Shown here one piece after another: positions 1-54,884 of a DNA stretch of 54,884 nt. Where the stretch lies: NCBI GenBank assembly GCA_017447185.1, contig JAFSOC010000033.1, positions 1-54,884 on the forward strand, given 5' to 3'. This DNA is from Clostridia bacterium. Lineage in GTDB: Bacteria; Bacillota; Clostridia; Christensenellales; Aristaeellaceae. How positions within the stretch are numbered: position 1 is the stretch's first letter; each line of letters begins with the position of its first letter. The translations under genes and the position numbers were made by a program. Below the pieces are notes generated by a model, which did not search any database, was not told the origin of the DNA, and saw only the letters and a program-made list of their open reading frames with translations.

Positions 1-341
1 ATGGAAAAACATGAGATGTTTTTCGCTGCTTAAGTGAAAAGTGGCCCGGGAGGGCAGATTTATCTGACCCTCCTTGACTGCCTTTCAGCACACTGATGGC
101 AGTCGGTCAAGGGTGGCCGCAGGCCACTTGCGAAGCCCTTGACCGAATGACAGCAGGGTGCGATTTGCCGTGCCTTCCCTTAAAAAATCTCTGGCAACCT
201 TTGTTGGTCACCAGAGATTTCTTGTTCCCGTCTTGTTTTTTATTTCACTGTCCTCTTGACGGGAAGCGGTTCATTTGTTAGACAGGGCCCTTTATTTCAG
301 GTCGGCGGCAGCAGCCGTGCGAACTGATCGCCTGAACGGAT
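1..341. other. Gene-free, palindrome-dense segment at the window edge
   Basis: No convincing gene is seen here. There are at least five perfect or near-perfect inverted repeats in 220 bases: 4-12/16-24; 49-59/62-73 with one bulged base; 76-82/98-104; 105-113/136-144 enclosing an inner hairpin 113-118/122-127; and 185-194/211-220, which is followed by a T-rich run and looks like a plus-strand terminator. Such ordered hairpins suggest a structured RNA or the end or transfer-origin region of a mobile element. The upstream side is cut by the window, so I cannot decide. Confidence 0.45.
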
Positions 342-384
342 AATAAGAAAGAAGCGCTTCGAATGGAAGCGCTTCTTTCTTATT
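342..384 (-). terminator. Rho-independent terminator of the STAS operon
   Basis: A perfect 19-bp inverted repeat (342-360 and 366-384) with a 5-base loop overlaps the stop codon of the last STAS gene. On the minus strand the distal arm is T-rich. It closes the long minus-strand regulatory cluster. Confidence 0.8.
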
Positions 385-679
385 CGATGGTCAGGATTCC
401 CACGAAGCCCATGGCTTCAAAGACCTCCATCACCAGTTCGTTTACGTGGATCACCTTCAGGGATCCGCCCTCTTTCTCCATTCTCTTATGGGCCCGGAGT
501 ACCACCCGCAGGCCGGCGGAGGAGATGTAAATGAGTTGTTCGCAGTCCAGGATGATCGCTTTCACGCCGTCCAGGTTTTTGAAGATTACCTCTTCCAGCT
601 CCGGCGCGGTGACGATGTCAATCCGGCCCACCGGTGAAACGGTCAGGGTCCCGTTATTCAGAGTCTTGTTGATTTCCAT
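380..679 (-). CDS. STAS-domain anti-sigma factor antagonist (last of three)
   Basis: A 99-residue single STAS domain of the SpoIIAA/RsbV type. The helix start YISSAGLRVVL around residues 50-60 carries the serine that, in the family, is phosphorylated by the anti-sigma kinase and dephosphorylated by a SpoIIE/RsbU phosphatase. Such proteins are cytoplasmic switches: unphosphorylated they sequester the kinase and free its partner. It lies 19 bases after a closely related STAS gene, and both follow an RsbW-like gene, so the three form one transcription unit ending in the hairpin at 342-384. The paralogue pair differs mostly in the N-terminal strands, suggesting duplication. The specific partner is unknown. 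Confidence 0.88.
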   Translation of the reverse strand: MEINKTLNNGTLTVSPVGRIDIVTAPELEEVIFKNLDGVKAIILDCEQLIYISSAGLRVVLRAHKRMEKEGGSLKVIHVNELVMEVFEAMGFVGILTIE

Positions 680-698
680 AGTGCAGTGATACCGCCTT

Positions 699-998
699 TC
701 ATTCGATGGTCAGGATATCTGCAAAGCCCGTGACTTCAAAGACCTCCATGACGATTTCATTGACATGGACCACCTTCATGGAACCCTGCTGCTTCGCCAT
801 CAGCTTATGCGCGGAAAGCAGTACCCGCAGGCCGGCGGAAGAAATATAGTCCAGCTTTTCGAAATCCATGATCAGCTCCGTCACGCCGTCCAGGCTGCTG
901 TTGACTTCCTGTTCCAGTTCCGGGGCAGTCATGGTGTCCAGATGGCCTTCCAGGGCCATGGTCAGGGTTCCGTTGTTCTGTGTCTTGTTGATGGTCAT
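699..998 (-). CDS. STAS-domain anti-sigma factor antagonist
   Basis: A 99-residue STAS protein, close paralogue of the next gene downstream; both begin with a TINKT/EINKT-like strand. The phosphoacceptor segment DYISSAGLRVLL is intact. A strong AGGAGG lies eight bases before the chosen ATG, and the gene starts three bases after the stop of the RsbW-like gene, so translation is probably coupled. Two STAS proteins next to one kinase could tune one switch or serve two inputs; that is inference. No sigma factor gene is present nearby. Confidence 0.88.
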   Translation of the reverse strand: MTINKTQNNGTLTMALEGHLDTMTAPELEQEVNSSLDGVTELIMDFEKLDYISSAGLRVLLSAHKLMAKQQGSMKVVHVNEIVMEVFEVTGFADILTIE

Positions 999-1001
999 AG
1001 G

Positions 1002-1418
1002 TCATACCTCCTTAATTTTCTTGTAAACCGTCAGGATGTTTTGATTGTTTTCATACCTGTATTCCATTTTGTCCACGGCTTTCTTCGCCATATAGATACC
1101 CAGTCCACCGATCCCCCGCTCCTCTGCGGACAGCGTCACATCCGGATCGGGCTTCGCCAGCGGATCATAGGGCATTCCGCTGTCGATGAACGTAACAGAC
1201 GCCACCCCGGTTGTTTCGTCGAAGTCCAGCTGCAGCGTCGCTTTTCCGCCCTCCGGGCCGTAGGCGTAGCTGGCGATGTTGGTGAAAAGTTCATCCAGTG
1301 CCAGGTCAATCTGCATCTGGATCTTTATCCCGCATCCCAGCGACTCCAGCCACCCGTCCACAAACATGGAAGCCTGCGGAAAGCATGCGATCGTCGCATC
1401 AAACGTCTGTTCTATCAT
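1002..1418 (-). CDS. RsbW-like ATP-binding anti-sigma / serine kinase
   Basis: 138 residues with the GHKL (HATPase) fold in its short regulatory form. The N-box helix contains ALDELFTNIASYAY (around residues 40-55), the usual E-L-x-x-N magnesium and ATP site. The G1 box is seen as DSGMPYDPLAKPDP, and GERGIGGLGIY-like glycines (here EERGIGGLGIYMAKKAVD) form the ATP lid. In this family the protein phosphorylates STAS antagonists and binds a sigma factor or another target. GGGAGGTGA precedes the ATG. Its sequence is close to the second RsbW-like gene at 7245-7667, so the window holds two copies of the same switch. Confidence 0.88.
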   Translation of the reverse strand: MIEQTFDATIACFPQASMFVDGWLESLGCGIKIQMQIDLALDELFTNIASYAYGPEGGKATLQLDFDETTGVASVTFIDSGMPYDPLAKPDPDVTLSAEERGIGGLGIYMAKKAVDKMEYRYENNQNILTVYKKIKEV

Positions 1419-1463
1419 AGTCTCACCTCCCGGCCTGCAGATTCTGGAAACCCATTGAAGCCA

Positions 1464-2039
1464 TTATTTGCCCCGGGTCGCCTTGTCCTTATACTTCTCA
1501 ACAATGGCAATTCCGATGGTCCCGTCGATGACCAGGCGGGTCAGACCGCTGGCAATGCTCGAAAGCGCTTCACGGCTGTCGAACATGAGAATGCTTACCG
1601 CGATATCCAGGGCCAGCAGGATATAGAATGCGCACCAGGTCTTTTCCCTTCCCAGGTCCTTCCCGAAGGTCAGGATCAGGAGCATCAGCAGGCAGCCGAT
1701 CATCAGGCCCGCAACCACGCCGAATCCGGGGTAGATCAGCTTGCAGGCCAGACGCAGGGCCATGCCCAGGGTTGTCAGCAGCAGGAAGGCTTTATAATAT
1801 TTCGCAACCGCCTTGGTGGCGCCCTTCACCATGTAATAGATGCCGCAGGCCAGCGCAAGCGCGTTTGCGACATGGGCGAATCCCATCACCAGGGAAGCAG
1901 TCTGGTGGGCTGCGTCATTGGTGACTTCGTAGCCCTTCGGGATGTTGCCGGTGAAGATAATAATGGCGCTTACACAGCTCAGGATGAGCAGAATGCACAT
2001 CAGGATAATGTGGCAGGTTGTCATTGTCTTTTTGTTCAT
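1464..2039 (-). CDS. Polytopic membrane protein, unknown function
   Basis: 191 residues with about five or six hydrophobic segments: residues about 7-30, 48-68, 82-103, 107-125, 135-153 and a weaker C-terminal one. It ends in a charged tail KYKDKATRGK. The start at 2039 is chosen because AGGGAG lies just upstream and the reading frame before it is not protein-like. I do not recognise a family. It sits directly upstream of the RsbW/STAS trio in the same direction, 46 bases away, so it may be a membrane sensor or input component for that switch; this rests only on position. Confidence 0.75.
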   Translation of the reverse strand: MNKKTMTTCHIILMCILLILSCVSAIIIFTGNIPKGYEVTNDAAHQTASLVMGFAHVANALALACGIYYMVKGATKAVAKYYKAFLLLTTLGMALRLACKLIYPGFGVVAGLMIGCLLMLLILTFGKDLGREKTWCAFYILLALDIAVSILMFDSREALSSIASGLTRLVIDGTIGIAIVEKYKDKATRGK

Positions 2040-2194
2040 GGTTGTTTTCTCCCTTTCTTTTTTTCTTTTGTACTTCTGTATAATGGGCCGTATCGACGGG
2101 GCCCGTACCTGTGTTCCTTTCACCTCCTGTTCTCGCTTCAATGAATAATTCAATTGTCCGGATTCCGTTCTTTCAGTTTCCGGCTCTCCTCCCT

Positions 2195-2569
2195 TTATTT
2201 CCGGATATGCTGCACCAGGTTGATCACAAATCCGGTCGGCGAAATCATGACGGCGGACCGGGAGGACGGGTTCTCCACCGTGCGGTCGCCGTAGAAGTTT
2301 TTGAACCCGTGCTCTGTCAGCAGCCGGAAAGCTTCGTCGAAATCGTCCACATTCATACGGATGGCCGTGAGGCAGTCCACCGGCTGGCGGTCGCTCTGGG
2401 AAATGTCCAGGTAAAACCCGTTTTCGTCCTTCATGCGGATACCCGTGACGCCGAGCTCGCCGATCTCCTCCTTGGTATGCCGGCGCTGGAATCCCAGTGC
2501 TTCAAACAGCTGCACGGCATCCTCCGCGTTCCTGATGATGATCTGCGGGTTAAAGGTTGTGATTTTCAT
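2195..2569 (-). CDS. VOC / glyoxalase-fold protein
   Basis: 124 residues with the vicinal-oxygen-chelate layout: an N-terminal IIIRNAEDAVQLFEALGF segment, typical of the first beta-alpha-beta module, a middle metal-side strand and a final SPTGFVINLVQH strand. Family members bind a metal and act as dioxygenases, glyoxalases or resistance proteins. The metal ligands here cannot be assigned with confidence and the substrate is unknown. The ATG at 2569 has GGAGGAGA upstream. Oddly, the open frame does not stop upstream: it runs back into a remnant of an ATP-binding domain (2570-2890), so a fused translation is possible in principle. Confidence 0.75.
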   Translation of the reverse strand: MKITTFNPQIIIRNAEDAVQLFEALGFQRRHTKEEIGELGVTGIRMKDENGFYLDISQSDRQPVDCLTAIRMNVDDFDEAFRLLTEHGFKNFYGDRTVENPSSRSAVMISPTGFVINLVQHIRK

Positions 2570-2890
2570 GGTCTGTCTCTCCTCCGGTCTTTTTCCCCAA
2601 ACCTTGATATTCAGGTTATTCGTGTTCATGACGTTAGTATAGGCAATATCCTTTGCCTCTTTCAGAACCAGCCGGATCCCGATGTTCTTCTCCGGATGCT
2701 CCGGATTGAACTGCCAGCATTCCGCCTGGTCCCTGAAATCGAATTTGGTGCAGTCATCCCGCAGCCGCAGGATCACCGACCCGTCTTTCACCAGCACGCG
2801 CATATCCAGGTGATGCGGCTTTCCGTCGGAAAAGCCGTGCTTGACAGTGTTCCCCGTCAGATCCGGGCTGTGCCGGAATTCGGTTCGTGT
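2570..2890 (-). pseudogene. Remnant of a GHKL ATP-binding domain, C-terminal part only
   Basis: The frame upstream of the VOC gene is open for about 107 codons and reads like the C-terminal half of an RsbW-type ATP-binding domain: TVKHGFSDG, a VILRLRDDCTKFD strand resembling the G1 box, NIGIRLVLKEAKDI resembling the lid, and a closing TNNLNIKV strand. The N-box half is missing; an in-frame stop at the end of the sugar kinase gene cuts it off. The best explanation is a truncated MATE-ATPase or similar gene, comparable to the intact fusion at 5147-6865. An internal ATG at 2803 might still give a product fused to the VOC protein, but no strong ribosome site is evident. Confidence 0.6.
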
Positions 2891-4480
2891 TCAGGCGTTC
2901 AATTTCCTGAAGGCGCCGGCGTTGGCTTTGTACAGCCCTTTGAAAACGCTGTAGTTGCGGTCATACACTTTCCGGTTCGCGGGATTGGGAATATAGGTCT
3001 GGGCAGGCTGGACAAGCCGTCGGGCCAGGTCCAGCATATCCTCTCCCTTGACTCCAGCAGCCACCATCACCGCCGTTCCGATGGCGCCCACCTCCTGGGG
3101 ATAGCGGACCGTCTCCATTTTCCGTCCGGTGATGTCCGCCAGCATCTGGCAGGTGACGGGCGACAGGGCGCCCCCGCCCACAAACCGGATGACTTCGGAG
3201 GTTTTGACCTTCCGTTCTGAGCTTTCCAGCAGCCAGCGCAGGTGGTAGCAGATTCCTTCCAGCACGGCCCGGATCATATCCCGCTTGCCGGTGTCGATCC
3301 GGATATTGAAGAACATTCCGGCCGCCCGTGCATCTTCGAATGGGCAGCGGTTGCCGTGCAGCCAGGGGGTAAAGATCACGCCGTTGGCTCCCGGCGGAAC
3401 CTTTTCAACCTCTTCAGAAAGATAGTCGTACAGGGTGTGGTATTTCTGCTCCACATCCGCGACGGTCCGGTGATCCAGGTACACGTTGACCTCGTCGAGC
3501 GCCAGGTGGTCCATGACCCATTCAAAGCATTTTCCGGCGGTTTCCAGTTCCGCGTAGTAATTGAAATATCCCTTCTTTGCCGAAAGCACGCCGGTGATCA
3601 TGGAAATGACGTCCACCGTCTGGTCATCCATGAAAGTGGATACCCACCCTGAGGTTCCGACGTAGATATGGGTGTCCCCCGGCCGGGTGCACCCGGCGCC
3701 GATGTTGATGAAGGTGGTGTCGCCCCCGCCGCCGAAAACCGGGATCCCTTCCGTCAGGCCCAGGTCCGCCGCCGCCTTTGCGATGAGGGTTCCGGCCTGG
3801 TCCGTGCTTTCAATGATCTCCGGCATATGGTCCGGGTTCACCTTGTACATTTTCAGCAGGCCCTTGTTCCAGCCTTCCTTTCCCTTCCGCGTGTCGTACA
3901 GGAAGGTGGCAAAGGCGGTATCCGCGGTCCGTGCGATTCGGCCGGTGAAGCGGGACGTGAGATAGTCGGTCACATCCAGCCACTTGCAGACCTTCCGGAA
4001 AATCTCGGGCTCGTTGTTTTCCACCCACTTGTATTTCCACACCGGATCCTTCGCGCTGGTGGAGCCGGCGTAATTCACCCGCACATTCCGCCCCAGCTTG
4101 TATGCATTGCATCCGGAAACCTTGATGACGCCCGAGCCCATGCACTCCTTGTACTCTTTGACGCCCCGCTTGTCCAGGTAGTTCATCGGCCGCCGCAGGG
4201 CGTTTCCTTCTTCGTCCACCAGCACCGATCCCTGCATTTGTCCGCAGACGGCCATCCCTTCGATCTGCGCGGGCTGCACATCCGATTTCGTGAACAGTTC
4301 CCGGGTGGTTTTGCACAGGGCCGCCCACCATTCTTCCGGGTCCTGCTCGGCACCCCCGTCCTCCGAAGTATAAAGGCCGTAGCTGTCGGTAGCGCTTGCT
4401 GCAAGCCGGATCTCCGCATCGATTTCGAACAGGCAGGTCTTCACGCTGGTGGTTCCGAAGTCATAAACAATGATATACAC
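2891..4480 (-). CDS. FGGY-family carbohydrate kinase, xylulokinase-like
   Basis: 529 residues, the normal size for the family. The N-terminal phosphate-binding strand YDFGTTSVKTCLFEID, the central GGGGDTTFINIGAG and the C-terminal FVGGGALSPVTCQMLADI adenosine motif mark an ATP-dependent sugar kinase of the FGGY family. Xylulokinase is the nearest match by feel, but related kinases for other ketoses or polyols are hard to exclude. The start is a GTG with GAGG about nine bases upstream, three bases after the stop of the HAD gene, indicating an operon. Placing a sugar kinase and phosphatase inside a partner-switch cluster is unusual and may link carbohydrate state to the switch. Confidence 0.85.
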   Translation of the reverse strand: MYIIVYDFGTTSVKTCLFEIDAEIRLAASATDSYGLYTSEDGGAEQDPEEWWAALCKTTRELFTKSDVQPAQIEGMAVCGQMQGSVLVDEEGNALRRPMNYLDKRGVKEYKECMGSGVIKVSGCNAYKLGRNVRVNYAGSTSAKDPVWKYKWVENNEPEIFRKVCKWLDVTDYLTSRFTGRIARTADTAFATFLYDTRKGKEGWNKGLLKMYKVNPDHMPEIIESTDQAGTLIAKAAADLGLTEGIPVFGGGGDTTFINIGAGCTRPGDTHIYVGTSGWVSTFMDDQTVDVISMITGVLSAKKGYFNYYAELETAGKCFEWVMDHLALDEVNVYLDHRTVADVEQKYHTLYDYLSEEVEKVPPGANGVIFTPWLHGNRCPFEDARAAGMFFNIRIDTGKRDMIRAVLEGICYHLRWLLESSERKVKTSEVIRFVGGGALSPVTCQMLADITGRKMETVRYPQEVGAIGTAVMVAAGVKGEDMLDLARRLVQPAQTYIPNPANRKVYDRNYSVFKGLYKANAGAFRKLNA

Positions 4481-4483
4481 CTT

Positions 4484-5119
4484 CTAATCCTCTTTCACAT
4501 AGCTGTTCCAGCCTGTATCGATTTTCTTCTTTACCTTTTCCATGGTTTTTTCGTCCAGGTGTGGCCAGTCGGTGACAGTGCGGGCCTTGTTGGTGACCAT
4601 GTGCGCCTTTTCCGCCAGCAGGGCCAGCGGCGTGTCGGCCAGGGAATCAGAATAGAAATTCTCGATCACCGGGTAACCCTGGTCGATAATATACCGGGCC
4701 TTCTCCTTCGCGTACTTCATCTTGTTGAGGAAAACCCCGAATTCCCGGTCAAAGTCCGTGGCCATGAAACGCACACCCAGCCGGTTCGCGATGGGTTCGA
4801 TAATGCAGTTGGGCGACGCGCTGATGATCAGGTCATCCGGCCGCTTCTGCGCCCGGTACCAGGCGGAGATCTTCTTTTCGTTGATGTCCCAGTACTTTAC
4901 AATCTGTTCGTCAAAGTCATCCACCAGCGTCAGGTAGCCGAAAAACTCCCGCTGCATCTGGGCTTCATTGATCCTGCCCTTTTTCCTCAGGTAAAGATTC
5001 CTCATCGTCTTCGGAAAGTAGGTTTTCCACAGCTTGGGATGGCTCTTCAGGCAAAAGAAGAAAAAGCCGATGGAACAGTCCCCGGGAAATATGGTGCCGT
5101 CAAAATCATATATGTTCAT
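4484..5119 (-). CDS. HAD-superfamily phosphatase (HAD-IB type)
   Basis: 211 residues. Motif I is IYDFDGTIF at the very N terminus, giving the nucleophile and acid-base aspartates. Motif II is SASPNCIIEPI near residue 117. A conserved lysine and a late acidic motif ENFYSDSLADTPLAL follow. The helical cap between motifs I and II fits the phosphoserine-phosphatase-like subgroup, which hydrolyses small phosphomonoesters. The substrate is unknown. The gene sits between the MATE transporter and the sugar kinase with gaps of 27 and 3 bases, so the three are probably co-transcribed. Confidence 0.83.
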   Translation of the reverse strand: MNIYDFDGTIFPGDCSIGFFFFCLKSHPKLWKTYFPKTMRNLYLRKKGRINEAQMQREFFGYLTLVDDFDEQIVKYWDINEKKISAWYRAQKRPDDLIISASPNCIIEPIANRLGVRFMATDFDREFGVFLNKMKYAKEKARYIIDQGYPVIENFYSDSLADTPLALLAEKAHMVTNKARTVTDWPHLDEKTMEKVKKKIDTGWNSYVKED

Positions 5120-5146
5120 CTGGTATTCTCCCCCCTGCTGTTCACA

Positions 5147-6865
5147 TCAGGCCTGTGAAAAGCGGATCATGTTCCGGTTATAGCCGGTGGTCACCAGGTA
5201 GGCTTTTTCCTTATGTGCCTCCATCATACCGCTCAGGATGAAGCTGCTCAGCTCTCCGACCTGGACGTCCGAGGCCGTCAGGTCAAACAGGATGCCCGAG
5301 TCCCGCTCAATCACGAGCACCGATCCCTCCTCAAAGAAGAGGGAAAGTTCGATCAGCAGCGGTTTCTTTGCCATTTTGTTCCTTTCGAGAATGGTCAGGC
5401 CGATTTCCTCAGTGAACAGCGCCGCATTGTTAGCCACCGTCCGCTTATACCCGTGCGCCGTCAGGCTGTCCCGGACCTTGTCCGACAGGTGCGCCGCGTT
5501 TTCGGGCGTAAGGGTATCGTCCATCACCACAATCTCGGAGGATTCCATGTTCTTCAGCAGGTACGGGAAATTCTCCTTCCCGAACCGCAGGTACACGTAA
5601 GTGTAAGCAATCACCAGCGTCAGGATCGGTGACGCCACAAACCCTGCCCACAGTCCGTTCACCCCGAAGATCAGTCCCCCGAGGATCGGCAGGAGAATAT
5701 ACAGGATGCCGTTCTGCAGGCACGCGAAGGTGGTTGCCATGGCGATCCTGTCCACCAGCATGTAATACGAGGTTGTAAGCGATACCGCGCTGCAGAAGGT
5801 AAACCCGATGGATACAATCCGGAGCGCCGTGACCGCCGGGGCCAGCGCCGCTTCCTCCCGGATCCCGAACAGTCCGCAGAACTGCTTCGTGAAGATCCAG
5901 ATCAGTGCGGTAACCACCACGCCTTCCACAATCGCAGCCTTCACGCCTGATTTCATGATTCGTTTGATCAGCACATGGTTCTTCTCCCCGAAGTAGGTGC
6001 CAATCAGGGGCTGGAGCGCCATGCCCACGCCGTCCATCACGACGCTGAATTCAATCAGGCTGACCACCACCGCCAGGGTGACCTGGGCAGCATTGCCAAA
6101 GCGGCTGGACACAAAGCCAATCATCACATAGTCCATGATGCCCCAGCAGATATAGACGGAAGAGTCCACGATGCTGTACCGGGAGGTCAGCAGGAAATCT
6201 TTGAAGGACAGGTGCCACTTGAAGCGCAGCGTGTTTTCCTTCCGGAAATAGTGCCACAGGCAGGTCAGGATTCCCAGGCTGTTTCCGATGATGGATCCCA
6301 GGATGATTCCCTTCATGCCCATGAACCGGGCCAGGATAATGGAAGCCACAACGTTTCCGCCGATCTGGAATCCGTAGCAGATATTGTTGCACAGCTCGTC
6401 GCCGTCGCTGTAAACCATCTGCTCCAGGTAGAAGACGACGATGGTCAGGAAGGCGTTGATCGGAACCAGGCGGTAGTACTCCAGCGCCCGGTCCAGGATT
6501 TCGCCTGTGATGCCGCTTACCGTGAAATACGTATTCTGCAGTACAAGGAGCAGCAGCGCGGAGAGCAGACCGATGCCGATGCTGATGATCAGGCCCTGGC
6601 TGTAAATCTCTTTCGCCCGGTCCTTTTTCATGGCGCCGACTTCCCGGGTAAAGACAATCCCGACGCCCGTGGATACCAGGTCCCCGAAAAAGGTCACAAT
6701 GGCTGTCACCGGTGTGATCGCGTTGATGCCGGCAACGCCCGTCGGGCCGATAAAATGTCCGGCAATGATGCTGTCACTGAGCAGCATCAGGTACATCACC
6801 GCTTTGGTGAAGGTGCCGGAAACCAGCATGGAAAAGAATTTCTTCTCGCAAAAGCCTTTTTTCAT
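5147..6865 (-). CDS. MATE-family transporter fused to a C-terminal GHKL ATP-binding domain
   Basis: 572 residues. Residues 1 to about 440 show twelve hydrophobic segments and the MATE pattern (N-terminal LLSDSIIAGHFIGPTGVAGI, central pseudo-repeat, FGVNGLWAGF), so this part is a cation-coupled multidrug or metabolite exporter in the inner membrane. The last 130 residues are soluble and resemble an RsbW-type ATP-binding domain, with TEEIGLTILERN in the N-box position and VIERDSGILFDLT in the G1 position, though the glycine lid is poorly conserved. Such a fusion suggests transporter activity is coupled to STAS partners, one of which is encoded immediately upstream. The mechanism is inference. 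Confidence 0.82.
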   Translation of the reverse strand: MKKGFCEKKFFSMLVSGTFTKAVMYLMLLSDSIIAGHFIGPTGVAGINAITPVTAIVTFFGDLVSTGVGIVFTREVGAMKKDRAKEIYSQGLIISIGIGLLSALLLLVLQNTYFTVSGITGEILDRALEYYRLVPINAFLTIVVFYLEQMVYSDGDELCNNICYGFQIGGNVVASIILARFMGMKGIILGSIIGNSLGILTCLWHYFRKENTLRFKWHLSFKDFLLTSRYSIVDSSVYICWGIMDYVMIGFVSSRFGNAAQVTLAVVVSLIEFSVVMDGVGMALQPLIGTYFGEKNHVLIKRIMKSGVKAAIVEGVVVTALIWIFTKQFCGLFGIREEAALAPAVTALRIVSIGFTFCSAVSLTTSYYMLVDRIAMATTFACLQNGILYILLPILGGLIFGVNGLWAGFVASPILTLVIAYTYVYLRFGKENFPYLLKNMESSEIVVMDDTLTPENAAHLSDKVRDSLTAHGYKRTVANNAALFTEEIGLTILERNKMAKKPLLIELSLFFEEGSVLVIERDSGILFDLTASDVQVGELSSFILSGMMEAHKEKAYLVTTGYNRNMIRFSQA

Positions 6866-6910
6866 GTGTCTGTTTCTCTCCAGTCATCTGCAGCTGCGTA
6901 CTGCGTAGTT

Positions 6911-7207
6911 TCAGAAGCCGAACACCGCGTCCAGGCCCGTATTCTTCAGCACGTCCCGGAAATTTTCTCCCACGTTGGCCAGCTTGATGTCGCCGCCGGC
7001 AGCTTTCATCTGCTTGTAGGTAGCCAGCAGCACCCGCAGTCCGGCGGAAGAGACATAGTCGCACTCCGCAAAATCCAGGGTCAGTTCTTTCACGCCGCCC
7101 AGTTCCTTGTTCAGCAGCGCGGTCAGTTCCGGCGCAGTCAGGGTGTTGAGCTCACCGGAAAGATGAACGGTCAGGTTGGTTCCGTTTTTGTCAGTGGTCA
7201 GTGTCAT
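6911..7207 (-). CDS. STAS-domain anti-sigma factor antagonist
   Basis: 98 residues with the SpoIIAA/RsbV fold; the phosphoacceptor segment is CDYVSSAGLRVLLATY. It follows an RsbW-like gene and precedes the MATE-ATPase gene, so it could bridge both ATP-binding domains. A TAGGAGGAAATACC-type ribosome site precedes the ATG. It is related to but distinct from the two STAS genes at the far end of the cluster. Confidence 0.88.
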   Translation of the reverse strand: MTLTTDKNGTNLTVHLSGELNTLTAPELTALLNKELGGVKELTLDFAECDYVSSAGLRVLLATYKQMKAAGGDIKLANVGENFRDVLKNTGLDAVFGF

Positions 7208-7244
7208 TGGTATTTCCTCCTAAAAAATTATTTAATTCAGATGA

Positions 7245-7667
7245 TTAAGGATCGTCATGGAGCCGTCTTCGCATCATCAGCCGGTTGCATCCGTCCCGGT
7301 ATTCGTATTTCATCTCATCCATCGTGGTCTTCACCAGGAAGATGCCCAGGCCGCCGATGCCCCTCTCCTCCCCGGAAAGCAGGATATCCGGATCCGCTTT
7401 TGCCAGGGGGTCAAAGGGCGTTCCGCCGTCGATCAGTGTAAAGGTTGCCGCGTCATTCTCCACGCTGCCGCGCATTTCCGCCCATCCGTCGCCCTCCGGA
7501 TAGGCATAAAGGGTCTGGTTGACATAGATTTCTTCCACGGCAGTGCGCAGCTGTGTACGCGCCTTGCCGGAACACCCGTTCAGGTCCAGCAGGTAGCTGA
7601 CAAAGGCCAGGATCAGATCCAGTCCTTCCACCTTTGCGGGAATTCTCAGCACGTATTCCTTATCCAT
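7245..7667 (-). CDS. RsbW-like ATP-binding anti-sigma / serine kinase
   Basis: 140 residues with short GHKL domain: N-box RTAVEEIYVNQTLYAY, G1 region LIDGGTPFDPLAKADP and lid EERGIGGLGIFLVKTTMD. It should phosphorylate the STAS protein encoded next. The ATG at 7667 is preferred because GGAGAGGAG precedes it; a GTG at 7700 overlapping the phosphatase stop would add eleven residues but lacks a clear ribosome site. Phosphatase, kinase and antagonist lie in the classic RsbU-RsbW-RsbV style order. Confidence 0.87.
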   Translation of the reverse strand: MDKEYVLRIPAKVEGLDLILAFVSYLLDLNGCSGKARTQLRTAVEEIYVNQTLYAYPEGDGWAEMRGSVENDAATFTLIDGGTPFDPLAKADPDILLSGEERGIGGLGIFLVKTTMDEMKYEYRDGCNRLMMRRRLHDDP

Positions 7668-7696
7668 TGTTTCCTGCTCCTCTCCGGGGCCGTTTC

Positions 7697-9211
7697 TCAC
7701 TTCATCGTCAGGATCACCATGGTGATATCGTCAAACTGGGGAACTCCCGCGGCAAATACGTTCACATCTTCGAAAATGCGGTCCAGCACTTCCTCGCCCG
7801 GGCAGTCCCTGGCGCCGTCCAGCACCTGCTGCAGCCGCTCGTTGCCATACAGGTTCTTTCCCTTGTCATGGGCCTCCACAACGCCGTCCGTGAACAGCAG
7901 CAGCCGGTCGCCGGGTTCCATCCGGATCTCGTCCTGTTTGTAGCGCGTGAATTCTATGCCGCCCAGGAACAGTCCGTGATTGATCTTGATTTCCTCGCAG
8001 GGCTGCCCCTTGCGCTGGATCATCGGGTAGTTGTGGCCGGCGTTGGTGTATTGCAGGATATTCGTCCGCGTATCCAGGATGCCGATCCAGGAGGTGGCGA
8101 ACATGCCCGCTTCGTTGTTTTCACACAGCCGGGCATTGACAGAGGTAAAGATCTCCGATGTGCTGCTCTGGTTCAGGGCGTAGTCTTTGATCATGGTCTT
8201 GGAGGTCATCATGAACAGGGCCGCCGGCGTGCCCTTGCCGGATACATCGGCGATCAGGAAGCAGATACGGTTTTCGTCGATGGCAAAGTAATCGAAAAAG
8301 TCGCCGCCCACTTCCTTGGCGGTATGCATGGTAGCCCGCAGGTTCACGTTCGGATGGTCCGGAAACTCCGGCGTAAAGGTGGGCAGGGCGTCCAGCTGGA
8401 TGCGGGTGGCCATGTTGAGCTCGCTCTCCGTGGCCGCCAGCTTGGTGCTCTTCTCAATGGAGATGATGCAGTACATGATGATCAGGGATACCAGGATCAT
8501 GCCGTACTGGGACGCGTTGCCGAAGGTGCCTCCCACCATGATGTAGTTGATCAGCGGCAGGAAGATGAACGTCAGGCCTGCCACCTTCTGATTGGCCGGG
8601 CGCCTGGTCCGGAGAATCAGGATCGCCGTAATGACGGATGTCACAATGAGGTAAATATCTTCAATGATCGAAATTTCAGTGCTCTGGTAAATTCCTTCTC
8701 CGGTAAAGAAGAAGGTCACCGGCCAGAAGATGTTGGACAGGATGACCAGAGCTTCCGCTGCCATCATGATCGGAATGCCTTTGTCTGCCCACATGGCCAG
8801 CTTTCCTTCAAAGCCGAGGGTGCTCTTCACATAGTGATAGAAGAAATAGATCATCACCAGGTCAATCAGCTTGCTGAGGGTGGCGAAGATGAAAGGCGCC
8901 GTCGTATTCCCCGGAACGCCGCTGGTGAAGTAAAGCATGAAATTGACAACGAAGCCGGCGCTGACAAAAATGTTCAGGAGCCGGAAGGCCTCTGTGCCTT
9001 CCCCCTCCTGCTTCCTGCACCCGTAGTACAGGCCTGCGGAGGCCAGCGCACCGATCACATCTATGCCGAGGTCAAACAGGAATTTCTGCATTTTCGCGCT
9101 GTTCTTCGGATCAGCGAGCACAACCCAAACCATTGCTGTCGTGAACAGCGCGACGCCCACAGTAAAAACCAGCCCGAACAGCGATTTATTCTTCTTCAGT
9201 TTTTCGATCAT
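7697..9211 (-). CDS. Membrane SpoIIE/RsbU-type PP2C serine phosphatase
   Basis: 504 residues. About seven hydrophobic segments fill residues 10 to 260, followed by a short linker and a PP2C-like SpoIIE domain with all expected motifs: GGDFFDYF, IADVSGKGTPAALFM, NAGHNYPMI, LFTDGVVEA and FDDITMVIL, which supply the metal-binding aspartates. It dephosphorylates STAS antagonists and so activates the switch; the membrane domain is the likely signal receiver. It is the first gene of the minus-strand cluster, with a good promoter 157 bases upstream and a long leader containing a perfect palindrome. Confidence 0.92.
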   Translation of the reverse strand: MIEKLKKNKSLFGLVFTVGVALFTTAMVWVVLADPKNSAKMQKFLFDLGIDVIGALASAGLYYGCRKQEGEGTEAFRLLNIFVSAGFVVNFMLYFTSGVPGNTTAPFIFATLSKLIDLVMIYFFYHYVKSTLGFEGKLAMWADKGIPIMMAAEALVILSNIFWPVTFFFTGEGIYQSTEISIIEDIYLIVTSVITAILILRTRRPANQKVAGLTFIFLPLINYIMVGGTFGNASQYGMILVSLIIMYCIISIEKSTKLAATESELNMATRIQLDALPTFTPEFPDHPNVNLRATMHTAKEVGGDFFDYFAIDENRICFLIADVSGKGTPAALFMMTSKTMIKDYALNQSSTSEIFTSVNARLCENNEAGMFATSWIGILDTRTNILQYTNAGHNYPMIQRKGQPCEEIKINHGLFLGGIEFTRYKQDEIRMEPGDRLLLFTDGVVEAHDKGKNLYGNERLQQVLDGARDCPGEEVLDRIFEDVNVFAAGVPQFDDITMVILTMK

Positions 9212-9310
9212 GATACCCCCGTTGGCCTCCTGATGAATTGTTTTTGCCTGTCAGCCAGGAACAATCATGGAGCACGCATCCGCGTAGAATGCGCACATAC
9301 ACAAAAAACA

Positions 9311-9324
9311 CCGTACCGGTACGG
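9311..9324. promoter_or_regulatory. Perfect 14-bp palindrome in the leader of the phosphatase operon
   Basis: CCGTACCGGTACGG reads the same on both strands and lies between the predicted promoter and the start of the SpoIIE-type gene. It could be an operator for a dimeric regulator or part of an RNA hairpin. No regulator is known. Confidence 0.4.
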
Positions 9325-9367
9325 ACAGAGTCATAAACTCTATTTAATGTAATAAATTGACTATGTA

Positions 9368-9397
9368 AATATACTGTATTTTTCCTTCCGCAGTCAA
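9368..9397 (-). promoter_or_regulatory. Predicted sigma-A type promoter for the partner-switch cluster
   Basis: On the minus strand TTGACT (9392-9397) and TATATT (9368-9373) are separated by 18 bases in an AT-rich stretch. It is the only good promoter upstream of the 9211-380 gene series and leaves a leader of about 150 bases. Confidence 0.6.
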
Positions 9398-9425
9398 GGT
9401 ATTTTTCCAGTTTGTCAAATATTAA

Positions 9426-9451
9426 AGCCACCGGCCGGAAAGCCGGTGGCT
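9426..9451 (-). terminator. Terminator of the 5'-nucleotidase gene
   Basis: Arms 9426-9435 and 9442-9451 (AGCCACCGGC) pair perfectly across a six-base loop and are followed on the minus strand by TTAATATTT. Confidence 0.8.
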
Positions 9452-9469
9452 GCAAAGGTAAAAAACCGA

Positions 9470-11143
9470 TTATTTATCCCCGCCAACGGACACGATCCGT
9501 CCCTGGCCATAGGGGTTGTCATAGCCCTCTCCGACCACGCCGCCCAGGGTGGTCTGGATGAAGTCGATCAGCACCTGGTTGTCCAGCTTCACAGATTCCT
9601 GCACGACCTTGCATCCGTCGAACATGGTGTATCCGTCGCCCTTGTTCAGCAGCTGGTAGTCGACGGAGGCCAGCGTATAGGTCTTCGCAGGATCCAGCGC
9701 TTCGCCGCCCACCAGCACATTGCGTACCCGGCGTTCCTTTGACGCGTCGACGCTGGCGAACATGCCGTTCTCATCCACAATCACCGGAGATTCAATGGTG
9801 CAGTCCAGTTCAAAGGTAATACCGGAAACCTGGTTGAATCCGCCGAATTCACCCGGCATGGAATGCACGGACCATTCCAGGGCGTCCAGCACCTGCTGGC
9901 CGCTCACTTCAATCACGGTCAGGCTGTTGCCGAAGGGATGTACTTTCAGGATAGCGCCCAGGGTCAGGTCGCCCGCCTTCAGTTCCGTGCGGATGCCGCC
10001 GCCGTTGATCCAGGCAATATCCGCACCGCCGGCCTGGTCGCGGTACGCGTCCGCGCAAAGGTCGCCCAGGTTGGTTTCCGCGTTGCGGACAATACGGATG
10101 GGCTTTCCGTCTTCCGTAACAGCTGTCGGATCATAAATCACCAGGTCCACAGAGCTCTTCGCCACCACTTTCGTGAGGTTTTCGTTCAGCTCTTCCGTCG
10201 CTTTCGCCACGGCTTCCGAGCCGGCATTCTGCAGTCCGAACAGTTCGGGAGCGGCAGGCGTTTTCCTGTCCCAGCTCAGCAGGGCCGTATCCATGGAGCC
10301 GTCCGGCTGGATGGTCAGGGCGCCGATGGTGTCCAGTTTCGTGCCGCAGGCCTGGCGGATCACGTTCTCGCCATCCTTGTTTTTCATGACCACCTTGTCG
10401 TAGTCATGGCTGTGGCCGTCGAACACCACGTTGATGCCGTTCGTGTTGGAGATCACGTCGTTGTATCTCCAGGGAATGCATTCGTCCTCGTTCCCCAGGT
10501 GGGCAATCAGGATCACGTACTGGGCGCCTTCAGCGCGGACGCCGTCCACCGCCTTCTGCACAGCCTCGTACAGCTTCTCGCCGGTCTTGTCCTGGAAGAA
10601 GCCGTAGACAAACTCGCCCGCTTCATTCATGAAATAGGTGGGCGTGGAGGAACGGAGGGTGTCCGGCGTGGTCACGCCGACAAACCCGATCTTGACGCCG
10701 TCAAATTCCCGGATGGTATAGGGCTTGAAAACCAGCTCGCCTTCTTTGTTGAAGTTGCAGCTGATATATTCGTATTTTGCCCTTTCCGCCAGCTTCAGGA
10801 ACTCCTGTACGCTGTAATCGAAATCATGGTTGCCGGGAATGGCGATGTCATATCCCACTTCGTTCATGATATCGATAATCGCTTCGCCGTGGGTCATGGT
10901 GCCCACTGGTTCGCCCTGCAGGGCGTCACCGTCGTCCACCAGCAGGACATAATTGTCCTTCGCAAAATATTCCTTTGCGACAACCAGGCCGGCATAACCC
11001 CAGTTCGAGTCAATACCGCAGTGAACGTCACTGGTAAACAGAACCACCAGCGGTTTGGACAATGTGGCCGCAGCAGCTTCTTCCGCCCCGGCACAGCCCA
11101 GCAGCAAAGCCAGGCACAGAAGCAATCCGATCAGTTTTTTCAT
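9470..11143 (-). CDS. Secreted 5'-nucleotidase / UDP-sugar hydrolase family protein
   Basis: 557 residues. An N-terminal signal with lipobox-like LLLGCAGA at residues 14-21 suggests a lipoprotein. The calcineurin-like metallophosphatase domain has LFTSDVHCG, DDGDALQGEP, GNHDFD, an IAHLG segment and DGHSHDYD, which supply the dinuclear metal ligands. The C-terminal nucleotidase domain has AWINGGGIRTEL and NKGDGYTMFDG, the substrate stacking region. The enzyme hydrolyses nucleotides outside the cell for nucleoside and phosphate salvage. It is monocistronic, with its own terminator and a promoter-like TATAAT upstream. Confidence 0.92.
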   Translation of the reverse strand: MKKLIGLLLCLALLLGCAGAEEAAAATLSKPLVVLFTSDVHCGIDSNWGYAGLVVAKEYFAKDNYVLLVDDGDALQGEPVGTMTHGEAIIDIMNEVGYDIAIPGNHDFDYSVQEFLKLAERAKYEYISCNFNKEGELVFKPYTIREFDGVKIGFVGVTTPDTLRSSTPTYFMNEAGEFVYGFFQDKTGEKLYEAVQKAVDGVRAEGAQYVILIAHLGNEDECIPWRYNDVISNTNGINVVFDGHSHDYDKVVMKNKDGENVIRQACGTKLDTIGALTIQPDGSMDTALLSWDRKTPAAPELFGLQNAGSEAVAKATEELNENLTKVVAKSSVDLVIYDPTAVTEDGKPIRIVRNAETNLGDLCADAYRDQAGGADIAWINGGGIRTELKAGDLTLGAILKVHPFGNSLTVIEVSGQQVLDALEWSVHSMPGEFGGFNQVSGITFELDCTIESPVIVDENGMFASVDASKERRVRNVLVGGEALDPAKTYTLASVDYQLLNKGDGYTMFDGCKVVQESVKLDNQVLIDFIQTTLGGVVGEGYDNPYGQGRIVSVGGDK

Positions 11144-11177
11144 TCCGGAATCCCTCCTATGAAATTTCTTTAACAGG

Positions 11178-11183
11178 ATTATA
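11178..11183 (-). promoter_or_regulatory. Candidate -10 element of the 5'-nucleotidase gene
   Basis: The minus strand reads AGTGGTATAAT about 35 bases before the start codon. A perfect TATAAT preceded by G-rich bases recurs in this genome (18881-18891, 43271-43281). The -35 region is weak. Confidence 0.45.
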
Positions 11184-11328
11184 CCACTATTTGTATGCAG
11201 ATAGTATCACAAAACCATGAACATTTTCCAAAATGTCAAACTTTGTTCCCGGCACCTTCCCTATTTGGGAAACTCCGGTTATAATGGACCCTGTTTGACA
11301 AACTATCATTGCTGAAGGTGGATGCATC

Positions 11329-11979
11329 ATGAAAAAGATCGCAGTGCTGTCCCTGGTCCTGGCGCTTTGCCTTTCCGCCGTCTGCGCTTTTGCCGCTGCA
11401 GCGGAAGAGAAGGAACCCTGGCATTATATCCATGATCCCGCTGAAAATCCCAACGCCATGAAAGATATCGTCATCAATCCGAAAGCTGTCTACGGCTTCT
11501 CTCCGGATCCCGATTCCACCCGCCTGGGCGTCTATGCCCAGTACGACTGGACGGATTCGGCTTTTGTGGCGCAGGCGCGGGAAAACCGCAGGGAGTATCA
11601 TGAGTCCCTGGAATCCATGACGGAGATCCTGTTCAGGATGCGGGATGAAGGCGCCGCCGTTGAGGAGATGGCCCGGGCTGTATCCATTGAGCGGAACCGC
11701 CTGCGTCTGGAGGCCGCCGCGGCCGACCCGGAGGAGCTGGCAGCCGTCAAAAAGAGCAACCTGGACACCTACGGCCATGAGGACGGTCCCACGCCGGACG
11801 AAATGTACGCAAAATACGGCTCCTGGGAACAGGTGCTGCAGAAATCCTTCAGCCCCAACCTGGGCATGGACGCGGTCTGCGGCCTGTACGACGATTACTA
11901 TGACCTGTATGTGGAATTGGGGCTGGCGGAGCCGGACCCTGCAGAGCCGGAAGCCACCGCCTTGCCGGACGAAGAATAA
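11329..11979 (+). CDS. Secreted hypothetical protein
   Basis: 216 residues. A clear signal peptide (MKKIAVLSLVLALCLSAV, cleavage near AFAAAAEE) is followed by a charged, mainly helical region with Q/A/R-rich segments from about 85 to 140, a YGHEDGPTPDEMYAKYG segment, and a negatively charged tail ending in DEE. I do not recognise a family. A TATAAT at 11280-11285 and GAAGGTGG ahead of the ATG support expression. The DUF1295 gene starts 24 bases after its stop, so the two may be co-transcribed. Confidence 0.75.
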   Translation: MKKIAVLSLVLALCLSAVCAFAAAAEEKEPWHYIHDPAENPNAMKDIVINPKAVYGFSPDPDSTRLGVYAQYDWTDSAFVAQARENRREYHESLESMTEILFRMRDEGAAVEEMARAVSIERNRLRLEAAAADPEELAAVKKSNLDTYGHEDGPTPDEMYAKYGSWEQVLQKSFSPNLGMDAVCGLYDDYYDLYVELGLAEPDPAEPEATALPDEE

Positions 11980-12003
11980 CCCTTCCAAAGGGAGGAAACC
12001 GTC

Positions 12004-12888
12004 ATGAATGACCAGGTAATCACCCGGGAAAAAGAAAAGATCAGGGGCTTTCTGCTGGACCTGATTGTGTATCTGGGCGCTTTTATCGTTGCGGGAATTC
12101 CTTTCCGGCAGATTGACGACCCTTTTCTGGCCACAGCAGTCTTCACCGCCACAGCCACGCTGATCATCTTTATCGTATCCGTTTTCCTGTCGGATGTGTC
12201 AGTCTACGACCCTTACTGGAGCGTTGCGCCGCCGGCCATGCTGCTCGCGAATATCCAGAAATACAGACTCACCAATGTGAACGCGGTGCTCCTGCTGATC
12301 CTGGTCAGCATCTGGTCGCTGCGGCTGACGGTCAACTGGTATATTACCTATAAGGGCATCGGCTGTGAAGACTGGCGCTACGCCCAATACCGGAAGCGCC
12401 TTTCGCCCCTTCCCTTCCAGCTGATCAGCTTCTTCGGCCTGCATTTTGTCCCGACGGTTGTGGTTTACGGCGGGATGGTCAGCGCCCTGTACGCCATGCG
12501 GGAAGAACGTTTCGCTCTGCTGTCGCTGGCGGGCGTCGTCATCATGCTCGCCGCGGTCGCGCTGGAGCACGTCTCTGACTGGACCATTCACCGTTTTCTC
12601 CGGGAACACGGACAGGAAAAAAGAACCTGCAATGTTTCCGTCTGGTCCCGTTCCCGTCATCCCAACTACCTGGGAGAGATGCTGTTCTGGACAGGCATGT
12701 ATGTCTATTTCGTCGCCCTCTGTCCGCAGATCTGGTACAAAGGCCTGGGATTCCTGAGCATTATCGCCCTGTTCCTTCTGGTTTCCATTCCGATGATGGA
12801 AAAGCACAACCTGGAGCGCCGGCCGGACTATGCCCGGTACCGGGAGCGGACTCCCATGCTGGTCCCGCTGCCAAAGCGCAGGCAATAA
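12004..12888 (+). CDS. DUF1295 / steroid 5-alpha-reductase-like membrane protein
   Basis: 294 residues with about seven hydrophobic segments. The family signature is plain: GCEDWRYAQYR in a cytoplasmic loop, then SRSRHPNYLGEMLFWTGMY (residues about 217-235), the cofactor-binding motif also found in isoprenylcysteine methyltransferase and steroid reductase relatives, and a C-terminal EKHNLERRPDYARYRERTP. Members are inner-membrane reductases or methyltransferases acting on lipids or steroids; the substrate here is unknown. GGGAGG precedes the ATG. Confidence 0.88.
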   Translation: MNDQVITREKEKIRGFLLDLIVYLGAFIVAGIPFRQIDDPFLATAVFTATATLIIFIVSVFLSDVSVYDPYWSVAPPAMLLANIQKYRLTNVNAVLLLILVSIWSLRLTVNWYITYKGIGCEDWRYAQYRKRLSPLPFQLISFFGLHFVPTVVVYGGMVSALYAMREERFALLSLAGVVIMLAAVALEHVSDWTIHRFLREHGQEKRTCNVSVWSRSRHPNYLGEMLFWTGMYVYFVALCPQIWYKGLGFLSIIALFLLVSIPMMEKHNLERRPDYARYRERTPMLVPLPKRRQ

Positions 12889-12893
12889 AACAC

Positions 12894-12915
12894 AGGGGCG
12901 GCTTCAGCCGCCCCT
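12894..12915. terminator. Shared bidirectional terminator
   Basis: Arms 12894-12902 and 12907-12915 (AGGGGCGGC / GCCGCCCCT) with a TTCA loop lie between two convergent genes. A T-rich run follows on the plus strand and TGTTTTATT on the minus strand. Confidence 0.8.
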
Positions 12916-12952
12916 GCTGCTTTTATTCTGCAGGGGGGTCCTTTGTGCCCGC

Positions 12953-13843
12953 CTATCGTACAGGATCGAACACATACACTTCATGGATCTCTTCGCTGTA
13001 TCCGTCGTAGAAGCCGCTCGGCATACCCAGGATAATGCGGGCGCCGCGGTTATAGAGCAGCAGGAAGCGGTTCCCTGCCCGGTCGAAGGCCAGGCCCTCA
13101 ATCTCACCCTGCTTCAGGACTTCCGTAAAGGTTTTTTCGAGGGTCACGTTTCCCGTCAGGCTCCCCCCGCCGGGCGAAATCCGGTACATATGATCTGGCG
13201 CCTCTTCATCCGCGTCGCCATCGTCGCTGGTCACATACAGATTGCCGCCATCGTACGCCACGCCCTGGATCCACTTCGGCGCCGGGTCCATCCGCAGCTT
13301 GCCCCGGTAAGTGCCGGATTCCAGGTCATACATGTACAGATACGCGCTGGAATCATCATCGATCCAGGAGCACATATAAACCGTTCCGGAATCCGGGTCC
13401 ACCGCGATGCCGGAGCACTCAAGCTGCCCCGTATCCGACCGGAAGGGAAACACGCGCTTCAGCTCCAGCGTATCCCCGTCATAAACCGCCACCTGGATGT
13501 TCTTTCCTGTTCCGTCCATAAAATACTCGACGCCCAGGTAAAGCTCGTTCTGCCACACGTCGATGTCGCCGATATGGTTGACCTCCAGGTCAAACCCGGC
13601 AAAGGGATCGGTGTTCTCTGCAACGACATTCCAGTTGCGGTCATATTTTGTCAGCGTCGTTGAACCGCTGACCCAGAAGTAATCCCCTTCGACGCAGACG
13701 CCCTGCCGCCCGTTCACCCGGTGAACGGACGTAAGCTCATATCCGCCTGCCTTGACGGCGCCGATCGTCTCAGCGGATGCGGGCACCGTCAGCAGGCAGA
13801 CCGCGACTGCAATGAGCAGCAAAACAACGGGGAATTTCTTCAT
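12953..13843 (-). CDS. Secreted beta-propeller-like protein
   Basis: 296 residues with a signal peptide (MKKFPVVLLLIAVAVCLL, cleavage near ASAET). The rest is built of repeated beta blades: phrases such as GDYFWVSGSTTLTKYD, DVWQNELYLGVEYF, GIAVDPDSGTVYMCSW, GVAYDGGNLYVTSDDG and GLAFDRAGNRFLLLY recur about every 45 residues, as in SMP-30, phytase-like or NHL propellers. No catalytic residues can be assigned. It may bind a ligand or act as a secreted hydrolase. It is convergent with the DUF1295 gene and 122 bases downstream of the esterase gene. Confidence 0.72.
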   Translation of the reverse strand: MKKFPVVLLLIAVAVCLLTVPASAETIGAVKAGGYELTSVHRVNGRQGVCVEGDYFWVSGSTTLTKYDRNWNVVAENTDPFAGFDLEVNHIGDIDVWQNELYLGVEYFMDGTGKNIQVAVYDGDTLELKRVFPFRSDTGQLECSGIAVDPDSGTVYMCSWIDDDSSAYLYMYDLESGTYRGKLRMDPAPKWIQGVAYDGGNLYVTSDDGDADEEAPDHMYRISPGGGSLTGNVTLEKTFTEVLKQGEIEGLAFDRAGNRFLLLYNRGARIILGMPSGFYDGYSEEIHEVYVFDPVR

Positions 13844-13915
13844 AACGGTACCTGCCTGTTTTTTATCTCTTTACGCTGATTTTACCGGAGAATTGCCATG
13901 GATTCAATCCAAAGA

Positions 13916-13965
13916 CTTGTTTGATTTCGTTTTCCTTTTTCTTGTTTGATTTCGTTTTCCTTTTT
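13916..13965. repeat. Perfect 25-bp tandem duplication
   Basis: Two identical 25-base units (13916-13940 and 13941-13965), each starting CTTGTTTGATTTCG, lie directly after the stop of the esterase gene. They are T-rich on the plus strand. Confidence 0.9.
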
Positions 13966-15657
13966 TCAGTCAATCAGCAGGGTTGCAATAATGAGGGCCG
14001 CCAGGGCAAGAATCACAATTCCCGCAATGATCACGCGTTTCCGGACAAAAGGAACATTGTAGTCCATATTCGCGTAGGTGGGACACAGCTTATAGTCCAG
14101 CAGGGGGTTCAGCAGCTTCCGCTGGTCCCCCAGTATATCCTGCTCCACGTGCGGCGTCCTGTCCAGCACCATGGTTTCCCGGTCCTTTTCCGTATAGACC
14201 GGCCAGGGATAGTCCGCTGTTCCGGGATCTCCCTCCTTCGCGAAACGGGTCCACATTTCCTGTACGGTCCGGCACAGTTCCGGGTCCCCGGGTTCGCCGT
14301 TATAAATCGTGTTGTCCAGGTTCCCGAACACATAGATCAGCTCCGACGCGTGGCACGCGCCGCGGAAGCGGATCCTGGAAGGTTCCTGCCAGTAATAAAG
14401 GTAAACTTTGCCCCCGTTCCGGCTATGGCCTTCCGCCTGCCGGATCATGGGCAGGCGGAACATCAGTTCATTGTACAGCTCCGAAATCCGCCACATCATC
14501 CTTTTGTGGTGTTTTCCGCCGAACCAGAAACGGCGGCCCCGCGGTTCCTTTATAAATTCCTCCATGCGTTCCCGGTCTTTCTCTTCCAGGATCCGTATGT
14601 CATTCTCGTAACGCGTGTGCATCCCCAGCCGGTAGAGATAGAGCCCGCCGATTTCCCCGATCCAGTAATTCATTTCATTGGCGTTGGTGCCCATCAGCAG
14701 CTCGGTTTCGACGGTTTCTCCCCGCTCATAGCTCCCGTAGAGATCCTTCGGAATCAGCCTGCCGTCCCGCTGGGGGTAATTGTTGTAGGTATTGACTTTT
14801 TCATTGATTTCCCGCAGCTTCTCCTCCGTCAGGGCGGCAAACTGGTCCATGGTTTTCAGTCCGCTGTTTTTCAGCAGGTGTTCTGTGAAGGAGGCGCATT
14901 CCTTTTTGGAAAGGGTCAGCGCCACCGAACCGCTCTCGGCGATCGAGCGTTTGAAAAGTCCCTTTGCTTCCGGGATCAGGGGAAGCAGGCTGACGCTGCC
15001 GCCGCCGGCGCTCTCCCCGAAGATCGTCACCCGCCCCGGATCCCCGCCGAAGGCGGTAATATTCCGCTGCACCCACCGCAGGGCTTCGATCTGGTCCAGG
15101 ATTCCCAGGTTCGGTGCGTCGGGATACGCCTCGCCGCCCGGCAGCTCTGAAAAATCCACGAAGCCCATCAGGCCCAGGCGGTATTCAACCGTCACCAGCA
15201 CGATGTCCGGATGCGCGTCAATCAGGTTCTTCCCGTCGTACATGGGATCAGCCGTTCCGCCCCAGCCGTAGGAACCCCCATGGAAAAAGACCATCACGGC
15301 CTTTCCGGAGGCTTCCCGGTCCGCGTTCATCCAGATGTTCAGATACAGGCAGTCCTCTCCCTGCGGATAGTAGCTGGCCGGCTCTGATGGCCATTCAGTC
15401 TGGATCGGCGTCTTCCCGTTATAGTACGCTTCAAACGTGCGGTCATCCGGCTGAACCGGTTCCGGCCGCTTCCAGCGCCGGGGGCCCGTGGGAGGCAGGG
15501 CAAAGGGGATGCCCCTGAAAACCAGGGTATTCCCTTCCTTCTGCCCCACGAAGGCGCCATTTTCACATTTTGCGGTCAGCGCCGGATCCGGCTGTCCCGC
15601 GTATTCATGGTTTTCTCCGTATGAGGCCCGGATCCGGGCCTTTAGCTGCCTGCTCAC
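13966..15657 (-). CDS. Carboxylesterase type B with a C-terminal membrane anchor
   Basis: 563 residues. The alpha/beta hydrolase of the carboxylesterase-B family shows the oxyanion segment MVFFHGGSYGWGG, the nucleophile elbow TIFGESAGGGSVSL (serine near residue 216), and a histidine in CHASELIYVFGN. The C terminus ends in a hydrophobic stretch (about residues 540-561), so the enzyme is probably tail-anchored in the membrane with no N-terminal signal. The GTG start overlaps the stop of the peptide synthetase gene by four bases, implying coupled translation. It may hydrolyse or release the synthetase product in place of a thioesterase domain; that is inference. Confidence 0.85.
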   Translation of the reverse strand: MSRQLKARIRASYGENHEYAGQPDPALTAKCENGAFVGQKEGNTLVFRGIPFALPPTGPRRWKRPEPVQPDDRTFEAYYNGKTPIQTEWPSEPASYYPQGEDCLYLNIWMNADREASGKAVMVFFHGGSYGWGGTADPMYDGKNLIDAHPDIVLVTVEYRLGLMGFVDFSELPGGEAYPDAPNLGILDQIEALRWVQRNITAFGGDPGRVTIFGESAGGGSVSLLPLIPEAKGLFKRSIAESGSVALTLSKKECASFTEHLLKNSGLKTMDQFAALTEEKLREINEKVNTYNNYPQRDGRLIPKDLYGSYERGETVETELLMGTNANEMNYWIGEIGGLYLYRLGMHTRYENDIRILEEKDRERMEEFIKEPRGRRFWFGGKHHKRMMWRISELYNELMFRLPMIRQAEGHSRNGGKVYLYYWQEPSRIRFRGACHASELIYVFGNLDNTIYNGEPGDPELCRTVQEMWTRFAKEGDPGTADYPWPVYTEKDRETMVLDRTPHVEQDILGDQRKLLNPLLDYKLCPTYANMDYNVPFVRKRVIIAGIVILALAALIIATLLID

Positions 15658-18644
15658 TGCTTTTTCCGGAAGATACCGCCCATGATCTGGAAGATATTCT
15701 TCTTATCCTTCAGTTTATTCCGAATCTGGCCGATGGTCACGTCCTCCTGGCTGTTATGGGTTACCAGGGCCTGCGCCACCTTCAGGTAGATATCCCGGAA
15801 GCGTTCAATGCTCGTGTTCTCATAACGGCTCGCGGCATAGTCGATCATCAGGATCAGGCCGTCCTGGCCGTCCAGGATTTCCATATCCAGGATCGTCTGG
15901 CTGGCCGCCTGGTTCTGCCGGACTTCCACGTTCTCCACGTCGAATCCGCCGGCGCCGCCCATGTCGCGGATATCCTGCTGGTACAGCAGGTAGGCGCTTT
16001 CACCGTTGGCCACCTGGTTGCGGCTGTCCACGTAGGGATAGCAGCTGTGCTCTATCCCCTTCTGCACCTGCTCATGCACATCCATGAATACGTTGCGCAG
16101 GGTCTCGTTGTCCTTGAAGCGGATACCGACCGGCAGGTCGCGGAACAGCAGGCCCACGCTGGACATCATCTGCATATCCTCGCGGCCGTTGAAGATCCAG
16201 CTGAGCTTGATGTCGTTCTCATTGTTGTAAATGGAGATGGCCAGCGCCGCAACCGTGATGAAGAACTCGTTTCGGGTAATCCGGTAGGCGCGTTCCATGG
16301 CCGCCATCTGCGGCTGCTCGATTCCCATGGGAGTCAGCAGCTCGCCCATCTCGTTTTCCCGGCTTTCATGGTCCGTCTTCGGATAGCTGGACCACTGGAT
16401 GGAATCGTACCGCTCTTCGAAATACTTCCGGCTCTCCTCATAGAAGGGCGTATGAACGTCCATCTCCCGCTTGGCCAGCAGGCCGTAGTAATAGTCCTTG
16501 TCCAGGTCCGCGCCCATATAAGCGTTCATGATGCTGCCCAGAAACACCTTCAGGCTTGTGCCGTCGAACAGGGAGTGATGCACGTCGAAGAACACGTACA
16601 CAGCCTTTTCCGTCTCGAACACGCGGCAGCGGCTCAGCTTGCCGCCCACAATCTTGAAGGGATACACCAGGGAGTCGCGGATGAAGCGGAATTCAAATTC
16701 CGTGGTTTTCTCCACATGAATGTCGTCCTGGATTTCCGGCGCGTAGTGCTGTACCATTTCGCCGTCCTTGTTGTAGCCAAAGACGGTGACCATGGCCGGA
16801 TGGTTCAGGATGGCTTTCTTCAGCGCTTCCGCCAGGCGTTCCGGCTCGAAGACTTCCTTGTCCAGCTTCATCAGGCTGAACAGGTTGTACATCGTGGAGG
16901 ACGGCGTATAGAGCTGGTAGTCGATCATGTACATCTGCTCTGTGGTCAGCGCGTGCTCCGTCTTCAGGGCTTCGTCATTCCGCACGTCCGGATCCACGCC
17001 GTCGTCATTGACCTTCCGCTCTGCATACAGCTGGGCGATCTTTTCCGGTGTACGTCCGCGGAAAATGTCGCTGGCGGTCAGGCCGGGCATCTGGCACTGG
17101 GTAATCAGTTCAATGGAAGCCAGGGAGTCGCCGCCCATTTCATAGAAGTCATCATGGATACCGACGGTGTCCAGCTTCAGCACCTTCTGCATCGCTTCGC
17201 ACAGGGTCTTTTCCGTGTCGTTGGTCGGCGCGGCGTAGTTCGTGCGGAACTGCTGCACTTCCGGCTTGGGCAGCGCGGCGCGGTCCAGCTTTCCGTTGGG
17301 CTTCAGCGGCACCTTGTCAACATGGATATAGTAAGCGGGAATCATGTAGTACGGCAGGCGTTTCATCAGCTCCGTCCGCATCTTCTCGCTGTCGACCTTT
17401 ACGTCAGCGGTGTAGTAGGCGCACAGGAAGCTCTTTCCGTTGTCTTCAAAGCCCTTGGCCGCCACCCAGTCGATTCCCAGCACCGTCTTGACCGCCGCTT
17501 CGATTTCGGCCGGCTCAATCCGGTTGCCGTTGATCTTGATCATGTCGTTGGAACGGCCCAGCAGCATGTAGTTACCCTTCTCATCCTTGCGGGCCAGGTC
17601 GCCGGAATGGTACATGCCGTTCACGAAGGCTTTCTTCGTTTCTTCCGGCAGGTTCAGGTAGCCGCGCACATAGGGATTCTCGAAGCACAGTTCGCCGATG
17701 CCGTCGTCGTTCGCCTTCTCGCCGTCCTCACCGATCAGGTCAATCTGGGTGGAGACTTCCGGTTTACCGATGGGGCAGGTTTCATAGCTCTGGTCGATGG
17801 CAAACACGCCAACCGCGTATCCGCTCTCGCTGCAGGCGTAGATGTTGATCAGGTTCGGTACATTCGTGTAAAGGTTGTTGGCCGGTTCGCTGCCAACGAA
17901 CATCATCCGCAGGAAAGGTCCGGTCTTGCCGGCAAACATCCGGGCGTAGGAAGGCGTCAGGAAGGTGATCGTGATCCGCTTGGACAGGAAGAACTTGGCC
18001 AGGGCCATGGGGTTCTTGATCGTGGCGTAGGAGACCACAAACATCTTGCCGCCGTGGATGCTCAGCGCCTTCAGGATAACGATGACGCTGGCAACGAAGT
18101 TCATCGGGGCCAGCAGCGCCAGGCGATCCTTCGAGGTGAAGGGCGTCTCGCCGTTTACCTTGATGGATTCGATCGCGCGGTCCAGGTTGCCGTATTCATG
18201 CAGAACGCCCTTGGGGTTTCCGGTGGTGCCGGAGGTGTAGATGGCGTAAGCCGCGTCGTGCATGTCGGCCTTTTCATGTCCCTTCAGGGGCTCGGTCCGC
18301 ATCACGTCGTCCCAGTTCTGCGCGTTCAGTTCGAACTTGCATCCGCAGTCCTTCCGGATATAGTCGATCCGGTCCGGTGCGTAGGTGTCTTCCACCAGCG
18401 CCCAGGCCGCCCCGGCTTTCCACACGCCGATCATTCCGATAATCGGAAGGACGCCGCGGGGCAGGCACAGGAGCACAAAGTCTTCCTTCCCGATACCGTG
18501 GTTCTTCAGGTAAGCGTACACCCGGCCGCTCATGTCGTCCATCTGGGCATAGGTAATTCCCTTGGCATGCGATTCATCGAACAATATCGCTTCGTCCGGA
18601 GTTTCCGCCACGTACCGTTCCAGGGTATCCATAATGTGTTCCAT
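15654..18644 (-). CDS. Single-module peptide synthetase (adenylation, carrier, condensation)
   Basis: 996 residues. The adenylation domain covers about residues 1-490: AAYAIYTSGTTGNPKG at 131-146, GELCFENPYVRGYLN, then YHSGDLARKDEKGNY and RSNDMIKINGNRIEP. A carrier domain follows with DDFYEMGGDSLASIEL, whose serine takes the phosphopantetheine arm. The C-terminal 400 residues form a condensation-like domain with VHHSLFDGTSLK, the HHxxxDG catalytic motif. There is no thioesterase or reductase. The ATG at 18644 has TAGGAGG nine bases upstream; the frame runs further back without a ribosome site. With the overlapping esterase gene it forms a compact two-gene unit. The amino acid cannot be read reliably. 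Confidence 0.9.
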   Translation of the reverse strand: MEHIMDTLERYVAETPDEAILFDESHAKGITYAQMDDMSGRVYAYLKNHGIGKEDFVLLCLPRGVLPIIGMIGVWKAGAAWALVEDTYAPDRIDYIRKDCGCKFELNAQNWDDVMRTEPLKGHEKADMHDAAYAIYTSGTTGNPKGVLHEYGNLDRAIESIKVNGETPFTSKDRLALLAPMNFVASVIVILKALSIHGGKMFVVSYATIKNPMALAKFFLSKRITITFLTPSYARMFAGKTGPFLRMMFVGSEPANNLYTNVPNLINIYACSESGYAVGVFAIDQSYETCPIGKPEVSTQIDLIGEDGEKANDDGIGELCFENPYVRGYLNLPEETKKAFVNGMYHSGDLARKDEKGNYMLLGRSNDMIKINGNRIEPAEIEAAVKTVLGIDWVAAKGFEDNGKSFLCAYYTADVKVDSEKMRTELMKRLPYYMIPAYYIHVDKVPLKPNGKLDRAALPKPEVQQFRTNYAAPTNDTEKTLCEAMQKVLKLDTVGIHDDFYEMGGDSLASIELITQCQMPGLTASDIFRGRTPEKIAQLYAERKVNDDGVDPDVRNDEALKTEHALTTEQMYMIDYQLYTPSSTMYNLFSLMKLDKEVFEPERLAEALKKAILNHPAMVTVFGYNKDGEMVQHYAPEIQDDIHVEKTTEFEFRFIRDSLVYPFKIVGGKLSRCRVFETEKAVYVFFDVHHSLFDGTSLKVFLGSIMNAYMGADLDKDYYYGLLAKREMDVHTPFYEESRKYFEERYDSIQWSSYPKTDHESRENEMGELLTPMGIEQPQMAAMERAYRITRNEFFITVAALAISIYNNENDIKLSWIFNGREDMQMMSSVGLLFRDLPVGIRFKDNETLRNVFMDVHEQVQKGIEHSCYPYVDSRNQVANGESAYLLYQQDIRDMGGAGGFDVENVEVRQNQAASQTILDMEILDGQDGLILMIDYAASRYENTSIERFRDIYLKVAQALVTHNSQEDVTIGQIRNKLKDKKNIFQIMGGIFRKKQ

Positions 18645-18880
18645 AGATAGAATCCTCCTATAAACAAAAAAACTGTATTTTGACAATATTTGCCTGTTTT
18701 TTTTGTATTGTACCACAGGTCGCCTGTTTGTTTCAACACTTTTCCGGCCGGAATTCTTCATGTAACCATTCTGTTTGTCATCGGATGATTTCAGGTAACA
18801 TCATCCCTCCGGCAGTGCAATGTCCGTCTGTGTTGATTATTCTGCCAATTTCGCGGATGTGATTCCTCATGTTCTGATTC

Positions 18881-18891
18881 TGTGGTATAAT
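18881..18891 (+). promoter_or_regulatory. Candidate promoter -10 region of the serine dehydratase gene
   Basis: TGTGGTATAAT lies about 75 bases before the start codon. The identical 11-mer precedes the NUDIX gene in the prophage (43271-43281). The -35 region is weak, suggesting an extended -10 promoter. Confidence 0.5.
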
Positions 18892-18965
18892 TTTCCTATG
18901 AACCGTGAATCCATCAGGCAGTCCGCGGAAAAAGAAACAGTTTTTTTTGCAGGAGAGTGAATTCC

Positions 18966-20165
18966 ATGCGAAGTGTAAGAAGTGTATATAAGATCGGTCA
19001 CGGGCCCTCCAGTTCCCACACAGTCGGTCCCTATCGCGCAGCTCAGGAGTTCCGGAAAAGATATCCCGACGCGGATGCTTTTCATGTGACCCTGTTTGGC
19101 TCCCTGGCCTTTACCGGTGCCGGACACGGAACGATGAAGGCGATCCGGTCTGCGATTCCGAATGCGGAAGTGGTGATGGATACGGAAACGCAGGACCTTC
19201 CCCATCCGAACACCATGCTGTTTGCAGCCATGAAAGAAGGGAATACGCTGGGGCAGATCCGGGCGTTTTCCGTCGGCGGCGGTTCCGTCCGGTTTGAAGG
19301 CGAGGAAAACAGCGAAGAGCGGGAGCTCTATCCGGAAAAGACGTTCACAGCGATCCTGGAAACCTGCAGGAGAAGCTGCCTGACGCTTCCTGCGTTCATC
19401 TACACCAGGGAAGAGCCGGATTTCCGGGAATACCTGCGGGAAATCTGGCACGCGATGCGGGCCGCGGTTGAAAGAGGCCTTCAGAAGGAGGGCGTCCTGC
19501 CAGGCGGGCTGGGCGTTCAGCGCAAAGCGCGCATGCTCCACGAGAAGCGCTGTTACAACGAGGGCTCTGACGTGACGATGAACCGGGTCATTGCTTCCTA
19601 TGCCTATGCGGTCAGCGAAGAAAACGCCAGCGAAGAGATCGTGGTCACAGCGCCGACCTGCGGAAGCTGCGGGGTAATCCCGGCAGTGCTGTATTATATG
19701 GAGGAGGACCGCGGGTTTCCCGAGGATGAAATCCTGGATGCGCTGGCCACGGCCGGCCTGATCGGGAACTATATCCGGACCAATGCCAGCATTTCCGGCG
19801 CCGAATGCGGATGCCAGGCGGAGATCGGCAGCGCCTGTTCCATGGCGGCGGGCGCGTTGGCCACCCTGTATCAGATGAACCTGGACCAGATCGAGTATGC
19901 TGCAGAGATCGCCATGGAGCACCATCTGGGCCTGACCTGTGATCCGGTGGGCGGCCTGGTACAGATTCCCTGTATTGAAAGAAATGCCGTTGCCGCAATG
20001 CGTGCCATCAGCGCGGTGAACCTGTCCCGCTTTTTGTATGAGACGCGGAAAATCTCCTTTGACGTGGTCGTCGATACCATGTACCGGACCGGGAAGGACC
20101 TGAGCGACAAGTACCGGGAAACTTCCCACGGCGGACTCGCCGAACTGTACCAGGGAGAATGCTGA
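18966..20165 (+). CDS. sdaA: L-serine dehydratase, single-chain iron-sulfur type
   Basis: 399 residues, with beta and alpha regions fused in one chain. The N-terminal part has GHGPSSSHTVGPYRAA, and the C-terminal catalytic part has TAPTCGSCGVIPAVLYY and GAECGCQAEIGSACSMAAGA, whose cysteines bind the 4Fe-4S cluster. The enzyme deaminates L-serine to pyruvate and ammonia in the cytoplasm and is oxygen-sensitive, fitting an anaerobe. The ATG at 18966 is preferred to a GTG at 18957 because AGGAGA would abut the GTG. It is monocistronic with its own terminator. Two-chain relatives use the names sdaAA and sdaAB. Confidence 0.92.
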   Translation: MRSVRSVYKIGHGPSSSHTVGPYRAAQEFRKRYPDADAFHVTLFGSLAFTGAGHGTMKAIRSAIPNAEVVMDTETQDLPHPNTMLFAAMKEGNTLGQIRAFSVGGGSVRFEGEENSEERELYPEKTFTAILETCRRSCLTLPAFIYTREEPDFREYLREIWHAMRAAVERGLQKEGVLPGGLGVQRKARMLHEKRCYNEGSDVTMNRVIASYAYAVSEENASEEIVVTAPTCGSCGVIPAVLYYMEEDRGFPEDEILDALATAGLIGNYIRTNASISGAECGCQAEIGSACSMAAGALATLYQMNLDQIEYAAEIAMEHHLGLTCDPVGGLVQIPCIERNAVAAMRAISAVNLSRFLYETRKISFDVVVDTMYRTGKDLSDKYRETSHGGLAELYQGEC

Positions 20166-20172
20166 AAGCCGG

Positions 20173-20204
20173 AAACCCTGCAGACGTTAAATTCTGCAGG
20201 GTTT
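20173..20204 (+). terminator. Terminator of the serine dehydratase gene
   Basis: Arms 20173-20183 and 20194-20204 (AAACCCTGCAG and its complement) form a perfect 11-bp stem followed by CTTCGTGTTCTCTTT. Confidence 0.8.
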
Positions 20205-20246
20205 CTTCGTGTTCTCTTTGAATCGGTAAATATCCTTTGAAGGATG

Positions 20247-20765
20247 TCATTCCTTAAAGTTCATGACAAAGTCGTTCCAGTCCTTCTCCCACTTTGCAAG
20301 GAGCGCCTCGGTCTCATCCTGCGGGAGGCCGGCGTAATCGATGGCGTTGCGGCACAGCTCTTTGATTTCGGCAACCCCCAGGTTCCAGGAAAGGATCACG
20401 GCATAGAAGTCGTCTGTCAGCGGTTCCCGTGACAGGAACAGCCCGTCGTCAGAGCAGATGACAACCGGAATGCCGTATTTCAGGTAAATCTGGGCGGGAT
20501 GGAGACGGAGATCGCTGACATATCCAAGGCGGTAATTGCTGATGGGAGCGGTTTCGACAGCAATGCCTTTCTCCCTGAATTTTTCCATCAGTTTCGGGAA
20601 ACGGAAAAGATTGATTCCGTGCCCGATGCGCGAGGCTCCGAAAAGATAGGCGTCGATGACTTCCTCGTTGTCATACCGGAGGTTCTCGCCGGCATGCAGG
20701 AAAAGCTTCAGGCCGCTCTCCTTCACTTCGTCGGAAATGAAGAAAGCTGGATATCCCGAACTGAT
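20247..20765 (-). pseudogene. Adenosine deaminase family remnant, N-terminal part missing
   Basis: About 172 codons of open frame match the C-terminal half of an adenosine deaminase or adenine deaminase: KLFLHAGEN, ASRIGHGINLFRFP, an E/N-rich substrate loop, IPVVICSDDGLFLSREPL (the family usually has SDDP) and a terminal helix. The metal-binding HxH strand at the N terminus of the barrel is absent because a stop lies at 20766-20768, and the only start candidates are weak (GTG at 20726). An active barrel is impossible without that part, so this is a decayed gene. It ends 78 bases from the terminator of the serine dehydratase gene. Confidence 0.75.
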
Positions 20766-20793
20766 TCATACACGCCGTAAAGCCTGACTGACA

Positions 20794-20822
20794 ACGCTCC
20801 GGGGCACACAGCCCCGGAGCGT
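20794..20822. terminator. Strong hairpin terminator
   Basis: Arms 20794-20805 and 20811-20822 (ACGCTCCGGGGC and its complement) form a perfect 12-bp stem between the deaminase remnant and the next minus-strand gene. It probably terminates transcription of the gene at 20890-21669. Confidence 0.75.
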
Positions 20823-20889
20823 TTGTATTCTGCAGCCGGAACGAAAACAACCGTTCCTCCGTTCCGTTTTGCCTGAACGGCCCCTGTTG

Positions 20890-21669
20890 TTACGGAGCGG
20901 TCTTCAGGAACTCAATATACTGCTCCAGCAGTTCCTTGTTCTGCTTCATCAGGTACTGGACGTACAGCCTGACAGCGGACTTCTTCTCGCCATCCAGTTC
21001 GGCGAATCCCTTCAGGTCTCCGAGGCTCACGGAGATGTTCATCTTTTCAAAGAGTTCATCATCCTTATCAGCCAGGAACTCACAAAGGTAAACTTTACCG
21101 TCAGCCACGGACATAGTCAGAATCACATTCGTTTTCTGTTCGCCGACGGAAAGGGTGTACAGCCATGTACGCTGTCCGTTTTCCAGGTGGGCTTTTTCAA
21201 CAAGCATCTCGGCGAAGATATCCATCTTTTCCAAATCCAGCACGCCCTGCTTGGCGTTATTCAGCATATCGCCGGTGAACTTCTCCGCTTTGGACGCGTC
21301 CGAGCCTTCGGGAATCAAAAGTTCCTGGATGGCGGCGACCAGCGTTCCCTTCCGGAAAAAGAATCTGGCGGTCAGGGGCATTTTCTGATCGCCTTCTTCC
21401 GCGTTGAACGTGAAGACCGTGATCGGCGTACCGGATTTCAGGGCGTAGTTTTCTTCAACAGGTTCCTTGCTGTAGCTGTAATAACCGCTCCAGCCTGATT
21501 TGAAGTACTCAAACACCAAGTCCGGATTGGCTCCGAAGTAAAGGTTCGGGAATTCGGAGGGATCCTTCGCGGACTGCGGCGGCGGTCCCGGAGGTGTATC
21601 GTCCGCCATGGCGAAGGCCGCGGGCAGGAACAGGCAAAGAACCAAAAGTACGCAAAGAAATCTCTTCAT
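20890..21669 (-). CDS. Secreted hypothetical protein
   Basis: 259 residues. The start at 21669 has AGGAGG upstream and opens a signal peptide (MKRFLCVLLVLCLFLPAAF, cleavage near AMADD). The mature part begins with a proline-rich linker, then a compact domain of about 210 residues with alternating strands and helices and no recognised motif. Similar small secreted proteins are common in this group of Clostridia. It is bracketed by terminators on both sides, so it is a single-gene unit. Confidence 0.72.
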   Translation of the reverse strand: MKRFLCVLLVLCLFLPAAFAMADDTPPGPPPQSAKDPSEFPNLYFGANPDLVFEYFKSGWSGYYSYSKEPVEENYALKSGTPITVFTFNAEEGDQKMPLTARFFFRKGTLVAAIQELLIPEGSDASKAEKFTGDMLNNAKQGVLDLEKMDIFAEMLVEKAHLENGQRTWLYTLSVGEQKTNVILTMSVADGKVYLCEFLADKDDELFEKMNISVSLGDLKGFAELDGEKKSAVRLYVQYLMKQNKELLEQYIEFLKTAP

Positions 21670-21779
21670 GAAAATTGTCCTCCTTTTTGATTTTTGGGTC
21701 TTGCAAATTATACCATATTTTCCCGCTCCTGTCACAGCTTATCTGTTGTTCGTCCGGAGGCATATCCCGGAATGAAAAC

Positions 21780-21812
21780 AAAAGACAGGGGAGCGAGTCT
21801 CCCCTGTCTTTT
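21780..21812 (-). terminator. Terminator of the proline-rich surface protein gene
   Basis: Arms 21780-21793 and 21799-21812 (AAAAGACAGGGGAG and its complement) make a perfect 14-bp stem with T-rich ends on both strands. Confidence 0.85.
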
Positions 21813-21824
21813 GGGTCTGTCAGG

Positions 21825-24800
21825 TTATGGGAGGCAGGCCCGCAGGACGGCGAGATCTGCTGCAGTGAACACGAAGGTGAATCGTTCGCTTCCTATGATG
21901 AGGGTAAAATCTCCTTTTTCGTTGATCGGCATTTCTAAGCCGTCCGGTCCGATTAAGTACAGGGTGCCGTCAGAGTATAAAGTGATCTTGCCTGTGTAAG
22001 TGTTGCGTCCTTTCAATAATTGGGCTGTAAAAGTGCCGCCGCGGAAAAAATTCAGCTGTACGCTTCCGGTGATGTCGGTTGCCGAGAGGAGAGGCCGGAC
22101 AACATGAACGGCAATCTCCGCAGGTTTGTTGATAGAATTATTCATCGGCTGCGGTTCCGGCTGGGGTTCAGGTTCGGGATTGGGTTCGGGTGCGGGTGCG
22201 GGTGCGGGTTCAGGTTCCGGTGCGGGTGCGGGTTCCGGTTGGGGTTCGGGCTTGGGTTCGGGCTTGGGTTCAGGTTCCGGTGCGGGTGCGGGTTCCGGTT
22301 GGGGTTCGGGCTTGGGTTCGGGCTTGGGTTCGGGTTCAGGTTCAGGTGCGGGTGCGGGTTCAGGTTCAGGTGCGGGTTCGGGTTCAGGTTCCGGCTGGGG
22401 TTCCGGATTGGGTTCCGGATTGGGTTCCGGATTGGGTTCCGGCTGGGGTTCGGGTTCCGGCTTGGGTTCCGGAACGGGTACGGGCTGGGGTTCCGGATCG
22501 GGCTGCGGCAGCGGCAGCGGCTGGGGTTCCGGTTCCGGCTCAATATAATCCTTCAGGATTACGGAGAAGAGCACGCCGCCGCCGCGCGGAACGATCATGA
22601 AATAGTTGCCGTAGCTGTCCTGGATCAGTTTTGAATGGGCCTGGTGGTCGCCGTATACCTCGTCGATCATTAGGCCTGCGGGAACGTCGATCTTCAGGAC
22701 AATGATGTCGCCTTCATTGGCAACGTTGCGGCCCTGGTAATCCCTGGTGCCGTCGGTGTGGATGATGCCCTCCTGGCTTGGGTCAATCCGGATGATATAC
22801 TGGATGGCTTTTTCAGCTTCCCGGTCGGCAACAAGCTTCTTTTTGCCCGTGGTTTCGTTAAATGTCTCACGCTTGACGTAATCGCCGTCCCTATCCGCCG
22901 TCATTTCCCATACGGTCAGGGTCAGCTTATCGCCGAGGACCGTGTCGTCGTCTTTGAGCACAATGCTGGTGCCGCCGTCGGTGACCACAGAGCCATCGAT
23001 GATCAGGTCGGTCTTTTCTTCTCCGCCGGCGGTCAGTTCAACGCCGTTGCCGTCGCTGATGACGTCGCGGCCGATGACCACCTTGGTCGTGCCTTCGTTG
23101 GCCACGGTGACGCAGTCGTAAACATTGCCTTCCCCGTCATAGTACAGCGCGGTGCCGTCTGTCTGTTCCGCTTCAAATACTTCCACGGCTTTGCCGTCGA
23201 TGATCTGGTCGCCCAGGGAAATGCCGTTCAGATTCCCGGGGTTGACTTTTTCCGCGCTGCCGGCGGCAAATTCTTCATGGGCGTGCCGGTTGAGAACGAT
23301 GCCGGTGTTGCTGGCGCCGCCTTTGACCACTACATCATCCGCGACATGGATGTTGATGTCGCCTTCCAGGGTGTCCACGATGATACCGGCGGCGGTATGG
23401 TCGCCTTCCTCATTGGCGTCCAGGGAGGTTACCTTCACGCTGCCGCCGATGATGATATTGGTTTCATTGAATTTGTTGTCGCTCCGGACGCTGATGCCCG
23501 TCAGCTCTTTGGATTCGCCTGTGACAATCACGTCTTCGCCCACATTCACGTTTGTCACGTCTTTGCCGCCGTAGTCTTTGCGCTCCGCGGCGTAGATTTT
23601 CTGGGTTTCCGGTTTGTATTCCTCACCGTTTATTTCATAATCTGCTGTATACTCATCGTTTCCGTAGCTGACCGAGATACTTGATGCGTCGCCATACGGC
23701 AGGGCCCAGGAGTCAATGGCGGGCTGATCCGGTTTGTCGTCCTTGCGGAGGGGGATCGTTTCATCCGTGTAAACGTCTGTTTTGTATTCGTAGAGAATGT
23801 CGTCGTTGTAATATTCGTTGTCCTCGTTGATCGTGCTCCTGTGATCGAGGATGAACTGCATTTCATCCTCTGCGGGGTTGGGGATCAGCTCGTACTCCGT
23901 CCCGCTGCGCCCTGCCGGCAGATCCTCCACGCTGTCAAACGTGCCGGCTTCAACCCATTCAAGGTCGCCGGTATTGTTCACGGCAATGCCGGTTCCGCCT
24001 TCGGAGGTGATGCTTCCCTGAACATCAACATTGATTTCTGAATTGTTGTTCCGGATCGTCAGGGCGTCTTCCCCGGCGGTAATGTCTTTTTCAATTGAGA
24101 TGTTGTATTCGCCTTCAGGGCCGGAGCCGATGTTTACATTGCCGATGACGCTGGTGGTCTCCAGGCTGACGGTGACGCCGTCCTCGTGACCGGAGTCTTC
24201 GGTCATCAGCTCAACCCGGCCGTAGATGTTTCCGTCTACATCGATTTTTGCGGCCGCGCCGTCCTGGATCAGGGCGTCGATGCCGCTGTGACTGAAATCA
24301 CTGTCATCGGGGTCGCCGAGATTGCCGCCTTTCAGGGTGAGCTGAGCCAGGCTGCCTTCGCCGCTGGAGGACAGCTCGGCGCAGCCGCTGAGGCCCTGTC
24401 AATCGTGAGGACCGCCGTACCGCCGTCCGCTGCGCTGATCTTCACGTCGCCGTCAGCCTCGCTGAGCACTGTAACGGTGGTGCTGCTGCCTTCACCCGCG
24501 GAGGAGGCGTTCACAAGGGTGTGTTCGGCGTAGCTGCTTTCACTGTCTTCACCGGCAATGACCTGTCCCTGAGCCGTCACCGCGGTCTGGCCGCCGGAAA
24601 CGGATTCTGCCAGGATACCTGTGGGATTGCCGGGCGCAGCGGAACCGGACGTTTCAGCGATAGCCATGCCCGTCAGGGTAACGTCGGATGTGCCTTCGTT
24701 TTTGGCATAGACATGAAGGGCGACGGGTTCGGAACAATCGCCGGACTCTTCGTTGTAAATGACGTGAATATAGATGTTTTCCACATCATATTTCATTGAG

Positions 24801-25090
24801 GATCCGTCCGTGGTGGCGCCGAGCGTCACGGCAGACTGCTGCGGTCCCGCTTCTTTACCGTCGTTTTCTATATAGATCCAGTTGTCCGCCTGCCCGGTGA
24901 TGTTGCTGTTATCAGCATTCGCCTCCAGCTCTACAGGCTCTGCGCTCGTGACCGGGGTGTAATCCCTTTCCGGAGCCCCTTCCGGTCCTTCTGTTCCGCC
25001 TTCTTCCGCGAAAACAGGAATGCCGATGCTGCCTGTCAGGAGCGACAGGGAAAGAACCAGTGCGGGGAAGATCCGATAAAGCTTTTTCAT
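21825..25090 (-). pseudogene. Proline-rich secreted surface protein, broken by one frameshift
   Basis: The N-terminal frame (25090 to 24332) has a signal peptide (MKKLYRIFPALVLSLSLL, then GSIGIPVFAEE) and threonine/serine-rich beta repeats. The C-terminal frame (open from about 24398 to 21825) continues the same repeats (for example [31 protein letters not shown]), then a P-E-P spacer of about 130 residues encoded at 22147-22545, and a terminal domain with [19 protein letters not shown]. The frames join if one G is added to a GGG run at 24394-24396. The whole would be about 1,090 residues. Either a sequencing indel, a true null allele or slippage at the G run explains it. No sortase motif or membrane anchor is seen. 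Confidence 0.7.
22209..22328. repeat. Two perfect 60-bp tandem units in the P-E-P spacer
   Basis: Units 22209-22268 and 22269-22328 are identical within a longer GGTTC-rich tract (22147-22545) encoding the proline spacer. Copy number is likely to vary between strains. Confidence 0.9.
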
Positions 25091-25208
25091 ACACTACCTC
25101 CCTGGGATGATCTGATGCTGCGGTAACGATTATTCTCCATCTGTTTTCCCGGTCTTTTCCATGAATCTTTTATTCTTGTTCATCCTCTCCCGGGAGGAAT
25201 CCATTTAA

Positions 25209-25237
25209 ATAATAAATTCAAGCTGTGATTCCGTCAA
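25209..25237 (-). promoter_or_regulatory. Predicted promoter of the proline-rich surface protein
   Basis: The minus strand has TTGACG (25232-25237) and TATTAT (25209-25214) with a 17-base spacer in an AT-rich stretch. The leader is about 115 bases. The rest of the 25091-25440 gap holds nothing else I can support. Confidence 0.65.
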
Positions 25238-25440
25238 TATGTATAATCCGCACATCAGACGAATCCTGGCAAAAGGGGAAGGCGACAGGATGATCAATCC
25301 GATCGGAGAAGCGCAGCGCCTGGAAATGCGGCAGGCGGCGTCCCTCTATACGGATCCGGAAGGAAAAGGCCCGGAGGTGGAGTGCCATTGAGGACCGTCC
25401 GTTGTGTCCAGCGGAACGGAAAAGGCCGTACCGGATGGCA

Positions 25441-27351
25441 TTATTTCAGATTGTGGATCATTTCCACCAGCGCTTCCCTGTCATAGAAGGATTCGTTATT
25501 GTTCAGCCGTACATGGGGCCGGACGCCAATGTCGGCGCCGTAAAGCGAGCCGTTTTTAAAGGTTGTAATCTGCAGCGGGCCGGACATCTGGAAGATCGTT
25601 CCGGAAGCCGTCGTGAGGGGGAGAACCACGTTGGATCCGCCGCCCGTGGGCTGGCCGATCAGCGTGATCCCGCCGGCCTGATCAAAGATGGCGGGCACCA
25701 GATTGCCGCAGGAGAAGGACGTCGGGGAAATGAGGCAGTACAGATTATACTGGCCGGAAACCGTATCCCCGGGATCGAACATATCGGAACCGCCTTCCGG
25801 ATTGCTCAGCGCGATACCGTTCAGGTTCAGGTCCGTGCGGTAGCTGGCGATGGTTTCCGCGCCTGTCATCGTATCGCGCAGGGAAAATCTTGCCTCTCCC
25901 GTAAACCAGGAAGCCACAGCAATGGCTGCGTCTGAATCGCCGCCGGTGTTCGCGGAAAGATCGAGCACGATATTCCGGACCGGGCTGCCTTCCCGGCGCA
26001 CCATCCGGTTGGCGTGGATGATCAGATCGATGGTATCCTGCGGATCGTCAAAATTCTCCTGTTCATAATACTCCGCCGGCTTCCGCTTGACGGTAAAGTT
26101 GTCGAAGGTCACGAAAGCGGTATCGCCGATTTCCTCATAGCCGGGAACTCCGTCCGGGTATACGGCATTCCGGAAATCGATCCGGTGGGACCCGCCTGAG
26201 GATCTGTTGTAGGTGGACGCGCCCGCGTTCGCCAGCAGGACGAATGTTGTCAGTTCTTTGGGCACTCCGCAGCGCCAGCTGTTCCTGTTGATGCTGGAAT
26301 GCCCGTCGTCAAAGAACTGCACCAGAATCCCGGCCAGCGCGGCGTCGAACTCGATGCAGTCCGTCCCGGTCAGCTGCGCGTACAGGCCCGTGTCCAGCGC
26401 CAGGAAATCACCGAAGTTATCAATGTTGTGCTCCGCTTTCAGGCCGTAGAAATAATCCATGACGAAGCAGAGCTCACGGAAATTGAACAGGGCGTATTCC
26501 GGGCTTATGTCGGCCGGCTTCGCTTCGTAAGCCTGCTCCATGAGTGTGCCCCCGTAAACGTCCGCGATGACCTTTTCGCCGTTGAACACACACTGGACGT
26601 ACAGGAGGCCGAAAAACACGTCGCACACCGTCTGCAGGGGAAGATAGCACTCGTCTCCCCGGCTGACAATGTCAATCCGGTATTTCCCCAGGTCCATGGT
26701 GACGGGCCTTCCGTTCCGGTTGTAGATTTTATTCGACGCTACAAACAGGGAATGCTCCGCCGCCGGATCCTCCGCCGCCGCGAGGCCGGCGGTTCCTAGC
26801 ATCTGCAGCGCCGTGAGATCCTTACCGTCCCTGCACGCGTACATCAATTCCTTCACGAGTTCGGAATAGTCGAAAGTCGTCTTCAGATCCGGAAGATCCG
26901 CCACGGTCACCAGTGCGCTGGTGCCGGGCCTGCGGATGAAGGAATTGTAATTCGTGAAGGTCATGGTGCTGTCGCCGGGCTCGATGATCCAGGTGCTTTC
27001 GTTGTCGGGGCGGCTGACGATGAAAACGCTGCTGCCGTCCGACTGACCGGCCGTCCGAAGCTCAAGGGAAATCAGCTGGTCCGGGTCACACTTCAGCACG
27101 GTATTGAATACTTCAGACAGGACGGGAATAAATTCCGTCAGCGCCACATAGGGCACTTCGCCGCCGTTCATGAAATACAGATTCATTTCGCCGGACGAAG
27201 GCTCCGCGCCTTCCGCGAAACAATACAGAAAGGGAAAGATTTTCTTTTCGACGGCGTCATCGGCCGTCCCGCCGGCTTCCGCAAAGACTGCCGGACAGGC
27301 CAGGATCAGCGCAAGCATTAAACAGATCAGCGAAATCAGATGCTTTTTCAT
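25441..27351 (-). CDS. Secreted S41-family (C-terminal processing) peptidase
   Basis: 636 residues with a signal peptide (MKKHLISLICLMLALILA, cleavage near VFAEA). The C-terminal third carries the S41 core: NIVLDLSANTGGDSDAAIAV, LISPTSFSCGNLVPAIFDQA, which holds the likely catalytic serine, and LIGQPTGGGSNVVLP. The upstream 350 residues form a family-specific cap; no clear PDZ domain is visible. Family members cleave periplasmic or extracellular proteins. It is a single-gene unit next to the prophage edge. Confidence 0.83.
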   Translation of the reverse strand: MKKHLISLICLMLALILACPAVFAEAGGTADDAVEKKIFPFLYCFAEGAEPSSGEMNLYFMNGGEVPYVALTEFIPVLSEVFNTVLKCDPDQLISLELRTAGQSDGSSVFIVSRPDNESTWIIEPGDSTMTFTNYNSFIRRPGTSALVTVADLPDLKTTFDYSELVKELMYACRDGKDLTALQMLGTAGLAAAEDPAAEHSLFVASNKIYNRNGRPVTMDLGKYRIDIVSRGDECYLPLQTVCDVFFGLLYVQCVFNGEKVIADVYGGTLMEQAYEAKPADISPEYALFNFRELCFVMDYFYGLKAEHNIDNFGDFLALDTGLYAQLTGTDCIEFDAALAGILVQFFDDGHSSINRNSWRCGVPKELTTFVLLANAGASTYNRSSGGSHRIDFRNAVYPDGVPGYEEIGDTAFVTFDNFTVKRKPAEYYEQENFDDPQDTIDLIIHANRMVRREGSPVRNIVLDLSANTGGDSDAAIAVASWFTGEARFSLRDTMTGAETIASYRTDLNLNGIALSNPEGGSDMFDPGDTVSGQYNLYCLISPTSFSCGNLVPAIFDQAGGITLIGQPTGGGSNVVLPLTTASGTIFQMSGPLQITTFKNGSLYGADIGVRPHVRLNNNESFYDREALVEMIHNLK

Positions 27352-27619
27352 TGCGTGTCCTCCTTATTTCGGGTTATAAACCGAATGTGCAGATATCATA
27401 TCTCTGTCTTTTCCGATTGTCTATTATTTTTTCTCAGGGGTCCCTTTTTTCCTATGATCTTGGCAATTGTTTATGACAATTTGGTATGATACGCCTGTAG
27501 TACTTGGTTTTACTTCATTCTTGGCTTTAACTAAATGCCATTGGGGTACAACCCTTCGTTCCCTTTTTTTGTCTGAATTTTTATTCAGCATACAACTAAC
27601 TAAAGCTAACAAATAAAAA
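27352..27619. other. AT-rich gap at the host/prophage boundary
   Basis: This stretch is clearly AT-richer than either side and separates host-type genes from the first phage-type gene. No attachment site, tRNA or integrase is seen. A weak minus-strand frame of 55-62 codons lacks a ribosome site. Confidence 0.5.
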
Positions 27620-28210
27620 CTACATCAGCCGGTCCGCGGCGAACCGCGTCATTGCGCCTCTGTACTGTGTCAGCGCCAGGGCCACATCGCTGTAGTCCAG
27701 CCCGGTCAGCTTCTCGTTCCCGTCCGGATCGGTGACCATCTCCGGTTCCTCCAGTTTCTCCAGGAACCGGGCGTACACTTCATCTTTCATGATCTCCCGC
27801 AGCGGCTCCAGCACCTTGTTGATCTGCCGCTTCTTGTATGCGTTCACAACATAGTGCGGGCTTCTGTGCGCCATGATCTGGAATTCATAGTACAGCTGCT
27901 CGAACAGACTGTTCAGCATCCTGTATTCGCCCCGGATCTTTTCATAGTCCCGGGCTTTCACCAGCTCTTCATTGCTCATGATCTCCTCCCCGTTTGCAAA
28001 GAACTGTTCATAGTTTTCATTGGGCAGCATCATATCCGGCGCGTTCCGGATCTGCTGCCCGATCATTTTTCGCTGCGGCGTATTGATCTGCAGTGCCGGG
28101 TTGTAGGTCCTCCCGATTTCGTACAGGACATAAACCCGGTCTCCCCTTTCCCGCAGTGTGATCTTCCCGGGAACATCCGGAATCTTCACCGGTTTACTGA
28201 TATAGGACAT
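27620..28210 (-). CDS. Mobile-element-associated hypothetical protein downstream of the terminase
   Basis: 196 residues, starting at an ATG with GGAGGA eight bases upstream. The N-terminal part (SYISKPVKIPDVPGKI, then a strand RVYVLYEIGRTYNP, then MMLPNENYEQFF) resembles from memory the short proteins found next to transposases in Clostridia; the C-terminal part is helical. The function is unknown. It is the last gene of the minus-strand phage series, 108 bases after the large terminase. Confidence 0.6.
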   Translation of the reverse strand: MSYISKPVKIPDVPGKITLRERGDRVYVLYEIGRTYNPALQINTPQRKMIGQQIRNAPDMMLPNENYEQFFANGEEIMSNEELVKARDYEKIRGEYRMLNSLFEQLYYEFQIMAHRSPHYVVNAYKKRQINKVLEPLREIMKDEVYARFLEKLEEPEMVTDPDGNEKLTGLDYSDVALALTQYRGAMTRFAADRLM

Positions 28211-28318
28211 CTCTCTTTCCTCCACATTTTTAAGTGCACCAAAAATCGCCGCGAACGTTGATTCTTCTTGCTTTCAGCGATTTTGAGTGCACCAGAATTT
28301 AAGGTGCCAACGCCATTT

Positions 28319-29581
28319 TTACCAGATATATTTGTCCAGCCGCCGGCAGACTGCCGCCGCGCTGTCCGGCGCGTCGTCATGTTCCGCCTGCTCCGTGTAG
28401 TCCATGATCTGGTTGATATATTCCGGATCCGTCCCCCGCACGAACACGATGTTCGGCCACCATTTCCGCAGGAACGAGGCGATTTTGATCACCTTGTTCT
28501 GGTTCTCCGTGTAGCATTTCCCGTAGTATCCCCTTCGCCGTATTTCTTTTCCTAGGAATCCTTTGTCCCCGTTGTCCTCGCAGTACAGCGGCCAGCACTG
28601 CATCCGCTCCGCCTCCGCGATGATCTGGTCCAGCACGTTGTCCACCTGCTTGTGCCAGATCCGCCCGTACAGGTAGATCGTGTCGTCCTCCCGTTTGCCG
28701 CAGGTAAAGGCGGTGTAGTCCTCCCCGCCGTAGGCGGCGTCCACATGGGAGATGCCGTTGCGCAGCACCATCATATTGTCCGTGAATACCGGCGGCGTGA
28801 TGAAGAAAGCGTTCTCTGATGCGATATGCTTCAGTTCGTAGTTCGCCGCGAACATGCTCGGGGACATGGAGGCCCGCAGTGTATCCAGCTGTTCGTTGCT
28901 CAGCAGTCCCGTCACGTAGCAGTCGTACCGGTGGATGTTCGTCATCCGGCAGAATACGTCGTCCTTGTGCCATGGGGTTCCCAGGTTGATGATCCGTCCG
29001 CCCCGGTTCCGGATATTCTGCAGTTCGTCGTACTGGGCGATCGTGTGCTGCCGCTCCGCCCGGGAGATCCGGTCATCCACATTGCAAATATCGTCCGTGA
29101 TCACGTAGTAGGCATGCTTTCCTGTGATGGAGGTACGCATTCCGAATCCCTGCAGCTGGTAGCTGCCCATCGGGGATTTCCAGAGATTTGTTGAGATATG
29201 GTCCAGCGATTCCGCTGTGATCGTCAGCTCTTTCTTGTAAATAGAGTGTGTAATCGCCTGGAACACCGGATGCCGCAGGATCTTGGATACCATCGTCATC
29301 ATTTCGGTCACGTTGCTGTCCGTTTTCCGCATGAAGATCGTGTTCCGTTTCGGATACAGCACCATCAGCAGCGCGATGGCCACCGCCAGGCAGGAGCTTT
29401 TGAAGGCTCCGCGGTGGGCCTGAAGGGTATAGTCCTCCTCGCCGAAAACCATCTGCCGGATCCATTCCCCGTGCAGCGGTTTCAGGTCCGTAAACCCGAC
29501 GGCAACGCCGATCTTCTCCGGGTGTTCCAGCAGCAGCCGGATGTCCGACGCTTTTATGCCGGAATCCTTACGGTTTGACAT
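28319..29581 (-). CDS. terL: Phage terminase large subunit
   Basis: 420 residues. The N-terminal ATPase has YTLQAHRGAFKSSCLAVAIAL as an adapted Walker A region, FMRKTDSNVTEMM, and YYVITDDICNVDDRIS as Walker B. The C-terminal nuclease has ISHVDAAYGGEDYTAFTCG, CEDNGDKGFLGKEI and a final HDDAPDSAAAVCRRL segment, giving the acidic residues that bind metal. It packages DNA into the prohead. The start overlaps the small-subunit gene by 14 bases. In this element it lies at the 3' end of the operon rather than the beginning. Confidence 0.88.
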   Translation of the reverse strand: MSNRKDSGIKASDIRLLLEHPEKIGVAVGFTDLKPLHGEWIRQMVFGEEDYTLQAHRGAFKSSCLAVAIALLMVLYPKRNTIFMRKTDSNVTEMMTMVSKILRHPVFQAITHSIYKKELTITAESLDHISTNLWKSPMGSYQLQGFGMRTSITGKHAYYVITDDICNVDDRISRAERQHTIAQYDELQNIRNRGGRIINLGTPWHKDDVFCRMTNIHRYDCYVTGLLSNEQLDTLRASMSPSMFAANYELKHIASENAFFITPPVFTDNMMVLRNGISHVDAAYGGEDYTAFTCGKREDDTIYLYGRIWHKQVDNVLDQIIAEAERMQCWPLYCEDNGDKGFLGKEIRRRGYYGKCYTENQNKVIKIASFLRKWWPNIVFVRGTDPEYINQIMDYTEQAEHDDAPDSAAAVCRRLDKYIW

Positions 29582-29852
29582 CTTTCCGTATCCCTTCCGC
29601 AATCGCCGCGATCATATTTTCCGCCTCTTCCAGTGCGCCCGCCGGATCCTCCAGCCGGATGGTCGCCTCCGGTTTACCCATCAGCCGGTCCAGCATGATT
29701 TCGTAGATCCTTACCTTCACCGCCGCCGGCGTGGCCGGCGCGTGCAGCGTGTTGATCATATCCTCGATGACTTCCGGCGCGGCTTCCTCCAGCCGTTTCC
29801 GGATCTGGAGAACGAGTTCCATTTTGTTGTTATTGCTGTTGTCCATTTCCAT
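29568..29852 (-). CDS. Probable terminase small subunit
   Basis: About 94 residues, acidic and helical, with VLQIRKRLEEAAPEVIEDM and VRIYEIMLDRLMGKPEATI segments. Small DNA-binding or oligomerising helical proteins in this position, overlapping both portal and terL, are typical small terminases. The start is uncertain: ATGs at 29870, 29852 and 29846 are all in frame, and 29852 has AAGGCGGGG directly before it. Confidence 0.65.
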   Translation of the reverse strand: MEMDNSNNNKMELVLQIRKRLEEAAPEVIEDMINTLHAPATPAAVKVRIYEIMLDRLMGKPEATIRLEDPAGALEEAENMIAAIAEGIRKDVKP

Positions 29853-31269
29853 CCCCGCCTTCTTCATCACTCAGTTTTGTCCATATCGCATACTTCTCGC
29901 CCAGCGCCCGCAGTTCAGCCCGCGCTTCGCTCCGGGTGATGAGTCCCGCCTCGTAGGTATCCTCCACCGTGGCGCTGAATTTCATCGCGACGTCCCCCAC
30001 CTGTTCCGGCGTCATGGTCGTCAGCGGATTGAATACGAATCCGAGATCTTCCGGCAGATATCCCCAGCAGGAGATCACCATCACCGGCAGCAGCCGCTCC
30101 AGCGCCGGCCGTAGCATGCGCTCCTGCAGTCCGGAGATCATCTCGCAGTAGTTCCGCATGTCCGATTCCCCTGTCGCGTTCATCCCCGCCGGCGACCGCC
30201 CGAACAGTTTGGTCACGGGGATCTCCGCCGCTCCCGATACGTTCAGCATCGCGACTTCGTGGATGTCTTTCAGCCCGTCGAAGGAATAGGCCTGCCGTTC
30301 CATTGAGTCTTCCGGGCCCAGCAGCAGCGTCCCGTGGGAGGTCATCAGGTAGCCCATCTCCGCGATCACTGCATCGATCCGCGCCTTTGTCTCTTCCGTT
30401 CCCAGTGAATACAGTTCCCCCAGGTTCCCCAGCTTCATCGTGGAGATGCTGGCCTTGTTCGTCAGTTCGGAGATGCTCGCCGTAATGGTTTCGTACTGGA
30501 GCACCGAAGCCCACATATGCTCCAGTTCCGATGCGCCCCAGTATTCTTCTTCAATCATTTCCATCCGGGGAAGCTCCCGGCTCACAAACCGCAGCACCCG
30601 GGAATGATGGATTTTCAGTGTGACGGCTTTATCCGAATTCATGTCCACCGTGTAATATTCCGGCAGCCCGTAATCCGGATCGTCCAGATTGCACACCAGC
30701 TCCGTTGAAGGAGTCACGCCCGTAGCCCGGTCCAGCACCAGCAGCCCCTGGAAGCAGTCCGGCGGCAGCGCGTCCAGATCCAGCGGCTGGTCCAGCTTCT
30801 CGTTCTCCCCGCGGATGATCATTAGCGCCAGGGATCCTCCGTACAGCCGGGCCCAGCGGATCGCGTCCGTCAGTTCCTGCTTCACGCTGTGCCGGGCTTC
30901 CAGTTTCCGCAGCTCCGCCATGTCCTCCGGGTCGAAGTCTGCCGTCAGCGCATACCATGCCCGGGTCATGTCCTCCGCCGGCGTGTCGATGATCCGGGAT
31001 ACCAGCGAGGAGGTTCTGTATGCCGCTGTCAGCAGGCAAAAGTTTTTCGTCAGGTTCGTTTTGATAAACGTCCCGGCGGAAAAGATCGGCGAAGCCTCCC
31101 CGAGAAAAGCCAGCGGGTTGGAGTATGCGTCCGCGCCGTTCAGCTTCTGCCCCAGCCTGTTGATGCACAGCCGCTGGGCCAGCTCCTTCTCGATCTCCGC
31201 CGGATCCGGCTTCGCCTTTTCCGCAGTCACCTTCGCCCTGGGCATATTCCTCTGCTGTCTCTTTTTCAT
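29830..31269 (-). CDS. Phage portal protein, DUF1073 type
   Basis: 479 residues. Portal features include SLVSRIIDTPAEDMTRAWY near residue 90, ARLYGGSLALMII, an acidic LDLDALPPDCFQGLLVLDR segment, and PVTKLFGRSPAGMNATGESDMRNYCEMI near residue 370, which matches the DUF1073 family in my memory. It forms the dodecameric DNA channel of the capsid. Its 3' end overlaps the small terminase gene. The order portal, terS, terL is the reverse of the common one. Confidence 0.82.
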   Translation of the reverse strand: MKKRQQRNMPRAKVTAEKAKPDPAEIEKELAQRLCINRLGQKLNGADAYSNPLAFLGEASPIFSAGTFIKTNLTKNFCLLTAAYRTSSLVSRIIDTPAEDMTRAWYALTADFDPEDMAELRKLEARHSVKQELTDAIRWARLYGGSLALMIIRGENEKLDQPLDLDALPPDCFQGLLVLDRATGVTPSTELVCNLDDPDYGLPEYYTVDMNSDKAVTLKIHHSRVLRFVSRELPRMEMIEEEYWGASELEHMWASVLQYETITASISELTNKASISTMKLGNLGELYSLGTEETKARIDAVIAEMGYLMTSHGTLLLGPEDSMERQAYSFDGLKDIHEVAMLNVSGAAEIPVTKLFGRSPAGMNATGESDMRNYCEMISGLQERMLRPALERLLPVMVISCWGYLPEDLGFVFNPLTTMTPEQVGDVAMKFSATVEDTYEAGLITRSEARAELRALGEKYAIWTKLSDEEGGDGNGQQQ

Positions 31270-31300
31270 CCTGATTTCCTTTCAAACAAATTCGCACAAC

Positions 31301-31337
31301 ACGCACACGCACAAGGGGACGGTCCTTTTGTGTTTTC
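31301..31337. repeat. REP-like dispersed sequence, copy 1
   Basis: A 37-base segment with GGGGACGGTCCTTTTGTG at its core matches 54604-54640 with one mismatch. It lies between the portal and holin genes. Confidence 0.8.
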
Positions 31338-31349
31338 TCCCTGAAATGA

Positions 31350-31556
31350 TTACTTTTCTTCCGCTTCCGGCAAGCCCGTCAGTGCCAGCAGGATCGCAGT
31401 CACAAATCCGAATCCGCCGGCGCTCAGCGCCGCCAGCCAGTTCACGTCTCCCAGGACCACCGCCCCGGTGCCAATATAGGCCAGCGCAGCCTCCGCGAAG
31501 GTGCGGACGGCGCGGATCAGGGCGGCTTTCGCCCAGGATTTCCAATTGGTTTTCAT
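31350..31556 (-). CDS. Phage holin, r1t-like
   Basis: 68 residues. AKAALIRAVRTFAEAALAYIG followed by a second hydrophobic segment (ALSAGGFGFVTAILLALTG) fits the r1t-type holins that open the membrane for the lysin. The ATG at 31556 has AAGGAG upstream; the frame extends further but the upstream part is out of place. Confidence 0.78.
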   Translation of the reverse strand: MKTNWKSWAKAALIRAVRTFAEAALAYIGTGAVVLGDVNWLAALSAGGFGFVTAILLALTGLPEAEEK

Positions 31557-31572
31557 AAAAATCGCACTCCTT

Positions 31573-31860
31573 TCACTCAAGCGGCAGCGCAAAGAATTTC
31601 TGCCGCACATCATCCATGACGCCATTCCCTCCCAGGGAGTGGTACTGGACATACATGTTCTCAAAGTTCTGCCGGTCGTCCGAAGTGGCATATCCCTGCC
31701 GCCTGCAGTACTGAAAACACTGCAGCAGCCGGTCCCGAAGGATCGCCTGCATGCCGTTCTTCAGCGCCCGGTTCTGCAGAATCTGCACACGGATAAACCC
31801 AACAAGCGCAACCAGCATTCCGGGAACCCCCAGAATCGTCAGCCAGTTATAAACCGTCAT
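31573..31860 (-). CDS. Small membrane phage protein of the lysis module
   Basis: 95 residues with one N-terminal membrane segment (NWLTILGVPGMLVALVGFIRV) and a soluble helical tail with cysteines (LLQCFQYCRRQGYATSDDR). Proteins of this shape lie between lysin and holin in many Clostridia prophages, where they may act as a second holin or spanin-like factor. The start follows the lysin stop by four bases. Confidence 0.7.
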   Translation of the reverse strand: MTVYNWLTILGVPGMLVALVGFIRVQILQNRALKNGMQAILRDRLLQCFQYCRRQGYATSDDRQNFENMYVQYHSLGGNGVMDDVRQKFFALPLE

Positions 31861-31866
31861 ACGCCA

Positions 31867-32706
31867 TCATCCTTTCTCATTCGGACAGAGTTTTGCCCAG
31901 GTCAGAGGACCCACAATGCCATCAACTTTCAGTCCTTCCGCTTTCTGAAACGACTTCACGGCTGCCAGCGTCTGCTTGCCAAAGTCACCGTCCGCTCCCC
32001 ATTTCCCAAGGTCATAGCCTTTGGAAATGAGGATTGCCTGCATCTCCTTCACAGCCTCCCCCTTGCTGCCTTTCTTCAGCGTAGGCTTCGGCACCGGGAT
32101 GACCGGAACATCCGGAATCACAGATCCGTCATACAGGCCAACCGGAATGCCGAAATGCGTCCAGCTCTTTTTGCTGAGGTTCCCTGTGCAGACTTCTCCG
32201 GAGCAGTGGATAATCTTCCCTCCGCCGATGTGCATTCCGGTATGCTGCATCTTGTTGCCGCTTTGCTGGAATACACAGGCTACCAGGTTTTCCGGAAGAT
32301 CTTTCTTTTCTCCCTTTACCGCCCAGTTGGAATTATCTTTCCACTGGCTTGTAGCGCCTCCGCCCATGAGGGAAATCCCGACCTGCTTCAGCAGCCACCG
32401 GGTAAATCCCCGGCAGTCGAAGAAACGGGTCTTTCCACCCGGGTACCATTTGCAGCCGGAACAGGATCCCTTCGATCCGTTCAGCACCTGGCACTTCTTC
32501 ACAATCACTGCAGATTCCGCCTCTGGACAGGAGGATCGGTTCGCATAGCTCTTCCGGTTGTTCGGTGTACAGTACTGTCCGTAACCGCCCCACACATACG
32601 GCCATCCCATACAGGCTTCCGCTGCTTTGCAGATGATTTCTGCTTTGGAAAGCCCTTCCGCTTTCCACTGGGCGATCAGGCTATCCACCTCAGTGTATGT
32701 CTTCAT
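31867..32706 (-). CDS. Endolysin: NlpC/P60-like peptidase plus peptidoglycan-binding domain
   Basis: 279 residues. The N-terminal catalytic domain has MGWPYVWGGYGQYC, the catalytic cysteine in RFFDCRGFTRWLL and the histidine in MQHTGMHIGGGKIIHCS. After a proline linker (PVIPVPKPTL) a peptidoglycan-binding domain follows with GSKGEAVKEMQAILISKGY and DGDFGKQTLAAVKSFQ and DGIVGPLTW. It cleaves the cell-wall peptide at lysis. The ATG at 32706 keeps normal spacing to AGGGAGGG; an ATG at 32712 would be too close. Confidence 0.88.
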   Translation of the reverse strand: MKTYTEVDSLIAQWKAEGLSKAEIICKAAEACMGWPYVWGGYGQYCTPNNRKSYANRSSCPEAESAVIVKKCQVLNGSKGSCSGCKWYPGGKTRFFDCRGFTRWLLKQVGISLMGGGATSQWKDNSNWAVKGEKKDLPENLVACVFQQSGNKMQHTGMHIGGGKIIHCSGEVCTGNLSKKSWTHFGIPVGLYDGSVIPDVPVIPVPKPTLKKGSKGEAVKEMQAILISKGYDLGKWGADGDFGKQTLAAVKSFQKAEGLKVDGIVGPLTWAKLCPNEKG

Positions 32707-32821
32707 CTTCATCCCTCCCTAACTTTTCCAGTTCACGGTCTTCCAGAATGAAAACCGCAGCTACTAACGCTCCGAAAAGCGCCCCAAACAAAAAGGCCAT
32801 TACGGCCCAAAACCAGAGCAT
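32690..32821 (-). CDS. 43-residue single-span membrane protein
   Basis: One membrane helix (WFWAVMAFLFGALFGALV, then AAVFIL) is followed by a charged tail EDRELEKLGRDEDEDIH. AAAGGAG lies upstream of the ATG at 32821, and the 3' end overlaps the lysin start by 17 bases, implying translational coupling. Similar tiny proteins lie in this position in Clostridia prophages; a role in lysis timing is a guess. Confidence 0.7.
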   Translation of the reverse strand: MLWFWAVMAFLFGALFGALVAAVFILEDRELEKLGRDEDEDIH

Positions 32822-32836
32822 GTTTTCATTTCTCCT

Positions 32837-33247
32837 TTACACACTGATGGATTTCACTCCCATTGGGATTGGCAGCAGTTCCTTTGCAGGCATGGGCAAT
32901 CCCGGTGCATGAACATTCACTGTGCCATCACAATTGTCATTCAGTGTTTCTCCCGTCTCGAGATATTCCGACACCGTTGCATTCGTCCCGTCCCAGGTGT
33001 TTCTTTTCAGTTTCCGCAGCAGTACCGTCCGGTAGGTTGCATCTGACCAGCCAGCCTGCCGCGGAATCCCGAAGGATTCCCCGATGGCATCCAGCTGGAT
33101 GCCCACAGCCGATCCAACAGAAAACCCCGGCGCAATGTTCTTCGCCAGGGTGATCAGGTCCGTGGCCTGCCGCAGCACTGCTGCGGCCAGGGCCATGAAC
33201 TTTGGTTTCTCCTGTATATAACCAGGAAATAAGCTGAGATAATCCAT
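32837..33247 (-). CDS. Phage tail/baseplate protein (DUF2612-like)
   Basis: 136 residues. The segment VGSAVGIQLDAIGESFGIPR followed by SDATYRTVLLRKLKRNTWDG is characteristic of the baseplate proteins that follow gpJ in contractile phages of Clostridia. The ATG at 33247 has AGGAG upstream within the end of the preceding gene. It probably links the baseplate wedge to tail-tip parts. No separate tail fibre gene follows it. Confidence 0.7.
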   Translation of the reverse strand: MDYLSLFPGYIQEKPKFMALAAAVLRQATDLITLAKNIAPGFSVGSAVGIQLDAIGESFGIPRQAGWSDATYRTVLLRKLKRNTWDGTNATVSEYLETGETLNDNCDGTVNVHAPGLPMPAKELLPIPMGVKSISV

Positions 33248-33255
33248 ATTGCTCC

Positions 33256-34173
33256 TCATGAATTGATCTGTATCGTAATATTATCCGTCGAGTTGATGAT
33301 CCATTTTCCATTCCAGACAGAGTTCAGCTTCTCCCGTTCCTCGATCTGGGAAGTACTGGTGATGTTCAGGTCCGAAATGGCAAAGGTGGACGCCAAACTT
33401 CCAGCCGCTTGGTACAGCCTGCCATACAGCTGGGGCACATTCAGGTCTTCCCCGATATCCATTTCCGCGTTGACACAGTTCATGAGGTCTGTCCGGATTG
33501 CATTCTCAACCGCCGTCCTGTCGAAGCCGGTGTAGGCACGAAGAACAACATGAACAATCAGGAACTGCTGTACCGGCCGGGAGAACTTCACGGTGTGCTG
33601 ATTCCCCTGAGAATCTGTAACTGTTCGGCTCACGGATCCATATGTTCCGATGCCCGGTGGTTTCTTCGCCCAGATGGCGTTAGCGATCAGGCCGGCATTT
33701 CCGTTGTTGACATAGGCAGCAATATTATGTGCCGGAATCCCGTCCACTGTGCTGTTTTCATCATTCACGCGGATCAATATCTGGGTCACATTCGGGACTT
33801 TGCGGATCTCTGCTTCCATGGCATCCACTGTGCAGCATCCCAAGGAAGCCAAAGCCTTCTTCACCCTGGCCCGAGCTTCAGCGTCCGTCTCCCCCGGCAG
33901 CCGGGAAAGTCCATAGGTCGGCAGGAGCAAATCCAAGGCCTGCCCGGAAGCATATTCCGGATTCCGGCTGTTATACCCGGCCACCATGAAGGCAGATGCA
34001 TCGTCCAGGGCCTTTGCAAAAACGGATAGAAGCTGGTAATCCGGCACCGCCGGATTCAGTTCCGCGTCCAGACCGAAGATGGAACGGTAAGCGGAACACA
34101 GATCCTGCAGCCGGTCCTCATACGTTGGCATGTGAATACCAGAGGCATCAATATACGGTGGAAAATACGACAT
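33256..34173 (-). CDS. Baseplate wedge protein, gpJ family
   Basis: 305 residues. Pattern LSRLPGETDAEARARVKKAL (residues about 82-101) and VDAMEAEIRKVPNVTQILI, plus a C-terminal IYTDL-like ENAIRTDLMNCVNAEMDIGED segment, match the baseplate J/gp47 family that makes the contractile baseplate wedges. The start overlaps the gpW-like gene by 26 bases and has AGGAGGG upstream. Confidence 0.82.
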   Translation of the reverse strand: MSYFPPYIDASGIHMPTYEDRLQDLCSAYRSIFGLDAELNPAVPDYQLLSVFAKALDDASAFMVAGYNSRNPEYASGQALDLLLPTYGLSRLPGETDAEARARVKKALASLGCCTVDAMEAEIRKVPNVTQILIRVNDENSTVDGIPAHNIAAYVNNGNAGLIANAIWAKKPPGIGTYGSVSRTVTDSQGNQHTVKFSRPVQQFLIVHVVLRAYTGFDRTAVENAIRTDLMNCVNAEMDIGEDLNVPQLYGRLYQAAGSLASTFAISDLNITSTSQIEEREKLNSVWNGKWIINSTDNITIQINS

Positions 34174-34510
34174 TGGCTTTTCCCTCCTTGGTCAGCACAT
34201 CGCAGGAATAGGAGAATTCCCGACCAGCGATGGAGAAGTGTACATCTTCCACCTCCTGTACCCCGGAAGTTTCCCGGATGTAGGAAGTGATCATTGAAGC
34301 CAAAGCAGAGCCGGAGTCCTCAGTTAGTCGGGAAGTGTTCATCGCTTGCAGGATGGAAAATCCAAAGCCAGTATTCTCCCACCATTCTCCGGCCAGCAGC
34401 GAAAGCCGGTATTCCACCAGCCGGGCCACGGCTTCTGGGCCGGAAAGCAGGGCACGGGAAGACAGGACCGGAAGAATATCTCCAGCTGCATCTACAGGAC
34501 GCAGTATCAT
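34148..34510 (-). CDS. Baseplate protein, gp25/gpW-like (DUF2634-like)
   Basis: 120 residues, with the small wedge-protein pattern LSGPEAVARLVEYRLSLLAG and WWENTGFGFSI in the first half, and a C-terminal VQEVEDVHFSIAGREFSY strand. Such proteins join the tail tube end to the wedges. The start overlaps the preceding stop (ATGA). Confidence 0.75.
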   Translation of the reverse strand: MILRPVDAAGDILPVLSSRALLSGPEAVARLVEYRLSLLAGEWWENTGFGFSILQAMNTSRLTEDSGSALASMITSYIRETSGVQEVEDVHFSIAGREFSYSCDVLTKEGKANVVFSTVY

Positions 34511-34869
34511 GTGGCACCCCCTGTTTTGAATCCGACGAAAGCAAACCCATCCGACAAAGCATGTTTCCTGGCGGACCGAGGTTCCTGCGGAACTCCTGTA
34601 TCGAACCAGGCATCAATATCGATATCTGCAAATATCACCAGGCAGGCATCCCCGGGATGCACTTCAAACGGTACCGGCATGAATACCGGCACATCTCCAA
34701 GCAGTGGAAACGTCATGGATCCCACCTTCACCGCCGGCTGTATTACCGCTGTCTGGCGCTCCGCGTCAAAGGAAACCACTGTCCCCGGCAGGGCGCAGTG
34801 CAGGGAGGCGAAGATTTCCTTCTTCAGCGCTTCCCGCTCGTCCGGGGAAAGATATGTTTTGTCAGGCAT
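34507..34869 (-). CDS. Gp138-type baseplate spike protein
   Basis: 120 residues. The OB-fold-like segment LPGTVVSFDAERQTAVIQPA followed by FPLLGDVPVFMPVPF and HPGDACLVIFADIDIDAWF matches the Gp138 N-terminal family, part of the membrane-piercing spike of contractile tails. The ATG at 34869 has GGAGGAGG upstream. The upstream extension of the frame is out of place because it lies opposite the plus-strand GG-peptide gene. Confidence 0.78.
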   Translation of the reverse strand: MPDKTYLSPDEREALKKEIFASLHCALPGTVVSFDAERQTAVIQPAVKVGSMTFPLLGDVPVFMPVPFEVHPGDACLVIFADIDIDAWFDTGVPQEPRSARKHALSDGFAFVGFKTGGAT

Positions 34870-34999
34870 GAAATTACCTCCTCCGTGACGCGTCCGCCCA
34901 CGGTAAATTGGACACTCGAAAAGCAGGCAGAAGGAAACAAGCCGGTTGTGTCGAATAGAATCAATACTGAACAGGAAAACAGAAAAGAAAGGAGAGGCC

Positions 35000-35191
35000 A
35001 TGAAAGAAAAGAACCTGGCCAGAGCGCAGAAAAATACTGCCGCAACTGGCAAAGCCATGAACAATCTGCAGAAGATTGATGGGGCAAACGAACCGGACTT
35101 GGATGCAATGAGCAAAGTATCAGGCGGCTATCCTTTGTTTCGTTCTTTCCCTTCGTCTGAAGAAGAAAAGAAAAAGAGCAAACGTCCGTAA
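35000..35191 (+). CDS. Small double-glycine peptide in the prophage (63 residues)
   Basis: The ATG at 35000 follows AAAGGAG. Residues 32-43 read PDLDAMSKVSGG, matching the LSxxELxxVxGG leader end cut by C39 peptidases of bacteriocin exporters. The predicted core is short and basic (YPLFRSFPSSEEEKKKSKRP). It lies between two minus-strand baseplate genes and points the other way. An unusual feature is the extra lysine/asparagine-rich region before the leader motif. No exporter gene is in the window. It shares only the leader logic with the other three peptides. Confidence 0.65.
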   Translation: MKEKNLARAQKNTAATGKAMNNLQKIDGANEPDLDAMSKVSGGYPLFRSFPSSEEEKKKSKRP

Positions 35192-35210
35192 AAACTATAC
35201 ACAACGAATT

Positions 35211-35969
35211 TCACTGACGCAGCTGGATCACCAGCTGCGTTTTCCAGTCTTCGTAAGATGTATCAGCTTCCACCATCCGTTCCAGGATCAGGCCCTGCCA
35301 GTGTTCCCCGTCCGCTTCCAGCGTCATTTCTTCTCCCGGTTGGAATCCTGTCACACTTGTCGACAGGATCATTTTCTTTCCGCCGGCGGCAATCATTGGG
35401 GCGTCCGTCAGGTCGGTTTTAGTCAGGTGCAATGTTGGTTCCAGTGACTCCGCCGGAACGATGCACAGCCCCGCCGGTACCAGATAACCTTTTGCTCCGG
35501 CAGCCGTCAGCGCCATGGCAATGCAGTCCGCCGCCCGGCCGCAAAAAGCCTGGGCACGGCTGAATACCGGATCTGCTCCCGGGAATGACAGCAGCTGGAT
35601 CCCGGTTCCGGACGCATCCAGCATCAGCCGTACCGTTTCGGACACTGTCACTCCAGCCGAAACAGAAAGCGATATCTGTGTCTCCCACAGATCCAGGCCC
35701 AGGGAAAAAGCCACTGTAGTAATTGTTCCTTCCTGCACCGTTTCCCGAAATACATCCGACACCTTTCCGAACGCCAGGCAGGAATCATCCCGGTAAACCG
35801 AAAGTTCTTTCGTATTCCGTACCCGGAATACGTCCGCTTCCGAAAGATTCCAGCATTGCAGCAGGAATAAGGATGGAAACAATCCAATCTCTGTCTTTCC
35901 GGACAAATGAAAACGGCACTCGCCCGCAAAGGCTGTACCGTCAGCAAGGACTGTCAGTTTACGATCCAT
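35211..35969 (-). CDS. Phage baseplate hub-like protein (XkdQ-like)
   Basis: 252 residues starting at an ATG with GGAGGA. It is beta-rich throughout, with ADVFRVRNTKELSVYRDDS, GVTVSETVRLMLDASGTGI (the hub family's LysM-side helix) and a final LEADGEHWQGLILERMVEAD. It sits between spike and plug genes as hub proteins do. Its 5' side abuts repeat copy A (35985-36075). Confidence 0.65.
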   Translation of the reverse strand: MDRKLTVLADGTAFAGECRFHLSGKTEIGLFPSLFLLQCWNLSEADVFRVRNTKELSVYRDDSCLAFGKVSDVFRETVQEGTITTVAFSLGLDLWETQISLSVSAGVTVSETVRLMLDASGTGIQLLSFPGADPVFSRAQAFCGRAADCIAMALTAAGAKGYLVPAGLCIVPAESLEPTLHLTKTDLTDAPMIAAGGKKMILSTSVTGFQPGEEMTLEADGEHWQGLILERMVEADTSYEDWKTQLVIQLRQ

Positions 35970-35984
35970 ATGTGTCCTCCGCAT

Positions 35985-36075
35985 CCTCAATCGGCGCAAC
36001 TGCCCACTGGGCAGCTTGCTTGTTTCGGATGACCTCACAATCGACGAAATTTCTGACACTGTCAGTCGTCGATTG
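35985..36075 (+). repeat. 91-bp palindromic repeat, copy A
   Basis: Hairpin 1 is CTGCCC-ACT-GGGCAG (36000-36014). Hairpin 2 has outer arms 36038-36047 and 36066-36075 and an inner stem CTGAC-ACT-GTCAG (36053-36065). Between them is the conserved GCTTGTTTCGGATGACCTCA. Copies B (44298-44388) and C (47470-47561) keep these blocks while their stems change together. This copy is intergenic but supplies the last codons and stop of the plug gene. Confidence 0.85.
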
Positions 36076-36418
36076 TTCGCCCGAATAATATCCTGAACTC
36101 CGTCAGGTTCCCTTCCGCCGGATCCGGTGTAGAGGGATCGTCCGTATTCCGGATCACAAAAAGTGATCCCAACCCCTGGCCGTTCCGCAGATGCCGGAAC
36201 GGCAGAAAAAGATCATTCACCTGGCCGTAGGAACAGATCAGCGGGATTTGACTGATCAGCAACACTCCGCTGGAATTATCCCACACAGAAATCACCCAAA
36301 TCTCCGGAGCAGTCAGATACCGAATCTCTATTCGGGCATGAAAAGCAACACCGTCAATCTGCATATCCAGTGTGAAAACCTGCCTGGGATCTTCAGTTAG
36401 CGGCAGTATCCAATACAT
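36062..36418 (-). CDS. Baseplate plug protein (Pam3 gp18-like)
   Basis: 118 residues of beta-rich sequence: FTLDMQIDGVAFHARIEIRY, APEIWVISVWDNSSGVLL, and GQGLGSLFVIRNTDD. This matches from memory the plug proteins of contractile phages. The last codons and stop come from repeat copy A. Start follows GGAGTGAG. Confidence 0.68.
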   Translation of the reverse strand: MYWILPLTEDPRQVFTLDMQIDGVAFHARIEIRYLTAPEIWVISVWDNSSGVLLISQIPLICSYGQVNDLFLPFRHLRNGQGLGSLFVIRNTDDPSTPDPAEGNLTEFRILFGRTIDD

Positions 36419-36419
36419 A

Positions 36420-36929
36420 TCATCTCACTCCTGCCCGATCCAGCAGATTCTGCAGCGAAGTTCCGCTGACCGTCTGCACGGTTCCGGTGCTGCCGGTATG
36501 CACCGCCGTGCTGGCATTATCTGCAGTCTTTTCCTGCACTGCCGGCGGGACATACTGCACAAAAGTCAACGTGCCTTTCCAACCGGACTGAGAACTCTCG
36601 TCTACAGTGGCCACGAATTCTGAAAGCAGCATCGCGCTGTACGTCTTTGCCGGTGTGATCACATTGCACAGTGTCCGGGTTCTCTTAATGGCTTCCATCG
36701 CCTGCAGCATCTGATCTGACCAGCCGATCACATGCCCCACATCTGTTTCGATGATGGAAAGAATAATCTTATCCGGCTTATTTCTGGCTCCATTCACGTA
36801 ATCCGATCCGGAAGCGGATTCAGATTCCGTCTGGATCTTCAGGGAGAATTCATGCTGGATGGATATAACTCCGGAGAAGGTATAAACATACCCATAAGAT
36901 GGGAGCTGAACAGATACAGAGCTCGTCAT
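36420..36929 (-). CDS. Phage baseplate/tail protein, Dit-like N-terminal domain
   Basis: 169 residues. The N-terminal two thirds (VYTFSGVISIQHEFSLKIQ, GHVIGWSDQMLQAMEAIKR and NVITPAKTYSAMLLSEFVA) match the small baseplate proteins between tape measure and hub in contractile phages. The last 40 residues are a threonine/serine-rich tail. GGAGG lies across the preceding stop, so translation is coupled to the tape measure gene. Confidence 0.65.
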   Translation of the reverse strand: MTSSVSVQLPSYGYVYTFSGVISIQHEFSLKIQTESESASGSDYVNGARNKPDKIILSIIETDVGHVIGWSDQMLQAMEAIKRTRTLCNVITPAKTYSAMLLSEFVATVDESSQSGWKGTLTFVQYVPPAVQEKTADNASTAVHTGSTGTVQTVSGTSLQNLLDRAGVR

Positions 36930-36930
36930 C

Positions 36931-37626
36931 TTATTCGCCTCCCAATGTCCTCAGCAAATACTGTTCCGCCACGTTATAGACAGATCTTCCCACCGCTTCC
37001 GGATTGCTCCCGGCAGCAGTAACGTTGATGGATATCGGTGCCTGGATGGTCTTTGAGGAATTGTTCGTCACCGGAGCATTTACAGAAGAGACATTCAGCA
37101 GCGATTCCAGGCTGCTCACTGCAGCCTTTGCTCCAGTTTGTGCCACACTTGCCGTTGCAGCACTGGCCGCACTGCCGACAGCGCCGGCTGCATTACCTGT
37201 TCCCCCGGATGTTTCGATCTGTACTTTCAGAGGTAACACCGTGGAGGCAAACATACTCTGCAAAGATGACAGCGCATTTCTTCCGGCTGAAACTACTGCA
37301 GAACCGTCTGCCGTCAGTTTGAACGCCTTGGTTGCTTCCTTCAGGAAAGCGGCCAGTTCTTTATTCGCCTTTGTGAAATCCAGGGAAATGGGGATATTCA
37401 TCCCGGCAGGTTCTTCTGTTACACTGGCTTTACCGGAGTTCAGTCCCGGCAGGGAGATTTCATTGAGATCCCGGAAGAAAGCTCGTACAGATTCCCTGGC
37501 CCGGTCAAATGCCGCCGCCAGTTTTTCCGCCAGCGTCCGGTTCTCTTCCAGCGCGGCCTGCAGCCGCGCCACGCCGGATTCGTCAATCTCGACACCAAAG
37601 GAAGCAAGAAACTCCTGATCAGCCAT
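36931..37626 (-). CDS. Short tail tape measure protein
   Basis: 231 residues. The N-terminal helix FLASFGVEIDESGVARLQAA with NRTLAEKLAAAFDRARESVR is typical of tape measures, followed by an alanine-rich middle and a C-terminal beta segment IQAPISINVTAAGSNPEAVG. Position directly after the chaperone region and before baseplate genes is right. It is far shorter than usual (tails of this class need 500-1,500 residues), so the tail would be very short or the protein degraded. Confidence 0.65.
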   Translation of the reverse strand: MADQEFLASFGVEIDESGVARLQAALEENRTLAEKLAAAFDRARESVRAFFRDLNEISLPGLNSGKASVTEEPAGMNIPISLDFTKANKELAAFLKEATKAFKLTADGSAVVSAGRNALSSLQSMFASTVLPLKVQIETSGGTGNAAGAVGSAASAATASVAQTGAKAAVSSLESLLNVSSVNAPVTNNSSKTIQAPISINVTAAGSNPEAVGRSVYNVAEQYLLRTLGGE

Positions 37627-37864
37627 GAAAACCCTCCCGGAAAGTCAAAAAGTTTGCTTTTCTTAGCCTGCTGTACAGTTTCTTCCGGTTCACCCCCGCC
37701 GCTTCTCCGGATCCTCCCGTATCATCCAAAGAATCCTTACACGAACCGGAAAAACGTCAAATACCGCCGTTTCCGGGCTCTCCGTATATACAGGTGAAAG
37801 GAGCAATAAAGCTCCCGAATAAAAATAAAAGCAAGGCTACAAGCCAGAAAGAGAGGAACAAACA

Positions 37865-38074
37865 ATGAATAACAATATGATGGAACTCACAATAGACCAG
37901 ATGGAACGGGCGAACGGCGGATTCAGCCTTAACGGGGCTCTGAAAGGATTCTGCAAGGGCGCCGTCATCGGCGGGGTCCTCGGAGCCATGACCGGCACAC
38001 CGCAGGGCGCGCTGATCGGAACCGTCGGCGGAGCCACTGTAGGCACGATTGTCGGCGGCATCATGGAGGATTAA
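37865..38074 (+). CDS. Bacteriocin-like double-glycine peptide A (69 residues)
   Basis: Leader MELTIDQMERANGG (to residue 19) ends in the double glycine expected for C39-peptidase export. The core is glycine-rich and hydrophobic with repeated GxxxG spacings (FCKGAVIGGVLGAMTG, GTVGGATVGTIVGG), as in two-peptide class IIb bacteriocins. AGAGAGGAA lies upstream of the ATG. Peptide B follows four bases after its stop. The pair is plus-strand between the minus-strand tape measure and tail chaperone genes. Confidence 0.72.
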   Translation: MNNNMMELTIDQMERANGGFSLNGALKGFCKGAVIGGVLGAMTGTPQGALIGTVGGATVGTIVGGIMED

Positions 38075-38078
38075 GCAT

Positions 38079-38258
38079 ATGAATACGAATATGAAAGAAC
38101 TGAACCTGGACGAAATGGAACAGGTAAACGGCGGCTTCATCACCCTCCTTTGCGCGCTCGGAGTGGTTGCTGTCGGCACCGGTCTGGCATGCATCGCCGC
38201 ATACGCCACAAAAGACTCCGATAAACAAATGAAAAGATGCCCAAAGCCTGGATTCTAA
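38079..38258 (+). CDS. Bacteriocin-like double-glycine peptide B (59 residues)
   Basis: Leader MKELNLDEMEQVNGG is nearly the same as that of peptide A. The core starts with a 24-residue membrane segment (FITLLCALGVVAVGTGLACI) and ends with a basic tail (KDSDKQMKRCPKPGF) containing three cysteines in all. GGAGGA lies in the end of the upstream gene. Two peptides in tandem with the same leader point to a two-component bacteriocin or signal; no immunity gene is obvious. A hairpin terminator follows. Confidence 0.72.
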   Translation: MNTNMKELNLDEMEQVNGGFITLLCALGVVAVGTGLACIAAYATKDSDKQMKRCPKPGF

Positions 38259-38271
38259 TCCTTTATTCTCC

Positions 38272-38834
38272 TCATCCTTGCCGCGCAGTATCCTCTGCGC
38301 GGTTTTCGTTTTCCCTCTGCACCCGGATCAGTTCCGTGATATCCAGCAGATCATCCAGAGTATAAGTTCCGTCCCAGAGTTCATGCTGTTTCCACATTCC
38401 GGTACTTACCGGTAAGAACAAGAATTCATCCACATTCGGGCATTCGGCAATCAGGAACCCGGGATCATGGGCAGGGAGGTTGAGCCTCCCTCGCCGAAAA
38501 AACCTTCCAGCGTCCAGACGACTTCCTCCATCGTCAGCTTCAGGCAGATCCCCGGCTCATACTGCAGCTCCGGGTAGCTCCACTCTCCCTGGGTCATCAC
38601 CGGATACCACCCGGCCGGAAGCTGCACTTCGATATGTTGCAGGCAGGTGGTCATGAGGGACCGGAGATCCGCATCCGACAGTGCGGAGAGCAGATCCGCC
38701 GCTGCTCCTCCTTCCGGCAGGCGGGTCATCAGCCGCAGCAGGGTCACCCCTGAAAAGGCATCCAGCTTCGTCAGCCGAAAATCCATGTTCTTTCCATTCA
38801 GCGGAACGGAAAGGGTTTTTGTGATTTCTCTCAT
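38272..38834 (-). CDS. Tail assembly chaperone with -1 frameshift extension (G/GT type)
   Basis: The zero-frame product is 127 residues (stop at 38451) with FRLTKLDAFSGVTLLRLMTR and a C-terminal LTMEEVVWTLEGFFGEGG. A slippery T TTT TTC at codons F112-F113 followed by a GC stem-loop allows a -1 shift into a frame that stays open to 38272, giving about 187 residues with DPGFLIAECPNVDEFLFLP and TYTLDDLLDITELI. Such G/GT pairs, between tube and tape measure genes, are a general rule of long-tailed phages. The zero frame is XkdN-like. The extension has no ribosome site of its own. Confidence 0.75.
38281..38302 (+). terminator. Terminator of the GG-peptide pair
   Basis: CCGCGCAG (38281-38288) pairs with 38295-38302 across TATCCT and is followed by TTTTCGTTTT. 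It overlaps the end of the minus-strand frameshifted chaperone frame. Confidence 0.75.
38473..38502 (-). promoter_or_regulatory. Predicted -1 ribosomal frameshift signal
   Basis: Slippery heptamer TTTTTTC occupies minus-strand 38502-38496 in the right phase. After a four-base spacer follows a seven-bp stem (38485-38491 with 38473-38479) and a five-base loop. Shifting by -1 joins two open frames of the tail chaperone gene. Confidence 0.78.
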
Positions 38835-38837
38835 TTT

Positions 38838-39269
38838 TTACTGCTCCGTAATGGTCGTAGCCAGCAGGGTGATGATCCGGTTTGTAGCTGTCCGGTCAAA
38901 GACCCGGTCCGGCATCTTCTGTATTGTTACGCCGGTGCAGGTTACCGTGAAGCCACCAGCAAGATCCTGTATGGTCAGGACTCCGAGTGCGATCCGGGAT
39001 GGATCGCACTTTTTCTGCCAACCGATCCAGTGCACGAAGAATTCGTCCAGCTGTCCGTTCTGCGGGATCTCCATCGTTATGGTTCCGTTGGTGGATGTCA
39101 GTTTGTTTACGACCACATATCCATCCGCCGTCATAGTATGGCTTGTCAGATCCCCGGCGGAAGAGATGGTAATCTTTCCATGCCCGCACTGGTGTATATG
39201 CGCCCTGCCGACATCCGGATGACCCAGTTCCACCTTACAGTCTGTGATGGAATACACGTTATAGGCCAT
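38838..39269 (-). CDS. Phage tail tube protein (DUF3277-like)
   Basis: 143 residues. The beta-rich pattern MAYNVYSITDCKVELGHPD, HGKITISSAGDLTSHTMTAD, DEFFVHWIGWQK and DRVFDRTATNRIITLLAT matches the DUF3277 tube family. It forms the inner tube of the contractile tail and sits right after the sheath gene, as expected. A clean AGGAGG precedes the start. Confidence 0.82.
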   Translation of the reverse strand: MAYNVYSITDCKVELGHPDVGRAHIHQCGHGKITISSAGDLTSHTMTADGYVVVNKLTSTNGTITMEIPQNGQLDEFFVHWIGWQKKCDPSRIALGVLTIQDLAGGFTVTCTGVTIQKMPDRVFDRTATNRIITLLATTITEQ

Positions 39270-39282
39270 ATTTCTGCCTCCT

Positions 39283-40398
39283 TTATACGCTTACATTCAC
39301 CGAGATGACCACAGATTCCAGGCTCCCTGCCAACGTGAGCGCTGCCTGGATCGGCATTGCTTTGTGCGCGTCCCGGTCCGCATCCGACTGGTTATCATAG
39401 CTGTCCGCCCAGAGCAGGAAGCCGTTCTCGATATAGTCCCCGACAGAGATCCTGCCCACTGCGGAACCGCGCCACGCAGCCGTGGCCAGGATGCCGCGGG
39501 CGGTATAACCCGCGAGGATCGAAGAGAATGCATTGATAAACTGTGCAGATGCATCATCCGTCTGGGGCAGTTTATCCGGATTATCCGCCAGGAGGGCCAC
39601 TGCTGCGTTCTGCAGGTCCTCCGCGATCATATCGAGATAAAGAACTTCGTCATACCGATATCCGGAAGGCGTGCTTCCCTTCTCCAGCAGGGTATGCGTT
39701 TTTCCTCTTGTCACATACACATTCCCGCCCAGGGCTTCAATGGCATCCACCTGCGCCTGGGTCAGATCACTCGGCTGCATACCGCCCACCGGCTTATAAC
39801 ACAGGGCGAAGGACGATGCGGCATGCGCCGCCTGCAGACCCATGGCCGTACCCATCACGGCACCGGCATCCGATACTGCGGTGGAGAGCGTAGCGATCAC
39901 CCGCCGGGAGGAAGCGCTGTGCAGCTGGTCCAGCAGGGAGCCGGAAGCCACTGCGGCAGATGCGGTCCCGGTAATCGCATGGAAAAGCATCAGAGGCTTA
40001 TCCAGCCCGGCAATGTGGGTATTCAATGCCAGGACCTCCGCGTCCGTCCGGGTATCCGCCAGGGCGATGCCGTAGAAATCCTCCGTCTTCTCCAGGAGGG
40101 CGTCCAGCGCCTGTACTGGGGATTCCGAATTTGGGTAGCACGAAACCAGCAGTCTTCCGGGCACCGGCGAGGCTGCAAAGTATTTCTGCGCTGCCTTGTA
40201 AGGCTCCGAGGAGGCCGGGAAGCCGTCCGCGATCATACCGGCAGCCGCCTCCGCGGAGTTGGCATACGACCGGAGGCGCTTGGCTGCGGTATAGGAAGCA
40301 TCCTTCACCAGCAGCGCGCCGGTATCAAAGGACGTAGGCTGTGAGGCGGACCGGACTACATTCACGGCCACCCGGGCAATCGTATTGATGGAAAGCAT
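39283..40398 (-). CDS. Contractile tail sheath protein (DUF3383-like)
   Basis: 371 residues. The N-terminal segment FDTGALLVKDASYTAAKRLR and SAEAAAGMIADGFPASSEPYKAAQKYF, plus DFYGIALADTRTDAEVLAL in the middle, are typical of the DUF3383 sheath-like family. A sheath implies a myovirus-type, contracting tail. AAAGGAG precedes the ATG. A 199-base gap separates it from the PSD-like cargo gene that starts divergently. Confidence 0.82.
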   Translation of the reverse strand: MLSINTIARVAVNVVRSASQPTSFDTGALLVKDASYTAAKRLRSYANSAEAAAGMIADGFPASSEPYKAAQKYFAASPVPGRLLVSCYPNSESPVQALDALLEKTEDFYGIALADTRTDAEVLALNTHIAGLDKPLMLFHAITGTASAAVASGSLLDQLHSASSRRVIATLSTAVSDAGAVMGTAMGLQAAHAASSFALCYKPVGGMQPSDLTQAQVDAIEALGGNVYVTRGKTHTLLEKGSTPSGYRYDEVLYLDMIAEDLQNAAVALLADNPDKLPQTDDASAQFINAFSSILAGYTARGILATAAWRGSAVGRISVGDYIENGFLLWADSYDNQSDADRDAHKAMPIQAALTLAGSLESVVISVNVSV

Positions 40399-40434
40399 GC
40401 GGAATTTCTCCTTTCAGCAGATTGAATGGAATGA

Positions 40435-40469
40435 TATAATGCAGGTGAAGTGAGTTTATTTTTGAAATT
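40435..40469 (+). promoter_or_regulatory. Cargo promoter and leader of the PSD-like gene
   Basis: TATAAT at 40435-40440 is followed by a 20-base leader element (40450-40469, starting GTGAGTTTAT) that recurs with two mismatches at 43299-43318 before the NUDIX gene. Both cargo genes thus carry related start regions. Confidence 0.6.
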
Positions 40470-40597
40470 GTTGGCTAAGACAATCGGGATTTGAGTAGAG
40501 GATAAAATATAAACCGGCAGTACTGGTTTTATCTGTTGTCTGTATCCTTGTTGTATTTCGAAAGAATTTTGCATTAAAGCTTAAGGAGGTAATTCAA

Positions 40598-41923
40598 TTG
40601 AATCTTATCAGGAAAATACTGTGTTTGTTGATATTTGTCTGCTTGTTTGCAGGAGGCGTTGCAGAGCAAAATGCAGATGGTTCTGTTCCTGCCAGGACGC
40701 CTGTAATTTCTGAACAGTTTAATAGTTCCTATGCTTCAGAATCATTTAAGAATATGCTGAAGCAGCATCCTGATATTCAGAAATTGATCGAAAAATCGAT
40801 TGCACAGGCCGCGGAGATTAATCCGGACCGGGAGACAAACCCGGTTCAGTCACTTGATGAAATGTATGGTTTCCTTAACTACACCGTAACATGTATGCCA
40901 TGGAACATTATGCCAGAGGAACGATACGGCAATTTTGCCACAAAATGTGATCAGAGTATCCTCTATGTTTACTGGCTTTTGGACCAGCCCCTGCAGGAAC
41001 TGGAAAACAGAGAACTGTTTTATCCTTCAGTGGAATATCTGGAACCGGTATACCGGTGGCTGACGGAATATAATAATACCTGGAGGGATTTTCTGGATTC
41101 TGAAGAATCGTGGAAGCAGGAATATCTTGATATGCTTTTGCAGGATCCTTCCTGGAATCTGGATAAAGGCTGGTATGAGTCTCCGGAAAACTGGCACTCT
41201 TTCAATGAATTTTTCTCCAGAAAGCTTTCCGGAAATGCGGCACGGCCCATTGCGTCACCGCAGGATGATACGGTAGTGGTTTCACCGGCAGATTCACTTC
41301 CACAGGGTCTCTGGAAGATTGACGATAAGGGACTGTTTCATGCTGATCCTATTCTGAGAGAAGACGGCGTTACGATTAAGGACTCCACTTATATTTCTGT
41401 CGAGCAGCTCCTGGGAGAAGACGGTGCTGAATATGCAGCCCTGTTTCACGATGGGTATCTGACTCATACCTATCTGAACTATGACGATTATCACAGGTAT
41501 CATTTTCCTGTTTCCGGCACGGTTGAGGCTGTGTACACGGTCCCGTATGCCAATGCGGTAGGCGGTGTTGTCTATTGGGATGATCAGCGCGGGTTATATG
41601 TTCTGGAATCGAATTCCCTTTCCTGGCAGAGTATAGAGACAAGGGGATGCGTCCTGATCAATACCGAATACGGAATGGTTGCTGTGATCCCGGTTGGAAT
41701 GGGGCAGGTTTCAAGCGTTAATTTCCTGGACAATGTAAAGCCTGGAGCAAAAGTAACAAAGGGAGATGAGCTGGGATATTTCCTGTTTGGCGGTTCAGAC
41801 TGTGTAATGTTGTTTGAAGGCCGTTCAGGATTCCAGCTTACCGTTCCGGAAGGTGGTACAGGAAGCTACTCTGCTGGTTACGCCCATGTATTTTGCGGGG
41901 AGGAATATGGCCGGTTTCAATAA
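40598..41923 (+). CDS. Secreted phosphatidylserine decarboxylase-like protein (cargo)
   Basis: 441 residues, starting at TTG with AAGGAGG eight bases upstream. A signal peptide (MNLIRKILCLLIFVCLF, cleavage near VAEQN) precedes a 200-residue N-terminal region of unknown fold. The C-terminal half carries the decarboxylase triad: VVVSPADSLPQG (Asp 232), DYHRYHFPVSGTV (His 299 or 302) and FGGSDCVMLF, whose serine 400 would be the self-cleavage site that makes the pyruvoyl group (usual motif GST). The base composition is lower in GC than the phage genes around it, and it runs opposite to them. An exported enzyme of this class could modify host lipids. Confidence 0.78.
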   Translation: MNLIRKILCLLIFVCLFAGGVAEQNADGSVPARTPVISEQFNSSYASESFKNMLKQHPDIQKLIEKSIAQAAEINPDRETNPVQSLDEMYGFLNYTVTCMPWNIMPEERYGNFATKCDQSILYVYWLLDQPLQELENRELFYPSVEYLEPVYRWLTEYNNTWRDFLDSEESWKQEYLDMLLQDPSWNLDKGWYESPENWHSFNEFFSRKLSGNAARPIASPQDDTVVVSPADSLPQGLWKIDDKGLFHADPILREDGVTIKDSTYISVEQLLGEDGAEYAALFHDGYLTHTYLNYDDYHRYHFPVSGTVEAVYTVPYANAVGGVVYWDDQRGLYVLESNSLSWQSIETRGCVLINTEYGMVAVIPVGMGQVSSVNFLDNVKPGAKVTKGDELGYFLFGGSDCVMLFEGRSGFQLTVPEGGTGSYSAGYAHVFCGEEYGRFQ

Positions 41924-42010
41924 CGCTGGCTCAAGTGCCTGAGCACTATCTGTTGAGTGACAAATTCCCGGGATACCTGTTGGCAAGAAATTTCGGAAGC
42001 TTATTGCTTC

Positions 42011-42556
42011 TCACCCCCGCCGGATCACCACCGCCGGGGCGGACGCAACCGCACCCCTTCTTGCGGGGTGCGTTTCTTTTTCCTCCGCCCGCAGGAAAAC
42101 CGTTAGATCCGCCCGCTGCCGCCAGAGGGAGCCCTCCGGCTCATGCAGCAGCTGCGGCTCCGGCGGATCCGGCACCGGATAGATCCCCGCCTTCCGTAGG
42201 ATGCTCCGGGGATAGCCGGAGCCGTCCAGATACAGAAAAGCCCGGATCTTCCGGGCGTTTTCCAATGCGTGGGGACCATAGCAGACCACCACAAGCCGCC
42301 ATGCCGAGAAAGAGGAAACCGACGGCGTATGAGATGCTGATCCCGTATTCGTCGTATTGTACATCACCGGGGGCTCCGGCGCGGAATCCGGCTCGATGGA
42401 GTAATAGATCACATCCGTATCCCGAGGCGGCCGCGGCGCATTCTCCGGTTCCTGGTATGCCTCCCGGATCAGGACCGCCGCCGCAGCGGAGGAAGACTGC
42501 AGCCCGAAGCAGGCGCAGATGGCGGAAAACAGGATTGTATTCATCTGCTGATTCAT
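42011..42556 (-). CDS. Phage neck/tail-completion protein (LIC_12616-like)
   Basis: 181 residues. It starts with MNTILFSAICACFGLQSS and contains VYYSIEPDSAPEPP-like text (here DVIYYSIEPDSAPEPP) and WRLVVVCYGPHALENARKIR, which match a neck protein family found before the sheath gene in this phage type. Its 3' end overlaps a plus-strand terminator. AAAAGGA lies before the ATG. Confidence 0.68.
   Translation of the reverse strand: MNQQMNTILFSAICACFGLQSSSAAAAVLIREAYQEPENAPRPPRDTDVIYYSIEPDSAPEPPVMYNTTNTGSASHTPSVSSFSAWRLVVVCYGPHALENARKIRAFLYLDGSGYPRSILRKAGIYPVPDPPEPQLLHEPEGSLWRQRADLTVFLRAEEKETHPARRGAVASAPAVVIRRG
42050..42072 (+). terminator. Terminator of the PSD-like gene
   Basis: CGCACCCC (42050-42057) and GGGGTGCG (42065-42072) form a stem followed by TTTCTTTTTCC. 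It sits inside the 3' end of the minus-strand neck gene. Confidence 0.7.
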
Positions 42557-42558
42557 GA

Positions 42559-42594
42559 TATAATCCTTTTCAGAAAGAAAAGTGAAAAGAGGAT
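42559..42594 (+). promoter_or_regulatory. Cargo promoter of the GG-LysM gene
   Basis: TATAAT (42559-42564) with TTGTAT 18 bases upstream, followed by CCTTTTCAG, closely matches the NUDIX promoter TATAATCCTTTTCGG (43276-43290). Confidence 0.55.
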
Positions 42595-42863
42595 AAAAAC
42601 ATGCGCGAACTCAGTCCGGACGAAATGGACAAGGTAGCCGGCGGCAAAAGACATTTTAAACCTTTTCCGGACAAGCCAGGCTGGATCCAGCACAAAGTTT
42701 CCCCGACCGATACCCTGATCAGGATTGCCGACATGTACGATATCAAAGACTGGCGCTTCATCCTGAAATGGAATCCGCACATCGATGACCACACCTGCCT
42801 GATCTGCACCGGCGAATACCTCTGGATAAAGAAGTAATCCTTCAAAAAAAGTGAAAAGAGGAT
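42578..42863. repeat. 17-bp direct repeats flanking the GG-LysM gene
   Basis: AAAAGTGAAAAGAGGAT occurs at 42578-42594 (including the gene's ribosome site) and again at 42847-42863, just after its stop. This may be a footprint of cassette insertion. Confidence 0.7.
42601..42837 (+). CDS. Double-glycine leader fused to a LysM domain (78 residues)
   Basis: The leader MRELSPDEMDKVAGG resembles those of the other GG peptides in this prophage. After residue 15 comes a basic linker, and residues about 30-78 form a LysM fold: IQHKVSPTDTLIRIADMYDI, then FILKWNPHIDDHTCLICTGE and YLWIKK, with the usual T-L-x-x-I-A and N-P-x-I spacing. LysM binds N-acetylglucosamine polymers such as peptidoglycan. I know no described GG-leader LysM peptide. 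AAGAGGA lies before the ATG. The gene sits opposite to and between two head-tail connector genes. Confidence 0.75.
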   Translation: MRELSPDEMDKVAGGKRHFKPFPDKPGWIQHKVSPTDTLIRIADMYDIKDWRFILKWNPHIDDHTCLICTGEYLWIKK

Positions 42864-42871
42864 GAAATAAT

Positions 42872-42897
42872 CCCGGTCCGCGGAAGCGGGCTTTTTT
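42872..42897 (+). terminator. Weak terminator after the GG-LysM gene
   Basis: A short CCCG/CGGG stem (42872-42875 and 42887-42890) with an inner TCCGCGGA palindrome is followed by six T. The stem is weak. Confidence 0.4.
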
Positions 42898-43259
42898 CAT
42901 TCCCGCATTTTGACAGCAAGGCACTGATAATACCCGAACATCTCCCAGGACCGCACCCGGACCACCCGCCAGGTTCCCCCGTTCCAGAGGATCCGGTCCG
43001 GCACGGTGTAAGTCGCTCCCCCGTCGTTTTCTCCCAGGCTCAGAGCGAAGTCCGTATAGATGGCGATGAACTCTTCGTTCCGCTCCTCTTCCGGCAGCAG
43101 CTGGATCATCTCGGGCGTGCCGGGATGGATGCATCCGGATGCCGGCAACGTCTGCGTTGCCGGAACGGAAGTACCGTTCTGCCGGCGGTAGGTGGTCCGC
43201 TGAACCGAAAAGGACGTAAAGCCCAGATCCGGGTCGGTAATCGCTTCTGTAATTTGCAT
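42897..43259 (-). CDS. Phage head-tail connector or neck protein
   Basis: 120 residues, beta-rich, with GFTSFSVQRTTYRRQNGTS, EEFIAIYTDFALSLGENDGG and RILWNGGTWRVVRVRSWEMF. This is the pattern of the head-tail joining proteins between DUF4054 and neck genes in related prophages. A perfect 9-bp hairpin (43142-43150/43155-43163) lies inside the coding sequence. GAGGTTTCT precedes the ATG. Confidence 0.6.
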   Translation of the reverse strand: MQITEAITDPDLGFTSFSVQRTTYRRQNGTSVPATQTLPASGCIHPGTPEMIQLLPEEERNEEFIAIYTDFALSLGENDGGATYTVPDRILWNGGTWRVVRVRSWEMFGYYQCLAVKMRE

Positions 43260-43270
43260 AGAAACCTCGG

Positions 43271-43318
43271 TGTGGTATAATCCTTTTCGGAAAACTTTGT
43301 GAGTTTATCTTTGAAGTT
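43271..43318 (+). promoter_or_regulatory. Cargo promoter and leader of the NUDIX gene
   Basis: TGTGGTATAATCCTTTTCGG at 43271-43290 shares its first 11 bases with the serine dehydratase promoter and its later part with the GG-LysM promoter. The 20-base element at 43299-43318 matches the leader of the PSD-like gene. Confidence 0.6.
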
Positions 43319-43340
43319 ACCGGTTCAAGGAGATCAACAG

Positions 43341-43826
43341 ATGAAGCTGAGGAATATGACGGGCATCTATCTATCCTGTAACGGGCAGATGCTTTTACTT
43401 TATCGTCAGGGAGGAAGGGTCGTTTCGAATCAATGGATCGCCTCTGCCAGCGGACATTTCGAAAAAGAAGAACTCAATGATCCCAAAGCCTGTGTTCTCC
43501 GTGAACTCCGGGAAGAACTTCGTCTCGACGAAGATGATCTGGCCGATATGAAAATGCGATACATCGGATTGCGGAATGTGAACGGTGAGATCAGGCAGAA
43601 TTATTATTTCTTTGCCAATCTGAAACCCGAACATTATGAGCTTTTCATTTCAAACGAAGGCAAATGCAAATGGGTGGATTATGCAGATATCATGAATTAT
43701 GATATGCCGCTGACAGCCAAATATGTGATGGATCATTATTTACGGACAGGGCAATATACTGACTGTCTATATAGTGCAGTTGCTGACGGACAAGGTTTTC
43801 AGTTTATCGTTTTAGCAGAAACCTGA
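43341..43826 (+). CDS. NUDIX hydrolase (cargo)
   Basis: 161 residues; the ATG at 43341 has AAGGAG nine bases upstream. The NUDIX box is seen as ASGHFEKEELNDPKACVLRE followed by LREELRLDE, giving the metal-binding glutamates of an enzyme that cuts nucleoside diphosphates linked to another group. The substrate is unknown. The gene is plus-strand between minus-strand connector genes, has its own promoter and terminator, and is poorer in GC than its neighbours, so it is probably a phage-borne fitness gene. Confidence 0.85.
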   Translation: MKLRNMTGIYLSCNGQMLLLYRQGGRVVSNQWIASASGHFEKEELNDPKACVLRELREELRLDEDDLADMKMRYIGLRNVNGEIRQNYYFFANLKPEHYELFISNEGKCKWVDYADIMNYDMPLTAKYVMDHYLRTGQYTDCLYSAVADGQGFQFIVLAET

Positions 43827-43870
43827 CCACATCTTGGTTAAGAAACCCGGAATATAAATCCCCTACCCCG

Positions 43871-43886
43871 GCCCGCGAAAGCGGGC
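43871..43886 (+). terminator. Terminator of the NUDIX gene
   Basis: GCCCGC-GAAA-GCGGGC followed by TTTTC, 45 bases after the stop codon. Confidence 0.75.
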
Positions 43887-43891
43887 TTTTC

Positions 43892-44488
43892 TCATTCCTC
43901 TATTTCATAATCAAAGGCATTGTACAAAGCCCCTGTGTCAAACAGGGGCTTATCAAATCCCTTACCGGGAATATAGACGCCCTTCTTAGCCTTCCGGTTG
44001 TAGATCCAGCCGCCGTTGACGGTCGCCGGGCTGTTGGGCGGCGGGATATGGGAATCGATATAGGCCCGGATACCGTCCGCTCCGGCCTGGCCGGCAGCCT
44101 CCATTGCGGGCCGGGGATCTTCCCCTTCCCACGCGGCCCGGACAGCATCCTTCATGGCCTCCGCCATCTGCTGCCGGGTCTCCGGCCGTCGGAGCGCCGG
44201 AGTGATCACCGGCCGGGATGGAATATGCATCAGGGGTGAGCCGCGCTCCTGCACGGCGAGGATAAAATGAAGCCGGCCTCCCGCTTTTCCGGGCGAACCT
44301 CCGGCGACCGCCTGTGGCGGAAGTTTCGCCGAAGGTGAGGTCATCCGAAACAAGCGATCTCCCCGGTGGGGAGTCGCGCCGATTGAGGATGCGGGAAGGC
44401 CGACTTTCACCGTTGTGTTCTTCAGTTTTTGCAGGGCCCGGAGACGTTTCTCCAGCATATCCGGGTCATTATGAATAGTGATTCTCAT
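43892..44488 (-). CDS. Phage tail-completion / connector protein with in-frame repeat insert
   Basis: 198 residues, starting at an ATG that overlaps the upstream stop. It reads like an HK97 gp10-type or minor capsid-tail joining protein: MLEKRLRALQKLKNTTVKVG, HFILAVQERGSPLMHIPSRP, EAMKDAVRAAWEGEDPRPAM and a C-terminal DTGALYNAFDYEIEE. Between the VKVG strand and the FILAVQE segment lie about 32 residues encoded by repeat copy B (44298-44388), which homologues should lack. The reading frame stays open through it. Confidence 0.68.
   Translation of the reverse strand: MRITIHNDPDMLEKRLRALQKLKNTTVKVGLPASSIGATPHRGDRLFRMTSPSAKLPPQAVAGGSPGKAGGRLHFILAVQERGSPLMHIPSRPVITPALRRPETRQQMAEAMKDAVRAAWEGEDPRPAMEAAGQAGADGIRAYIDSHIPPPNSPATVNGGWIYNRKAKKGVYIPGKGFDKPLFDTGALYNAFDYEIEE
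44298..44388 (-). repeat. 91-bp palindromic repeat, copy B (in coding sequence)
   Basis: Orientation opposite to copies A and C. Hairpin 1 arms 44359-44364/44368-44373; hairpin 2 outer arms 44298-44307/44326-44335 (one G-U pair on the minus strand) and inner stem 44308-44312/44316-44320. The minus strand keeps AATCGGCGC and GCTTGTTTCGGATGACCTCA. Confidence 0.85.
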
Positions 44489-44898
44489 GGAATATACTTC
44501 GCAAACCCGTGCATCCGGATCAGGCTGAGCAGTTGCAGACCATAGATGGTCTGCTTCAGGTCCGCCAGACCGGTACTCACGGAAGCCGAGACGGAGGAGG
44601 AAGTATTGTAGGATACGGAAACCTCCCCTACCTTTTTCGAGGCGACTTCCTGCATGGCGCCCCTGCCTGCGGAAGCGATAACCGCCGGAGACGGTGTTAC
44701 TCCTTCCGGCAGGCAAACTGCGGCATACAGCGTCAGCTTATGCGCCACATACAACCGCCGGGCCTCGTCCGTATCCTCATCGTAATCAAAAAAGCGGGCG
44801 TTGGCCTGCCGGAGATATTCCGTAAGAACAACGCCCTGGGAAAAGGAAGAAAACTGGGGATAGAAGGCCAGAAAGGCGGATGGAGTCAGATCCATCAC
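44485..44898 (-). CDS. Head-tail connector protein (DUF4054-like)
   Basis: 137 residues. LTPSAFLAFYPQFSSFSQGV, YDEDTDEARRLYVAHKLTLY and VSVSYNTSSSVSASVSTGLA match the DUF4054 connector family. It overlaps both neighbours by four bases, so it is translationally coupled to them. Confidence 0.8.
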   Translation of the reverse strand: MMDLTPSAFLAFYPQFSSFSQGVVLTEYLRQANARFFDYDEDTDEARRLYVAHKLTLYAAVCLPEGVTPSPAVIASAGRGAMQEVASKKVGEVSVSYNTSSSVSASVSTGLADLKQTIYGLQLLSLIRMHGFAKYIP

Positions 44899-45206
44899 TT
44901 ATTCTCCGCGCTCTTCTGGCTGGACTTTTTCTCGTCCTCCAGGGCGGCAGAACTGTTATTTCCCGCCGGTTTCTGGACCTTCGTCACCGGAACTTTGGGT
45001 TCCGGATCGTTCTCCAGTTTCTTCACTTCATTTTTTGTGTCAGGCACCTTCAGGGAGCCTTCGCGCACCAGCAGATCAAACAGAGGATCCTGTCGGATGG
45101 CCTCAGGAGCTTCCGTGACAACACGGAGATCCTCGGGCCGGATTCTGTGAATTACCGTGCCGGTTTTATCATGAAACTCGGCGCAGACATAGGCAACAAT
45201 CAACAT
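44895..45206 (-). CDS. Small phage structural or accessory protein
   Basis: 103 residues. An N-terminal strand MLIVAYVCAEFHDKTGTVIH with RIRPEDLRVVTEAPEAIRQD is followed by a lysine-rich, disordered tail. Proteins of this shape follow the capsid gene in related prophages. AAAGGAG precedes the ATG at 45206. The function is unknown. Confidence 0.62.
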   Translation of the reverse strand: MLIVAYVCAEFHDKTGTVIHRIRPEDLRVVTEAPEAIRQDPLFDLLVREGSLKVPDTKNEVKKLENDPEPKVPVTKVQKPAGNNSSAALEDEKKSSQKSAENK

Positions 45207-45240
45207 AGTGAAATCTCCTTTCAAAAAATGGACGGAATCC

Positions 45241-46203
45241 TCAGATTCCGTCCATGTACCTTACGGTTGTCGGATACAGGAAACGCACTTCGGAGAACTG
45301 CGCAATATACGGAATCTTGATCCGCATCTGCGAGTACTCCGTCTCCATCCGGCGCAGGGGCTGTGTCAGATTGAAGCAGATCCGGTCCTCCTGGTTCATG
45401 TAGACCACCATGCGGTCCGTGGAACCGGAACCGACGCCGCTGCACCACTTCAGGGGTGCAATCGTCAGTTCCCTGCGCTGCTGGGCCACAATGTTGTTTT
45501 CCAGCACGTAGGTCAGGATGCTCTTGCCGGAGTCGTCGGAAACCTTCCGGGTTACCAGCTGACCGAACTGTTCCGTTGGAATCAGGATATGGTTCGGCAG
45601 GGCGTCGGAAGAGCAGTCGTTCTCCTCCCACACAGCGGTGAGCGCCGCATTGATGTCCATCAGGATTTCATCCGCGGTCTTATCCTTCCACTGGGTGCTG
45701 GTGTTGCCGGCATTCATCGCGGCGCTGGACCGGATGATGGTCGCGTTGTTGCACAGGCCGGAGGAAGATACCTTGCTGAATCCGACGTAGACATTCCGGT
45801 CCATCACCTTGTCGCAGTGCAGATGGATGCCCTTGTTCAGGAAGGTCATCGGGTCGCGGCCGATGTTCATCATCTTTTCCTTCTCCGTGATGGAGACGGA
45901 CATGTATTCCGCGAAGTTGAAGGTCCGGGCCACCTGCTTGCTGAAGTCCGCCTGGATGACAGGGATATCATTGGCAGGATCGGTGTAGAGGTTGTCATCC
46001 TCCAGGCCGGTGGATGCATAGCTCACATCAATCGTGGCGATGGACTCAATCAGGCCTCCGCCGGTAACGACCGGCATATCACGGGGCCAGTCCGTACTGG
46101 TCAGGGGTTCCAGGATTTTCTCATCGACTTTCTCCAGTTCCTTCATGAGGAAGACATAGGAGTCACTCGCCGCCATGCGGCGGATCGAAGGGGCATGAAT
46201 CAT
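45241..46203 (-). CDS. Major capsid protein (DUF2184-like)
   Basis: 320 residues. SIRRMAASDSYVFLMKELEK opens the protein. RTFNFAEYMSVSITEKEKMM, FLNKGIHLHCDKVMDRNVYV and ENDCSSDALPNHILIPTEQF are the family hallmarks, with a C-terminal PYIAQFSEVRFLYPTTVRY. It makes the capsid shell. The ATG at 46203 has AAAGGAG upstream; the longer frame includes non-coding leader. Confidence 0.82.
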   Translation of the reverse strand: MIHAPSIRRMAASDSYVFLMKELEKVDEKILEPLTSTDWPRDMPVVTGGGLIESIATIDVSYASTGLEDDNLYTDPANDIPVIQADFSKQVARTFNFAEYMSVSITEKEKMMNIGRDPMTFLNKGIHLHCDKVMDRNVYVGFSKVSSSGLCNNATIIRSSAAMNAGNTSTQWKDKTADEILMDINAALTAVWEENDCSSDALPNHILIPTEQFGQLVTRKVSDDSGKSILTYVLENNIVAQQRRELTIAPLKWCSGVGSGSTDRMVVYMNQEDRICFNLTQPLRRMETEYSQMRIKIPYIAQFSEVRFLYPTTVRYMDGI

Positions 46204-46286
46204 TATTCTAATTCTCCTTTCATTGCGATCGCCGTTACCAATCCTTGCCGCACCTTCGGTTTGCAACGATTGACGGCTGTAGCATG

Positions 46287-46322
46287 GGACGTGTTACCCA
46301 AATCAGAGATTTGGACACGTCC
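46287..46322. other. Interrupted hairpin upstream of the capsid gene
   Basis: Outer arms 46287-46294/46315-46322 and inner arms 46298-46304/46308-46314 form a two-part stem with three bulged bases on one side. It sits between the decoration and capsid genes and may adjust their ratio by pausing or processing. It is not a copy of the 91-bp repeat. Confidence 0.6.
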
Positions 46323-46325
46323 GCA

Positions 46326-46793
46326 TCAATAAATATGGCGCTGGGTCACAACGACTTCCGCGCAGTGGGCCGTATCGCGGCTGCTGCGCACGGTGCAGTT
46401 GGGCAGCTGGATGGTGGAGCCTTCCGCTCCAGGAGAAGAAACCAGCTGGCCGTCCGCTTTGCGCAGGTAGACATTGCTGCCGGGATGAGCTGTGTTCGCG
46501 AATTCCAGCACAATGGAACCCCTCGTCAGCACGTCGATCGCTTCGTTCGGCCCGTAGCAGGCCGTCTTGCTGCCATAGGTGTCCGGCGTCTTCGCCGCCA
46601 CCCGGACCGTGAAGCCGATGAAATCGTCCGCGCTCACTCCGTCCGTGTACGGCCGGCAGCTGCGTTCGCCGTTCACCTTGAAAACAGGAATACCGAAGGC
46701 CATACTGGAACCTCCGGCATTCTTCAGGGAAACAACCACATCATCCACGGAGCGGGAAATCGCGCCGGGATAACCGTTCGGGAAATTAAACAT
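46326..46793 (-). CDS. Capsid decoration / structural cement protein (Gp24-like)
   Basis: 155 residues of beta-rich sequence: FPNGYPGAISRSVDDVVVSL, FIGFTVRVAAKTPDTYGS, YGPNEAIDVLTRGSIVLEF and AHPGSNVYLRKADGQLV, the pattern of trimeric cement proteins encoded between protease/scaffold and capsid genes. It stabilises the capsid surface. Confidence 0.78.
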   Translation of the reverse strand: MFNFPNGYPGAISRSVDDVVVSLKNAGGSSMAFGIPVFKVNGERSCRPYTDGVSADDFIGFTVRVAAKTPDTYGSKTACYGPNEAIDVLTRGSIVLEFANTAHPGSNVYLRKADGQLVSSPGAEGSTIQLPNCTVRSSRDTAHCAEVVVTQRHIY

Positions 46794-46813
46794 ATTCTTT
46801 TGCTCCTTTCGGC

Positions 46814-48202
46814 TTACTTCTGGAAATGAGGATTCCGCTTTTCCATAATGCGCTTGCCAAGATCCGCATAATTGATGGGCGGTTTGCCCCGGGAGGTGAA
46901 GGTGCTGTCCTTGCCGTTGCGGGAGCGATAAGGCAGGCGGGTCGCAATATCCCGGCTGGCCTTCCTGCGCTGCTTGGGCGTCATCTGCGCCAGCGCGGGA
47001 CGCACCGCCATGAGCGCAGCCCGCAGGGCATCGCCGGCAGCGTTATCCGGACGGTCCGGATCTTCGCATCCTTCATCTTCCTGTACCTCTTCCTCCAGCG
47101 TAGTGGAAATCGCGGGTTCCAGGATCGTTTCCACGATCTGGGCGACTTCTTCTTCCGCGCTGATGGGCGCTTCCTCAGCCTGCGCGGCTTCGAGAACTTC
47201 CTCCACCACCTCGGCGATTTCTTCTGCGCAGGCTCCAGTGGAGCCTGCGTTGATGGAGGGTTCTTCATCTCCGGCAGGCGCTGCGGGCGTCAGCAGGGCG
47301 ATCAGCTGATCAAGCCGCTGCAGGATGCCGGCCAGGGATTCCTCATCAATGATGATTTCGTGGTTCTCGGGGACCTCGACGGTGACAGGTTCTTCCGTGG
47401 CTTCAACTGCCTCCACAGCCTCCTCCACCACTTCCGCAACCGCTTCGGCGGGCGTCTCCGTTACCGCAGCCTTAATCGGCGCAGCTCCGCACTGCGGAGC
47501 CTGCTTGTTTCGGCTGACCTCAGATCTGACGAAATTTCCGCCACTGGCGGTCGTCAGATCTTCGCCCTCGCCGATCAGCTCCTCAATGAATTCCGCGACT
47601 GCTTCCACGTCGCCGTCTTTGGCCATCCGGGCCAGGATCTTGCTCAGGGGTTTCTTCATACTGGTACTCCTTTCGATTGGTTTTTTGTCTTTTATACTGA
47701 CCCGCTTCCCAGCCCGCCCGGCATCCACCACGGCGATATGGTTCCCGCGAATCTTCCGTTGGATATACTGCCCGTTTTCTTTCGCCAGCTCGTAGGTATA
47801 GCCGCAGGAGATCTCCCGCTTGCCTTCCAGGATGGCGTCGATCAGCCGGGGATCGGTGATGATCAGGTCCGCCAGCAGCAGGTCTTCTTCCTCACCGGTT
47901 CCGCGCCGCACATTGTGGGCGTGACCCATCTGCAGGCGCCGGATATTTTCGATATCCACGCCGTCGGGCGGATGGTCATTGGTGACGGGCATCCCTTCAA
48001 AGGACGCCACCGTCTCCGGGGCGAATACTTCCTCCTCCGGCCGGTAGACCGGTATCGTTCCTCCGCCTCCCGGCAGCCCCAGTTCTTCCGGGAGGTATTC
48101 CTGCGTGCCGGTACGGGCCACCGGCACATTCAGGCAGAGGAGGTATCCTTCAGGCTCCCTTCGGGAGATGTTTTCCGAAAGTCGTGTTCCGTAATACTGC
48201 AA
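46814..48202 (-). CDS. Prohead protease (DUF2213-like) with C-terminal scaffold region
   Basis: 462 residues from a TTG start with GAGGTG upstream (QYYGTRLSE is the usual family start). Residues 1-165 form the DUF2213 protease: GYLLCLNVPVARTGTQEYL, SFEGMPVTNDHPPD (histidine) and EISCGYTYEL (serine). After residue 180 the sequence becomes a glutamate-rich, coiled scaffold. An internal ATG at 47659 has AAAGGAG eight bases upstream and would give the scaffold alone (281 residues), as for lambda C and Nu3. Residues about 214-246 are encoded by repeat copy C. A terminator-like hairpin lies 29 bases upstream of the start. Confidence 0.75.
   Translation of the reverse strand: MQYYGTRLSENISRREPEGYLLCLNVPVARTGTQEYLPEELGLPGGGGTIPVYRPEEEVFAPETVASFEGMPVTNDHPPDGVDIENIRRLQMGHAHNVRRGTGEEEDLLLADLIITDPRLIDAILEGKREISCGYTYELAKENGQYIQRKIRGNHIAVVDAGRAGKRVSIKDKKPIERSTSMKKPLSKILARMAKDGDVEAVAEFIEELIGEGEDLTTASGGNFVRSEVSRNKQAPQCGAAPIKAAVTETPAEAVAEVVEEAVEAVEATEEPVTVEVPENHEIIIDEESLAGILQRLDQLIALLTPAAPAGDEEPSINAGSTGACAEEIAEVVEEVLEAAQAEEAPISAEEEVAQIVETILEPAISTTLEEEVQEDEGCEDPDRPDNAAGDALRAALMAVRPALAQMTPKQRRKASRDIATRLPYRSRNGKDSTFTSRGKPPINYADLGKRIMEKRNPHFQK
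47470..47561 (+). repeat. 92-bp palindromic repeat, copy C (in coding sequence)
   Basis: Hairpin 1 is GCTCCGC-ACT-GCGGAGC (47484-47500). Hairpin 2 has outer arms 47522-47532/47551-47561 and inner stem CCGCC-ACT-GGCGG. AATCGGCGC and GCTTGTTTCGGCTGACCTCA are conserved. It lies in frame in the scaffold part of the protease gene. Confidence 0.85.
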
Positions 48203-48230
48203 TCCGTTCACCTCGATCAAAAATGGGCAT

Positions 48231-48255
48231 AAAAAAACTCCCGCACTCGGGAGTT
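48231..48255 (-). terminator. Terminator-like hairpin before the late operon
   Basis: AACTCCCG (48236-48243) pairs with 48248-48255 across four bases, and the minus strand continues with seven T (48237-48231). It lies between the upstream minus-strand genes and the first phage structural gene, so the late genes would need antitermination or an own promoter downstream. Confidence 0.75.
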
Positions 48256-48510
48256 CTGTTTTGGACAGCATAACATTATCACATAGGTGCCTGGGAAAAA
48301 AGAGGATATAACCGGATATTTGCGGATATAAGCGGAACAAATTTCGAATTATTCCGCATCATCACAAAGGGACGCACAAAAGGTGGTTCATCTGTTCATC
48401 CTGAAAAAGTCTGTAAATCGCAACAAATTGCTGATCACGCACCTTGGGCGTTTCTGGTTTTGTCATACGCAGAAATCCGGAGGAAATTAATCTGGAGATA
48501 TATCCGTTTT

Positions 48511-48828
48511 TCACATTAGTCCATGTGGACCCCATATGATATAATCACTGCCTTTGAAGATCAGCGGCAGTTCCCTGACCCTGATGTCATCAAAATCCGC
48601 AGCCACAATGTTTCTCAGGCCTTTTTCATGGAAAAACCTTAACTGCAGCAGGACATTCTCCCAACACAACGTTTCCTCAAAAAGACCCGGATCATCAATC
48701 TGATCGGGTATCGCAAATTCGGGAACCATATTCTGTTCAAGGAGCACGCCGCGATAATGCTCAAACAGTCCTTTCGCCAGCGTTGTTTTTCCGACAGCGC
48801 TTGGGCCAATGATAAAAATGTAATCCAT
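48511..48828 (-). CDS. Short P-loop nucleotide-binding protein, possibly truncated
   Basis: 105 residues. The Walker A motif IFIIGPSAVGKTTLAKGLF opens the protein, and IVAADFDDIRVRELPLIF looks like a second motif of small kinases. Relatives of this type are usually 160-180 residues long, so the end (SDYIIWGPHGLM) is early and the C-terminal lid seems missing. The ATG at 48828 is two bases after the HEPN gene stop. It may be a decayed kinase or a partner of the toxin-antitoxin module. Confidence 0.6.
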   Translation of the reverse strand: MDYIFIIGPSAVGKTTLAKGLFEHYRGVLLEQNMVPEFAIPDQIDDPGLFEETLCWENVLLQLRFFHEKGLRNIVAADFDDIRVRELPLIFKGSDYIIWGPHGLM

Positions 48829-48830
48829 AC

Positions 48831-49175
48831 TTATTCCTGATCCAGACTGCTTTGGCATTTCTGCTTCAGCACAGGAAGATCAATCATCATTGTATTCCAT
48901 ACATATTCCAGATCAATTCCGCCGTAATTATGCACATAGAAGTTCCTCGTATCCTTGATCTCCCGCCAGGGCAGATCTGTATGTGTCGCCTTATATTCAT
49001 CCGAAAGATGCCCTGACAGTTCTCCGATCTGAGCAATGCACATGCAACACGCATCCTGACACATCTGTTCTTCCATGAACCGGGACTTATTATTTTCAAG
49101 TTTGTTCAGATATCCGGCAATGCGATCACAGTAACGGATCATATGCTCCAGAACATCCCGGTCACGCTGCTGCAT
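48831..49175 (-). CDS. HEPN-type toxin (HepT/DUF86 family)
   Basis: 114 residues, all helical. The catalytic RNase or target motif RNFYVHNYGGIDLEYVW fits the R-x4-H-x-Y pattern of the HepT family near residue 75. The gene overlaps the nucleotidyltransferase gene by 14 bases in the usual antitoxin-first order. In known systems the antitoxin adds AMP groups to a tyrosine near the R-x4-H motif to silence the toxin. Confidence 0.85.
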   Translation of the reverse strand: MQQRDRDVLEHMIRYCDRIAGYLNKLENNKSRFMEEQMCQDACCMCIAQIGELSGHLSDEYKATHTDLPWREIKDTRNFYVHNYGGIDLEYVWNTMMIDLPVLKQKCQSSLDQE

Positions 49176-49467
49176 AGATCTTTACCTCTTCTTTTCTGAT
49201 CTTATGAATGAATAACTGATTATTCTGTCCCAGTGTCAGGAGGTCTACCTGTTTTCCCAGAGCGTCTTCCAGATCCAGTCTGAAAGCGGCCAATTGATAA
49301 AGTGAACAGATTTTCCCTCCATCCAGAAGAAAGTCAACATCACTTTCTGCTGTTGCTTCTCCTCTGGCGTATGAGCCAAACAAATACAAAGCCGCTACAC
49401 CATGCTTTTTAGCAATAGGGATTACGATTTCCCGAATCTCGTCCACTGTGTAGATTTTTTCTTTCAT
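49162..49467 (-). CDS. MNT-type nucleotidyltransferase antitoxin
   Basis: 101 residues. YLFGSYARGEATAESDVDFL contains the GS-x10-D-x-D active site of minimal nucleotidyltransferases, around residue 30. With the next gene it forms a MNT/HEPN toxin-antitoxin pair. The ATG at 49467 has GAGGTGA upstream. A second, distinct pair lies at 53783-54414. Confidence 0.85.
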   Translation of the reverse strand: MKEKIYTVDEIREIVIPIAKKHGVAALYLFGSYARGEATAESDVDFLLDGGKICSLYQLAAFRLDLEDALGKQVDLLTLGQNNQLFIHKIRKEEVKIYAAA

Positions 49468-49593
49468 CCGGCTCACCTCTATCCATCCTGTCACTTGCCT
49501 TATGACTTTTCCCCGAAATCAGGGAATTCTTCCTGAAGAAAATTATACATTGCATTATTGAATCAGGCAAGGCTTTGCACAAAAGCATCCACA

Positions 49594-49619
49594 CCCTTTT
49601 CGTTCCCAAAAGCACTCCG
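49594..49619. repeat. REP-like dispersed sequence with CCCTTTTCGTTCCCAAAAG
   Basis: These 26 bases recur exactly at 54520-54545. Both copies lie downstream of toxin-antitoxin or surface protein genes. Confidence 0.85.
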
Positions 49620-49645
49620 GGACCGGAATTTTCCGGTCCCGGAGT
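49614..49645 (-). terminator. Terminator of the large surface protein gene
   Basis: Perfect 15-bp arms 49614-49628 and 49631-49645. It is followed on the upstream side by a run of ACTAACC-like heptamers (49649-49680). Confidence 0.75.
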
Positions 49646-49682
49646 TTTACTAACCACTAACAACTAACCACTAACCACTAGC

Positions 49683-52600
49683 TTACTGCCGTTTCCTGTA
49701 TACCTTCACCGCTGTCCCGGCCAGCACTGCCAAACCCAGGATCATCATGGCCAGCCACAGCGCCGGGTTGCTGTTGTCCCCGGTCTTCGGAACCGGCTTC
49801 GGTGTGGGAGTGGGAGTCGGGGTTGCCGTAGGCGCAGCTGTGGGTGTCGCCGTAGGTTCAGGCGTCACCGTGGGTGTTGCTGTCGGCGTCGCCGTAGGTT
49901 CAGGCGTCACCGTGGGCGTTGCTGTCGGCGTCGCTGTCGGTTCCGCATCGGCAATGACCGTGAAGTGCGCGTCCGCCTCTCCGTCGTCAAACACTGCCGT
50001 CAGGGTATGGTTTCCGACCATCATGCTCTCCAGGAGCTCGTGGTCCAGCGTGATGATCACGCTGCCGGCTTTCGCCGTATAGTGTCTATCCCGGGTAAGG
50101 AGATTTCCGTCGTATTTCAAGTCAGTAAAGTGAGCAAAGGTCTCGCTGTCCGCCTCGCTGCGTTTGAAAACGAAGGTCAGCGTTCCGTCGCTTCCATGCT
50201 TGTACTCTCCGCCTTCACCTTCATAAGTTGTATAGGAGATTGACTTGCCTTTCTGCGCCGCGTAGGTGTAGATGAAGGTGGTATTCTCCTTGATTTCTGT
50301 TTCCGTGCTCGGGGTCACGTCCCAGGCGCCGGCCTGATATCCTTCACCAGGCTTTGCGCCGACTGCCGGAATCTGCTCCGCCGTCAGCTTCAGCACGTCG
50401 CCCTCTTTGCCGGTCAGGACCACGGTTCTGTCGGAGGTTGCCGCTCCGCCTTCGCCGTCGTTCCAGCTGCCGTTCACCACCTTGAAGGTGACCGTCTTGC
50501 TGATGGTTTCCTTTCCGACGTAGGTATAGGTATAGGTTGTATCCTGCGTGATCTCAATCTCCGTGCTCGGGGTCACGTCCCATGCGCCGGCCTTATAGCC
50601 TTCCGCAGGCTTTTCGCCGGCCGCCGGGATCTGCTCCGCTGTCAGCATCAGCTTGTCGCCTTCGTATCCGGTCAGGGTAACGGTCTTGCTGTCACCTTCG
50701 CCGTCATTCCAGCTGCCGTTTACCACCTTGAATGTGACTGTGGCGGAAATCTGTCCCTTAATCACCGCTGTTGCGCAGGCCGGGTCAGAATCATTATAGT
50801 TTTCATCCCCCGCAACTTTGTACCATACATAGTAGGTTCCGGCGTTAGTGGCGGTGGGGATGTCTTTGGCATAAGTTCCCGTGGCTTCGGTTGCGGTGCC
50901 GATGGCGTACTGCATCTCGCCGCCGACAGCTTTGCCCGTAACGGTCACAAGCGGCTGATCCGTTCCGTCGAAGTCGCGGTTATTCGCGGTGACGGTGGCC
51001 GGGACCGCGTTCGCCTTGTTGACGGTCACGTTCACGTCCTTGGTCGCCTGGGCATACGCGGCGGTCTCCGCCGCGGTGACGGTGACAACCGCGCTGCCGG
51101 CCTTTGCGATGGTCAGCGCGCCGGTGGTAGCGTTCACGGTTACCGCGTCGCCGCTCTTGAGCGCATAGCTGAGCGCGCCGTCGCCGTCCGTTGTGGCGCT
51201 GATCTTCTTGTCCGTATCGCCGTAGGAAGCGGTCACATCAGCAGCGGTGATCGTCTGCGTTCCTTTGTCGCTGATCGTAACAGTGATTGGTGTAGCGGCA
51301 AGCGCCTCATAGTTGCTGTCTGCCGCAACGGTGACATTGACGGTCACAGTTCCCGTAGTGTTACCGGAAGTCAGGACGCTGCCGCTCAAGGTGCAACCTT
51401 TCGCCTCGCCGTCGAACGCATAGCCGACATCACCCGTCGCACCGTTCTTTGTAACGTTGCCTGACAGATCGACGGTGTTTCCGCCTCTTATTACAGTCGC
51501 TGTTCCCGTTACTGTTGCTGGGTTTGCCGCTTTGCTGACCGTCACGGTCACGGGAACATTCTCTACAGTCTTATAGTTGGACGAATCCGGCGTAAATTTT
51601 GCTTTGAATGTAGCAGCCGGGGAAACGACATCCCCCACGCTCTGCGTGCTGTCCGCCCATGCCCAGGTTCCCGGCGTGTTGCCTTCCGGATTCTTCCCTT
51701 CCAGAGAGACATCTGCCAGGGTCTGGCCATAGGTCGCAGTCAGGCCTGTAGGAGCTTTCGCGGTCGGATCAGCCTGGGCGATGGTGTACTCCACGCTTGC
51801 AGTCGCGCCACCTACCGTGATGCTGGCCTTGTAATCGCCTGCATCAGTGGGTGCGGTCTCCGTAGCCGTTCCGTAGCTGCCGCCGCTCTTTTTCTGGTAC
51901 TGAACCTTCGCCTCATCCTGGATGCTGTTGGCATCGGTGATGGTCGCGCCGAATGCGGTCGTCCCGTCATAGGTGCCGCCATTGGCCGAGATGGTCAGGG
52001 TTGCGACGTGGTCGCCAACCCCTGCACTGCTCTCAGGCAACGTGCAGCCGGTGGCCGTGCAGGCCGCCGTGACGGTCGCGCCGCTGGCGGAGTAGGTGAA
52101 GTTGTGGGTGTGGGGCTCGGCGGTCTTCATATACCGCGTTCTGGTGCTGCCGTTATAGGCCGACCAGTTGCTGTTGTCAGAAGAGACCAGCATCGAAACG
52201 CCGTCGCCGAGGGTCAGGGTACCATCAGAAGATGCCATGTCGTTGCCCTGGCCTATGCCTGCTTTGCCCCACTCGCTCGTGGCAATGACGGTACCGCCGT
52301 AGATGTAGACTGAGCCGCCGTTCCCACCGTTATTGCCACCGCCTATGCCTGAACTGCCTTGTTTACCCGTGGCATTGACCGTACCGCCGTAGATGTAGAC
52401 ATTGCCTCCATCGCAGTATGAGGCACCGCCTATGCCTGCACCACTATTGCCTCCCCCTGTGGCATTGACAGTACCACCGTAGACGTAGACCGTGCCTCCG
52501 CCTCCATAGCGGCCACCTCCAATACCCGCAGCAGTACTACTATTCCCTGCAGTTGCAGTTACAGTGCCGTTGTAGATAGTAACCGTGCCTCCTGATGGCT

Positions 52601-53171
52601 TTTTTTCAAGGCTCGAACCAGCGTTATATAAGGAACTGCTGCCGATGCCGGCACCGTCACCATTGCCTGTGGCATTGATGACGCCGCCATGGATATTTAC
52701 TGCGCCGCATTTTTGTTTTGTACTGTTTGCTCCACCACCGATACCGGCACGAATACCTTTACCGTTAGCCTCCAGCGTACCAGTGCCTCCACTCTGCCCA
52801 TAGATGTTGAGGGTGTTGTTTTCAGCTACATTGATGCCCTCGCTGGCAGTCAGCGTCTTGCCGTCACAGAGAATCAGGTTGACCGTACCGGAAACCGTGA
52901 TTCGTGTTGATGTACTGGCTGTTTCGGTCACCACATAGGTCTTGCCGTTCTCCCACGCAGTCGGCACGTTAGACGATGTTATCTCAACGACATTTTCATC
53001 CGTTGGAATTGCCTTATCCTCATACGACAACGCTTTTGTTGAGTCGTTCCAAGAGTACTCTCTGTACGTTCCGCTCGGATCTGCCGACGCCGTCAGCGCC
53101 ATCGCCGGGAGCAGCCCCAGCAGCAGCACCAGGCTGAGCAGGATGCTCAAAAATCGTTTCTTTGTCTTCAT
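49683..53171 (-). CDS. Large sortase-anchored surface protein with Gly-rich, Ig-like and repeat domains
   Basis: 1,162 residues; ATG at 53171 with AAAGGAG. Signal peptide MKTKKRFLSILLSLVLLLGL. Residues about 50-350 contain repeats of the type GGTVYVYGGTVNATGGG with IGGG/GIGG turns. Then come Ig-like or bacterial MBG-like repeats (ATYGQTLADVSLEGKNPEGN; TITAADVTASYGDTDKKISA), two tandem domains starting TVTFKVVNGSWNDGEG, a terminal beta domain, a threonine/proline linker and the anchor VPKTGDNSNPALWLAMMILG ending KVYRKRQ. It is probably attached to peptidoglycan by a class-B/D-like sortase and works in adhesion. It is flanked by toxin-antitoxin pairs. Confidence 0.85.
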   Translation of the reverse strand: MKTKKRFLSILLSLVLLLGLLPAMALTASADPSGTYREYSWNDSTKALSYEDKAIPTDENVVEITSSNVPTAWENGKTYVVTETASTSTRITVSGTVNLILCDGKTLTASEGINVAENNTLNIYGQSGGTGTLEANGKGIRAGIGGGANSTKQKCGAVNIHGGVINATGNGDGAGIGSSSLYNAGSSLEKKPSGGTVTIYNGTVTATAGNSSTAAGIGGGRYGGGGTVYVYGGTVNATGGGNSGAGIGGASYCDGGNVYIYGGTVNATGKQGSSGIGGGNNGGNGGSVYIYGGTVIATSEWGKAGIGQGNDMASSDGTLTLGDGVSMLVSSDNSNWSAYNGSTRTRYMKTAEPHTHNFTYSASGATVTAACTATGCTLPESSAGVGDHVATLTISANGGTYDGTTAFGATITDANSIQDEAKVQYQKKSGGSYGTATETAPTDAGDYKASITVGGATASVEYTIAQADPTAKAPTGLTATYGQTLADVSLEGKNPEGNTPGTWAWADSTQSVGDVVSPAATFKAKFTPDSSNYKTVENVPVTVTVSKAANPATVTGTATVIRGGNTVDLSGNVTKNGATGDVGYAFDGEAKGCTLSGSVLTSGNTTGTVTVNVTVAADSNYEALAATPITVTISDKGTQTITAADVTASYGDTDKKISATTDGDGALSYALKSGDAVTVNATTGALTIAKAGSAVVTVTAAETAAYAQATKDVNVTVNKANAVPATVTANNRDFDGTDQPLVTVTGKAVGGEMQYAIGTATEATGTYAKDIPTATNAGTYYVWYKVAGDENYNDSDPACATAVIKGQISATVTFKVVNGSWNDGEGDSKTVTLTGYEGDKLMLTAEQIPAAGEKPAEGYKAGAWDVTPSTEIEITQDTTYTYTYVGKETISKTVTFKVVNGSWNDGEGGAATSDRTVVLTGKEGDVLKLTAEQIPAVGAKPGEGYQAGAWDVTPSTETEIKENTTFIYTYAAQKGKSISYTTYEGEGGEYKHGSDGTLTFVFKRSEADSETFAHFTDLKYDGNLLTRDRHYTAKAGSVIITLDHELLESMMVGNHTLTAVFDDGEADAHFTVIADAEPTATPTATPTVTPEPTATPTATPTVTPEPTATPTAAPTATPTPTPTPKPVPKTGDNSNPALWLAMMILGLAVLAGTAVKVYRKRQ
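49846..49929. repeat. 42-bp tandem repeat in the Thr/Pro linker
   Basis: Units 49846-49887 and 49888-49929 differ by one base and encode the PTATPTVTPE-type linker. A partial third unit follows. Confidence 0.85.
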
Positions 53172-53782
53172 AAGCTGTTGATCTCCTTTCCATTCGCGGC
53201 TGTTAAGGCCGCCGCATAACCATGATTTATAAAAAACCGCCGAATCTGACAGGGCATCATAACCCCGTCTGTTTCGACGGTTATCCATCATAAATATTCA
53301 GTTTCCCAAAGGCCAAAAAGGACAGACTTATGCTGCTTGCTTGCTAGCTTGAGCGTAGCGGTAATGCAGCATATCTGTCAAGCCCCTTTCTGCCTTTTCC
53401 TTTTCTCTGTCGTTTTCCCCGGTATAAACGGGAAACCAGCATTAGTAGTTTCAGGCAAAATATTTTACAATATCTGTCAACGCCAATCAAGAAATGTTCC
53501 AGATTGTCACATAATATTCAGACTCACGAAACAAACCTGTGAACATATATTTCATAAAACAGGCACGAATTCACGTTCCGCCATTGTTTCGTTCGTCGGT
53601 CATCATCCGAACGGGAGCCGATCCCGCCGTTCCTTCCAGCTGAAAGCAAAAAACCCCAGAACCGGAACGAACCAGCTCTGAGGCTTTTCTCAATCCATAT
53701 TCACTTTTCTTCAGTCCGCGTCCGTCAGTGCCGGACGGATCCGGAACGAAATAGACCGTCCCGTCTTTCCTGATCTCTCAAT
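53172..53782. other. Leader and promoter region of the surface protein gene
   Basis: No gene is supported in these 611 bases. The minus strand has TTGACA (53376-53381) with TACGCT 18 bases downstream as a possible promoter. The promoter overlaps one arm of an imperfect inverted repeat (53321-53336 and 53366-53379: ATGCTGC/GCAGCAT and GACAGA/TCTGTC). The 150-base leader contains several short hairpins and a second GGTTATG phrase. The remainder (53400-53782) is unremarkable. Confidence 0.5.
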
Positions 53783-54115
53783 TCAGAGATTTTTGAGATC
53801 CTGCAAAAAGCCAGGAAGCACATCAAAAATAATCGCGCACATCAGTGTCCAGTTCGTATCATCATAATCATGAACAAGGCGATGACGGAGTCCGGCAATT
53901 TTAGCCCAGGGAATATTCTTATGCGCTTCCTTGTACTCATCTGACAGCGAATATGCATGCTCTCCGATATTATACAGCGGCGTTGTGATGGTCCAGCGCA
54001 GTGGTTCCTGTGACAGAACGGCCTCACGGGTTACCCCGTTTTCTGAAAGATAATCCAAAAGCTTCTCCGTTTTTGCAATCATCTTTTCGATTCTCTGCTC
54101 ATCCGTATACTTCAT
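53783..54115 (-). CDS. HEPN-type toxin (HepT/DUF86 family), second copy
   Basis: 110 helical residues with GLRHRLVHDYDDTNWTLMCA as R-x4-H-x-Y motif. It overlaps its nucleotidyltransferase partner by four bases (ATGA). Only distantly similar to the HEPN protein at 48831-49175. Confidence 0.87.
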   Translation of the reverse strand: MKYTDEQRIEKMIAKTEKLLDYLSENGVTREAVLSQEPLRWTITTPLYNIGEHAYSLSDEYKEAHKNIPWAKIAGLRHRLVHDYDDTNWTLMCAIIFDVLPGFLQDLKNL

Positions 54116-54414
54116 GCTGCGATGTGAACTCCTTCTCTGAGAATCGTCTGATAAAAAGCACTCTGTTGATCTACTTCACACAATTCATATACATCCACAT
54201 TTTTACCTGTCGCTCTGTGGAGATCTTCCGCTAAAGCAAACACATCTGTCGGTTCGAAAGAAGCGCCGCCAATAATCAGTAAATCAATATCAGATGAAAT
54301 GCCGGCTTCTTTTCTGGCATAAGAACCAAAGAGAATAGCTCCTTCAGCATGGTATTTTTTCAAAAGGGAAAGAATAATAGATTCAAGATCGTTCTGCGAA
54401 AACACATCCTGCAT
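54112..54414 (-). CDS. MNT-type nucleotidyltransferase antitoxin, second copy
   Basis: 100 residues with ILFGSYARKEAGISSDIDLL, the GS-x10-D-x-D active site. The ATG at 54414 is preferred over a GTG at 54423, which would abut AGGAG. Forms a pair with the HEPN gene downstream. Confidence 0.87.
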   Translation of the reverse strand: MQDVFSQNDLESIILSLLKKYHAEGAILFGSYARKEAGISSDIDLLIIGGASFEPTDVFALAEDLHRATGKNVDVYELCEVDQQSAFYQTILREGVHIAA

Positions 54415-54519
54415 TGCGGTCACTCCTTTCTGAATTTATATGCTCAATAGCAAGATAATTATAGCACACTTCCTTTATACGTACAATTCCCCACCAAGGG
54501 AAGGGAACGCTGGGGACGA

Positions 54520-54640
54520 CCCTTTTCGTTCCCAAAAGCACTCCGCGCCACACAATGGGACGTTCCTCCGCGCCACACACGGGGACGGTCCTTTTGGCCA
54601 CACACGCACACGCACACGGGGACGGTCCTTTTGTGTTTTC
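54520..54640. repeat. Cluster of REP-like sequences
   Basis: Contains the exact 26-mer of 49594-49619 (54520-54545), then two partial copies of the GGGGACGGTCCTTTT sequence (from 54581 and 54617), the second matching 31301-31337. It lies between the antitoxin gene and the DUF1492-like gene. Confidence 0.85.
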
Positions 54641-54884
54641 ACTCCGTCAGTATCTCCTCCACCGCCCGCAGCCCTTCCACGTGCTTTGTGCGGGTATATC
54701 TTTCTGAATAATTCAGTTCTGTGGCAATCTGCATCCAGCTCTGGAAACACAGATACCTCTTCTCCAGGATCACCTTTGTGCATACATCCTCCACCCGGTC
54801 AATGACCCTGGCGATCTCCAGCTTCATCTCCACCAGCTCGTCAATCTGCTGCTCCAGTTCCTTCTCCTTTTCCAGGATCTTGGC
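54639..54884 (-). CDS. Phage DUF1492/ArpU-like protein, cut by the window edge
   Basis: The frame is open from 54884 to a stop at 54639 (81 codons visible), without its start. It reads KELEQQIDELVEMKLEIARV, VEDVCTKVILEKRYLCFQSW and IATELNYSERYTRTKHVEGL, a helix-turn-helix, sigma-70 region-4-like end. Such proteins (DUF1492 and ArpU family) control late phage genes and usually precede the terminase genes. Its presence suggests that a prophage, perhaps the same one, continues to the right. Confidence 0.65.
   Translation of the reverse strand, partial: AKILEKEKELEQQIDELVEMKLEIARVIDRVEDVCTKVILEKRYLCFQSWMQIATELNYSERYTRTKHVEGLRAVEEILTE

Follow-up and report, generated by a model that had tools for sequence, protein, structure and literature searches.

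Double-glycine leader peptides as opposite-strand cargo in an apparently grounded virion gene cluster of a rumen Clostridia genome

Sublancin 168 carries a double-glycine (GG) leader and is exported by a C39 transporter of its own, SunT. This antimicrobial peptide of the Bacillus subtilis prophage SPbeta is secreted by the host cell (PMC6391423), and the case described here resembles it in that the peptide genes lie in a prophage and their products would be secreted by the host, secretion being predicted here. In SPbeta, sunA is found together with an immunity gene, whereas here several precursors are scattered and reversed, the exporter is on another contig and there is no evident immunity gene. 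In the NHLM system, with its NHLP/Nif11 precursors, the precursors may be far from the exporter (Haft et al., 2010, PMC2887384), and the present host likewise combines distant precursors with an exporter that matches both ABC families of that system above cut-off. The NHLP/Nif11 leaders are long, however, while those described here are short, of the class II type and about 15-20 aa. A defective, or “grounded”, prophage has been described as an insertion hotspot (PMC6379469), and, like morons in such prophages, the genes considered here are single foreign genes between virion genes. They differ in that the cargo consists of GG peptides (export predicted), lies nearly always on the opposite strand and recurs across the genus. 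An article that deals with mobile elements and lanthipeptide loci (PMC12715929) gave no help with the present arrangement.

The window, by which we mean the whole stretch of 54,884 nucleotides analyzed (contig C32 of a rumen Clostridia genome), contains between 27.6 and 48.3 kb what looks like a grounded gene cluster for a contractile-tail virion. On its minus strand lie the genes for the terminase large subunit (28319..29602; phrog_38, 4.9e-66), the portal (29830..31269; phrog_146, 2.4e-106) and an endolysin-like protein (31867..32715; an ORF named by eye, without a family search), followed by baseplate genes (32837-33259, 33256-34173, and 34148-34510) and a phage gene with PF18352 (34507-34872), both assigned by PHROG/Pfam matches, a weak hub-like gene (35211-35969; E 0.0037) and two virion genes with family matches (36062-36418 and 36420-36929). 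The next gene (36931..37626, 231 aa) is without a match in PHROG and Pfam searches and is placed as the tape-measure gene by position only, with homologs in relatives. PHROG matches then identify, all on the minus strand, a small phrog_4364 gene of unknown function (38272-38433), the tail assembly chaperone (38451-38834), the tube-position gene (38838-39269; virion structural protein), the sheath (39283-40398), a phrog_1973 gene of unknown function (42011-42556), a head protein (42897-43259), a neck/tail-completion protein (43892-44500), and a virion structural protein (44485-44898). The minus-strand series ends with the major capsid protein (45241..46203), assigned by position and conservation without a family library (orthologs in relatives are 73-77% identical), and the head maturation protease (46814..48271; phrog_530, 2.6e-54 for ORF 46814-48340), which also has orthologs in relatives. 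The sheath, tube-position and capsid genes look to be under selection, with dN/dS values of ~0.07, ~0.13, and ~0.19 against the related cluster L033. Between these genes, on the plus strand, are the four ORFs reported in the initial annotation, which we number GG1 to GG4; none of 500 shuffles reached four such regex-type GG ORFs. The same strand carries two further cargo genes, one for a phosphatidylserine-decarboxylase-like protein (40598..41923; PF02666, 133 bits; signal-peptide-like start by eye), of which a second copy, 43% identical, is found elsewhere in the genome (L155), and one for a NUDIX protein (43341..43826; PF00293, 35.8 bits).

GG2 (37865..38074, plus strand, 69 aa) has a 19-aa GG leader and a glycine-zipper mature part resembling class IIb bacteriocins, and GG3 (38079..38258, plus strand, 59 aa), which starts 4 bp after it, has a 19-aa GG leader and a hydrophobic mature part. 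The adjacency of this glycine-rich pair recalls the lactobin A/cerein 7B family of class IIb bacteriocins (TIGR03949), for which GG3 is above the curated cut-off (26.9 vs 21.5 bits). GG2 passes that of PF05433 (29.9 vs 24.2 bits) but remains below that of Bacteriocin_IIc (20.2 vs 27.1 bits), and the exporter gene is not beside the pair. Nor is an immunity gene evident there, the plus strand of the gap otherwise holding ORFs of 42 and 47 aa. In the three GG2/GG3 pairs compared, the leader is almost unchanged (dN 0.02-0.04) while the mature part diverges (dN 0.45-0.66). A GG2 homolog occupies the same junction in C17, which carries a second virion remnant of the same genome, and GG3 homologs occupy it in C17 (L086) and in G038 (L069); GG3 is without a match in annotated phages and in viral contigs. 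In the window, C17, G038, G001, G007, G008, and G031, the tape-measure-position gene is separated from the neighboring small gene by a leader peptide; this junction is occupied in three cluster lineages.

GG4 (42601..42837, plus strand, 78 aa) joins a 15-aa GG leader to a LysM domain. LysM is a binder of wall material, and usual LysM proteins have a Sec signal for secretion, whereas in the GG4 type the shared domain (PF01476) comes after a GG leader. GG4 itself scores slightly below the LysM cut-off (19.3 vs 20.9 bits), and all nine members of its alignment, with homologs down to E 9.9e-11, match PF01476 at E<=0.01. The predicted fold is beta-alpha-alpha-beta (E28-32, H39-45, H52-57, E73-77; mean pLDDT 82), and the Foldseek neighbors of this model in the PDB are LysM domains, with probabilities reaching 1.00, though with E-values no better than 0.05. 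The contrast between leader and mature part seen in GG2/GG3 is absent from two GG4 pairs (dN 0.34-0.36 vs 0.32-0.39). Annotated phages contain no match to GG4, a scan of viral contigs with the LysM alignment gave nothing of use, and none of the papers returned by a literature search joins, by its title, double-glycine leaders and LysM. By eye, nine of 30 GG loci in the genome encode LysM-like proteins, eight of them outside the two virion clusters, and their function is therefore not tied to the phage. Intrinsic-terminator-like hairpins on the plus strand, each a consensus match only, follow GG3 (38280..38303) and GG4 (42875..42892), the region containing 15 such sites compared with 8.9 in shuffles; a promoter search upstream of the GG genes gave no match.

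The initial annotation had counted four GG leaders, and the count is sound for GG2, GG3, and GG4 and doubtful for GG1 (35000..35191, plus strand, 63 aa), in which a 43-aa N-terminal part ending DLDAMSKVSGG is followed by a 20-aa hydrophilic remainder. We used two leader profiles, A1, trained on leaders from virion loci, and a host-only profile trained on host leaders elsewhere. GG1 scores 21 bits with A1, which means little because it was an A1 training row; it falls to 8.1 bits against a profile built without it and is absent from the host-only matches at E<=0.001. In 45 genus genomes, a search with GG1 finds its own locus and otherwise nothing above chance level (next best E 0.18). That GG1 is an ORF bearing a GG by chance, so that the true set is three genes, is about as probable as that it is genuine: its ribosome-binding site is good, it lies on the cargo strand where two phage genes leave a gap of 338 bases, and shuffling never gave four regex matches.

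The host-only profile recovers GG2, GG3, and GG4, which were also matched when left out of training, and the leaders of the cluster and of the host therefore form one family. At E<=0.01 the genome has 24 leader matches with one profile and 30 with the other, several preceding a LysM domain, and among the host-only matches listed 23 of 29 are outside its two virion clusters. The leaders are thus a subset of a host-wide family rather than the phage set first supposed. A few members have longer leaders (e.g., L082 and L106), with a likeness to Nif11 by eye. The C39-peptidase transporter that the initial annotation proposed to look for in the host exists as a single NHLM-like exporter, encoded in tandem on contig C7, with both NHLM equivalog models, ABC1 and ABC2, above cut-off (TIGR03796, 912 bits vs 853; TIGR03797, 736 vs 709). 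Its HlyD-like partner is far below the cut-off of TIGR03794 (18.9 vs 156.2 bits). We conclude from sequence that GG2, GG3, and GG4 are probably cleaved and secreted by this one exporter. C39 is found in 35 of 45 genus genomes and in 12 of the 13 of high quality. Leader matches are nevertheless present in five of the ten genomes without a C39 match (G011, G015, G024, G039, and G040; 57-80% complete), and seven of the 35 with C39 are without a leader match among the matches listed.

Related clusters carry GG leaders at the same and at other junctions, so the conservation that was to be looked for in relatives is present. For each profile, 150 matches are listed and used in the genus scans, out of 161 (A1) and 158 (host-only). 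Among those listed for the host-only profile, 28 of 150 have a sheath match no more than 5 kb away, where at most 1.2 are expected, and 27 of them are on the opposite strand; without the own genome and two weak sheath matches, the listed matches give 20 of 121 within 5 kb (<=0.9 expected), with 19 of the 20 on the opposite strand. The corresponding A1 value, 37 of 150 listed, is partly circular because virion loci supplied the training leaders, and Poisson values overstate significance because the matches are not independent events: a single inherited peptide is common to G001, G007, G031, and one of the clusters of G008. In L074 and L075 the GG genes are found past the last recognized baseplate gene, in the orientation of the virion genes, and are counted as same-strand in the 12-kb row. 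Four genomes with a sheath (G002, G020, G028, and G044) have no leader match at E<=0.01 among the matches listed.

GG peptides are not the only cargo but one class among many, the junctions in relatives also holding acetyltransferases, regulators, SH3 proteins, and others. For all cargo, a strict start filter gave, over 187 gaps, 88 ORFs on the opposite strand and 48 on the same strand. Some gap borders may be shifted, the same-strand count may include unrecognized virion genes, some of the loci overlap or share a genome, and for L073-L081 just one opposite-strand ORF was counted. This strand bias is weaker than that of the GG genes. The term prophage fits the virion and lysis genes, while the cluster looks grounded rather than like an ordinary temperate phage: PF00589 and PF00239 have no match on the window contig, within 270 kb of the clusters of G001, G002, G020, and G031, or on those contigs of G032, G038, and G043 that carry a sheath. 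In the C17 remnant, where the sheath is present as fragments only, a PF00589 match (C17:43958-44533; 74 bits, 248-aa frame) adjoins the last virion gene, and this remnant may therefore have carried an integrase; two IMG/VR relatives have serine recombinases. The flank genes of the window are absent from 20 flank stretches of other clusters, apart from one partial match (the 49683-53291 protein). Cluster order and some neighbors are common to G001, G002, G007, G017, G031, and G038, which therefore supports vertical inheritance within that clade only.

The reading we favor, with some reservation, is that the GG genes are moron-like cargo in a grounded prophage and that their products leave through the NHLM-like system of the host. 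In this proposed mechanism the gene junctions of the grounded cluster would be tolerated or favored landing places for single opposite-strand genes, and three of these would give small secreted proteins with a GG leader, made in the lysogen. The C39-peptidase ABC exporter, encoded on the other contig, would recognize the leader and cut after GG, and the mature part would exit the cell. We propose that GG2 and GG3 form a pair of glycine-rich, membrane-active peptides, similar to a class IIb two-peptide bacteriocin, for competition with close relatives, and that GG4 is a released LysM domain that binds the cell wall outside the cell. Expression, cleavage, export and each of these activities are what we infer from the sequences.

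A rather less convincing account is that a decaying prophage takes any host gene, such landings costing nothing, the GG genes being common in the host and working from its genome with no tie to the phage. The predominance of leader matches outside the two virion clusters, the many other cargo types, the fragmented C17 sheath and the published hotspot idea (PMC6379469) all fit such neutral debris. It sits poorly with the more than 20-fold enrichment of GG genes near sheaths and with the 19 of 20 opposite to the sheath when both strands were predicted, both among the matches listed, and with the apparent selection on the sheath, tube-position and capsid genes. Improbable, in our judgment, is that the peptides serve the phage via the host exporter, either by shutting out superinfecting phages at the cell surface or, for the LysM part, by priming the wall for lysis; the genes do lie inside the cluster at a junction shared with relatives, and the predicted LysM fold would bind wall material, but most LysM-like GG proteins of the genome are encoded elsewhere. 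Streptococcal pheromones have GG leaders, and the peptides might in principle be signals sensed by neighbors. We consider this very improbable, the mature GG2 (50 aa, with a glycine zipper) and GG4 (a folded domain of 63 aa) being unlike short pheromones.

A bolder extension of the favored reading, which we regard as unlikely at present, is that the virion cluster, present in most species of the genus, is a cassette platform whose junctions each take single opposite-strand genes, GG-exported proteins being preferred, and by which the substrate list of the exporter is spread and renewed. The LysM-type members would then make up a new class of wall-binding proteins exported via C39, as opposed to bacteriocins, and particles, if made, could move cassettes between cells. 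The locus links phage-derived gene clusters with GG-leader peptide export, two subjects normally studied apart. The strand rule, by which GG cargo nearly always runs against the virion genes, offers an easy means of finding such cargo in other places, and the idea could become testable in relatives whose genomes are closed. If it is true, dozens of scattered small proteins share one exporter, many of these proteins being folded domains like LysM and not toxins, and clusters of phage origin would be a favored place for the gain of such genes.

The initial annotation had seen in this prophage four double-glycine (GG) leader genes, all plus-strand ORFs and called here GG1 (35000-35191), GG2 (37865-38074), GG3 (38079-38258) and GG4 (42601-42837). 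With a leader pattern combined with ORF limits, the matches in the virion cluster were exactly these four, there were none in the window outside the cluster, and 500 shuffles gave a mean of 0.08 and a maximum of 2 matches, never reaching four. A leave-out profile, built from 20 leaders without GG1-GG4 (18 from relatives and two from contig C17, which carries a second, broken virion remnant of the same genome), scored GG3 at 35.3 bits, GG4 at 32.9 bits and GG2 at 28.4 bits. GG1 scored 8.1 bits, and a search for its homologs in 45 genomes of the genus returned itself and chance-level rows only. We regard GG2, GG3, and GG4 as established GG-leader genes and GG1 as a doubtful candidate. In three compared pairs of GG2/GG3 the leader is almost unchanged and the mature part diverges (dN 0.02-0.04 versus 0.45-0.66), and in two pairs of GG4 both parts diverge alike (0.34-0.36 and 0.32-0.39, respectively).

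The window spans the whole of contig C32 in a draft assembly of 2.91 Mb, and from 27.6 to 48.3 kb all recognised phage genes lie on the minus strand: a protease, capsid, connection genes, sheath, a tube-position gene, a tail chaperone, a 231-aa tape-measure-position gene, baseplate genes, a lysin-like gene, portal, and terminase. The plus strand holds, in gaps between the phage genes, GG1-GG4 and two further genes, one phosphatidylserine-decarboxylase-like and one of NUDIX type. The tape-measure-position gene (36931-37626), at only 231 aa, would imply a very short tail, and the ORFs that match it in several relatives are about 240-310 aa. Here the lysin-like gene is followed by portal and terminase (28319-31269), and relatives carry the portal ahead of the protease; terminase was detected in few of the fetched stretches of relatives. 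A 105-bp repeat has six copies in the genome, three of them in the window cluster (35979-36083, 44290-44394, and 47464-47567) and one in the C17 remnant; all copies other than the first are 80-85% identical to it.

The sheath protein is matched in 31 of the 45 genus genomes, among them 12 of the 13 high-quality ones, and many of the clusters fetched have their virion genes set apart by single opposite-strand genes. This cargo includes acetyltransferases and regulators as well as SH3 proteins, HD proteins and an HU-type DNA-binding gene, among others, and GG genes belong to it at loci L035, L036/L089, L042, L069, L082-L084, L086 (on C17), and L087; genome G038 (L069) has eight GG genes within one 20-kb stretch. 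In five genomes (L059-L062, L071) a pair of virion genes encloses the HU-type gene in reverse orientation. Conservation of leader position in related clusters, for which the initial annotation had asked, is borne out at the junction of the tape-measure-position gene with the adjacent small gene, where a leader peptide is encoded in the window, C17, and G038 (the latter two with GG3 homologs) and a GA-form leader peptide in G001, G007, G008, and G031; in G001, G007, and G031 this is the sole leader match genome-wide at E<=0.01. A GG4 relative in G029 occupies a different junction, so the cargo is not bound to one place. Counter to this pattern, sheath is present without any leader match at E<=0.01 in G002, G020, G028, and G044. 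In L086 (8672-11444), a 635-aa reverse cargo ORF sits between two pieces of the sheath N-terminus, one covering residues 1-123 and the other 1-101, and sheath ends are likewise duplicated in L067 and L094; these duplications hint at how cargo might insert.

With a profile trained on host leaders elsewhere (host-only), 28 among the 150 matches listed have a sheath match no more than 5 kb away, where at most 1.2 are expected, and 27 of the 28 are on the strand opposite to the sheath. Once the window's own genome is excluded, together with two sheath hits of very short length, 20 of the 121 listed matches remain within 5 kb, against an expectation of at most 0.9, and 19 of these are opposite; within 12 kb there are 24 of 121, against at most 1.7, with 21 of them opposite. 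We rely on effect size and not on P values because the matches share ancestry and come from among those listed.

The leaders belong to a host-wide family. In this genome the first profile, trained on virion-locus leaders, matches 35 places at E up to 10 and 24 at E<=0.01, and the host-only profile gives 30 matches at E<=0.01; 23 of the 29 listed lie outside C32 and C17. Mature parts after similar leaders vary, comprising glycine-zipper peptides, SH3-like and zinc-ribbon-like proteins (the latter two by eye), and LysM proteins. All nine LysM-type GG proteins run against Pfam, seven from this genome, match LysM at E<=0.01, two further GG proteins resemble them by appearance, and a profile of the nine matches PDB LysM chains (LytE, Ecp6, SafA, and others). 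In the predicted model of GG4, strands and helices follow one another as in LysM, and the model's top Foldseek ranks are LysM domains, with weak E-values. Across the taxonomic family, 17 of 120 sampled genomes (7 of 50 genera) have a leader match at E<=0.001. Another leader gene (C30 58733-58786; L098, L153) has an isolated baseplate fragment (58% identical) some 0.9 kb away, which represents one more virion remnant.

The C39-peptidase transporter anticipated in the host is present as a single Peptidase_C39 match on contig C7, located at the N-terminal end of a protein of 726 aa that scores above the cut-off of the NHLM ABC1 model. The next protein passes the NHLM ABC2 model, a short, weakly HlyD-like membrane protein precedes the pair, and an ECF sigma factor gene adjoins on the other strand; between it and the exporter, a 67-aa ORF (L002 691-894, minus) has a leader-like ELNMDEMEWVNAAG without GG. 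Of the 45 genus genomes, 35 have C39, including 12 of the 13 high-quality ones. Leaders are matched in 28 of the 35 C39-bearing genomes and in 5 of 10 without C39, these five being 57-80% complete.

As to mobility, neither a tyrosine integrase (PF00589) nor a serine recombinase (PF00239) match occurs anywhere on C32, and in G001, G002, G020, and G031, assembled in one or two contigs each, the nearest such match is at least 300 kb away from the cluster. There may be mobile forms, now or in the past, because a PF00589 match (C17:43958-44533, L086 about 13959-14534; 248-aa frame) lies directly beside the remnant's last virion gene on the opposite strand, and two IMG/VR relatives (sheath 80% identical) carry serine recombinases. 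Between the window and L033 the sheath has dN 0.145 and dS 1.98, and the virion genes look to be under selection. Our reading is that the window cluster is grounded yet maintained.

The scheme that we consider most likely builds on observed features, namely the leaders, the exporter gene, and the strand and place of the GG genes. In the lysogen, the GG genes would be transcribed from their own strand, with transcription stopping at putative hairpins (consensus matches) after GG3 and GG4. The host exporter would cut the precursors after GG and secrete the remainder, whereupon GG2-GG3 may act on the membranes of competitors and GG4 may bind the wall. One idea is that the opposite orientation might prevent cargo promoters from activating virion genes. 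Several elements are already known: prophage-borne secreted antimicrobials, with sublancin in SPbeta as precedent (PMC6391423), morons and defective prophages as insertion hotspots (PMC6379469), and exporters with distant precursors (PMC2887384). In the open-access literature, judged mainly from titles and abstract openings, neither LysM proteins with a GG leader nor reversed GG cargo at virion junctions turned up as the subject of a paper.
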